From positions 1 to 36,573 of the forward strand of contig JAFQKN010000025.1 of the NCBI GenBank assembly GCA_017396895.1: a DNA stretch of 36,573 bases, given 5' to 3'. The notes under the pieces are model-generated. The model saw only the letters and a list, made by a program, of their open reading frames with translations. It did not search any database and was not told the DNA's origin. This document shows positions 1-36,573 of the stretch, one piece after another. The translations under genes were made by a program, and so were the position numbers. This stretch comes from Clostridia bacterium (lineage in GTDB: Bacteria > Bacillota > Clostridia > Oscillospirales > Acutalibacteraceae). Every line of letters begins with the position of its first letter. Within the stretch, counting starts at the first letter, position 1.

Positions 1-819
1 GCTGACGATGTCTTTCCAGTACAGTTCGTCGTTGCCGTAGCCGACCGAACGGAATGACCAGGCACGGTTCATAACATCGGCATAGGGTGTCATGTCGAGA
101 ACGCCTGTACGGGCGGTGTTGTATTTGTCCACGCGGGTGTCTTTGGCATGAACGTGGAAAATGGCATCCTTGAGGGTGCGGATGACAACAATGGGATCCA
201 TGCCCTGCCAAATAAGGTGGGACGGATCGAAGTTGGCACCGATCTCGGGGCCGACCGCTTCACGCAGACGAAGCAGGGACTGCGTGTTGTATACGCAGAA
301 GCCGGGATGCAGTTCGAGTGCGATCTTGTCTACGCCGTGTGCTTTTGCAAAAGCAACCGTGTCTTTCCAATAGGGAATAAGCACTTCGTTCCACTGCCAT
401 TCAAGCACTTCCGAGAAGTCATTGGGCCACGGACAGGTTACCCAGTTGGGGTATTTAGCGTTTTCGCTGTCACCGGGGCAACCGGAGAAGGTGTTGATCT
501 GATGAATGCCGAGTTTTTCGGCAAGCAGAATGGTGTCTTTGATGACGTTGTCGAACTTTGCGGCAATTTCCTTGTTGGGATGCACCGGGTTTGCATGGCA
601 GGAAAGGGCACTGATCTCGACGTTGTATTTTTGAATGGTGGCTTTGAATTCTTCAAGTGCTTTGTCATCGTTGAGCAGAATGTCGGGATTTGCGTGTGCG
701 TTGCCGGGATAGCCGCCGCAACCGATCTCGACCATTTCAATGCCGAGGGAGGTGAAATATTTGAGAGCTTCTTCCAGTGAAAGATTGCTTAAAAGAGTGG
801 TAAATACGCCTATTTTCAT
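1..819 (-). CDS. Sugar phosphate isomerase/epimerase, xylose-isomerase-like TIM barrel (3' end cut off)
   Basis: The frame opens at ATG 819 and reads 273 codons without a stop to the window edge, so the C-terminus is missing. An AAGGAG ribosome binding site sits just upstream. The protein starts MKIGVFTTLLSNLSLEEALKY and carries TIM-barrel metal-site features of the AP-endonuclease-2/xylose isomerase superfamily: a cysteine/histidine-rich ALSCHANPVHP loop, an ALELHPGF strand (metal-binding Glu), an ANFDPSHLIWQG segment (Asp and His) and a FHVHAKDT strand. Family members epimerise or isomerise free or keto sugars and inositols with a divalent metal. It is the last visible gene of an operon with a second isomerase and a Gfo/Idh/MocA dehydrogenase, a pairing common in oxidative catabolism of inositols or keto-glycosides. 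The substrate cannot be read from sequence. Confidence 0.88.
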   Translation of the reverse strand, partial: MKIGVFTTLLSNLSLEEALKYFTSLGIEMVEIGCGGYPGNAHANPDILLNDDKALEEFKATIQKYNVEISALSCHANPVHPNKEIAAKFDNVIKDTILLAEKLGIHQINTFSGCPGDSENAKYPNWVTCPWPNDFSEVLEWQWNEVLIPYWKDTVAFAKAHGVDKIALELHPGFCVYNTQSLLRLREAVGPEIGANFDPSHLIWQGMDPIVVIRTLKDAIFHVHAKDTRVDKYNTARTGVLDMTPYADVMNRAWSFRSVGYGNDELYWKDIVS

Positions 820-846
820 GCTTTTTTCTCCTTAAGGTGAAAGTGT

Positions 847-875
847 AATCCGAACCCGTTTTTTACGGGCGGATT
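847..875 (-). other. Intercistronic hairpin between the two isomerase genes
   Basis: Two nested inverted repeats, AATCC/GGATT (847-851 and 871-875) and CCCGT/ACGGG (855-859 and 865-869), enclose a five-T loop. It lies in the 80-nt gap between the upstream and downstream isomerase genes. There is no U tract after it in the direction of transcription, so an mRNA stabilising or processing role is more plausible than termination. Confidence 0.4.
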
Positions 876-899
876 CCCGTCGATACTTCGTTAAAATAC

Positions 900-1613
900 T
901 TATACGTTGGCTTTGAGCCACTTCATGCTGCGGCCGATGTCTGCAAGTCCGTTGGGAACGGGATCGTCGTTTTCAAGAATCACCCATTCAATGCCTGCAT
1001 CCTTGGCGGCCTTGATAACGGCGGCAAGATCGTTGTTGCCTTCTCCGAGGGCCATGGGTTTGCGGTCGATGCCGTCCTTGATATGCAGCAGGATGATATC
1101 GTCAACGTTTTTGGTGATGTAATCGTAGTTGTCGATGCCTGCGCAGAAACTCCAATACGTATCCAGTTCCAGTTTGCAGTATTCTGCCATGACCTGCATG
1201 GCGGTTTTGCCGTTGCGGAAGACCTTGAATTCTTCCGTGTGGTTGTGGTAATAGGTGGGAATGCCGATCTTTTCGGCACCTTTTCCGAGGATCTTTGCGG
1301 TTTTGGTGGATTCCGCACACGTGCCGTGCGGTGCTCCGCCGACACCGACATATTTAAGACCGAGTTTTTTGACGTATTCTGCGGTGGCTTTTATGTTGAC
1401 GGGCAGGAAATCCTGCAGCCCCATGTGTGCGCCGACGGCAACCAGACCGCATTCGTCCAGTTTTGCTTTCAGCACTTCGGCATCCACGCCGAAATAGCCT
1501 GCAAATTCAACGCCTTCAAAGCCCAGTTCTTTGATCTTGGGAAGAATGTTCAAAAGATCTTCTCCGCTTTTGATGTGGTCGCGTACGGAATAAAGTTGTA
1601 CGGCAAGTTTCAT
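900..1613 (-). CDS. Sugar phosphate isomerase/epimerase, IolE-like TIM barrel
   Basis: A 237-aa protein starting MKLAVQLYSVRDHIKSGEDL, a typical opening for small xylose-isomerase-like TIM-barrel proteins. Metal-site strands are visible as VGAHMG, IPTYYHNHTEEF (His-rich), KLELDTYW (Glu/Asp) and ILLHIKDG (His). The C-terminal EWVILENDDP strand supplies the last Glu. The start at 1613 has GGAGG nine bases upstream. It lies 17 nt downstream of the Gfo/Idh/MocA gene and is surely co-transcribed with it. Proteins of this type often follow a Gfo/Idh/MocA oxidoreductase and act on its keto-sugar or keto-inositol product. It is shorter than the partial isomerase downstream and not an obvious duplicate of it. 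Substrate unknown. Confidence 0.9.
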   Translation of the reverse strand: MKLAVQLYSVRDHIKSGEDLLNILPKIKELGFEGVEFAGYFGVDAEVLKAKLDECGLVAVGAHMGLQDFLPVNIKATAEYVKKLGLKYVGVGGAPHGTCAESTKTAKILGKGAEKIGIPTYYHNHTEEFKVFRNGKTAMQVMAEYCKLELDTYWSFCAGIDNYDYITKNVDDIILLHIKDGIDRKPMALGEGNNDLAAVIKAAKDAGIEWVILENDDPVPNGLADIGRSMKWLKANV

Positions 1614-1630
1614 CTTGTTGTCCTCCGATA

Positions 1631-2731
1631 TCAGTCAAAGTAGACGGGCTGACCGGTCTTTGCGGATGTGTAAATGGCTTCTAAGATACGGGTAACGGTA
1701 GCCGCCTGTTCGGGAAGCACGCAGGGATCGGTGTCCGTTTCGATGGCTTTGAGCCAACGGCCCATGTCGACCACGGATGCATCGCCGCTCTGGTTGCCTT
1801 CGTAGAATGCTACGCCGCCTGCGTTGAGATTGGGTTTTTCAACGGTCTGTCTGCCATGTTTGACGTAGTTGACCGTTACGCCGTCGACCGTATCGATGCC
1901 GCCGTTGACGCCGCAAAGCATATAGGATGCTTCGATGGGATGTGCAATGTTGAGTGCCCAACTCGATTCAAGAACCACGACCGCACCGTTCTTCATGACG
2001 ATGTAGCCGAATGCGGAATCTTCGACCGTGAACTTTTCGGGATTCCAGTCGCCCCATGCGTTGCCGGTATTGGTCTGGTCGCGCAGTTTTGCGAAGGTGT
2101 TGCCGACGACCATTTTGGGTTCGTAGTTGTTCATCATCCACAGGGTAAGGTCCAGTGCATGGGTGCCGATGTCGATCAGCGGACCGCCGCCCTGTTCGTA
2201 TTCATTGAGGAAAACGCCCCATGTGGGAACGGCTCTGCGGCGGATGGCAAGGGCTTTGCCGTAGTAGATCTCGCCCAGTTCGCCGCTTTCTATGACGCTT
2301 CTTGCGTAGATGTTTTCGGGTGTCTGACGGTTCTGGTAACCGATGGCCAGTTTTTTGCCCGTACGTTTTGCCGCTTCACACATGGCAACGGCTTCGGCGT
2401 ATGTTTTTGCCATGGGCTTTTCACACATGACGTGCTTACCGGCGTCAAGTGCATCTATTGTAATGAAAGAGTGAGAACGGTTGGGTGTGCAGACGTGAAC
2501 GATGTCAATGGTCTCGTCCTTGAGCAGTTCCTTGTAAGCGGTTTCACTGCCGAAGTAAACTTTTGCGCCTTCAATGCCGTATTTTTCGGCGGCTGCTTTT
2601 GCTTTTTCCTCGTCGATGTCGCAGAATGCAACCAGTTCGCATTTGTCCGGGAATTTGGAGAGTCCGGGCATATGTTTGCCGTTGGCAATGCCGCCGCAGC
2701 CGATGATACCGATACGCAGTTTTTCACTCAT
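1631..2731 (-). CDS. Gfo/Idh/MocA family NAD(P)-dependent oxidoreductase
   Basis: A 366-aa protein with an N-terminal Rossmann fold (RIGIIGCGGIANGKH, residues about 6-20) followed by the family's CDIDEEKA segment. The VHVCTPNRSH and HVMCEKPMAKT stretches contain the conserved EKP catalytic lysine motif, and GGGPLIDIGTHALDL supplies the Asp/His region of the substrate domain. Enzymes of this family oxidise a hydroxyl of a sugar, inositol or sugar acid with NAD(P). The start at 2731 is preceded by GGGAGG. It is the first gene of a minus-strand operon with two TIM-barrel isomerases, fitting an oxidise-then-isomerise or eliminate pathway. A putative promoter and a dyad operator lie directly upstream. 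The exact substrate is not determinable. Confidence 0.93.
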   Translation of the reverse strand: MSEKLRIGIIGCGGIANGKHMPGLSKFPDKCELVAFCDIDEEKAKAAAEKYGIEGAKVYFGSETAYKELLKDETIDIVHVCTPNRSHSFITIDALDAGKHVMCEKPMAKTYAEAVAMCEAAKRTGKKLAIGYQNRQTPENIYARSVIESGELGEIYYGKALAIRRRAVPTWGVFLNEYEQGGGPLIDIGTHALDLTLWMMNNYEPKMVVGNTFAKLRDQTNTGNAWGDWNPEKFTVEDSAFGYIVMKNGAVVVLESSWALNIAHPIEASYMLCGVNGGIDTVDGVTVNYVKHGRQTVEKPNLNAGGVAFYEGNQSGDASVVDMGRWLKAIETDTDPCVLPEQAATVTRILEAIYTSAKTGQPVYFD

Positions 2732-2770
2732 GATAAATATCCTCCCTTATTTGAGAAATGTAAAGTTAAC

Positions 2771-2787
2771 AGAAACCCAAAGTTTCT
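2771..2787. promoter_or_regulatory. Dyad operator candidate for the sugar operon
   Basis: AGAAAC-ccaaa-GTTTCT is a perfect 6-bp inverted repeat with a 5-nt centre. It sits immediately downstream of the predicted -10 box of the Gfo/Idh/MocA operon, over the expected transcription start, where a repressor would act. The regulator is not in the window. Confidence 0.4.
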
Positions 2788-2794
2788 TAATTTA

Positions 2795-2822
2795 ATTATA
2801 TATAAAATTTTTCGTATTTCAA
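2795..2822 (-). promoter_or_regulatory. Sigma-A-type promoter of the Gfo/Idh/MocA operon
   Basis: On the minus strand TTGAAA (2817-2822) and TATAAT (2795-2800) are separated by 16 nt, about 64 nt upstream of the start codon. The rest of the 264-nt gap towards spoIIE (2823-2995) holds degenerate repeats and an imperfect CCGTTC/GAACGG dyad near 2855-2886 but no recognisable gene. Confidence 0.55.
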
Positions 2823-2995
2823 ATCCCTATTTCACAACAGGAAGTAGAATATTCGACCGTTCATTTGGACAGTTTGCACAAACGAACGGCCGAAAGGCGG
2901 GCTTGCATAGGAATTTATACGGTTTTGAATGCATCTTTTTGCCCACAGTGAACGGGAGTGCTCTTAAAATACATAAAGTACTTCTGCGTGCGTTT

Positions 2996-5383
2996 TTACT
3001 CACTGTAAACGGGGATCGGTTCGGCCTGCACTCTGCGTGCATTTTTACGAACCGCGTTCTGCGTCTGACGGGTAAGACAGATGCGCAGGCAGGTGATGTC
3101 GTCGGCTTTGTTGCCGGGACTGCTTTCCTTTGCTTCGCGGATAATACGGCTCACGTTTTCGTGTGAATTGTGTTGTTCTGCGGGCAGATCTTTGAAGAAT
3201 TCGTAGGACAGCATACTCGCTCCGTCCGAAAGAAGATACAGGCAATCTCCGTCGCGCATGGTGAATTCACAGTTGCCGATGTCGGTATCTTCGAGGATCC
3301 CCAAGGGCAGAGACTGCAGTTCAATGATGGAAGTCCGGCTCTTGTTATGCAAAACGGAAAAGGATGCACCTGCTTTATAAATATTCACGTTACCTGTATA
3401 CAGATCAATTTTCGCAATGTCCAGCGTTGCCACCGTTTCCTGTCTTGAACGCAAAAGCAATGCCGCATTGACAAGGTTTGCGGTGCACGAAACGCTCATG
3501 CCTGCGCGCAACAAGGTCTGTGCAAGTGAGGTTGTCATCATGCTGTCGAGGGCTGCACGTTCACCCGTACCCATGCCGTCCGACAAAACAGCGAAAAAGT
3601 TGCCCTTCGCGTCTTTGAAGCAACATACGGAATCGCCGCAGATCTGCTCATTGCCTCCGATGTGCTGTTCGTTTTCACATTGAACGGAAAAAACGGGCAG
3701 TTCGTAAAGGCAGTATTGCAAGCCTTTTTCGTCACTGCGTACGGGGGCGGCAAAGCGCAAAGCAAGTTTTTGGGAAAGCAATTGTTCGGCTTTTTGCAAT
3801 TGTTTTCTTGCAGGTCTTTGATTGAATGTGATATGTATAAATATTCTTTCATTTTCGTTGCGTTCCGCGTGGAGCGTATCAAAGGCGATGTCGGCAGAAC
3901 GCAACAGTTGTGCGGCGGATTGCGTCAGCGAAGGAAGTGCTTCGCCGCCGCTGTTGTTCTGCACGAGGTCATCCAATACACCTGCCGCAGTTTGCAACTG
4001 CGCACTCGCCAGACGTTTGACGGCAACGAGCTCTTTGTTCTGTGCATTTCTTTGCAAAAACCGTGCGTAGGCATCGTTGAAGGAGCCGACCAATGCATCG
4101 GGTTTTCTGCAAACGGCGGTCAGGCGATCGGGCAATGTGGAGAGTGTCAGCGTTCCGTCGGTCTGTAATTGTTTTTGCGCCTGCAGAAAAACGGGACGCA
4201 GACTTGCAAGGGAATGATCCCAACACAGGGATTGACGCGGACAGTCCGAACAGCAGACACTGCGCACGTGATGGCAGATTTCCTGTTCGCGCGGGGCTTT
4301 CATTTTTGCAATGCGGGCATTGACCTGTGCGGCGGTCAGGGCGAATTCACGCACGGCGTTTTGTGCTGTCTGCAGGCGGTGACACAACAGAGAACGCATT
4401 CCGTTTTCAGCGGAAGCGGTATTGAATGAACACAACAGCGGAGCCGCTTTTTGTATGCGTTTTTTTGGCAAGAGAATGAACAGAATGCCTGCCGCAAGCG
4501 TGGCCGTAACATACAAAAAGGGGTTGCCCGTGACACCGTTTGTAATCATGGTGAGCATGGAAGAAAGGAGATATGCCAGTGCCGCGGCCGTTCTCCCGGC
4601 AGGTATGCAGATGCCGGCAAGCAGACCGCCCATGCAACAGGAAATGACCGTATAACCGCCGTCATCGGCAAAGCCCGCAACACAGCCTATGCACACCCCT
4701 GCAAGACAGCCTCCCGTTTCCGCACCGCAATATGCGCTGACGAGGATCAAAAGTCCCGTCGGAATGCACGCGATCGGAAAACCGAACGGACGGATGTTCA
4801 TGAGTGACAAAATCCCCAGACCGCAGGTGAGTAATATGTACACGTGCGTCTTTTTGTCGGCAGTCGCGCGGTAACCGTTTTCCTGCAGTTGTACGATATT
4901 GTGCAAAAGAAATGCACCGGCGCCTGCCAACGTGCTCTCGCAGATGCACAGCACAATTCCCGTTGCAGAGATCCCGCGTGCGGCTTCCACGGCAATTGCA
5001 CACACCAGCAAACTGCACGAAGCACTCAGCAATTGCGGTACTGCCGTGTGCTTACGTTCAAAAAAGTGCTGTGCGGTCATGCGGAAAAAGGAAATGACGG
5101 CAACGGCGGCAATGTATTTCAGCGCATTGAGCACATCGCAAAACAGCAGACTTCCCAAAGCGCATCCCAAGGCCGCAAAGATCTCACATTCCGCCGGCAA
5201 CACGGCGGCCGGAACGATTCCGAACGGACGGATGTTGCCGATGACACGGGCGTTGCTGAGCATCAGCCCCAACAATGCACTCGCAATGGCGCGCACAATG
5301 CGTTTTGCCATCGGAGAGAGGTGTTTGCGGTGTGTGAGGTGCAGATCACGGTTGAAGTGTAGTTTTCTCGTTTTTTTCATCAT
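2996..5383 (-). CDS. spoIIE: Stage II sporulation protein E (membrane PP2C-type serine phosphatase)
   Basis: A 795-aa protein close to the usual SpoIIE length. A basic N-terminus leads into roughly ten hydrophobic membrane segments (about residues 25-320), then a soluble linker region and a C-terminal PP2C/SpoIIE phosphatase domain. The metal-binding signature LSDGMGTGERAA (Asp near 602), the earlier CGDSVCCF strand and the YLLSDGAS strand are all visible. In endospore formers SpoIIE sits at the polar septum, interacts with FtsZ and dephosphorylates SpoIIAA to release sigma-F in the forespore. The gene is monocistronic here and divergent from an ABC-exporter operon. Its upstream region has a Spo0A-style promoter layout (5414-5446). 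Either of two adjacent ATG codons could start; AAGGA lies upstream. The presence of spoIIE makes a spore-forming Bacillota likely. Confidence 0.95.
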   Translation of the reverse strand: MMKKTRKLHFNRDLHLTHRKHLSPMAKRIVRAIASALLGLMLSNARVIGNIRPFGIVPAAVLPAECEIFAALGCALGSLLFCDVLNALKYIAAVAVISFFRMTAQHFFERKHTAVPQLLSASCSLLVCAIAVEAARGISATGIVLCICESTLAGAGAFLLHNIVQLQENGYRATADKKTHVYILLTCGLGILSLMNIRPFGFPIACIPTGLLILVSAYCGAETGGCLAGVCIGCVAGFADDGGYTVISCCMGGLLAGICIPAGRTAAALAYLLSSMLTMITNGVTGNPFLYVTATLAAGILFILLPKKRIQKAAPLLCSFNTASAENGMRSLLCHRLQTAQNAVREFALTAAQVNARIAKMKAPREQEICHHVRSVCCSDCPRQSLCWDHSLASLRPVFLQAQKQLQTDGTLTLSTLPDRLTAVCRKPDALVGSFNDAYARFLQRNAQNKELVAVKRLASAQLQTAAGVLDDLVQNNSGGEALPSLTQSAAQLLRSADIAFDTLHAERNENERIFIHITFNQRPARKQLQKAEQLLSQKLALRFAAPVRSDEKGLQYCLYELPVFSVQCENEQHIGGNEQICGDSVCCFKDAKGNFFAVLSDGMGTGERAALDSMMTTSLAQTLLRAGMSVSCTANLVNAALLLRSRQETVATLDIAKIDLYTGNVNIYKAGASFSVLHNKSRTSIIELQSLPLGILEDTDIGNCEFTMRDGDCLYLLSDGASMLSYEFFKDLPAEQHNSHENVSRIIREAKESSPGNKADDITCLRICLTRQTQNAVRKNARRVQAEPIPVYSE

Positions 5384-5413
5384 ACTTTACGTCCTTGTGT
5401 AATAATTTGTTCC

Positions 5414-5446
5414 ATTGTACAGCAAAGCAGATGGTAAATTTTGTCA
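5414..5446 (-). promoter_or_regulatory. Putative Spo0A-activated spoIIE promoter with 21-nt spacer
   Basis: On the minus strand TGACAA (5441-5446) and TACAAT (5414-5419) are separated by 21 nt, not 17. The TGACAAA heptamer at 5440-5446 matches the 0A box (TGNCGAA) at six of seven positions and overlaps the -35 element. B. subtilis spoIIE and spoIIG promoters are known for this extended spacing with 0A boxes at -35. The match is by eye. Confidence 0.5.
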
Positions 5447-5501
5447 TTTTTGCTTGCAGTTTTTCAAGTCTTCGCGTCGAAAGAAAACGGAAAAATTTAT
5501 C

Positions 5502-5530
5502 TTGCAATTAAAGCGGTATTATGTTATTAT
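5502..5530 (+). promoter_or_regulatory. Sigma-A promoter of the hydrolase/ABC operon
   Basis: TTGCAA (5502-5507) and TATTAT (5525-5530) are separated by exactly 17 nt. They lie about 40 nt upstream of the GTG start at 5571 and divergent from the spoIIE promoter. Confidence 0.6.
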
Positions 5531-5570
5531 ATACGGTGAATTTATATGCGGATTGAAAGGAGATGCAACC

Positions 5571-6746
5571 GTGGAGCCTGTTGTGATCGTTCCGGGCATC
5601 GGATACAGCAAAATTTTCAACGGAAACGATGCGTTGACGGCATGGCCGCCGCAGTTGGATCCCGAATCATTCAAAAAAGACTTTATGGGGCTGCTCCTCA
5701 AAATGTCCCTGTTCCGCAAGGACAGCGGATTTTCGGATAAACTTCGTGAACTTGTCGGCGGTGTGCTTGCCCCTTTTGCCGCAGATTCGTGCGGTGTGCC
5801 CGTCAATGACGAACTGTATGTAAAGCGTTATACTTCTTTTTCTTCGCTCTCAGCCGAAGAAAAAGCGGTGCAGTATAAATTGCCCGGGGTGCAGGCATTC
5901 TGCGATGAACTGGGCGAAGAAAACGTACTTGTGTTTCCTTATGTTTTTTCAGCCGATCCGCTTGAAAACGGCAGACTTCTTGCCGAATATGTGCAACAGG
6001 TATGCGTTGAACGCGGTTGTGAACGTGTGTCGTTGCTTGCCGTCGGTTGCGGCAGTACCGTGGTGACGGCCGCGCTTGCAGATGAACGGTTCACAAAGCG
6101 GTTGGCGAAACTTGCATTCTGTTTTTCACCGCTGGACGGCAGTTTGCTGATGAGTGACCTGTTTTTGGACAGTTTCAATTACCGCAGAAGCGGTTCGTTT
6201 CTGTGCTCGATTCTGTCAAAAGAGGACGCGGGAATGTTTGTTGAACTGGATGGGATGATCCCCGGTCTGCTCGAAACGATATTTGAAAAGATCTTTACGG
6301 ATGTGCGGGAGATGTTTTTGAAAATGCCTGCCGCATGGGCACTGTGTCCGTCGGATGATTATGCGGATCTGTCGGAAGAATTGCTGTCGGAAAACCTTGC
6401 GTTGCGCACAAAAACGGATGCATTCCAATTTTTGCGTGTGCATTTGCCCGAAACCTTGCGCAATCTTCAGGCAAACGGCGTGCGCGTACATATTTTCAGC
6501 GGCAGCGGACAGTCCTTTATCGCGTTGTCGGAATCGCCCGACGTGGTGAGCGACACGCTGGTGAACACTTCTTCTTCCGCGTTGAATCCGTCTGTTACGG
6601 AGACCGCAGAGCCGCACAATTATGAAATCGATGTGCAAAAGGCTTGTTTGCCTGCAAGCACACGGTATTTTGCGGGAATTTCCCACATGAAAGCCTTGCG
6701 TACGGATGAAGTGGTCGTACCGCTTGTGCAACTGTTCAAAGACTGA
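5571..6746 (+). CDS. LCAT-like alpha/beta hydrolase with degenerate nucleophile elbow
   Basis: The GTG at 5571 is preferred over in-frame upstream codons: AAAGGAG lies just before it, the promoter lies between the alternatives, and the family motif EPVVIVPGIGYSKIF then sits at the N-terminus (391 aa). The opening resembles lecithin:cholesterol acyltransferase-like hydrolases, whose oxyanion motif is PVVLVPG. At the expected nucleophile elbow the protein reads AVGCGSTVV (about residues 157-165) instead of G-x-S-x-G, so the serine position seems to be glycine. The LAFCFSPLDGS strand matches the family's 'TPxxGS' region, and a C-terminal GISHMKAL (His 372) fits the catalytic His. No signal peptide is seen. 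It heads an operon with an ABC-2 exporter. It may be inactive or use a shifted serine. Confidence 0.7.
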   Translation: MEPVVIVPGIGYSKIFNGNDALTAWPPQLDPESFKKDFMGLLLKMSLFRKDSGFSDKLRELVGGVLAPFAADSCGVPVNDELYVKRYTSFSSLSAEEKAVQYKLPGVQAFCDELGEENVLVFPYVFSADPLENGRLLAEYVQQVCVERGCERVSLLAVGCGSTVVTAALADERFTKRLAKLAFCFSPLDGSLLMSDLFLDSFNYRRSGSFLCSILSKEDAGMFVELDGMIPGLLETIFEKIFTDVREMFLKMPAAWALCPSDDYADLSEELLSENLALRTKTDAFQFLRVHLPETLRNLQANGVRVHIFSGSGQSFIALSESPDVVSDTLVNTSSSALNPSVTETAEPHNYEIDVQKACLPASTRYFAGISHMKALRTDEVVVPLVQLFKD

Positions 6747-6784
6747 ACTTTTATATAACCATCAATCTCAAAGGAGACGATTCA

Positions 6785-7582
6785 ATGGATTACAGACCTG
6801 AAGACATCAATCCCGAAACCGGTCGGCCTTATTACGCGCCGCCCGAAGACGATGTTGTCATTTACACGCGCAACACGTTTGCATTCAAGGTGCGCAATCT
6901 TTCCAAATCCTACGGCGACAATCTTGTGTTGGATAACATTTCTTTTGATATCCCCGCAGGGCGCATCGTCGGTCTGCTCGGCCCGAACGGATGCGGCAAA
7001 ACAACGCTTATCAAGATCCTTGCCGGTCTTATCAACGATTACACCGGTCTTGTTAAGGTGGACGGCAAACGCATCGGCATTGCCTCCAAATCGCATACGG
7101 CATATCTGCCCGACAAGACGTTCTTCCCCGGACGTTTTCGTACCATCGACTGCATTGATTATTTTCAGGATTTCTTTACCGATTTCAACCGTGAAAAAGC
7201 ACTCGACTTCATGGACCGTTTCGGTATTGAACGCAATCAGAAAGTGCAGACCATGTCCAAGGGTATGCAGGAAAAACTGCAACTGCTGACCGTCATGGCA
7301 AGAGAAGCGGATATTTATCTGTTGGACGAACCTCTGGGCGGCGTGGATCCTGCGGCAAGAAGCGTGATTCTTGATATCATTATGAACAACTACAAAGAGG
7401 ACGCTACCGTTCTTCTGTCCACGCACCTTGTCAACGACCTTGAAACCAGTTTCGACCACGTGCTGATGCTCGGCAAGGGCAGTGTTCTTGTGAATACCGG
7501 TATTGACAACCTGCGTCAGACCGGCAAATCCGTTGAAGAAATCTTTAAGGAGGTCATCGGCGATGCTTGGGAAGTTGATTAA
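6785..7582 (+). CDS. ABC transporter ATP-binding protein (ABC-2 exporter type)
   Basis: A 265-aa nucleotide-binding protein. Walker A is GPNGCGKT (residues 66-73), the signature region reads MSKGMQEKL (157-165) instead of LSGGQ, Walker B is IYLLDEP (177-183), the D-loop is GGVDP and the H-loop His lies in STHLV (about 212-214). The SKGM signature is common in YtrB/BcrA-type exporters. It has a 30-residue acidic, proline-rich N-terminal extension before the first beta strand. AAAGGAG precedes the ATG at 6785. The gene lies 38 nt after the LCAT-like gene and its end overlaps the permease gene by 20 nt, indicating translational coupling. The substrate cannot be inferred. Confidence 0.93.
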   Translation: MDYRPEDINPETGRPYYAPPEDDVVIYTRNTFAFKVRNLSKSYGDNLVLDNISFDIPAGRIVGLLGPNGCGKTTLIKILAGLINDYTGLVKVDGKRIGIASKSHTAYLPDKTFFPGRFRTIDCIDYFQDFFTDFNREKALDFMDRFGIERNQKVQTMSKGMQEKLQLLTVMAREADIYLLDEPLGGVDPAARSVILDIIMNNYKEDATVLLSTHLVNDLETSFDHVLMLGKGSVLVNTGIDNLRQTGKSVEEIFKEVIGDAWEVD

Positions 7583-8471
7583 AAACGGTTTTAAGTCCAA
7601 TCTCTCCGCAACTTTTACCATCTATATCACCATGCTCATTATGAGCGTTGTGCTGGGTGCATTGATCCTGTTTGATTTTACGTCATTCGGAACCAACGGT
7701 GCCGTTGCGGCTCTGGTTTCCAAACTGGTCGTGTCTGCCGCACTGTGCGTCACGTCGATCGTATCTGTCATTCTGACGCTCGTTGCCGTGTTCGGTGATT
7801 TTTCGAGAAGTATGTACGGTACGGAAGGCCACCTGACCATGGCTCTGCCCGTCAGAGGTTCGGCTTTGTTGCTTGCCAAATGGATCTCGGGTACACTGTG
7901 TGTGATCATCAGTTATCTTGTTTTTTATCTCAGCCTTATTTTCTGCGCTTTTTCGGTGCTGACGGATCTGAGTGGGTATATCAACGCAGGTGATGCGGCA
8001 TCCTATAATGTCTACGCGATCGCATGGCAGTTCATCACCTATGCCATTGAGGCTTCGGGCAAGATCATTCCCGATGAAAGCATCATCTTCACCATGGTCA
8101 ACCTCTATGCCTTCGAAGGGGCGGTTCGTGTCTGCATCTTTGTATTGCTTGTTTTCTTCTCCATTACGCTGGCACACGTTCGTCCTTTCAATAAGATCAA
8201 AAAACTCGGACCGATCCTTTATTTCTTCGCAAGTTTTGCCGTTGTGGAAGGCATTTCCAAACTTGTTTCCGCAATGGTCAAAGTCTATATGCTCATTGAT
8301 GCCAACTATGCATTCACCTTTACGCTGTATGAAAGCGAAGCCAACCTTGCATGGTCTTACGGTTTGGGGGCATATCCCATCACAGGTGTTTACTGTTCGG
8401 CACTCATGTCTATTGCCGTGTTCCTGGTAACGGCTTATCTCATCGACCGCAAGGTGAATGTTGACGCATAA
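7563..8471 (+). CDS. ABC-2 type transporter permease
   Basis: A 302-aa membrane protein starting MLGKLIKNGFKSNLSATFTI. The ATG at 7563 is chosen because AAGGAGG lies 10 nt upstream, inside the 3' end of the ATPase gene. About six hydrophobic segments are visible, including TIYITMLIMSVVLGALILFDF, a long stretch near KLVVSAALCVTSIVSVILTLVAVF, and later segments around residues 95-130, 185-215, 220-240 and 270-295. The topology is typical of exporters that pair with a separate short ATPase. With the preceding gene it should form an exporter for a lipid, peptide or antibiotic-like compound. It has no close named family visible by eye. Confidence 0.88.
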   Translation: MLGKLIKNGFKSNLSATFTIYITMLIMSVVLGALILFDFTSFGTNGAVAALVSKLVVSAALCVTSIVSVILTLVAVFGDFSRSMYGTEGHLTMALPVRGSALLLAKWISGTLCVIISYLVFYLSLIFCAFSVLTDLSGYINAGDAASYNVYAIAWQFITYAIEASGKIIPDESIIFTMVNLYAFEGAVRVCIFVLLVFFSITLAHVRPFNKIKKLGPILYFFASFAVVEGISKLVSAMVKVYMLIDANYAFTFTLYESEANLAWSYGLGAYPITGVYCSALMSIAVFLVTAYLIDRKVNVDA

Positions 8472-8495
8472 AACCGATAAAGGAGGCGTGTTCAT

Positions 8496-9113
8496 TTGGA
8501 TCTGCACATTATTGATATCTCGCGCGATATTATGGAGTGCCCCGTTTATCCCGGTGATCCGGCTCCGCAACTGTCTTTGGTCAGCGGAATTGCGCAGGGC
8601 GATGCCTGCAATACCGCACAACTGACCGCCTGCCTGCACACGGGCACACACGCGGATGCACCCTTGCATTTCATTGACCGCGGCACTCCCATCAACAAAA
8701 TGGATCTTTCCCTGTTTGTGGGTGAATGCGCAGTGATCGAATGCTCACCCGGATTGATTACCGGGGAGACGGTCAACCGTTGTTTTCCGCGAAACGTACA
8801 GCGTTTGCTTATCAAAGGCAACGGACAGGCATTTTTCGACGTGACCGCCGCTGAGGAACTGACCTATGCAGGGGTTCGGCTGATCGGTACGGATGCCATG
8901 TCCGTGGGCGCATTCGGAAATGAAGCCGCGCCGCACAAAGCGTTTCTTCGTGAGGGAACGGCAATTCTTGAAAATCTGGATCTTTCAAAAGTCAGACCGG
9001 GGAAATACTTTTTAATGGCGCAACCCGTCAAGATCAAAGGTGTGGAGGCGGCTCCCTGCCGCGCACTGTTGGTGGACGGTCATATCTTTTGGGGCGGCAG
9101 TAACATCCCTTGA
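8496..9113 (+). CDS. Cyclase family protein / kynurenine formamidase-like metal hydrolase
   Basis: A 205-aa protein starting at TTG 8496, supported by AAAGGAGG at 8479-8486 and by the protein beginning directly at the DISRDI strand typical of the family. The zinc-binding motif HTGTHADAPLH is present (His 48, His 52, Asp 54, His 58), matching the HxGTHxDxPxH signature of the KynB-like cyclase superfamily. Members hydrolyse N-formylkynurenine or related amides and lactones. There is no other tryptophan degradation gene nearby, so the true substrate is open. It lies 24 nt after the ABC permease and is probably the last gene of that operon. A T-rich 62-nt gap separates it from pgk. Confidence 0.88.
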   Translation: MDLHIIDISRDIMECPVYPGDPAPQLSLVSGIAQGDACNTAQLTACLHTGTHADAPLHFIDRGTPINKMDLSLFVGECAVIECSPGLITGETVNRCFPRNVQRLLIKGNGQAFFDVTAAEELTYAGVRLIGTDAMSVGAFGNEAAPHKAFLREGTAILENLDLSKVRPGKYFLMAQPVKIKGVEAAPCRALLVDGHIFWGGSNIP

Positions 9114-9175
9114 GTTATTTATTGTTTTTTCTTTTGTCTTAAATTTATTTTTTCATATTAAAGGAGTCAAAAACT

Positions 9176-10366
9176 ATGGGCAATCTTAACAAAAAAACCG
9201 TAGAGAATCTTGACGTAAAAGGCAAGAAAGTTCTCGTCCGTTGCGATTTCAACGTCAAGATGGAAAACGGCGTTATCACCAGTGACAAGCGTGTTGTCGC
9301 AGCACTTCCCACCATCAAGTACCTCATTGAAAACGGTGCAAAGCTGATCCTTTGCTCCCACCTCGGCAGACCGAAGGGTGAATTCAATCCCGAATTCTCC
9401 ATGAAGCCTGTTGCAGAATGCCTGTCCAAGTATCTCGGCCGGGAAGTCAAACTCGCTTCTGACGTTGTCGGTGAAAGCGCACAGGCTCTTGCCGCCGATC
9501 TCAAAGAAGGCGAAGTCATGCTTCTTGAAAACGTACGTTTTGAACCCGGCGAAACCAAGAACTGCCCGGAATTGAGCAAAAAGTTTGCTGCACTTGCCGA
9601 TCTGTACGTCAGCGATGCTTTCGGTTCCGTTCACAGAGCACACGCCTCCACCGCAGGTGTTGCGGCATACCTTCCCTCTGCTGTCGGTTTCCTCATTCAG
9701 AAGGAACTCGAAGTCATGGGCGGCGCACTTGAAAATCCCGTTCGTCCTCTTGTTGCCGTTCTCGGCGGCGCAAAGGTTTCCGACAAGATCGGCGTAATTG
9801 AAAACCTCATTGAAAAATGTGACACCATCATCATCGGCGGCGGTATGGCTTATACCTTCTTCAAGGCTCTGGGCAAAGAAGTCGGCACTTCCATCTGCGA
9901 ATACGACAAACTTGACCTTGCACGTGATCTGATGGCTAAAGCACGCGAAAAGGGCGTCAACTTCCTGATCCCCGTGGATAACGTGATCGGTAAAGAATAC
10001 AAGGAAGATACGCTCTTTATGCGCATTTATTCCGATTCCATTCCCGACGGTTGGATGGGACTTGACATCGGCAAGACCACGCAGGAACTCTTCTCGAAGT
10101 CCATTCAGGGTGCCGGCACCGTGATCTGGAACGGCCCGATGGGTGTTTCCGAATGGGAAAACTTTGCAGCAGGTACCACTGCCGTTGCACAGGCCATTGC
10201 TGATTCGGGTGCGATCTCCATCATCGGCGGCGGCGACTCCGCAGCAGCGATCAAGAAACTCGGCTTTGCCGACAAGATGACGCACATCTCCACCGGCGGC
10301 GGCGCATCTCTTGAATTCCTTGAAGGCAAAGAACTGCCCGGTATTGCTTGCATCAGCGAGAAATAA
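9176..10366 (+). CDS. pgk: Phosphoglycerate kinase
   Basis: A 396-aa protein of standard length. Family landmarks include [13 protein letters not shown] near residue 22, [20 protein letters not shown], the [13 protein letters not shown] substrate loop, [13 protein letters not shown], the [10 protein letters not shown] strand, [10 protein letters not shown] and the C-terminal GGGDSAAA nucleotide loop. The enzyme converts 1,3-bisphosphoglycerate plus ADP to 3-phosphoglycerate plus ATP in the cytosol. AAAGGAG precedes the ATG. It is the first of three glycolytic genes (pgk, tpiA, gpmI); gapA and eno are not adjacent. No convincing promoter was found: a TTGTCT/TATTAA pair at 9134-9161 would put the transcription start too close to the ATG. 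Confidence 0.98.
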
Positions 10367-10384
10367 GAATAATAAATAATTTTG

Positions 10385-10420
10385 CGGGGCACGGGAAGAA
10401 GATCCCGTTCCCCCGTTTTT
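10385..10420 (+). terminator. Attenuator-like hairpin between pgk and tpiA
   Basis: ACGGGA (10391-10396) pairs with TCCCGT (10403-10408) around an AGAAGA loop, and CGGGG (10385-10389) pairs with CCCCG (10411-10415) across a small bulge. A five-T run follows at 10416-10420. It has the form of an intrinsic terminator but sits inside an operon, 16 nt before the tpiA start, so partial termination or RNA processing is likely. Confidence 0.6.
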
Positions 10421-10435
10421 ACGGAGGATAATACA

Positions 10436-11203
10436 ATGAATAAAGCTCTTCGCAAAGCCGTTATTGCCGGCAACTGGAAAATGAACAACACCCCCGACAC
10501 CACCAAGGCCACCATCGAAGCGATGAAACCCCTTGTAGCGGATGCTGACTGTGACGTCGTTCTCTGCGTTCCTTATATCGACATTCCCGCCGCTTTGGAA
10601 GCCACTGCAGGCTCCAACATCAAGATCGGTGCCGAAAACTGCCATTGGGAAGTCAAAGGTGCTTTCACCGGTGAAGTTTCCGCCGAAATGCTCAAAGCTG
10701 TCGGCGTTCCTTACGTTATCATCGGCCATTCCGAAAGAAGACAGTATTTCGGTGAAACCGACGAAACCGTTAACAAGCGTGTCCGTGCGGCTCTGAATGC
10801 AGGTTTGACCGTCATTCTCTGCGTGGGTGAAGTCAAGGAAGAACGTCTGCAGGGCGTTACGAGTGAGATCGTTCGCAAGCAGACCAAGGTTGCGCTCGGC
10901 GGCGTTTCCGAAGCAGAACTTGACAGCATCATTCTTGCTTACGAACCCGTTTGGGCCATCGGTACGGGCCTTACCGCTACACCCGACCAGGCACAGGAAG
11001 TCTGCGCAGACATCCGTGCTCTCATTGCTGAACTCTACAACAAAGAAGCCGCTGACAAGTTCGTCATTCAGTACGGCGGATCCATGAACGCAGGCAATGC
11101 CGCAGAACTGCTCGACAAGGAAGATGTGGACGGCGGTCTCATCGGCGGCGCATCTCTTAAAGCAGAAGATTTCTCCGTCATCGTCAAAGCGGCATCCCGC
11201 TAA
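10436..11203 (+). CDS. tpiA: Triosephosphate isomerase
   Basis: A 255-aa protein. The ATG at 10436 is chosen because GGAGG lies eight bases upstream and the protein then starts MNKALRKAVIAGNWKMN at the family's usual position. Catalytic residues are visible: Asn 13 and Lys 15 in AGNWKMN, His 98 in IIGHSERRQYFGET, Glu 170 in AYEPVWAIGTG, plus the phosphate loops IQYGGSMN and GLIGGASL. It interconverts dihydroxyacetone phosphate and glyceraldehyde 3-phosphate in the cytosol. It sits between pgk and gpmI. A terminator-like hairpin just upstream could lower its expression relative to pgk. Confidence 0.98.
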   Translation: MNKALRKAVIAGNWKMNNTPDTTKATIEAMKPLVADADCDVVLCVPYIDIPAALEATAGSNIKIGAENCHWEVKGAFTGEVSAEMLKAVGVPYVIIGHSERRQYFGETDETVNKRVRAALNAGLTVILCVGEVKEERLQGVTSEIVRKQTKVALGGVSEAELDSIILAYEPVWAIGTGLTATPDQAQEVCADIRALIAELYNKEAADKFVIQYGGSMNAGNAAELLDKEDVDGGLIGGASLKAEDFSVIVKAASR

Positions 11204-11218
11204 AAGTGAGGCAGAAAC

Positions 11219-12787
<1,569 letters not shown>

Positions 12788-12809
12788 GTCTTATAAAAAG
12801 CGTCTGAAA

Positions 12810-12841
12810 AAAAGAGCAGTCCGCCTAAGGGCTGCTCTTTT
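12810..12841. terminator. Terminator after gpmI, possibly bidirectional
   Basis: AAAAGAGCAG (12810-12819) pairs with CTGCTCTTTT (12832-12841) as a perfect 10-bp stem 22 nt after the gpmI stop. It could also stop the convergent XRE gene. Between it and that gene lie two small perfect dyads, CTTGAC-gatt-GTCAAG (12871-12886) and GGCAC-gtt-GTGCC (12913-12925), the second directly after the XRE stop codon. Confidence 0.85.
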
Positions 12842-12926
12842 GGATTTTTATGCGCATTTTTGTGTGTTTACTTGACGATTGTCAAGAAAAAGGCGATATT
12901 TTTGCGCTCGAAGGCACGTTGTGCCC

Positions 12927-13160
12927 TTATTTGCTGTTCTCAGGTCTGGCGTAATCTGCAGGAAGCCCTAATAGATAATCAGCCGACACCTTGAAAAAGC
13001 GGCACAGGGAAATAATGTCATTCAGGCTCGGCTCGTAGGTGTTGCGTTCAATGTAAGATATTTTTCGTTGTGTCGCATGAATGGCTTCGCCTAACTGCGT
13101 CTGATTGAGTTCAGCGTCTTCTCGTAAATTGCGTATTTTTTCTCCAAAAGTTAAATCCAT
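12927..13160 (-). CDS. XRE-family helix-turn-helix repressor
   Basis: A 77-aa one-domain regulator: helices LTFGEKIRNLREDAEL, NQTQLGEAIHATQRKISYIER (the HTH) and LNDIISLCRFFKVSADYLLG, a classic Cro/C1 layout. The ATG at 13160 is preferred over the GTG three codons earlier, because GGTGAG sits four to five nt before it and overlaps that GTG. It is divergent from the lipoprotein gene at 13312. The intergenic region holds two 17-bp dyads with TAGAC/GTCTA-type arms, placed where such a protein would bind. It most likely represses the lipoprotein and itself. Confidence 0.92.
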   Translation of the reverse strand: MDLTFGEKIRNLREDAELNQTQLGEAIHATQRKISYIERNTYEPSLNDIISLCRFFKVSADYLLGLPADYARPENSK

Positions 13161-13185
13161 TTTTCTCACCGATTAAATTCTACAT

Positions 13186-13202
13186 TAGACAGAAAAAGTC
13201 TA
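13186..13202. promoter_or_regulatory. Operator 1 (XRE-type dyad)
   Basis: TAGACAGAAAAAGTCTA is a perfect inverted repeat with 5-bp arms. It ends directly at the -35 box of the lipoprotein promoter and covers the region where the XRE gene's own promoter should lie (a weak minus-strand TAGAAT at 13177-13182). Confidence 0.65.
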
Positions 13203-13231
13203 TTGACTTTTAGACGGAAAACATCTATAAT
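13203..13231 (+). promoter_or_regulatory. Near-consensus sigma-A promoter of the lipoprotein gene
   Basis: TTGACT (13203-13208) and TATAAT (13226-13231) have exactly 17 nt between them, 81 nt upstream of the ATG at 13312. The spacer and the first -10 bases contain operator 2. Confidence 0.85.
13211..13227. promoter_or_regulatory. Operator 2 (XRE-type dyad inside the promoter)
   Basis: TAGACGGAAAACATCTA has the same length, arm position and A-rich centre as operator 1 (13186-13202), with one arm mismatch. It lies between -35 and -10, so binding would exclude RNA polymerase. The centre-to-centre distance of the two sites is 25 bp. Confidence 0.65.
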
Positions 13232-13270
13232 AGGTCTTGCTGTTACAATATTCAGCAAAGAAAAACAAAA

Positions 13271-13293
13271 TATGCGGAGTATGGTTCCGCATA
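13271..13293 (+). other. 5'-UTR hairpin ahead of the lipoprotein gene
   Basis: TATGCGGA (13271-13278) pairs perfectly with TCCGCATA (13286-13293) around a 7-nt loop. It ends seven nt before the AAAGGAAA ribosome binding site, so it may stabilise the leader or affect translation. Confidence 0.5.
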
Positions 13294-13311
13294 AAAAGAA
13301 AGGAAATGGTT

Positions 13312-14397
13312 ATGAAAAAATGGATCGCAATTCTTCTGGCTGTTCTGATGTGTGTATTGCTGTGTGCATGCGGATCTGACAAAAAGGACGATGTTGCCGC
13401 TGATGCAGATGCAAGCGTTGCCGCTACGAATGCAGTGACCGAAGACAGCACAGAAGCAGCCACCGAAGAAGAAACAACCGCAGAACCCGAAAACAAAACA
13501 ATTGACCTGACAACCGATAACGGCTCCATTCAGTATCTCGGCTTTGAAAAGGCTAATGAAGGTTTGACGGAAGATGCAAATGCAATCGTTGTCAAATTCA
13601 GATTCACCAACAAACAGCCTATGCCCGCACAGTGCCAGAGTGCTTTTGTAATTAAGTTCTATCAGGCAGGTGCACAGGTTGACAATGCCGGCTCCTACTC
13701 CTCCAAAGGCGGAGACCAGTATGAGCTTGTCGGTGCATTCTTTAACGAAGCACTCAATGGTGGCAGCGTCGAATTCGGCAAAATCGTTAGCCTGAAGGAC
13801 GATTCTCCCGTTACAATTATGGTGTCTGACCGTTCCGATTCCTCTGTGTATCAGATGATGGAATTTGATCTTAACGGTACGCAGGAAGAAGCAGATGCAG
13901 CACAGGAGACGGCTGCCGCAACAGAAGCCGTAACCGTTGCGCCTGCAACCGAGCCGGAAGAAACCTTTAAGACTATCCGAATCGGCGATTGCATTGAGAC
14001 TGATAAATTTAATTTTACACTGGAAACGGTTGAATTCACCTATGAACTGTTGCCGCCCAATACAAGCAGTGTTTACAGCAGTTATGAAGCAGAGGATAAC
14101 AAGGTCTACATCCATGTAGGCGGAAGTTACTATAACAAGGACAAGAGAGACGTCTGCATCAGAGATCTTTTCATTCCCCATGCCGACTATGATAACGGCT
14201 ATACCTATGACGGATTTGCAGTTGTTGATGATGATAACGACTTCACATGGGTGTCCTCTTATGTCGTTTGCACACCCCTTGAAACATGCGGTTATCACGG
14301 TCTGATCTCCGTACCCGAAATGATCGAATCCTCGGATGCACCGCTGTTTATTACCCTTGAGATCGGCGGAGAAACCTACAGATATGATATCCGATAA
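13312..14397 (+). CDS. Secreted lipoprotein, DUF5067-like
   Basis: The ATG at 13312 follows AAAGGAAA and gives a 361-aa protein with a lipoprotein signal peptide; Cys 20 follows VLLCA. An acidic Thr/Ala/Glu linker (about residues 30-62) precedes a first beta-rich domain with AIVVKFRFTNKQ and a QAGAQVDN segment, which resembles the DUF5067 pattern of Clostridial lipoproteins. A second linker rich in ATE leads to a second beta-rich domain from about residue 220 to the end. It should be anchored on the outer face of the membrane. The role is unknown. It is under a strong promoter with two operators for the divergent XRE protein, so it is probably conditionally induced. The DUF assignment is from memory of the pattern. 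Confidence 0.85.
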   Translation: MKKWIAILLAVLMCVLLCACGSDKKDDVAADADASVAATNAVTEDSTEAATEEETTAEPENKTIDLTTDNGSIQYLGFEKANEGLTEDANAIVVKFRFTNKQPMPAQCQSAFVIKFYQAGAQVDNAGSYSSKGGDQYELVGAFFNEALNGGSVEFGKIVSLKDDSPVTIMVSDRSDSSVYQMMEFDLNGTQEEADAAQETAAATEAVTVAPATEPEETFKTIRIGDCIETDKFNFTLETVEFTYELLPPNTSSVYSSYEAEDNKVYIHVGGSYYNKDKRDVCIRDLFIPHADYDNGYTYDGFAVVDDDNDFTWVSSYVVCTPLETCGYHGLISVPEMIESSDAPLFITLEIGGETYRYDIR

Positions 14398-14414
14398 TTG
14401 ATTCACTTATACGA

Positions 14415-14457
14415 TGTCCCTTTTCGTGCTGAAAATGCAACGGAAAGGGGCATTTTT
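14415..14457 (+). terminator. Terminator after the DUF5067-like lipoprotein
   Basis: A 13-bp stem joins 14415-14427 to 14440-14452 with two G-T pairs, followed by TTTTT. It begins 18 nt after the stop codon. Confidence 0.88.
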
Positions 14458-14478
14458 ATAGGCACAGTGCCTTGCGGC

Positions 14479-14507
14479 TTGACTTTCCGTGTAAAAACAG
14501 GTATATT
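14479..14507 (+). promoter_or_regulatory. Sigma-A promoter of the eutH/patatin operon
   Basis: TTGACT (14479-14484) and TATATT (14502-14507) are separated by 17 nt and lie about 40 nt upstream of the EutH start at 14545. Confidence 0.75.
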
Positions 14508-14544
14508 TTTACATATATAAAATGTATTTATAATGAGGGGCTTT

Positions 14545-15633
14545 ATGGAATATATTACCTATGTATGTCTGTTCGTGGCGGCACTTGCGGCACTCGACAG
14601 AATTTTCGGTAACCGCTTCGGGCTTGGCGAAGAACTCGAAAAAGGCATTGAGACCGTCGGTGCGCTGACGCTTTCCATGGCGGGAATGCTTGTTCTTGCA
14701 CCGTTTTTGTCACAGCTGCTCGGAAAATTAAGCGGTGTGTTTCCGTCCTTCCTTGATTTTTCGATCGTGCCGGCCTGTTTTCTTGCAAATGACATGGGCG
14801 GAGCGCACCTTGCAACGCAACTGGCAGGGGATGCGCAGATCGGCGCGTTCAATGGCCTCATTGTGTCATCCATGATGGGCTGTACGGTGTCATTCACCAT
14901 TCCGTTTGCTTTGCAGAAAGCACCCAAGGACAGGCACAGCGACGTCATTTTCGGCATTCTGTGCGGTATGATCGCCATTCCTGTCGGTTGTCTGCTCAGC
15001 GGACTGATGTGCTCACTTCCCGTTGTGCAATTGCTTGTTGACCTGATTCCTCTGTTTTTGTTTGTAGCGTTGATTGCGGTCGGGATTCTGTTTTTCGAAA
15101 AGATCACGATCAAGATCTTTTTGGGATTTGCATGGATCATCCGTGCCGTGATCACATTCGGTCTTTTTGTCGGTATTGTTGAGTTTGCAACAGGGAAGGC
15201 ACTCCTGCCGCAAATGGAAACACTCGGCAACGCGATGGATGTGATCATCAACATCATCTGCATCATGGCAGGTGCTTTTCCCTTGCTCAGCCTTATTAAA
15301 AAAGCACTGCGAAAAGTGTTTGACAAACTCGGTAAAAAACTGGGCATCAATGAGACCGCCGCATTCGGTCTGCTTGCCACCTGCGGATCGAGTGTCAACA
15401 CCTTTGAAATGCAGGAGCAAATGGACCGCAAGGGGCTGGTGCTCAATGCCGCATTCGCCGTAGGTGCATCGTTCGTGTTCGTGGATCACTTGGCATTTAC
15501 AATGGTATTCAATTCGCAATATGTGCCTGCTATGGTGGTCGGCAAACTCGTGACGGGTGTGGTCGGTGTTGTGCTGGCATTTGTGTTTTACAATCGCAGG
15601 CAGAAGAAAAATGCACGTGTGACGGAGGTGTGA
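14545..15633 (+). CDS. eutH: EutH-like ethanolamine permease
   Basis: A 362-aa polytopic membrane protein with about ten hydrophobic segments. The ATG at 14545 is preferred over 14533 because GAGGGG lies before it. Sequence features match EutH: the FLANDMGGAHLA segment, FNGLIVSSMMGCTVSFTIP, FGILCGMIAIPVGCL and the C-terminal AAFGLLATCGSSVNTFEM and FVDHLAFT stretches. EutH moves ethanolamine across the membrane in ethanolamine-utilising bacteria. No eutABC, microcompartment or eutVW genes are nearby. It is followed one nt later by a patatin-like phospholipase in the same operon, which hints at use of ethanolamine from phospholipids. A paralogue with another small substrate is possible. Confidence 0.9.
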   Translation: MEYITYVCLFVAALAALDRIFGNRFGLGEELEKGIETVGALTLSMAGMLVLAPFLSQLLGKLSGVFPSFLDFSIVPACFLANDMGGAHLATQLAGDAQIGAFNGLIVSSMMGCTVSFTIPFALQKAPKDRHSDVIFGILCGMIAIPVGCLLSGLMCSLPVVQLLVDLIPLFLFVALIAVGILFFEKITIKIFLGFAWIIRAVITFGLFVGIVEFATGKALLPQMETLGNAMDVIINIICIMAGAFPLLSLIKKALRKVFDKLGKKLGINETAAFGLLATCGSSVNTFEMQEQMDRKGLVLNAAFAVGASFVFVDHLAFTMVFNSQYVPAMVVGKLVTGVVGVVLAFVFYNRRQKKNARVTEV

Positions 15634-15634
15634 T

Positions 15635-16462
15635 ATGGTCGGTTTTCTGGATGTCGGCGGCGGCATGAAAGGTATCTATACAAGCGGTATTTATGATTAT
15701 TTGATGGATCGGGGAATTGCACCCGCATACTGCATCGGCGTGTCCGCAGGCAGTGCGAATCTGATCACATATATTGCGGGACAGCGTGGGCGAACCTATC
15801 GCTTTTACCACGATTATGCCTTTGAAAAAGAGTACATGAGCCTTTCCAATTTTTTGCACAAAGGCTCGTTTATTGATCTGCATCATATTTATTCCGTTTT
15901 GTCAAACGAAGACGGCAGGGATCCGCTGTCTTATGATGCCATCTGTGCTTCGGATTGCCGATTTACGGCGGTTGCCACCGATGCGCACACGGGAAAGCCG
16001 TATTATCTTACAAAAAGTGATCTGTACCGCAATGACTATACCGTGATGAAGGCGTCCTGTGCCATGCCCATTCTCGGTAAGCCCATCACCATGAATACAA
16101 CAGAACTGTTTGACGGCGGTGTGTCCGATCCCATTCCTTACAAAAAAGCCTTTTCCGACGGGTGTGACAGGTTGGTTGTATGCCTGACCAACCCGCTGTC
16201 GTACGTTAAAAAAGCGATCCCGCAATGGGGAAAACGTCTGTTGGCAGAGTATCCGGCGGCGGCTGAGGCATTGCTTTGTATGCACGAAACTTACAACACC
16301 TGCATGCAGGAACTGTTTGAATTGGAAAAACAGGGAAAGGTACTTTTGGTGGCACCCGAAGAACAGTACAGCATCAGCACCTTGACGCGCAACAAGGAAA
16401 AATTGCAGCAATTGTATGAAGCAGGCTACCGTGACGCGCAAAAAATAATTGCTTTCTTATGA
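15635..16462 (+). CDS. Patatin-like phospholipase (RssA/YjjU-type)
   Basis: A 275-aa protein with the patatin oxyanion motif GGGMKG (residues 8-13), the nucleophile motif GVSAGS (Ser 37) and the catalytic-dyad Asp in FDGGVSDP (Asp 160). These are all the residues needed for a serine/aspartate acyl hydrolase. No signal peptide is seen, so it is cytosolic or peripheral at the inner membrane face. Family members release fatty acids from phospholipids or lysophospholipids. The start codon lies one nt after the EutH stop, with GGAGG inside the EutH 3' end, so translation is coupled. The substrate is not known. Confidence 0.93.
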   Translation: MVGFLDVGGGMKGIYTSGIYDYLMDRGIAPAYCIGVSAGSANLITYIAGQRGRTYRFYHDYAFEKEYMSLSNFLHKGSFIDLHHIYSVLSNEDGRDPLSYDAICASDCRFTAVATDAHTGKPYYLTKSDLYRNDYTVMKASCAMPILGKPITMNTTELFDGGVSDPIPYKKAFSDGCDRLVVCLTNPLSYVKKAIPQWGKRLLAEYPAAAEALLCMHETYNTCMQELFELEKQGKVLLVAPEEQYSISTLTRNKEKLQQLYEAGYRDAQKIIAFL

Positions 16463-16477
16463 TCGGAGGGATTTTTT

Positions 16478-17326
16478 ATGTTTGCAATCGGACTTTCATC
16501 CTGTTCAAAAGAAATCGATGAAGCACTCTTTGCCGCATACAAACAGGCAGGCATTCCCCACATGGAATTGTCTGTGGACGCAGAGGAACTGTCTGAACTT
16601 GATTTGCAGGCCGTTCGCACATGGGCGGATCGGTACGGTATTGATCTGTGGTCGATGCATCTGCCGTTTTCTCCGTTTTATTTTCTCGATCCGTCCGATG
16701 TTGAAAAGGGCGATGTGACACTTGCGTATTTCCGTCAGTGCATCCGAAAAGGAACAGCGATCGGAATTCGTCGCTTTGTGGTGCATCCTTCTGCAGAGCC
16801 GATCGAAGATACTGACCGTCATGCAAGAATGGAATGCGCAAAACGGACTTTGGCTGCCCTTGCCGATTTTGCGGCACAGTTCAATGCCGTGATCGCGGTG
16901 GAAAATCTGCCGCGCACCTGTCTCGGTCGGGACAGTAAGGATATACTCGAACTTCTTTCTGCGCACGAGGCCTTGCGTGTCTGCTATGATACCAACCACC
17001 TGTTGGGCGAAGATGCGGTGCGCTTTATTGAAGCGGTGGGGGACAAGATCATCACCACCCATGTTTCTGATTATGATTTTCTCAATGAACGGCACTGGTT
17101 GCCGGGCGAGGGCAAGGTGGACTGGCAGGAAATCCTGCAGGCTCTGCAAAAGGCAGGCTACACGGGGCCGTGGCTGTATGAACTCGGTTTTAAGGCTCCG
17201 AAAACGGTGAATCGTGAACGCGATCTTACGTGTGAAGACTTTGTTCGCAACGCAAATGAACTCTTTGCCGGCGAAAGCCCAACCGTGCATTCCACACCGG
17301 TCGCAGGCTTAAAAGGTTGGAATTAA
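16478..17326 (+). CDS. Sugar phosphate isomerase/epimerase, xylose-isomerase-like TIM barrel
   Basis: A 282-aa protein with the fold features of the AP-endonuclease-2 family: HMELSVDA on strand 1, WSMHLPFSPF, RFVVHPSAEP, a metal-binding Glu in VIAVENLPRT, an Asp/His pair in CYDTNHLLGE, ITTHVSDYD (His), the LPGEGKVDW loop typical of this family and the final Glu in WLYELGF. It starts 15 nt after the patatin gene with GGAGGG upstream. It is not obviously a close paralogue of the two isomerases at 1-1613. Its link to the lipid and ethanolamine genes in the same operon is unexplained. It could act on an inositol or a sugar from a glycolipid. Confidence 0.9.
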   Translation: MFAIGLSSCSKEIDEALFAAYKQAGIPHMELSVDAEELSELDLQAVRTWADRYGIDLWSMHLPFSPFYFLDPSDVEKGDVTLAYFRQCIRKGTAIGIRRFVVHPSAEPIEDTDRHARMECAKRTLAALADFAAQFNAVIAVENLPRTCLGRDSKDILELLSAHEALRVCYDTNHLLGEDAVRFIEAVGDKIITTHVSDYDFLNERHWLPGEGKVDWQEILQALQKAGYTGPWLYELGFKAPKTVNRERDLTCEDFVRNANELFAGESPTVHSTPVAGLKGWN

Positions 17327-17332
17327 GTGAAT

Positions 17333-17373
17333 CTGTTTACCGATTTTAAGATTTTTTTGAAATTGGTAAACAG
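17333..17373 (+). terminator. Long hairpin after the TIM-barrel gene
   Basis: A 14-bp stem joins CTGTTTACCGATTT (17333-17346) to AAATTGGTAAACAG (17360-17373) with one G-T pair. The 13-nt loop holds a seven-T run, while the sequence after the stem is A-rich, not U-rich. It starts seven nt after the stop codon, so it may end the operon or protect its 3' end. Confidence 0.5.
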
Positions 17374-17445
17374 AAAAGACCGATATTGAAAAAAACGCAG
17401 ACCGTTTTTGGCTATTTGCACAAAAATACGGGCTGTTTTTCTGTA

Positions 17446-17474
17446 TTGAAAAATGAAAATCTTGGTAGTATAAT
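17446..17474 (+). promoter_or_regulatory. Sigma-A promoter of the secreted esterase gene
   Basis: TTGAAA (17446-17451) and TATAAT (17469-17474) are 17 nt apart, 29 nt upstream of the ATG at 17504. Confidence 0.8.
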
Positions 17475-17503
17475 TTTATTATGGAAAAAAGGAGGAATGA
17501 AAA

Positions 17504-18550
17504 ATGAGAAAATTGATCTCTGTTTTGTTGATTGTACTTATGCTGTTCACCTTGGCGGTCCCCGCCCTTGCATGGAGTCAGAACGATCCCGTGGACACCA
17601 TGGACAAGCAGGAACTCATTGCACTCTTTCAAGCCGGTAAAGGTCCCATGACCGAAGGCTATGCCATCGACTACCGTTACTATTCTCCCGTCAAAGAGGG
17701 CGATACGACACAATATCCTTTGGTCGTCTGGATGCACGGTATGGGTGAAGGCGGCAGTGACGGCGCACAGTTGAAAAGAAATGACATTGCTTTCTGGGCA
17801 AGTGACGATTTCCAGAGCCGCTTTGTAAACGGCGGTGCTTACATTTTGGCCGTCCGTTCTCCCGAAGAACAACTCAATTACTGGGGTGAGGACACTATTT
17901 ATCCGCTTCGTGCCGCCATTGACGACTTCATTGCAAAGAACGCCGCAAACGTGGATGTTTCCCGCATTTACATCGGCGGTTTCTCCATGGGCGGTAAGAT
18001 GACACTGCACATGACACACGCCTATCCCGAAATGTTTGCCGCCGCATTCCCGATCTGCCCCGCAGGTACGCTGAGTGCCGCGCAGGCAAAACAGGTTGCC
18101 GATATTCCGTATTGGTTTGTATCGGGTACGGGCGATCCGCTTGTTAACTACGCAACAAGCGTAAAACCGACTTGGGAAAAGGTCAGAGATGCCAATAACC
18201 GTCCTGCGGATTGCCGTTTCTCCACGCTGTCTCCCGTATCCTATCCCGACGGTACAAAGACTTCCTCCGCACATCACGCATGGTTTGCGGTCAACTACGA
18301 TATGTTCTCGGTCGAGAACGGCGATTACCCGGATATGACCACTGTCAACGGTCTGGGCGAGGACGTAAAACTTACTTATCCCGAAGGCATGATCGCTTGG
18401 CTGTCGCAGTTTACCAGTGATTTTGACGGTTCTGCCGCTACCGATACGGGCAACCGCGGCACGATCGCACGCAACCCCATCAATTTGATCGTGGTATTCT
18501 TCAACCGCATCCTGGACTTCTTCCGTCAGTTGTTTGAGCAGATGTTCTGA
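17504..18550 (+). CDS. Secreted alpha/beta-hydrolase esterase (PHB-depolymerase/esterase-like)
   Basis: A 348-aa protein with a Sec signal peptide (MRKLISVLLIVLMLFTLAVP, then an ALA cleavage site). The fold is an esterase: PLVVWMHGMGEGGSD supplies the HG oxyanion strand, YIGGFSMGG the nucleophile (Ser 161 in G-x-S-x-G), and a C-terminal SSAHHAWF segment the likely catalytic His. The pattern resembles secreted feruloyl/acetyl-xylan esterases and PHB depolymerases that act on carbohydrate esters. There is no carbohydrate-binding module. The C-terminus from about residue 325 is an amphipathic, Phe-rich helix that may hold the protein to the membrane. The gene has its own promoter and terminator and is monocistronic. 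Confidence 0.85.
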   Translation: MRKLISVLLIVLMLFTLAVPALAWSQNDPVDTMDKQELIALFQAGKGPMTEGYAIDYRYYSPVKEGDTTQYPLVVWMHGMGEGGSDGAQLKRNDIAFWASDDFQSRFVNGGAYILAVRSPEEQLNYWGEDTIYPLRAAIDDFIAKNAANVDVSRIYIGGFSMGGKMTLHMTHAYPEMFAAAFPICPAGTLSAAQAKQVADIPYWFVSGTGDPLVNYATSVKPTWEKVRDANNRPADCRFSTLSPVSYPDGTKTSSAHHAWFAVNYDMFSVENGDYPDMTTVNGLGEDVKLTYPEGMIAWLSQFTSDFDGSAATDTGNRGTIARNPINLIVVFFNRILDFFRQLFEQMF

Positions 18551-18563
18551 TTTTTTGCAGAAA

Positions 18564-18599
18564 AAAAACAACCCGGTCACACAGACCGGGTTGTTTTTT
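18564..18599. terminator. Strong bidirectional terminator between convergent genes
   Basis: A 16-bp stem with a CAACCCGGTC/GACCGGGTTG core and A and T tracts on the outside spans 18564-18599 around a 5-nt ACACA loop. It ends the esterase gene on the plus strand. It also overlaps the stop codon of the last polysaccharide gene, so it can serve the minus-strand operon. Confidence 0.93.
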
Positions 18600-19671
18600 A
18601 TACCTTATAAAACTCTTTATACCACTGTGCAAATTTTCTCAAGCCTTCACGCAGCGGTGTGTTGGGCCGGAATCCCAGATCCTGTTCCAATGCGGTGGTA
18701 TCTGCATAGGTGATCGGAACATCGCCCGCCTGCATGGGAACCAATTCTTTGTGCGCTTCAAAATCATAATCTGACGGCAGAACCCCTGCGGCAATCAGTT
18801 CCTGTTGCAGGATATCCACAAAATCCAGAAGATTTTCGGGGCTGGAGTTGCCGATGTTATACACACGGTAAGGAGGATTCGGAAGACCGTCTGCACCCAA
18901 TTGTTTTTCGGGTGCGTTCTGCATGACCAGCCGCACACCTTTAACAATATCGTCCACGTATGTGAAGTCGCGTTTGCAATTGCCGAAATTGAAAATCTGA
19001 ATGGTTTCACCTTTGAGTAATTTGTTTGTGAAGCCGAAATATGCCATGTCAGGGCGGCCTGCCGGACCGTACACAGTGAAAAAGCGCAAGCCTGTGGAGG
19101 GGATATTATAGAGCTTGGAATAGGCATGGGCCAGCAGTTCATTGGATTTTTTCGTAGCCGCATACAGCGAAACGGGATTGTCGACCTTATCGTCAGTGGA
19201 ATAGGGAACTTTCGGATTGGATCCGTAAACACTGGAGCTGGATGCATACACAAGATGCTCAACGGGGTAATGGCGACAGGCTTCCAGAATGTTGTAAAAG
19301 CCTATGATATTGGATTCAATGTATACGTCGGGATTGGTTATGGAATAACGGACGCCTGCCTGTGCCGCGAGATTCACAACAACATCAAAGTGATAACGGT
19401 CAAAGCAAGTTTCAATGAGTTCCTTGTCAGCAATGTTACCTTTGATGAATGTCCATTGGGATGCAGGGTGCTGTGCGGCAATTTTTTCAATTTCCTGCAA
19501 GCGCCACTCCTTGATGGAGACATCGTAATAATCGTTGACACTGTCCAGACCGACAATGTGAACATTCTCTACAGACTGCAGAAGATCCGTTACAAGGTTG
19601 GATCCGATGAATCCTGCTGCACCTGTCACAAGAATGGTCTTGTTATTCAAATTCACATTGGGTGTCAGCAT
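18598..19671 (-). CDS. NAD-dependent epimerase, UDP-glucuronate 4-epimerase-like
   Basis: A 357-aa short-chain dehydrogenase/epimerase. The NAD loop is TGAAGFIGSN (residues about 16-25), followed by GLDSVNDYYD, a hallmark of UDP-glucuronate 4-epimerases (similar to 'D.lNdYYd'). Also present are NLAAQAGVRYSI, YASSSSVYG, the YAATKKSNE catalytic Tyr/Lys motif, and FFTVYGPAGRPDMA, again typical of the uronate group. It should interconvert UDP-glucuronate and UDP-galacturonate. Its ATG overlaps the end of the nucleotidyltransferase gene by 7 nt. It is the last gene of the polysaccharide operon and closes the uronate-activation trio. Specificity for the uronic acid is strong by motif but not proven. 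Confidence 0.88.
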   Translation of the reverse strand: MLTPNVNLNNKTILVTGAAGFIGSNLVTDLLQSVENVHIVGLDSVNDYYDVSIKEWRLQEIEKIAAQHPASQWTFIKGNIADKELIETCFDRYHFDVVVNLAAQAGVRYSITNPDVYIESNIIGFYNILEACRHYPVEHLVYASSSSVYGSNPKVPYSTDDKVDNPVSLYAATKKSNELLAHAYSKLYNIPSTGLRFFTVYGPAGRPDMAYFGFTNKLLKGETIQIFNFGNCKRDFTYVDDIVKGVRLVMQNAPEKQLGADGLPNPPYRVYNIGNSSPENLLDFVDILQQELIAAGVLPSDYDFEAHKELVPMQAGDVPITYADTTALEQDLGFRPNTPLREGLRKFAQWYKEFYKV

Positions 19672-20399
19672 ATCCCTTTGTACTCCTTTTGTACCTTTTC
19701 GTAACTTTCAAGATTGCCGATGTCATACCGTTTTCCCGGCATTTCCATGGCGTGTACGTCTGTCTGTTTGCACAGCCAAGCAATGTAACTTCCCGGTGCA
19801 TCCGTTCCGCAACCGCTTTCGATGCCTTTTTGCACCAATTTGGCATCTTCTTTGGTGTAGAAATAAAACGGCGGGCAGCACCAGTGTGTCGCCGGTGTGG
19901 GGGATTTTTCGGTCATATCGAGAATCTTATCGCTGTCATCAACGGTCACAACTCCGCATTTGAGCAATTTCTTTTCATCCGCTTCGTAATAACGCATGAT
20001 GCAGGATGTGTTTTTGCTCTTTGCATAGTTGACAAAAGTTGTCAAACTGAAATCAAGCACATTGTCGCCTGCAATGACCAGCATATCATCGTCAAGACCG
20101 AGTGTGTCAATGGCAAACTGAATGTCTTTAACTGCGCCGAGACGGGTTTCGTTTGATACTGTGCCGTCGTCAACGACTGTCACTTTCATCTGCTTGCTGT
20201 TTGCCCATTTTTCAAAATGAGGTGCGTACTTATGATTCGATATGACAACATATTCATCAACAATTCCTGCCGTATCAATGTCATCCACAAGCCAATCGAG
20301 GATGGTTTTGTTGCCGACGGTGAGTAAGGGTTTCGGGAAATTCTCGGTCAAAGGATATAAACGGGTGGCATAACCGGCCGCTAAAATCAGACATTTCAT
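19665..20399 (-). CDS. Sugar-1-phosphate nucleotidyltransferase
   Basis: A 244-aa protein with the N-terminal nucleotidyltransferase motif LILAAGYATRLYPLTENFPKP (about residues 4-24; the G-x-G-x-R loop has Tyr in place of the usual Gly) followed by LLTVGNKTI. An Asp in VIAGDNVLDF coordinates the metal. The C-terminal PGKRYDIGNLESY stretch resembles the RmlA/GalU-type 'W.DiGtp..Y' motif. It forms NDP-sugar from a sugar 1-phosphate. The start at 20399 has GGAG upstream and forms an ATGA overlap with the GHMP kinase stop codon. The likely job is to activate the uronate 1-phosphate made by that kinase to UDP-uronate. The nucleotide is not certain. Confidence 0.9.
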   Translation of the reverse strand: MKCLILAAGYATRLYPLTENFPKPLLTVGNKTILDWLVDDIDTAGIVDEYVVISNHKYAPHFEKWANSKQMKVTVVDDGTVSNETRLGAVKDIQFAIDTLGLDDDMLVIAGDNVLDFSLTTFVNYAKSKNTSCIMRYYEADEKKLLKCGVVTVDDSDKILDMTEKSPTPATHWCCPPFYFYTKEDAKLVQKGIESGCGTDAPGSYIAWLCKQTDVHAMEMPGKRYDIGNLESYEKVQKEYKGIC

Positions 20400-21568
20400 A
20401 ATTGAACTCCATCTGCACTTTCGCAAATATGAACGGAATATTTGCCTTCAAGATGCGGAAAAGCGCTGAGATACTCTTTGGTTACGGTTGCAATAATTTC
20501 TTGTTCATAAGCGGGATCAATCAGAGCCAGACAACAGCCCTTGAAACCTGCACCCGAAAAACGGCCGCCGTAAATGCCCTTGGTCTGCGTCATGATCTCA
20601 TACAGTTTGATCAGTTCCGGCGATCCGGTTTCCCAATTGTGAATGGAACTGTAACCGCTTTCAAAGGAAAGTTTGCCGAATGCTTCAATGTCCCCGTTGC
20701 GCCAGGCTTGGGCACCTTTCTGCACGCGGTCAAACTCGGTGTACCAGTGTTCAGCACGTTTTCTCCAGTTGTCGGGCAATCGGTCTTTGTACTGTTCGTA
20801 CACTTCACGCGGAACGTCACGCAGATTTGTGTCGGCAAATTTGCCGTATTCCATGCCTGCCAGCGCTTTGAGTGCGTAAGCGGCACTGCGGCATTCATCC
20901 ACACGCATATTGAACGCGGAGCCGACCAGACTGCGTTCAAGTCCGCTGAAGAAAATGGCAATTTTATACGGCTTCATATTCGCCTGCTGCGGAATCAGCT
21001 CGTATTCGCCGCTCTGCAGATCCATATACAGAAGATGGTCTTTTTTGCAGTACACTTCGCAGGACTGATCGAGCTTGCCGCAGGCAACACCGACATATTT
21101 GTTTTCGGCTTCCTGGGAAATGGTAATCAGTTCCTCGGGGGATAAAGTGATATGGTTCATCGTACAAAGGGCGGAAAGGAATGTGATGATTACCGCTGCA
21201 GAAGAAGAAAGACCTCCGATTGGGAGTTCCCCGTCGATCACGGCACACAGGCCGCGACGAAGCGGATAGCGTTCATTGAGCGCAATTGTGGCACCTCGAA
21301 GGTGATCTGCCCAATCGTTTTCCTTGCTCTTCGGAGTTGCTTCTACATGCCACTGGGCGCGTTTTTCGAATTGCAGGGATTGAATTTCTATAACACCGTT
21401 TTCTTTGGGGCCGTAGGCAATGTGGATACCTTTGTTAATGGCAAGCCCCGTAATTTTACCCAACTGATGGTCGCTATGTGCACCGATGGGACAAATTCGA
21501 TACGGGGTAAAAGCGGTATACATAGGAGGTTTTTTGTATTTTTGTTCAAAAACTTCAAATGCTTTCAT
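20396..21568 (-). CDS. GHMP kinase, galacturonokinase/glucuronokinase-like
   Basis: A 390-aa GHMP kinase. The N-terminal substrate motif reads PYRICPIGAHSDHQ (residues 22-35) where galactokinases have RVNLIGEHTDY. The YRICPxGAHxDHQ form is what I recall from plant galacturonokinase. The phosphate-binding loop is LPIGGLSSSAA (about 115-125) and the C-terminal motif is GGRFSGAGFKGCC. The enzyme should phosphorylate a free sugar, probably galacturonate or glucuronate, at C1 with ATP. AAAGGAG precedes the ATG. It starts a tightly overlapping trio with the nucleotidyltransferase and UDP-uronate epimerase. Plain galactokinase or a heptose kinase are the alternatives; neither fits the neighbours as well. 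Confidence 0.85.
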   Translation of the reverse strand: MKAFEVFEQKYKKPPMYTAFTPYRICPIGAHSDHQLGKITGLAINKGIHIAYGPKENGVIEIQSLQFEKRAQWHVEATPKSKENDWADHLRGATIALNERYPLRRGLCAVIDGELPIGGLSSSAAVIITFLSALCTMNHITLSPEELITISQEAENKYVGVACGKLDQSCEVYCKKDHLLYMDLQSGEYELIPQQANMKPYKIAIFFSGLERSLVGSAFNMRVDECRSAAYALKALAGMEYGKFADTNLRDVPREVYEQYKDRLPDNWRKRAEHWYTEFDRVQKGAQAWRNGDIEAFGKLSFESGYSSIHNWETGSPELIKLYEIMTQTKGIYGGRFSGAGFKGCCLALIDPAYEQEIIATVTKEYLSAFPHLEGKYSVHICESADGVQL

Positions 21569-21582
21569 TTTTTGCTCCTTTA

Positions 21583-21597
21583 TTGGCAGTTTGCCAA
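21583..21597. promoter_or_regulatory. Dyad TTGGCA-gtt-TGCCAA before the GHMP kinase
   Basis: A perfect 6-bp inverted repeat with a 3-nt centre, directly upstream of the kinase ribosome binding site. It lies in the largest gap of the operon (90 nt). A related dyad, TTGCC-tgttt-GGCAA, lies at 23738-23752 ahead of the flippase gene, and the operon leader has CGCTTG-g-CAAGCG at 31777-31789. Confidence 0.4.
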
Positions 21598-21658
21598 GCT
21601 GTTAGAAAACTATGAAAAAACGGACAGAATTGCAGATAAATAATTTAATTTTTTTTGT

Positions 21659-22183
21659 TTATCCGAAGTCATATGGTCTGTTTATATAGTCTTGCGTTGC
21701 ATTGTCGCGATGTTTAATTATACAAGGATTGCCGAAAACTACAGAATGATCCGGTATGTCGCAATTTACATAACTGTTTGGTGCGATCAATACATCATTA
21801 CCGACTGTTATTTTTCCCACGATTGAGGCGTTGATGCCGATCCAAACATTGTTTCCTATGGTTGGTGCACCGGCGCGGGGACCACGGTTTTCCTGTCCGA
21901 TTGTCACACCTTTGTGCAAGTTACAGTTTGTGCCGATCGAAGCATTTTCATTGACGGTAATCCCATATGCATGGCCTATGTATAAACCACCGCCGATTTT
22001 GGTAGAACTGAATATTTCTATATGGTGTTTTTGTGCTGAATAGAAATAGAGTACCCTGTAAAATAAATTAAGGAGTTTACAGTCTGTATCCTGAGATTTC
22101 CGCAAAAGTTTTTGAAACAGCGGCATATGCTTTCCGGAATTTGCATATCTTGCAGAATCTTGCTTGAATAACGAATCTTTCAT
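21659..22183 (-). CDS. Serine-acetyltransferase-like hexapeptide O-acetyltransferase
   Basis: A 174-aa left-handed beta-helix acyltransferase of the CysE/WcaB type. The hexapeptide repeats run from about residue 60 to 150: IGGGLYIGHAYGITVNENA, IGTNCNLHKGVTIGQ, IGNNVWIGINASIVG and KITVGNDVLIAPNS. The HAYG and GHAYGI region provides the active-site His of the SAT branch. In a polysaccharide locus such enzymes acetylate a sugar hydroxyl or amine on the lipid-linked repeat unit, using acetyl-CoA in the cytosol. It is much shorter than true serine acetyltransferase, and no cysteine synthase is near, so a cysteine-biosynthesis role is unlikely. It follows the flippase gene by 16 nt. Confidence 0.88.
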   Translation of the reverse strand: MKDSLFKQDSARYANSGKHMPLFQKLLRKSQDTDCKLLNLFYRVLYFYSAQKHHIEIFSSTKIGGGLYIGHAYGITVNENASIGTNCNLHKGVTIGQENRGPRAGAPTIGNNVWIGINASIVGKITVGNDVLIAPNSYVNCDIPDHSVVFGNPCIIKHRDNATQDYINRPYDFG

Positions 22184-22199
22184 GGTATCTCCTGTATAC

Positions 22200-23714
22200 T
22201 TAATGTGTCATTTTTTTTGTTGCTTTTGCAAATACTGTCTTGAGATCATTTCTGTAAAAAATGCAGTTGATGATAATTAAAATAAACAGGGCAACAACAG
22301 CAACTTTGACCGCAAGTACGATCCAACTGAAATAATTGATCTCTCCAAGTGTAAAGAACGAAGGTAAAAGATGTGTAATCAAAAACAATATAATAACACA
22401 AACTGCATCAATAAGAAGATGTTTTATAAAATGATGAATCTTGCGGTATAAAATGTTTTTTGTCAAATAATGTGCCAGATATACGGTTCTGTATGCCATT
22501 GCAATCAATGTTCCGATTGCAACACCGATTAATCCGATTTTTAGGACCAAAATTACAGACACCGCAATATTGATGACAGCTTCAATGATGGCGCTCCACT
22601 GTGTTTGTTTGTAATGTCCTGCGGCAAGCACCATAATGTTATAAGGTAAGCGGATGCAGTAAACTGCATTTGCGAATGTAAACAAGTATGAAAATGCGGG
22701 AACGATATAGTTTGCATCTGTAATATCTGCAGTGTAGACTGAAACAAAAGGAACCAATAAAACGGCAGCAACGCCAAAAATATAAGTAACCACTGTGTGT
22801 AATAACCACTCAATAGAATGGAATGTCCGGTTGAGTTCTTCTGTTTCGTTGTTTGCAAGCATATTTCCAAGCATGGCTTGCATTCCGTTGGTTAGTGAGG
22901 TGATGATCTGTTTGATTCCGTTGAGTACCAATTGATAAACCGCATAAACGGAAACATTTTCAAGAGTGGATAAAAGTGTCAGAACAACTGTACCTGTGTT
23001 GCTGAGAACCACTGTTGCAATATGTTGAGCCAGGCCGTTCCATTTCTGTTTGATCGGCTCTTCGGTCAGAACCACATTCTTGTCAATGGCATATTTGTGC
23101 TTTGCATAAATACATACTGTAAGAGGTTGCGACATGAAAATGAGCGATGTTGCGAGTTTGACGATGTGGATGGACATGCCCGCTTTCATCAGAATCACGC
23201 ATACCACGGTATTGACGATCAGGGATGCACTGTGTACGATGTAGTGAATAAAACCCAGTTGATCGGCTGACAAAAGAAGTCGCCATGTCATGCCGAAATA
23301 ATATTGAGCAAAGGTGCTTATGGAAATAACAAAAATCAGCAGGAAAGTGTAAAGATAATCAAATTCCTCGATGGCTGAAAACGGATAGACAATCATCAGG
23401 ATCAGCGTATAGCCGACCAGAATGAAGGCGATCCTTTTGAAAAAACGATCGGAAGATTTGCAGATTTTGCTGATCTGATCTAAATTATTATCAGCCAAGG
23501 GCTTGTACAGTGAAGATTGTACAACGGCACCCACACCCATTTCACAAAGGGAAATGAATCCTAAAAACTGTGTAACAGAAGATACAAGACCATTGACGGA
23601 CGAACCGTATGTGGTCAATATGATTCTTGGCAGAATAAATCCGCAGATCAAAGCAACGAATTGATAGAGCAAAGAAGAGGCTGAATTGAATAGAAGTTTT
23701 TTCTGACGTGTCAT
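22200..23714 (-). CDS. Polysaccharide repeat-unit flippase, Wzx/RfbX type
   Basis: A 504-aa membrane protein with about 12-14 hydrophobic segments and the MATE/MOP-superfamily N-terminus FNSASSLLYQFVALICGF, followed by PRIILTTYGSSVNGLVSSVTQ, typical of Wzx proteins from Clostridial and Bacteroidal loci. It should translocate undecaprenyl-diphosphate-linked repeat units to the outer face for polymerisation by the EpsG-type Wzy (25740-26813). The ribosome binding site is weak (GGGGAT eight nt upstream). A TTGCC-tgttt-GGCAA dyad sits in the 56-nt gap before it. The coding sequence is AT-rich compared with the glycolytic genes, as is usual for specificity genes. Confidence 0.92.
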   Translation of the reverse strand: MTRQKKLLFNSASSLLYQFVALICGFILPRIILTTYGSSVNGLVSSVTQFLGFISLCEMGVGAVVQSSLYKPLADNNLDQISKICKSSDRFFKRIAFILVGYTLILMIVYPFSAIEEFDYLYTFLLIFVISISTFAQYYFGMTWRLLLSADQLGFIHYIVHSASLIVNTVVCVILMKAGMSIHIVKLATSLIFMSQPLTVCIYAKHKYAIDKNVVLTEEPIKQKWNGLAQHIATVVLSNTGTVVLTLLSTLENVSVYAVYQLVLNGIKQIITSLTNGMQAMLGNMLANNETEELNRTFHSIEWLLHTVVTYIFGVAAVLLVPFVSVYTADITDANYIVPAFSYLFTFANAVYCIRLPYNIMVLAAGHYKQTQWSAIIEAVINIAVSVILVLKIGLIGVAIGTLIAMAYRTVYLAHYLTKNILYRKIHHFIKHLLIDAVCVIILFLITHLLPSFFTLGEINYFSWIVLAVKVAVVALFILIIINCIFYRNDLKTVFAKATKKMTH

Positions 23715-23770
23715 TGTTGACGATCCCCATGTCGGATTTGCCTGTTTGGCAATGTAGTTAGTTCGCTGAT

Positions 23771-24727
23771 TTATCGGTTCTGAAATTTGTTGATTTCCTG
23801 GTCTATAATTATGCCGTTTTCGATAATCAGAGAGTTTTGCAGAACCTCACCGATTTCTTCCGTCATCAATTCATTGATATACCGACCGATGATTTTTGAG
23901 TTGTTATATGAAAAGGTTTTATAAAAGAGGGAAGGTGTGTGATCGACTGCATAATGCATGATTCCGTCGACTATATAAGTGGGATCCGATATGGGGGTGG
24001 GGATGCATGTTTCGATACTGCCGCATCGGTCACAGCTGACATCGATGATCAGTGCTCCTTTTTTCATTCTTTTGAGATCATCCCTATAGATTATGTGATC
24101 TTTTCTTGTTACATCCCAAAGAATACAGTTGACGATAACATCATAATCAACAAATTCATCCTTGAAAAGACGTTCCTGACGGCGTGTGTATTGAATTACT
24201 TCCGCGCCGAGCATATTCAGAACACGAACGGCACCTCTTGCTGTATTGCCGTTACCTAAAACCGCAACGCGAAGGCCGTAAGGCAGTCTGCCGTAGCACT
24301 GAAATGCGTGCATGACCGCAGCTTCACCTGCCAGTTCATTATTGAACCAGAAAACATGTCTTTCTTTTTCAAACATATGCTCCCATGCATATGCGGTGAG
24401 TTTGCAGTTTACGATCTTATCCGTTATGTCGCGATTTTGTGTTGCGTGAACCCAACCAAAGATCGTTTGTCCTTCATGCAGGAAATCAAGGTAATCTCCG
24501 TCCCCGATTTTAGGATCGCAGATGATATCCTGCGCCAATACCTCCTCGTGTGAACAGATATGGCATCCGAATTGTTCATACTCTGCATCCGATATTCCTA
24601 AAACCTCTCCGAATCCTTTTTCAATATAAAGGTTTTCGGGGCAGATGATGCTTGAAATGTCCTCCGGTACGACGGCTCTTCTGTTTTCATTTTCTTTGTG
24701 GCTTACAGGAAATCCTACAGTCTTCAT
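23771..24727 (-). CDS. N5-(carboxyethyl)ornithine synthase-like opine dehydrogenase
   Basis: A 318-aa protein. The ATG at 24727 is chosen because GGAG lies six nt upstream and the protein then begins MKTVGFPVSHKENENRRAVV, the alanine dehydrogenase/CEOS opening. Other family landmarks are IICDPKIGDGDYL, FGWVHATQNRDITD, NNELAGEAAVMHAF, the NAD(P) loop VLGNGNTARG (about 156-165) and ISCDRCGSIET. CEOS of Lactococcus reductively joins pyruvate to the side-chain amine of ornithine or lysine. It lies between the ATP-grasp ligase and flippase genes of a polysaccharide operon, which is unusual and suggests that the opine is a building block of the polymer. Alanine dehydrogenase is unlikely given the length and motifs. 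Confidence 0.82.
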   Translation of the reverse strand: MKTVGFPVSHKENENRRAVVPEDISSIICPENLYIEKGFGEVLGISDAEYEQFGCHICSHEEVLAQDIICDPKIGDGDYLDFLHEGQTIFGWVHATQNRDITDKIVNCKLTAYAWEHMFEKERHVFWFNNELAGEAAVMHAFQCYGRLPYGLRVAVLGNGNTARGAVRVLNMLGAEVIQYTRRQERLFKDEFVDYDVIVNCILWDVTRKDHIIYRDDLKRMKKGALIIDVSCDRCGSIETCIPTPISDPTYIVDGIMHYAVDHTPSLFYKTFSYNNSKIIGRYINELMTEEIGEVLQNSLIIENGIIIDQEINKFQNR

Positions 24728-24770
24728 ACGGTTCTCCAATTCGTCGGCCTGCCTTGGCACGCATTAATTA

Positions 24771-25700
24771 TTATTCGTTATTTATCAAATTCAGATCAAT
24801 CAGACTGCCGAAATACGCATCCGTTTCGGGCAACAGATTGGCGTCGAAGCCGCTGTCGGGGAAAAATGTCAGTTCGCCGAAATAAATCTGATCGTTGCTC
24901 TGATACAGATCCACACGCACAAAAGGCATGCCTTCCGAAAGCTTTGCCGCAATGCGGAACATTTTATCCATGCAGGACGGCTTTGGTATTGTGAATCCTT
25001 CAGGGGCATTTTTGCCGCGGATATTAAGTCTCTTCAATTTCCAGTTTTCATCAAAGAAATAGAATTTTGTGTCACCGCTGGAACGTTCAAGGCAAACCAT
25101 CACACAATCAACTTTGCCATTGAAACAAAAGAATTTATAATCGGTAAAATCCGTGGCACCCGGGGTGTCAGACATGAACTTTTCACAAATGATTTTTCGG
25201 GGCACATTTTTGTAAGGCCATTCACGGCTTGGCAGATAATAATCCTGTGCAAGACCGCGATGCAATTCTTGCTTGACTTTTTGGATATCCATAGCAGATT
25301 TGTTTCTGCAGATATACATACCTACGCCGGAATTGTGGTTGCACTTGAGCACAAACTGATCGGGAAGGGCATCAAAATCAATTTCTTCGGGAGTATTCCA
25401 GACACCCAGAAGCGGAATGAGATATTCTTTGCCGAGTTTTTCGCGAATGTAATCACGCACAAGGTATTTATCGACAAGCATTGTGTATTCGGGCTTGCGG
25501 TTGTAAAGTTTCAGCCATTGCAGTTTTTCGTTGAAAGTTTTTGGAGCCGCTAAATCCAACTCCCTGCCCATTGTTGCTTTGAACTTTCTTTTGAGAAAAA
25601 CATCATCGGGCATATTCTTATAACCGAACAAGGTTGCGTTGATCAAGAAACGATAATCGCTGTCAAATAAGTATTTTATGCCTTTTTTTATTACGCTCAT
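24771..25700 (-). CDS. TupA-like ATP-grasp ligase
   Basis: A 309-aa protein with the TupA-like ATP-grasp pattern: TFNEKLQWLKLYNR (about 55-68), DKYLVRDYI, FVLKCNHNSG (nucleotide-binding lysine and loop), WPYKNVPRKIICEKFM, a YKFFCFNGKV strand and the C-terminal metal-site region FGELTFFPDSGFD. The family is named for TupA, needed for teichuronopeptide synthesis in alkaliphilic Bacillus, and occurs widely in capsule loci. ATP-grasp enzymes join a carboxylate to an amine, so an amide between a uronic acid and an amino compound is plausible. It is immediately upstream of the opine dehydrogenase in transcription order. Exact substrates are unknown. Confidence 0.85.
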   Translation of the reverse strand: MSVIKKGIKYLFDSDYRFLINATLFGYKNMPDDVFLKRKFKATMGRELDLAAPKTFNEKLQWLKLYNRKPEYTMLVDKYLVRDYIREKLGKEYLIPLLGVWNTPEEIDFDALPDQFVLKCNHNSGVGMYICRNKSAMDIQKVKQELHRGLAQDYYLPSREWPYKNVPRKIICEKFMSDTPGATDFTDYKFFCFNGKVDCVMVCLERSSGDTKFYFFDENWKLKRLNIRGKNAPEGFTIPKPSCMDKMFRIAAKLSEGMPFVRVDLYQSNDQIYFGELTFFPDSGFDANLLPETDAYFGSLIDLNLINNE

Positions 25701-25739
25701 AGTGTTTTTTACCTCAGTTTGATGTATGTCTGCATTATC

Positions 25740-26813
25740 TTATTGCCAAAACAATCGATACGGTGTTATGTAAATATTACCGTATGTAAAATAGACCGTA
25801 AATGCCAAAAATCCTGCAAGTACCATCCATTCAACGCCTTTTTTGTAGCGGTCTTTGAAACAACTGATGATGTCGGGAATTACGATGGTCAGGAATATTG
25901 TGAAATAGGGAACGATTCTTCCGAACAATCCCATGGAATAGCCTAAAGATTGCATCACAAGCGCAAGTGCCAAAGCGTTCAGTGCCATCGGGTTAATATT
26001 TGATGGTTGTCTTTTTTGCATAAAGATTGCCACAAAATAGAGCCCGTTCAAAAATATCAGCATCAGATAAGAACCGCCGGAAACATCGTATGTGCCGCCG
26101 ATGTATGTTGCGTATCGAGGAAACAGATTCGTCATCAGCAGGATGATCTGTCTTCCGAAAAGCAGGCTGATCAGTTGCGCCGGGATGATGATTTTAATCA
26201 TGAGGCTACTTTTGATTTTCGGCAGGAAATAAAGGGGGAGCGTGATAAGTGCTGTTGTGTGGAAAAGAGTTGCTGCGGCAACAATTAAAATGTATTTCAG
26301 GAGCTTTTTCTGTTCAATGAATTTTATGCCACACAAAATAATGGAAATGGCAATCATCTGACGGAATATGCCGAGACTGTATGCGAACAATCCCATTCCG
26401 AAGTAAACAAAAATGCTGACTGTGGGGGATTTTGAGTAGCAGAAAATTGTACGGAACAGCGGTATGTAAATAATACATGCAACCACAAACAAAAACACAG
26501 TATCAGGAAGATGCAAAAATGCACATATTTTTGTGAAAACAAAATATCCTGCTTCGAATGTAAACGGCTGAACAAGTTCGGCTGTCAGAATTTGTTTGCG
26601 AGGAAGTTGCGAATAGTATTCCAAAGCTTCCAGATATCTTACCGTATCGGCACCGACTGTATATGCACGCAGTCCTGCGAGGAGAATCAGTTCAGCACAA
26701 CAGACAATCAAATATTCTTTTTTGAGGAATTGTTTGGTGCCGTCCGCATTTTTTTTGAAGAAAAAGAATGATTCGATGAAAACCAACAGCAGATATCCGA
26801 TGTATACAACCAT
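25740..26813 (-). CDS. EpsG-family polysaccharide polymerase (Wzy type)
   Basis: A 357-aa membrane protein with about ten hydrophobic segments. The early motif GLRAYTVGADTVRYLEALEYY (about 47-67) is the EpsG-family signature ('GLR...vG.Dt..Y'). A FGMGLFAYSLGIFRQMIAISI segment around residues 140-160 is also typical. EpsG-like proteins polymerise lipid-linked repeat units on the outer face in Wzx/Wzy systems. The gene lies between a GT4 gene and the TupA-like ligase gene and pairs functionally with the flippase at 22200-23714. Sequence similarity in this family is low, so the call rests on topology, motif and context. Confidence 0.88.
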   Translation of the reverse strand: MVVYIGYLLLVFIESFFFFKKNADGTKQFLKKEYLIVCCAELILLAGLRAYTVGADTVRYLEALEYYSQLPRKQILTAELVQPFTFEAGYFVFTKICAFLHLPDTVFLFVVACIIYIPLFRTIFCYSKSPTVSIFVYFGMGLFAYSLGIFRQMIAISIILCGIKFIEQKKLLKYILIVAAATLFHTTALITLPLYFLPKIKSSLMIKIIIPAQLISLLFGRQIILLMTNLFPRYATYIGGTYDVSGGSYLMLIFLNGLYFVAIFMQKRQPSNINPMALNALALALVMQSLGYSMGLFGRIVPYFTIFLTIVIPDIISCFKDRYKKGVEWMVLAGFLAFTVYFTYGNIYITPYRLFWQ

Positions 26814-26840
26814 GCGGCTCTCCTCCCCTCGTTTTGCATT

Positions 26841-27938
26841 TTATTTTGAGAAAATAATGCGGACAAATTCATCAACCGCGCTTTGAATGTCGTATTTGTT
26901 GCGAATGAAGGCTTCTTTTGTGTCCTGCCTTGTTTTGTCGCATGAGAGCAAAACTGCTTCTGCCCATTTTCCCGGATCCTGCAACGGAAGATAAGAAACA
27001 AGCCCCGTAATGTCGGCTTCGCGTGTGATTGTGTCTGCGATCACACAGGGCAAACCTGTTGCCTGTGCTTCAATAACGGTGTTCGGCATTCCTTCATACA
27101 ACGACGGAAAAACAAAAGCATCCATGGCAGAAAGCACCTTCGGTACATCGGTGCGGATGCCGGCACACACAACGGCATTCTGCAGGTTGAGTGCTTTTAT
27201 TTTTTCCTCGAACTGCGCTCTGAGCGGACCATTGCCGATAAGAAGCAGACGTGTGTTTGGATTTTTATCGTGGACACTTTTGAAAATGTCCGCCAGGAAC
27301 ATATGATTTTTTTGTTCAGCAAATCTGCCGACGTGTCCCAATACGATCACATCATCGTCAAAATTGAATTCACTGCGGATCTTTGTGCGTTCTTCGCTGT
27401 CAAAGTGAAAAACACCTAAATCCACAGCATTATGAAGAATGGAAACAGAACCGGATTCGTATGCAGCCTTTCCGAATGTGTATATGGCGGCAAGGTCGGA
27501 CGGTGCAACGGCAACATCAATGTATTTTTGGTAGAGAATCCGGCCGAGCGTATGTGCGATTTTTGATTTCAGAGAACCGCCGTCGCTTGCGTTGCTTGAG
27601 CGCGCACAGCAAACCCTTGCACCTGCTTTTTTTGCGATTTCAAGATCCATAAAGCCCATTGCGCTGGATGTGATACGAAGTACGTATTCATAGTGATTAT
27701 CGCGAACAACGGCAGCCAACTGCCGTTTGAATTCTTTGAGGTTGTCCGACTTGGACGGAATTCTGTAAATTTTTCCGCCCAATGAATTGATTTCATCTTC
27801 ATAGAAACATTTTTCGACGACATTGATGCAGAAGTCCATCTGATACCGAGTTCTGTCAATGTTTCTGTATATTTTCATCAAAAATGTTTCGGCTCCTCCG
27901 GCATTCATGCCGCTGAGAATACACAAGAGTCTTTTCAT
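26841..27938 (-). CDS. Glycosyltransferase family 4 (EpsF-like)
   Basis: A 365-aa GT-B glycosyltransferase. The N-terminal acceptor domain opens CILSGMNAGGAETFLMKIYR, a hallmark of EpsF-like GT4 enzymes. The C-terminal nucleotide-sugar domain shows ILGHVGRFAEQKNH (about 207-220), LLLIGNGPLR, DAFVFPSLYEGMPNTVIEAQATGLP (the E-x7-E donor motif) and a final helical tail. It adds one sugar to the lipid-linked repeat unit on the cytosolic side. A basic C-terminus suits peripheral membrane binding. The next gene downstream is the polymerase. Donor and linkage cannot be predicted. Confidence 0.93.
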   Translation of the reverse strand: MKRLLCILSGMNAGGAETFLMKIYRNIDRTRYQMDFCINVVEKCFYEDEINSLGGKIYRIPSKSDNLKEFKRQLAAVVRDNHYEYVLRITSSAMGFMDLEIAKKAGARVCCARSSNASDGGSLKSKIAHTLGRILYQKYIDVAVAPSDLAAIYTFGKAAYESGSVSILHNAVDLGVFHFDSEERTKIRSEFNFDDDVIVLGHVGRFAEQKNHMFLADIFKSVHDKNPNTRLLLIGNGPLRAQFEEKIKALNLQNAVVCAGIRTDVPKVLSAMDAFVFPSLYEGMPNTVIEAQATGLPCVIADTITREADITGLVSYLPLQDPGKWAEAVLLSCDKTRQDTKEAFIRNKYDIQSAVDEFVRIIFSK

Positions 27939-27987
27939 AATTAACAGTTCTCCGTAAAAATAAAGATATCAAAACGATGAATTCTTT

Positions 27988-29031
27988 TCAGAAACGCGCA
28001 GTCATAATCTGAATAGCGGTAAGTGGGGCATATTCTTTTGCTTTTTTGATGCAGTTTGTTTTCATGGAAAGCAGGATCTGCGGATCTTCTGCAATCTGAA
28101 AATGAAGTGCATCCAGCTCCTCGGTATTGTCGAAAGTATATCCGATGCCGGTTATTCCGTCATCAATGACATCGGCATAACTTTCCCATTTTGCTGAAAT
28201 GACGGGTAAGCCTGCAGCATATGCATCGATCACGGTACCCGGAATTCCTTCGGTGTAAAAATGTGTCGGGAAGATCAGTGCAAAATAATGCCGGAGAACC
28301 TCTACGCTTTTGTCCATATCAACGCATCCGCAATAACGGACGTACGCAGGACAATTTTGCATCAGACTGTCGAACCATTCTTCCTGCGCAGAATCTATCT
28401 GACCGTATATATCCAGAGAAAAAGCAGCGCATCCCAATTGTGAGTTGATGTGTTCAACTGAACGGATGGCTGTTTCAATGCCTTTTTCCTTCATCACGCG
28501 GGAAAAGGTGCAAAGACGCAAGGGCTTTTCTTTTTCGTAAATGAGATCCTGTTCAGTGAGTGCTTTTAGATCTTTGCAATTTTTCATTACACAGATATTT
28601 GTGAATCCTTGCTTTTCCAATGCTCTGCACATGGTATTTGTTTCAACATAAATGTTATCAAAATGCTTGAGTATGCGAGCGAGCCATTTGTGTTGTGTCA
28701 GAAACTGCGGTAACCATCCGCCAATAACAGAATAGTGCAACTTTCTGTTTTTAAAAATGTGTTTCAGTAAAAAAAGCAACGGTGCGTAGACTCGTAAACC
28801 ATTGTGGGCAGGGAAAATCAGCACATTTTTACTGTTTTTTAAAGCATATAAAACCTGAAAAGGAGCTTTTAACAGATTTTTTATCCCACCGTGCGTATCA
28901 ATTGTCTGTACCTGATCTTGTCCAAGTTGTTGTTGCAGAGCACGAGTAATGATTTTGGTTTTGATTGTTTGACCATTCAGAAGGTTTTTACCATCTCCGT
29001 AATGGCCCAGTATGCACACTTTGGTTGTCAT
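27988..29031 (-). CDS. Glycosyltransferase family 4-like
   Basis: A 347-aa protein. The ATG at 29031 is preferred: it forms an ATGA overlap with the stop of the preceding GT2 gene, has AAGGTG upstream, and gives a start directly at the VCILGHYGDGKNLLNGQTIKT strand. GT-B features are LCTFSRVMKEKGIETAIRSV (about 177-196), a DIYGQID strand, YCGCVDMDKS and FPTHFYTEGIPGTVIDAYAAGLPVI, the last carrying the E-x7-D/E donor motif. It should add another sugar to the repeat unit in the cytosol. It differs clearly from the GT4 at 26841-27938, so the two are not a recent duplication. Confidence 0.9.
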   Translation of the reverse strand: MTTKVCILGHYGDGKNLLNGQTIKTKIITRALQQQLGQDQVQTIDTHGGIKNLLKAPFQVLYALKNSKNVLIFPAHNGLRVYAPLLFLLKHIFKNRKLHYSVIGGWLPQFLTQHKWLARILKHFDNIYVETNTMCRALEKQGFTNICVMKNCKDLKALTEQDLIYEKEKPLRLCTFSRVMKEKGIETAIRSVEHINSQLGCAAFSLDIYGQIDSAQEEWFDSLMQNCPAYVRYCGCVDMDKSVEVLRHYFALIFPTHFYTEGIPGTVIDAYAAGLPVISAKWESYADVIDDGITGIGYTFDNTEELDALHFQIAEDPQILLSMKTNCIKKAKEYAPLTAIQIMTARF

Positions 29032-29780
29032 TTGATTTTTAACACCTTTATCAAGCACCAGAATCCGATGTGGAAAAGTGAACGGAACACGCTCAGATGT
29101 TCGATGTCGCGGTACAGGATCCAGTGGTACTTGATCACTTTCAGTTTATTGCTTGAAATGGAGTTCTGGCGGATGCGGTATTTCATCAGCACGTCCGGCA
29201 TACCCCAGATGTATTCTTCCTTTTTCAGCATCTGCAGCCACAGGGCGTCATCGTTTCTTTTGCGAATGTCGGGAACTTCAAATTTGCCCATTTTTTCGAC
29301 ATTATATACAACGCTTGAGTTGCCGACGGGGCAGTCGAGCAAAAGGCGGTTGTAGTTTGTCTTTTCGACGGTTTTGATGACGCGGTGCAGTGAATTGCCG
29401 TCTTCGTCGATCTGCTCGTAAGCGGTGCAGGAGAAAGCATGACCGTTTTCTTCCATCCATTGGATCTGACGTTCCAGTTTTTCGGGGGTCCACAGGTCAT
29501 CGCTGTCAATGAAGGCCATGTAGGCTCCATTTGCCAGTTGCATGGCGGTGGTTCTTGCAACGGCGGCACCCGAATTCTTTTCCAACAGGTGGTAGCGAAT
29601 GCGGGGATCTGTTTTTATGTATTCCTCCACGATCTCCTTCGTGTTGTCGAGGGAGCAATCGTCAACGATGATCATTTCCCAGTTTTGATAAGTTTGTGCA
29701 CGGACGGAATCAATTGTTTCTGCAATGAATTTTGCACAGTTATATGTAGGCGTGATAATGGATACAAGTTTTTCAGTCAT
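29028..29780 (-). CDS. Glycosyltransferase family 2
   Basis: A 250-aa GT-A enzyme. The ATG at 29780 is chosen over an upstream in-frame codon because GAGG lies ten nt before it and the protein starts MTEKLVSIITPTYNCAKFI, the canonical GT2 opening. The DXD-type metal site is FIDSDDLW (about residues 90-97), preceded by MIIVDDCSLDNT, and the catalytic region includes a later NDDALWLQ segment. A hydrophobic C-terminal helix (HIGFWCLIKVLKI) likely holds it to the membrane. It overlaps the phosphoglycosyl transferase gene by 8 nt and the next GT gene by 4 nt, so translation is coupled. It probably adds the second sugar of the repeat unit. Confidence 0.94.
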   Translation of the reverse strand: MTEKLVSIITPTYNCAKFIAETIDSVRAQTYQNWEMIIVDDCSLDNTKEIVEEYIKTDPRIRYHLLEKNSGAAVARTTAMQLANGAYMAFIDSDDLWTPEKLERQIQWMEENGHAFSCTAYEQIDEDGNSLHRVIKTVEKTNYNRLLLDCPVGNSSVVYNVEKMGKFEVPDIRKRNDDALWLQMLKKEEYIWGMPDVLMKYRIRQNSISSNKLKVIKYHWILYRDIEHLSVFRSLFHIGFWCLIKVLKIK

Positions 29781-30534
29781 TATTATTGTCCTCACTGCAA
29801 TGTGCCGAAGAATCTGTGATTTTAATTTCTTCGAGTTCACCTTTGTATTCTTTTCCCAATATTGCAAAGGCTGTCATGAAAATAGTTTTTATGTCAGTCC
29901 AAAAACTGAACTGTTCAATGGATTTGAGGTTGTAATACATTTTTGCGGGCAGGATTTCTTCCACGTAGACCTTGTCGGGGTCCTCTGCGCCGTCAAGCAG
30001 TTTGGCTTCGTCCTTGTAGTAAATGCTTGCAAGGCTTGTGACGCCTGCGGGCAGTAACAGCGTGGCCATCATTTCGGGGGTGTACTGTTCAACATATTTG
30101 GTAGCTTCCGGGCGCACACCGACTAAAGTGACGTTTCCCTGTACAACATCAATGAGCTGTGCGATCTCATCCAGACGACAATCGCGGATGATCTTGCCCA
30201 CGCGGGTGATGCGGCTGTCGTTGTTGACGGTGACTTGTGAACCTTTGTCGGCATTCTGTACCATGGAACGGAATTTGTGGATCCGAAAACGCTTTCCGTA
30301 CTGCGTTACACGCTCCTGACGGTAGAAAACAGGACCGGGCGAATCTGCCTTGATCGCGATTGCCAAAACCAAATAAACAGGTGACAACACGACAAGTGCG
30401 CAAGCGGAGGCCACAACATCAAAGGCACGTTTAAGGATCAATTCGTTTTTCTTTGTTTTGAGAATGTCATAATATTTTCTGACTTCTTCGGTTTGCATTT
30501 CCGCCGGAAGTTGTTCCCATGGTATGATCTTCAC
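29773..30534 (-). CDS. Initiating undecaprenyl-phosphate sugar phosphotransferase (bacterial sugar transferase)
   Basis: A 253-aa monotopic phosphoglycosyl transferase of the WcaJ/EpsL/PglC group. It starts at GTG 30534, directly after the DegT stop, with GGAG nine nt upstream. The N-terminal re-entrant hydrophobic helix is AFDVVASACALVVLSPVYLV (about 40-60). Then come DSPGPVFYRQERV, the catalytic HKFRSM motif, CRLDEIAQLIDVVQGN and LVGVRPE (usually VGPRPE). It moves a sugar phosphate onto undecaprenyl phosphate on the cytosolic face to begin repeat-unit synthesis. Being directly coupled to a DegT aminotransferase suggests that the first sugar is an amino sugar. There is a C-terminal extension of about 50 residues with a hydrophobic stretch. 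Confidence 0.94.
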   Translation of the reverse strand: MKIIPWEQLPAEMQTEEVRKYYDILKTKKNELILKRAFDVVASACALVVLSPVYLVLAIAIKADSPGPVFYRQERVTQYGKRFRIHKFRSMVQNADKGSQVTVNNDSRITRVGKIIRDCRLDEIAQLIDVVQGNVTLVGVRPEATKYVEQYTPEMMATLLLPAGVTSLASIYYKDEAKLLDGAEDPDKVYVEEILPAKMYYNLKSIEQFSFWTDIKTIFMTAFAILGKEYKGELEEIKITDSSAHCSEDNNND

Positions 30535-31752
30535 TCAAATGTACTCCTTCACGATTTCTGCATAGTTTTCGATCACATACTCCACGTCTTCATCTGTCAG
30601 GCAGGTGTGCAGAGGTAAGGTGATCTCATTCACAAAATGATTGTAAGCGTTGGGATAATCTGCGATATCGAAACCGAGATTTTTATATGCCGTATGCATC
30701 GGCAGGGGTTTGTAATGGACATTGCAGGCGATGCCGCGTTCTGCCATTTTTACGATGATCTCGTTGCGCTGTTCATCGGTGATGCCGGGAATGCGCGTCA
30801 GATACAAATGTCCGGACGACTGCCATGTATCGGTGTAATGGGGAAGCACTCGGATGCCCAAGGGTTTGAATGCCGCATCGTAGCGTTCTATGATCTGTTT
30901 TCTGCGTGCGAGCAGGCCGGGATAGCGTTCAAACTGTTTGAGACCGATTGCGGCTGTGACATCGGTCATGTTGCATTTATAATACGTGCCGACGATGTCA
31001 TATTCCCATGAGCCGAGTTTGGTTTTTGCAAGTGCGTCTTTGGATTGACCGTGCAGGCTGAGCAATTGCAGTTTCTTGTAGATATCTTCATTGCTGACGC
31101 CGGGGATGGTGTTCCACGTCAGTGCGCCGCCTTCGGCTGTGGTGAAGTTTTTGACGGCATGGAAGCTGAAGCTTGAGAAATCTGCTACCGAGCCGATCAT
31201 TTTACCGTTGCGGCTGGCTCCGAATGCATGGGCGGTGTCTGCCATGATCGCGATTCTTCCCAATGCAGATTGCAAAGGACTGTTCGGCTTGAATAAATGT
31301 TTCTTTTTTTCTGCAATGGCAAACAGTCTGTCGTAGTCGCAGGGGATGCCTGCGATGTCGATCGGAATAATGGCCTTGGTTTTTTCGGTGACGGCTTCTT
31401 CCAAGGCTGCGTAGTCCATCTCAAGGCTGTCCGGTTGTGTGTCGATGAGCACGATCTTTGCGCCGACGTGTGCAATGACGGACGCGGAGGCCGTATAGGT
31501 GTATGCACAGGTGATAACTTCGTCGCCGGGACCGATTCCCATAACGTGCAGAGCCATTTCCGCACAGGCTGTCTGTGAATTCAGGCAAACGCACTTTTCA
31601 GTGCCGATCCATTCAGCAATGTTTTTTTCAAGTTGCTTTGTTCGCGGTCCGGTCGTGATCCATCCGGATTGAAGGGTTGCAACGACTTCGGCGATTTCAA
31701 GATCGCTGATGTCAGGTGGGCTGAATGGAATGTTTCTTCTGTTATCAAGCAT
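30535..31752 (-). CDS. DegT/DnrJ/EryC1/StrS sugar aminotransferase
   Basis: A 405-aa PLP-dependent aminotransferase. The N-terminal INFxPPxIxxxE-type motif reads IPFSPPDISDLEIAEV, then LQSGWITTGPRTKQLE, NSQTACAEMALHVMG and GDEVITCAYTYTASAS follow. The PLP-binding Lys 201 lies in FSFHAVKNFTTAEGGA, and the substrate-binding end shows HYKPLPMH. These enzymes transaminate nucleotide-linked 3- or 4-keto sugars, using glutamate. No 4,6-dehydratase is in the window, so the keto-sugar supplier must be elsewhere. It is the first gene of the polysaccharide operon, after a leader of about 95 nt; its ribosome binding site is weak (AAAGTG). Confidence 0.94.
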   Translation of the reverse strand: MLDNRRNIPFSPPDISDLEIAEVVATLQSGWITTGPRTKQLEKNIAEWIGTEKCVCLNSQTACAEMALHVMGIGPGDEVITCAYTYTASASVIAHVGAKIVLIDTQPDSLEMDYAALEEAVTEKTKAIIPIDIAGIPCDYDRLFAIAEKKKHLFKPNSPLQSALGRIAIMADTAHAFGASRNGKMIGSVADFSSFSFHAVKNFTTAEGGALTWNTIPGVSNEDIYKKLQLLSLHGQSKDALAKTKLGSWEYDIVGTYYKCNMTDVTAAIGLKQFERYPGLLARRKQIIERYDAAFKPLGIRVLPHYTDTWQSSGHLYLTRIPGITDEQRNEIIVKMAERGIACNVHYKPLPMHTAYKNLGFDIADYPNAYNHFVNEITLPLHTCLTDEDVEYVIENYAEIVKEYI

Positions 31753-31853
31753 GGCAATCGTTCACTTTCTATCTTCCGCTTGGCAAGCGTTGTTTTAAGA
31801 TTATACTTAATAAAAACAAATTAAAATATTAAAATAAAAATATTCGTTTTAAT

Positions 31854-31882
31854 ATTATACAGCACGCAAAGACTGATATCAA
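31854..31882 (-). promoter_or_regulatory. Main sigma-A promoter of the polysaccharide operon
   Basis: On the minus strand TTGATA (31877-31882) and TATAAT (31854-31859) are separated by 17 nt. The predicted leader is about 95 nt, very AT-rich, and holds the dyad CGCTTG-g-CAAGCG (31777-31789) and a second TATAAT at 31800-31805 with no good -35. The rest of 31883-31971 has no gene; an A/T-rich TGCAAAAA/TTTTTGCA-type repeat near 31911-31935 may end the upstream lipoprotein transcript. Confidence 0.8.
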
Positions 31883-31971
31883 GTCTTTTCTCGCAAAGAT
31901 TGCAAAAAAAACTTATTTTTGCATATAAAACAAGGAAAACATAAAATATTGAATACTTGGTGTGCGCTGTT

Positions 31972-32763
31972 TTATGCAGTTTCGGTAGCAGTTTCGGTAG
32001 CAGTTTCGGTGCCGTTTTCAGTTGCAGTTTCAGTTGCAGTTGCAGTTGCGGCTTCAGTTGCGGCTTCGGTTGCGGCTTCGGTTGCGATTTCTGTTTCGGT
32101 TTCGGTTGCGGTGCGGTCGGCAATCAGTGCGGCCGTGTCAAGGTCGAAATTGCCGTCCTTTTTGGCGTTGCGGCTGGCAACGGGATCTTCTTTGAAAAGG
32201 TTTTCGGTGACGGATGCCAATACGTCCACGGGCGTGCCTGCGGTGAAGGAAGAAATGGCATAGACGGTTTTTTCATTGCCCCGGGCATCGGTGTAATCCG
32301 CGGCAAAGAAACTGCTCGGTTCTCCGTTCATAAACAGAGTCAGGCAGTACATTTTCGCAAGCGTTGCATCGGGGTAAGCGGCTGTGAACCGATCATAATA
32401 TTTGCCGGCAGCGGTGTAGATCTTTTCGGCTATGTCGGCCACCTGTTCGGCGGCGACTTTGGCGGTTTCACCATCGGTGATGAGGGAGGTGTCACCGTTG
32501 AGTTCGTTGAGCAGAGTTGTGAATGCGGCTCCTGCCTGCTGCATACCCGCAAGGTCAAAGAACTTGCTGTTGTTGTCGGCGGAATTGACGACGGTCAACT
32601 GGGGATCCAGTTCCTGTTTGAATGCGAGCAGTTCTTTTGCGGCATCGTTTGCCTGTGCGATCAGTTCGTCCTGCGAAAGTGTGGGCTCTGCAGGTTCTTT
32701 TGTGCAGGCGGCCAAACAGAGGATCGTCAACAGGGAAAGAAGAATTGCGATTGCTTTTTTCAT
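31972..32763 (-). CDS. Lipoprotein with Thr/Glu/Ala repeat C-terminus
   Basis: A 263-aa protein with a lipoprotein signal peptide (lipobox LAAC, Cys 20). The middle part is predicted mostly helical with Asp/Ala-rich segments (about 25-200) and shows no named family by eye. The last 45 or so residues are almost only Ala, Thr and Glu in ATE/TET repeats, ending directly at the stop codon. Such a tail could be a flexible spacer or an O-glycosylation target. AAGGAG lies before the ATG. It lies 24 nt downstream of the FAD oxidoreductase gene and is probably co-transcribed. Function unknown. Confidence 0.85.
   Translation of the reverse strand: MKKAIAILLSLLTILCLAACTKEPAEPTLSQDELIAQANDAAKELLAFKQELDPQLTVVNSADNNSKFFDLAGMQQAGAAFTTLLNELNGDTSLITDGETAKVAAEQVADIAEKIYTAAGKYYDRFTAAYPDATLAKMYCLTLFMNGEPSSFFAADYTDARGNEKTVYAISSFTAGTPVDVLASVTENLFKEDPVASRNAKKDGNFDLDTAALIADRTATETETEIATEAATEAATEAATATATETATENGTETATETATETA
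31976..32113. repeat. 6/12-nt coding repeats in the lipoprotein tail
   Basis: On the plus strand the segment is built from degenerate units such as TTCGGTAGCAGT and TCAGTTGCAGTT, in multiples of six bases. They encode the Thr/Glu/Ala tail on the minus strand. Unit multiples keep the frame, so copy changes would alter tail length and not break the gene. Confidence 0.7.
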
Positions 32764-32787
32764 GATAAAAACTCCTTGGTTCAGTAT

Positions 32788-34197
32788 TTATTCGGATGTG
32801 ACACCGGACAGGATTCTGCCCATGTGAACGCCCATGGCAGAGGCCATCATCAGGCCTCTCGTCCAACCGCTGGAATCGCCCAGACAGTGCAATCCGGTGA
32901 CGGATGTGTTGAGTTGTTTATCCATGCGGATGCGGTTTGAATAGAATTTCAGTTCAGGCGAATACAGCAGTGTTTCGTGCGAAGCAAATCCGGGCACCAC
33001 TTCATCCATTGCGTGAATAAAATTCACAATATTGGTCATGGAACGGTAGGGCATGGCGGCGGTGATATCGCCTGCGACCGCATCGGGCAGAGTGGGTTTG
33101 ACGTTGGAATGGGACAGTTCTTTTTCCCACGTGCGCTTACCGTCGAGAATATCACCGAAACGCTGTACCAGAATGTGCCCGTTTGCGAGCATATTGGTCA
33201 GTTCGCCGACTTTCTGTGCATATTCAATGGGCTGATTAAAAGGTACCGAGAAATTGTGTGAGCAGAGAATGGCAAGGTTGGTGTTCTGGCTCTTGCGTTC
33301 TTTGTAGGAGTGGCCGTTGACGACGGCCAGACCGTTGTCGTAGTTTTCCTGGCTGACAAATCCGCCGGGATTTTGGCAGAACGTGCGCACTTTGTTGCGG
33401 AAAGGTTGCGGATAGCCGATGAGTTTGGATTCATACAGCACTTCGTTGACCGTTTCCATGACTTCGTTACGTACTTCCACGCGCACACCGATATCGACCG
33501 TGCCGGGCTGATGTGCGATGTTGTGGCTGGCGCAGATCTTTTCGAGCCAGTCCGCACCTCTGCGGCCTGCGGCAATGACGGTATGTTTTGCGAAAATGTC
33601 AAACTCCTGTTTTCCGTCCGATACACGCACGCCGTGGCAAACCGCATTTTCATCGTCCAGAATCAGTGTCACGCATTCGTGCTGAAAATACATTTCAACA
33701 CCGTTTTCCTGCAGATATTTTTCAATATCGTAATACAACTGCTGTGCTTTTTCCGTGCCGAGGTGACGGATGGGGCAGTCCACCAACTTCAATCCTGCTT
33801 TGATGGCACGTTTACGGATGGCCTTGACGGCGTCGGGATTGGAAACACCCTCAATGTGGGTGTCTGCGCCGAAATCAAGATAGATGGAGTCGGTGTAATC
33901 GATCAGTTCCTGTGTAAAGTTTTCACCGAGCAGATTCGGCAGATCGCCGCCGACCTCATAACTGAGCGACAGTTTGCCGTCGGAGAATGCGCCCGCACCC
34001 GAAAAACCGGTCGTGATGTGGCAATTGGGTTTGCAATTGACGCATTTTTTTGTTTTATCTTTGGGGCAGTGTCTTTTTTCGATGGGACTGCCTTTTTCGA
34101 TCAGAACGATTTTATCTTTGCAACCGTTGCGGATCATTTCAATGGCTGTGAATATACCGGCAGGACCTGCGCCGACAATTACGATATCAGTTTTCAT
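32788..34197 (-). CDS. FAD-dependent dehydrogenase (COG2509-like)
   Basis: A 469-aa flavoprotein. The ATG at 34197 is preferred because AAGGAG lies seven nt upstream and the protein starts MKTDIVIVGAGPAGIFTAIE with the FAD-binding GxGxxG motif at residues 8-13. A Cys-rich segment, CPKDKTKKCVNCKPNC (about 43-58), precedes GFSGAGAFSDGKLSLS, the signature of the COG2509 group. The TVIAAGRRGADW strand and the C-terminal LGDSSGWTRGLMMASAMG loop complete the fold. The four closely spaced cysteines may bind an iron-sulfur cluster or zinc. Members are widespread in anaerobic Bacillota but have no agreed substrate. No clear promoter was found upstream. Confidence 0.88.
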   Translation of the reverse strand: MKTDIVIVGAGPAGIFTAIEMIRNGCKDKIVLIEKGSPIEKRHCPKDKTKKCVNCKPNCHITTGFSGAGAFSDGKLSLSYEVGGDLPNLLGENFTQELIDYTDSIYLDFGADTHIEGVSNPDAVKAIRKRAIKAGLKLVDCPIRHLGTEKAQQLYYDIEKYLQENGVEMYFQHECVTLILDDENAVCHGVRVSDGKQEFDIFAKHTVIAAGRRGADWLEKICASHNIAHQPGTVDIGVRVEVRNEVMETVNEVLYESKLIGYPQPFRNKVRTFCQNPGGFVSQENYDNGLAVVNGHSYKERKSQNTNLAILCSHNFSVPFNQPIEYAQKVGELTNMLANGHILVQRFGDILDGKRTWEKELSHSNVKPTLPDAVAGDITAAMPYRSMTNIVNFIHAMDEVVPGFASHETLLYSPELKFYSNRIRMDKQLNTSVTGLHCLGDSSGWTRGLMMASAMGVHMGRILSGVTSE

Positions 34198-34302
34198 GAG
34201 GGAACTCCTTGAATGTAACATTTTATTATCGCTTTAACCAAACTATAATAACACAATCGTAAGAAAAAAGCAAGACGTCAAAGCAGTTCATTCCGATCGA
34301 TC

Positions 34303-34348
34303 GTTTCGACAGGTAAAACAGTTTATACGGTTGTTTCGACAGGTAAAA
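34303..34348. repeat. Two direct repeats, period 30, upstream of the DUF4474-like promoter
   Basis: GTTTCGACAGGTAAAA occurs at 34303-34318 and again at 34333-34348. After each, a degenerate AGTTTATACG/AGTTATGCG follows, making units of about 27 nt. They end ten nt before the -35 box, a usual place for activator sites. No other function is evident in the 219-nt gap. Confidence 0.65.
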
Positions 34349-34358
34349 AAAGTTATGC

Positions 34359-34387
34359 GTGACAAATCTGTTTTTATGTGCTATAAT
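34359..34387 (+). promoter_or_regulatory. Sigma-A promoter of the DUF4474-like lipoprotein gene
   Basis: GTGACA (34359-34364) and TATAAT (34382-34387) are separated by 17 nt, 29 nt upstream of the ATG at 34417. Confidence 0.75.
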
Positions 34388-34416
34388 GAAATATATTTTC
34401 GGCGGAGGGGAACAGA

Positions 34417-35367
34417 ATGTTCTTTTTTTCAAAACCTACAACGGGGCGCACACTGATTGCGTTGCTTTTATTGCTTTGCATTGTGCTTTGCGGCGGTTGT
34501 ATATCCATTGATATCATAGATCAGACACCGAGACCGACACAGGAGTACGTTCAGCAACCGGATACGCTTTTTGCACCGCCCGTGTCTACCATTCCTTACA
34601 CCGAGCCGAGCGTGCAACAAACGCCAATCACCGCGCCCGCAACTTTGCCCGGGCCGACACAGGCTCCCACGCAGGAGGTCGTGACCGAAGAGGAATATTT
34701 TGATATTGATTGGAATTCAATGACAATCAAGGAGCCCAACGGACAGGTGCTGACGCAGGAAGAACTGGAAGAAATGGTTGAGCAGAATCCCCAGATGTCG
34801 GACCTGATGGAGTTTATCGGCCCTTATGCCGAGTTTTTCGGCTTTGCTTATGATGCCGAGCAGGATATTTTTTACTCTACAAAATATCCCATTCAGCGTA
34901 TCTTCGGGTTTAATTCGCTGTATGACATGGGTGCCTCCCGTTTCGGTATGTTTTACCAGACCAAGCGCATACGTTTTTTCCATGAGGACAGGGAATGGAT
35001 GGTGCAACTCTGGAAAGGACAGTACGGTGTGACCGTCGGCGGAGAAGTCGGGGTTTATTACCGCTATTCCGACTCTACGTTCAAGCATTTTGATGCGGTG
35101 GCGGACGAAGACATGATACTTATGGGGTTTCAATTGAGCAAAAACAACACGCCCTACCTTGAACGCGGCCCCGAAAAGCATTGGTGGCTGACGGGATTCC
35201 GCATTCTGGACGTGGCCGCCCCCACACAGTTGGATATGGTGATCTTCTTCGATTGGGAAACAAAATCCATGGCGGATGCCTTTGAGGGCGGTCTTCGCAA
35301 GATCCTCATTTCCGATATCAAATACAATCGTGAAGGCACGCAGTTTTATCTGACGTGGCAGTTCTGA
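34417..35367 (+). CDS. Lipoprotein with DUF4474-like domain
   Basis: A 316-aa protein with GGAGG before the ATG. The lipoprotein signal peptide ends at Cys 28 (LCGGC). A Pro/Thr/Gln-rich linker (about 35-90) follows, then an acidic helix with LTQEELEEMVEQNPQM. The C-terminal domain (about 140-316) shows YDAEQDIFYSTKYPIQRIFG, FYQTKRIRFFHEDREWMVQLW and KGQYGVTVGGEVGVYYR, a pattern I recall from DUF4474 proteins of Clostridia, where the WKGQYG...GxExGxY motif is conserved. It should face the cell exterior. Function unknown. It has its own promoter with upstream direct repeats, and a terminator shared in sequence with that of the SLOG gene. Confidence 0.88.
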   Translation: MFFFSKPTTGRTLIALLLLLCIVLCGGCISIDIIDQTPRPTQEYVQQPDTLFAPPVSTIPYTEPSVQQTPITAPATLPGPTQAPTQEVVTEEEYFDIDWNSMTIKEPNGQVLTQEELEEMVEQNPQMSDLMEFIGPYAEFFGFAYDAEQDIFYSTKYPIQRIFGFNSLYDMGASRFGMFYQTKRIRFFHEDREWMVQLWKGQYGVTVGGEVGVYYRYSDSTFKHFDAVADEDMILMGFQLSKNNTPYLERGPEKHWWLTGFRILDVAAPTQLDMVIFFDWETKSMADAFEGGLRKILISDIKYNREGTQFYLTWQF

Positions 35368-35390
35368 AGAAGTGAATACAAAAAAACAGA

Positions 35391-35431
35391 CCGTATGTGT
35401 GCATTTGCGTGACACATACGGCCGTTTTTTT
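35391..35431. terminator. Terminator, copy 1 of a duplicated 37-nt hairpin
   Basis: CCGTATGTGT (35391-35400) pairs perfectly with ACACATACGG (35412-35421) around an 11-nt loop, followed by a T tract (35425-35431) and preceded by an A tract. It ends the DUF4474-like gene and may also end the convergent XRE gene. Bases 35391-35427 are identical to 36364-36400. Confidence 0.9.
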
Positions 35432-35462
35432 GTATTTGATTTGGATTTTTTCGTGAGGGAAA

Positions 35463-35735
35463 TCATTCTTTCCGAAGTATGTTATCGGGAAAGACCGATG
35501 CTTTGAGCAGATCCACAGGATCAATTTCCAATGCATCGGCAATGTTGAAAAACACTTCCAACGAAAACGGACGTGCAATGCCCGGAGCTTCAATGGAACT
35601 GATGTGTGAACGGCTGACGCCGGCTTTCTCTGCCAATTGTTCTTGCGACAGACCTCGCATTTTGCGCAGGGTGGAAATGGCTATGCCCAATTGAATATAT
35701 CTGTCCCGATTTTTGAATGCAGTTTCACTGCTCAT
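35463..35735 (-). CDS. XRE-family helix-turn-helix regulator
   Basis: A 90-aa one-domain regulator. The ATG at 35735 is preferred because AGGTG lies six nt upstream. The Cro/C1-type HTH is clear: LGIAISTLRKMRGL, SQEQLAEKAGVSRSHISSIE and PFSLEVFFNIADALEIDPVDLL. It is divergent from the SLOG-family gene at 35901. A 13-bp inverted repeat, one copy in each promoter, lies between them. It probably represses both genes. It differs in sequence and operator from the XRE protein at 12927-13160. Confidence 0.92.
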   Translation of the reverse strand: MSSETAFKNRDRYIQLGIAISTLRKMRGLSQEQLAEKAGVSRSHISSIEAPGIARPFSLEVFFNIADALEIDPVDLLKASVFPDNILRKE

Positions 35736-35757
35736 GCATATCACCTACTTCTGCATA

Positions 35758-35834
35758 TATTATACTTTTGTTGTTCATGCAATGCTGTATTTGTATGAAA
35801 GCACTTGACTAATATTTTGAGCAAAAGTATAATA
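35758..35834. promoter_or_regulatory. 13-bp inverted repeats at the -10 boxes of the divergent XRE and SLOG genes
   Basis: TATTATACTTTTG (35758-35770) and its exact reverse complement CAAAAGTATAATA (35822-35834) face each other. Each contains a TATAAT reading outward, towards the XRE gene (35759-35764 on minus) and the SLOG gene (35828-35833 on plus). The minus-strand -35 is poor (CAGCAT). The arrangement fits shared control of both genes. Confidence 0.6.
35805..35833 (+). promoter_or_regulatory. Near-consensus sigma-A promoter of the SLOG gene
   Basis: TTGACT (35805-35810) and TATAAT (35828-35833) are separated by exactly 17 nt, 67 nt upstream of the ATG at 35901. Confidence 0.85.
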
Positions 35835-35900
35835 AATTAAGCAATTGATATCATTGATATGCATTTGTTGTTTTGCAAATGCAATATGTGGAGGTAAAAA

Positions 35901-36341
35901 ATGGTTTGTGCGTTCTTCGGGCATAAAGATACACCGCAGGCAGTTTACCCGATCATTAAAGAGAATATAGAAAAACTGATCGTGCAAGAGGGTGTCGTTC
36001 GTTTTATGGTCGGCAATCAAGGAGCTTTTGACAGAATGGTTCTGGCTGTTCTTCGGGAACTGAAGCAGTTTTATCCGTATATCGTTTTTGAGGTTGTGCT
36101 TGCGTATATGCCGACAAAAAAGCAGGAGTATGATTATTTTTCAGAAGCAGAAACATTGCTTCCGGAAGGAATTGAATCTGTACCCAAACGCTTTGCGATA
36201 TCGTGGAGGAACAGATGGATGGTGCAACAGGCGCAGATCGTTGTTTGTTATGTCACGCACACATGGGGCGGTGCCGCACAATTTGCGGAATATGCACGGC
36301 GGCAAGGCAAACAGATTATCAATCGTGCAAATGCCGAATAA
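35901..36341 (+). CDS. SLOG-family protein (DUF1273/YpsA-like, Rossmann fold)
   Basis: A 146-aa protein with GGAGG seven nt before the ATG. It opens MVCAFFGHKDTPQAVYPIIK, the FFGH motif of the SLOG (SMF/DprA-LOG) superfamily. A central GNQGAFDRMVLAVLREL helix and a C-terminal HTWGGAAQFAEYARRQGKQIIN segment supply the second glycine-rich loop of the nucleotide-binding fold. SLOG proteins bind or cleave nucleotide ligands, and some act in phage defence or nucleotide signalling; standalone small ones are mostly uncharacterised. It stands alone on its transcript, divergent from an XRE regulator. The ligand cannot be predicted. Confidence 0.85.
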   Translation: MVCAFFGHKDTPQAVYPIIKENIEKLIVQEGVVRFMVGNQGAFDRMVLAVLRELKQFYPYIVFEVVLAYMPTKKQEYDYFSEAETLLPEGIESVPKRFAISWRNRWMVQQAQIVVCYVTHTWGGAAQFAEYARRQGKQIINRANAE

Positions 36342-36361
36342 AGTGAAAAAACAGAAAAACA

Positions 36362-36400
36362 GGCCGTATGTGTGCATTTGCGTGACACATACGGCCGTTT
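36362..36400. terminator. Terminator, copy 2 of the duplicated hairpin
   Basis: GGCCGTATGTGT (36362-36373) pairs with ACACATACGGCC (36385-36396), a 12-bp stem with the same 11-nt loop as copy 1. A short TTT then ATTTT follow. It ends the SLOG gene 20 nt after its stop codon. The remaining 36401-36542 shows no gene. Confidence 0.85.
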
Positions 36401-36542
36401 ATTTTCATACTGCAAGTTGGATTTTGGTGGTAAATTTTATTTACTGCAAAACAAAAAACGGCTCTTTACGGGACGTTGGAAAAAAGATAAATTATGATTT
36501 AGCGGTTCATTTAATATGTGACTTTATGATGTCGTCAGCCAT

Positions 36543-36573
36543 TAAAAGTTTTGGTCAAGCTTTTCTTAAAAGC
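36543..36573. repeat. Possible dispersed-repeat start at the window edge
   Basis: The window ends in an AAAAGTTTTGGTCAAGC segment followed by a GCTTTT-ctt-AAAAGC dyad (36559-36573). I recall similar GGTCAAGCTTTT sequences as intergenic repeats in Clostridial genomes; only the beginning is visible, so this is tentative. Confidence 0.3.

What the first reader, a model, noticed from the sequence alone, without database searches (positions are those of the whole stretch)
23771..25700. Opine dehydrogenase next to a TupA-like ATP-grasp ligase: a possible opine-amidated uronic acid polysaccharide
Seen: within a Wzx/Wzy operon, a CEOS-like N-(carboxyethyl) amino acid synthase gene directly follows a TupA-like ATP-grasp gene, and the same operon makes UDP-uronate precursors. 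Known: TupA is required for teichuronopeptide, a polymer joining uronic acid and amino acids, and some Proteus and Providencia O-antigens carry N-(1-carboxyethyl)lysine amide-linked to uronic acid. Inference: the dehydrogenase makes an N-carboxyethyl ornithine or lysine and the ATP-grasp enzyme couples its amine to the uronic carboxyl. I know of no described Clostridial system of this kind.
Basis: partly seen in the sequence, partly recalled or inferred. Interest (0 to 1): 0.85.

Follow-up and report, generated by a model that had tools for sequence, protein, structure and literature searches.

The report
Opine-tagging gene pair for surface polysaccharides
In this bacterium's surface-polysaccharide operon a gene resembling an opine synthase sits directly behind a TupA-type ligase gene, a pairing that recurs in 44 of 80 related loci, and the two enzymes are predicted to build an unusual amino acid and attach it to an acidic sugar of the cell coat.

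Summary
The CEOS-like gene (likely ATG 24727) lies 43 bp behind a TupA-family ATP-grasp gene in a 13-gene polysaccharide operon. TupA is within 300 bp on the same strand in 44 of 80 CEOS loci (29 Bacillota, 13 Bacteroidota, 2 unplaced). In an even draw of 118 class genomes CEOS occurs in 2 and abuts TupA in both; TupA has 29 matches. TupA proteins beside CEOS carry Asp286 in 42 of 44, against 2 of 24 without CEOS, but too few independent pairs exist for significance. E. coli plasmids pair a CEOS relative with a different ATP-grasp family, plus epimerase and UDP-glucose dehydrogenase. Others have shown TupA-type amidation of glucuronic acid in Campylobacter (PMC11800379, passages). CEOS catalytic residues are conserved. 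Not shown: the amine, the uronic acid, the linkage, any activity. In 28 of 80 CEOS loci no TupA or ATPgrasp_ST is adjacent and no TupA lies within 4 kb. A new variant of a known kind.

The parts
24771..25700 (-). TupA-type ATP-grasp ligase, 309 aa; predicted uronate:amine amide ligase
23771..24727 (-). CEOS-like N-(1-carboxyethyl) amino acid synthase (AlaDH/PNT superfamily); likely start ATG 24727
   Evidence: PF01262/PF05222; homologs start here; R27, K84, H105, D244 conserved with Lactococcus CEOS and AlaDH; model matches AlaDH
30535..31752 (-). DegT-family sugar aminotransferase
   Evidence: PF01041 E 8.5e-90
29773..30534 (-). initiating sugar-phosphate transferase (PglC type)
   Evidence: PF02397 E 2.5e-53
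29028..29867 (-). GT2 glycosyltransferase
   Evidence: PF00535 E 1.1e-43
27988..29058 (-). GT4 glycosyltransferase
   Evidence: PF13692 E 1.1e-13
26841..27938 (-). GT4 glycosyltransferase
   Evidence: PF13692 E 1.4e-27
25740..26813 (-). EpsG-family polymerase (Wzy)
   Evidence: PF14897 E 3.6e-48
22200..23714 (-). probable Wzx-type flippase, 504 aa
   Evidence: no Pfam match; 9 hydrophobic segments; relatives in 11 of the loci searched
21659..22183 (-). hexapeptide acyltransferase
   Evidence: PF00132 E 5.1e-11
20396..21568 (-). GHMP kinase of the galactokinase family; predicted uronate kinase
   Evidence: galactokinase model 208.1 bits, below cut-off 226.65; relatives found with the SDR in L023 and L051, where UDP-glucose dehydrogenase was not found
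19665..20426 (-). sugar-1-phosphate nucleotidyltransferase
   Evidence: PF00483 E 4.1e-28
18598..19671 (-). SDR, probable UDP-glucuronate/galacturonate 4-epimerase
   Evidence: PF01370 E 2.9e-55; close relatives abut UDP-glucose dehydrogenase in other loci; no curated model names it
31854..31882 (-). promoter-like site before the operon (TTGATA-17-TATAAT, 11 of 12)
   Evidence: 42 such sites in the region against 29.7 in shuffles
18569..18588 (-). terminator-like hairpin with T run after the operon
   Evidence: 22 such sites in the region against 19.9 in shuffles

Best explanation
The window's minus-strand polysaccharide operon carries a CEOS-like dehydrogenase gene directly behind a TupA-type ATP-grasp ligase gene, and the pair is predicted to make an N-(1-carboxyethyl) amino acid (likely of lysine or ornithine, from pyruvate and NADPH) and to join its alpha-amine as an amide to the carboxyl group of a uronic acid in the polymer (likely galacturonic or glucuronic acid). 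Shown by sequence: the two genes, their conserved catalytic residues, their recurrent adjacency in two phyla, their place among glycosyltransferase, probable flippase and polymerase genes, and a ligase signature (Asp286, Met201) that goes with CEOS. Inferred: (1) CEOS condenses pyruvate with the side-chain amine and reduces the imine, leaving the alpha-amine free; (2) the operon's kinase, nucleotidyltransferase and SDR supply UDP-GalA/GlcA; (3) TupA activates the uronic carboxyl with ATP as an acyl phosphate and the opine amine attacks, with Asp286 near the amine site; (4) the amidated repeat unit is flipped and polymerised by Wzx and EpsG. Whether amidation precedes carboxyethylation is open.
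For: Adjacency: TupA within 300 bp on the same strand in 44 of 80 CEOS loci (33 upstream, 11 downstream); 43 of the 44 gaps between matched stretches are -25 to 47 bp. Even draw of 118 class genomes: CEOS in 2, beside TupA in 2 of 2; TupA 29 matches in 18 genomes. Ligase lineage: a branch with SH-aLRT 100 holds 39 TupA rows, 33 CEOS-adjacent, 5 from CEOS loci, 1 control of 24. Signature: Asp286 42 of 44 against 2 of 24, Met201 41 of 44 against 2 of 24; in L019, L034 and L051 the adjacent copy has Asp286 and the second copy does not. Other ligases: ATPgrasp_ST beside CEOS in 8 loci, 4 of them without adjacent TupA (Pfam for L013, L061, L078; L008 by my own profile only); a third ATP-grasp family beside CEOS on E. 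coli plasmids with epimerase and UDP-glucose dehydrogenase. Uronate: SDR and/or UDP-glucose dehydrogenase in 23 of 44 pair loci; SDR relatives abut that dehydrogenase. Enzymes: CEOS R27, K84, H105, D244 align with AlaDH pyruvate and catalytic residues and are in Lactococcus CEOS (residue roles recalled); Y-x-R-R after the second strand instead of Asp fits NADPH (inference). Precedent: Cj1438C and its relative HS19.11C amidate GlcA (PMC11800379, PMC13276843, passages). Known product type: galacturonoyl amide of N-epsilon-(1-carboxyethyl)-L-lysine in Providencia rustigianii O14 (PMC10609480, passages); a 75% relative of the E. coli ATP-grasp partner is in P. rustigianii.
Against: 28 of 80 CEOS loci have neither TupA nor ATPgrasp_ST adjacent nor TupA within about 4 kb; L037, L041 and L044 among them have an ATPgrasp_ST match 1.0-2.5 kb away and some contigs are short, but 11 (Carnobacteriaceae, Clostridium, Haloplasma) matched none of the other 13 window operon genes tested, so CEOS can act alone. 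The window CEOS is 31-34% identical to Lactococcus CEOS; the amine cannot be read from sequence. Uronate genes were not seen in 21 of 44 pair loci. No UDP-glucose dehydrogenase was found in the window, and the genome's only PF03721 match is nearer to UDP-GlcNAc dehydrogenase TviB. The SDR's best solved relative, 5u4q, is deposited as a dTDP-glucose dehydratase. Two CEOS-adjacent TupA (L055, L062) lack Asp286, two controls (L118, L120) have it. The tree offers only 2 supported independent pairs; with all CEOS-locus TupA counted as linked, 4 pairs, mostly without a difference in Asp286. The CEOS match in G042, one of the two in the class draw, has one TAA counted inside it. The P. rustigianii CEOS gene and that strain's serotype were not checked.
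Confidence: 0.62

Rival explanations
1. The ligase works the other way round: TupA activates a carboxyl of the opine and couples it to the amino group of an amino sugar (made by the operon's DegT aminotransferase), giving an N-acylated amino sugar.
For: A DegT aminotransferase heads the operon; six loci carry a close relative of it (E <= 1e-60), all six with TupA beside CEOS. Alanopine amides of amino sugars exist in enterobacterial O-antigens (recalled).
Against: Close DegT relatives occur in 6 of 44 pair loci, uronate genes in 23 of 44. The E. coli plasmid stretches have uronate genes and no annotated aminotransferase. The studied TupA-type domains use the uronate carboxyl (PMC11800379, PMC13276843, passages).
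Confidence: 0.12
2. The pair modifies uronic acid, but CEOS acts on a different amine (for example ethanolamine phosphate, another amino acid, or an already amide-linked lysine on the polymer), so the free lysine or ornithine opine is never made.
For: N-[(R)-1-carboxyethyl]ethanolamine phosphate occurs in a Proteus O-antigen (PMC9630907, passages) and Cj1438C takes ethanolamine or serinol phosphate (PMC12409886, passages). The window CEOS is distant from Lactococcus CEOS.
Against: The known uronic-linked opine is a lysine derivative (PMC10609480, passages); a secondary amine without a free primary amine is a poor amide former (inference).
Confidence: 0.17
3. CEOS and TupA are independent decorations that merely travel together: CEOS makes a free opine for another use and TupA couples a different amine.
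For: 28 of 80 CEOS loci have no TupA or ATPgrasp_ST adjacent and no TupA within about 4 kb; most TupA genes have no CEOS (27 of 29 matches).
Against: Tight adjacency in 44 of 80 loci in both orders, the ligase lineage and the Asp286 association.
Confidence: 0.09

Closest known systems
TupA-type amidoligase domain Cj1438C, and its relative HS19.11C, of Campylobacter jejuni capsule synthesis
   Same: TupA-like ATP-grasp fold; in capsule loci; shown by others to form an amide at the C6 carboxyl of glucuronic acid with ATP (PMC11800379, PMC13276843, passages)
   Different: There the domain is fused to a GT2 glycosyltransferase and the amine is serinol or ethanolamine phosphate, later dephosphorylated; here the ligase is separate and paired with an opine-synthase-like gene
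Lactococcus CEOS, N5-(carboxyethyl)ornithine synthase
   Same: Short AlaDH/PNT enzyme, same catalytic residues and a Y-x-R-[RK] after the second strand in the L. lactis row
   Different: 31-34% identity; not in a polysaccharide locus on the two plasmids viewed
Providencia rustigianii O14 O-antigen with N-epsilon-[(S)-1-carboxyethyl]-N-alpha-(D-galacturonoyl)-L-lysine
   Same: The chemistry predicted here is of this type (PMC10609480, passages)
   Different: Gram-negative LPS; the possible ligase there, a relative of the E. coli plasmid protein, belongs to another ATP-grasp family
Teichuronopeptide system of alkaliphilic Bacillus (tupA)
   Same: TupA family and amino-acid-bearing polyuronate (recalled)
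   Different: That polymer carries polyglutamate (recalled); I did not look for CEOS there

Membership tests
TupA-like ATP-grasp (PF14305) | match above Pfam gathering score over the whole domain | tested here: met
   212.6 bits against cut-off 25, profile 1-240 of 241
TupA-like ATP-grasp (PF14305) | ATP-grasp fold with intact ATP/Mg residues | tested here: met
TupA-like ATP-grasp (PF14305) | amide ligase activity on a uronic carboxyl | not testable with these tools
   shown for Cj1438C by others (PMC11800379, passages)
CEOS, N-(carboxyethyl) amino acid synthase | short AlaDH/PNT protein lacking the segment after strand 2 that AlaDH has | tested here: met
   alignment to AlaDH chains and to L. 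lactis CEOS
CEOS, N-(carboxyethyl) amino acid synthase | pyruvate-binding and catalytic R, K, H, D | tested here: met
   R27, K84, H105, D244 in all 8 rows of A2; roles recalled
CEOS, N-(carboxyethyl) amino acid synthase | forms N5-carboxyethylornithine or the lysine homolog with NADPH | not testable with these tools
   needs purified enzyme
Alanine dehydrogenase | NCBIfam equivalog score | tested here: not met
   TIGR00518 91.7 bits against cut-off 391.85
Galactokinase (operon kinase) | NCBIfam equivalog score | tested here: not met
   TIGR00131 208.1 bits against 226.65; works like a GHMP sugar kinase, substrate unknown
UDP-glucuronate 4-epimerase (operon SDR) | activity on UDP-GlcA/GalA | tested here: inconclusive
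   no curated model above cut-off; genomic neighbours point to uronate; best solved relative is 5u4q, deposited as dTDP-glucose 4,6-dehydratase
Teichuronopeptide system | polyglutamate synthesis genes with TupA | tested here: inconclusive
   no PGA_cap match in the 30 window ORFs scanned; other ORFs and the genome were not scanned for it

The most novel reading that the evidence does not exclude
A mobile two-gene 'opine amidation' cassette decorates surface polyuronates across Bacillota and Bacteroidota: CEOS makes a carboxyethyl amino acid, a dedicated TupA lineage marked by Asp286 in the acceptor loop attaches it, and the ligase is modular, so that swapping its C-terminal half changes the amine (L018, L022). 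The result would be a polymer whose side chains carry both plus and minus charges, and in this genome the uronate would come from a salvage kinase route instead of UDP-glucose dehydrogenase.
Probability: 0.35. Interest if true: 0.84.

Novelty: new variant of a known kind. Interest (0 to 1): 0.72.

Why it matters
N-carboxyethyl amino acids amide-linked to uronic acids have been found chemically in a few enterobacterial O-antigens. In the listings of my library searches and the passages I opened I saw no paper that names the genes that make and attach them; papers of subscription journals are mostly not held, so this is not proof of absence. The pair gives a concrete two-enzyme hypothesis, a candidate sequence signature by which such polymers could be predicted from genomes, and named isolates (Acetanaerobacterium elongatum, Barnesiella sp. 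An22) in which it could be checked by NMR. If right, it extends opine chemistry to the coats of many gut anaerobes.

Tried and rejected
Alanine dehydrogenase or transhydrogenase as the identity of the dehydrogenase: rejected (one search scores far below cut-offs; short form). The minus-strand 423-aa ORF 17309-18580: treated as spurious, since the overlapping plus-strand ORF 17504-18550 matches Abhydrolase_2. Independent-pairs test of Asp286 against CEOS: only 2 supported pairs (5 with unsupported branches), cannot reach significance; with all CEOS-locus TupA counted as linked, 4 supported pairs (8 in all), in most of which Asp286 does not differ. PDB sequence search of the E. coli partner gave only E of about 0.5 to PurD/PurK-type enzymes, and Pfam no match; its ATP-grasp nature rests on names and Pfam domains of its relatives and RefSeq annotation. 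No solved relative of TupA by sequence. Searches for Providencia/Proteus gene-cluster papers returned reviews with structures; I saw no gene assignments in the passages opened. In the TupA control stretches (about 2-4 kb each, plus L091) neither CEOS nor a match to the E. coli UDP-glucose dehydrogenase query was found, so these short stretches do not themselves show TupA with uronate genes. The search for related loci kept 80 of 109 confirmed relatives; only those 80 were examined. Of 29 TupA matches, 2 are the CEOS-adjacent ones and 3 were too short or weak, leaving 24 controls in the tree. L018 is counted in 44 of 80 but is not among the tree's 44 CEOS-adjacent rows (window plus 43), as its adjacent piece is short. 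My ATPgrasp_ST profile was built from four of the loci it then found (L013, L050, L061, L078). Controls come from the window's class only, whereas the CEOS-linked rows include Bacteroidota. In VIA-align the TupA model also matched other ATP-grasp enzymes such as carbamoyl phosphate synthetase and pyruvate carboxylase, so the fold does not fix the substrate.
Full report
WHAT IS THERE. The window holds a minus-strand run of 13 genes from 31752 to 18598: DegT aminotransferase, PglC-type initiating transferase, GT2, two GT4, EpsG-type polymerase, TupA-type ligase, CEOS-like dehydrogenase, a 504-aa membrane protein, hexapeptide acyltransferase, GHMP kinase, nucleotidyltransferase and SDR. Gaps between neighbours are -95 to 90 bp. 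A promoter-like site (11 of 12) precedes it and a terminator-like hairpin follows it; both kinds of site are common by chance, so they are only consistent with one unit. The CEOS start is most likely ATG 24727, because the homologs begin there. The genome, G000, is 2.69 Mb in 194 contigs, 90% complete.

CONSERVATION OF THE PAIR. A scan of genome contigs gave 80 loci (of 109 confirmed; only 80 were kept). TupA lies within 300 bp on the same strand in 44 of 80, upstream in 33 and downstream in 11; 43 of the 44 gaps, measured between matched stretches, are -25 to 47 bp. By record title 29 of the 44 are Bacillota, 13 Bacteroidota and 2 unplaced. ATPgrasp_ST (PF14397) is adjacent in 8, 4 of them without adjacent TupA (Pfam; L008 by my own profile only). 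On the CEOS tree the TupA-adjacent label needs 20 changes (7 forced by supported branches) against a shuffled mean of 28.2, 0 of 500 as low, so the pairing has been gained or lost repeatedly. As a control, an even draw of 118 genomes of the class has this CEOS (E <= 1e-60) in 2 and TupA in 18, with 29 matches; both CEOS genes abut TupA. The second one, in G042, has a TAA counted inside the match; its locus has UDP-glucose-dehydrogenase-like, SDR (73% identity), CEOS, TupA, GT4 and PglC relatives within 15 kb. Of 79 genes flanking the pair in 43 of the 44 loci, the commonest Pfam families listed (25 of 52 shown) are flippases (9), Wzy_C (9), glycosyltransferases (8), epimerases (8) and PGA_cap (7).

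A LIGASE SIGNATURE. On a TupA tree of 80 rows a branch with SH-aLRT 100 holds 33 CEOS-adjacent, 5 CEOS-locus and 1 of 24 control proteins; the tree is a quick one with a midpoint root. Asp286, in the segment after E276-x-T278 where Ddl enzymes hold the second substrate (recalled), is present in 42 of 44 CEOS-adjacent rows and 2 of 24 controls; Met201 in 41 of 44 and 2 of 24. In L019, L034 and L051 the copy beside CEOS has Asp286 and a second, distant copy does not; in L062 neither has it. Of 12 CEOS-locus TupA at a distance 5 have it (L006, L008, L014, L061, L078). Against this, the tree gives only 2 supported independent pairs, so shared descent may explain much of it. The difference lies in the C-terminal half: mean identity to the window is 59% for CEOS-adjacent and 38% for controls there, and 51% against 45% in the N-terminal half.

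URONATE SUPPLY. SDR and/or UDP-glucose dehydrogenase genes were found in 23 of the 44 pair loci. Thirteen loci have a relative of the window SDR with at least 500 bits: it lies within 80 bp of UDP-glucose dehydrogenase in L015, L022, L024, L027, L029, L031 and L046 and farther from it in L026, L055 and L080; in L023 and L051 the locus has the GHMP kinase and nucleotidyltransferase instead, as in the window; L017 shows neither; none has both. No curated model names the SDR and its best solved relative is deposited as a dTDP-glucose dehydratase (5u4q), so the 4-epimerase reading rests on neighbours. The kinase is below the galactokinase cut-off. The only PF03721 gene found in G000 is nearest to the UDP-GlcNAc dehydrogenase TviB (481.5 bits, below its own cut-off of 592) beside a TviC-like epimerase and a second, CEOS-less TupA. 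I infer a salvage route to UDP-uronate for this operon; the missing 10% of the genome leaves room for error.

A SECOND FORM. Two E. coli plasmids carry a CEOS relative beside a protein with no Pfam match of its own; its relatives are in part named ATP-grasp, some with PF08443 or PF01071. The locus has WecA-type, flippase, EpsG, epimerase and UDP-glucose dehydrogenase genes (686.5 bits to a UDP-glucose dehydrogenase model whose cut-off is 757). Relatives of both proteins occur in Shewanella oncorhynchi, Salinivibrio costicola, Pseudoalteromonas sp. BDTF-M6 and Symbiopectobacterium purcellii on longest contigs of equal length, and in Providencia rettgeri and Vibrio cholerae. A 75% relative of the ligase is in Providencia rustigianii, the species in whose O14 antigen galacturonoyl-N-epsilon-carboxyethyl-lysine was found (PMC10609480, passages). 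I did not see the P. rustigianii CEOS, nor the strain's serotype. Of 5,426 E. coli genomes 5 have the pair, 2 on plasmids and 3 on chromosomes at 70.8% identity; in the one chromosome viewed, insertion sequences surround the pair.

MECHANISM AND LIMITS. Cj1438C (TupA-like fold) and its relative HS19.11C amidate the carboxyl of glucuronic acid with ATP (PMC11800379, PMC12409886, PMC13276843, passages). The predominant amino acid amide of uronic acids in Proteus is through the alpha-amine, lysine being commonest (PMC11989651, passages). A CEOS acting on the side-chain amine would leave that alpha-amine free. I therefore predict the sequence opine synthesis, amidation, flipping, polymerisation. 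Nothing here measures activity; amine, sugar and order are open, and in 28 of 80 CEOS loci no TupA or ATPgrasp_ST is adjacent and no TupA lies within about 4 kb.

VERDICT. I file it as a new variant of a known kind: TupA-type uronate amidation with an opine amine.

Noticed in passing
L018:8605-9990 and L022:8540-9913: TupA ORF has an Asp286-less C-terminal half followed in the same frame by a second, Asp286-type C-terminal half next to CEOS, as if the specificity half had been exchanged and the old one left behind; in L022 the CEOS frame is also split.
   Followed up: partly
window 18598-21568: GHMP kinase, nucleotidyltransferase and SDR may be a salvage route to UDP-uronate replacing UDP-glucose dehydrogenase.
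   Followed up: partly
L091:11092-14694: The same genome has a second TupA without CEOS beside TviB/TviC-like genes, with Wzy_C and UDP-GlcNAc 2-epimerase genes nearby.
   Followed up: partly
L063, L064, L069, L071, L072, L074-L077, L081, L082: CEOS relatives in Carnobacteriaceae, Clostridium and Haloplasma stand without any of the other window operon genes tested nearby; their role is open.
   Followed up: no
L009, L031, L034, L050: CEOS has TupA on one side and ATPgrasp_ST on the other, which suggests two successive ligations.
   Followed up: no
L123:7546-8673 and pair-flanking genes: A CapA-like gene (judged from the sequence, not scanned) follows the CEOS-less TupA in L123; PGA_cap matches 7 of 79 pair-flanking genes.
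   Followed up: no
L121:13962-18718: E. coli chromosomal copy of the ATP-grasp and CEOS pair among insertion sequences, with a short gene annotated as ATP-grasp fold amidoligase.
   Followed up: no
G042:C1:333885-334826: The CEOS match beside TupA is reported with one TAA inside it; not examined further.
   Followed up: no
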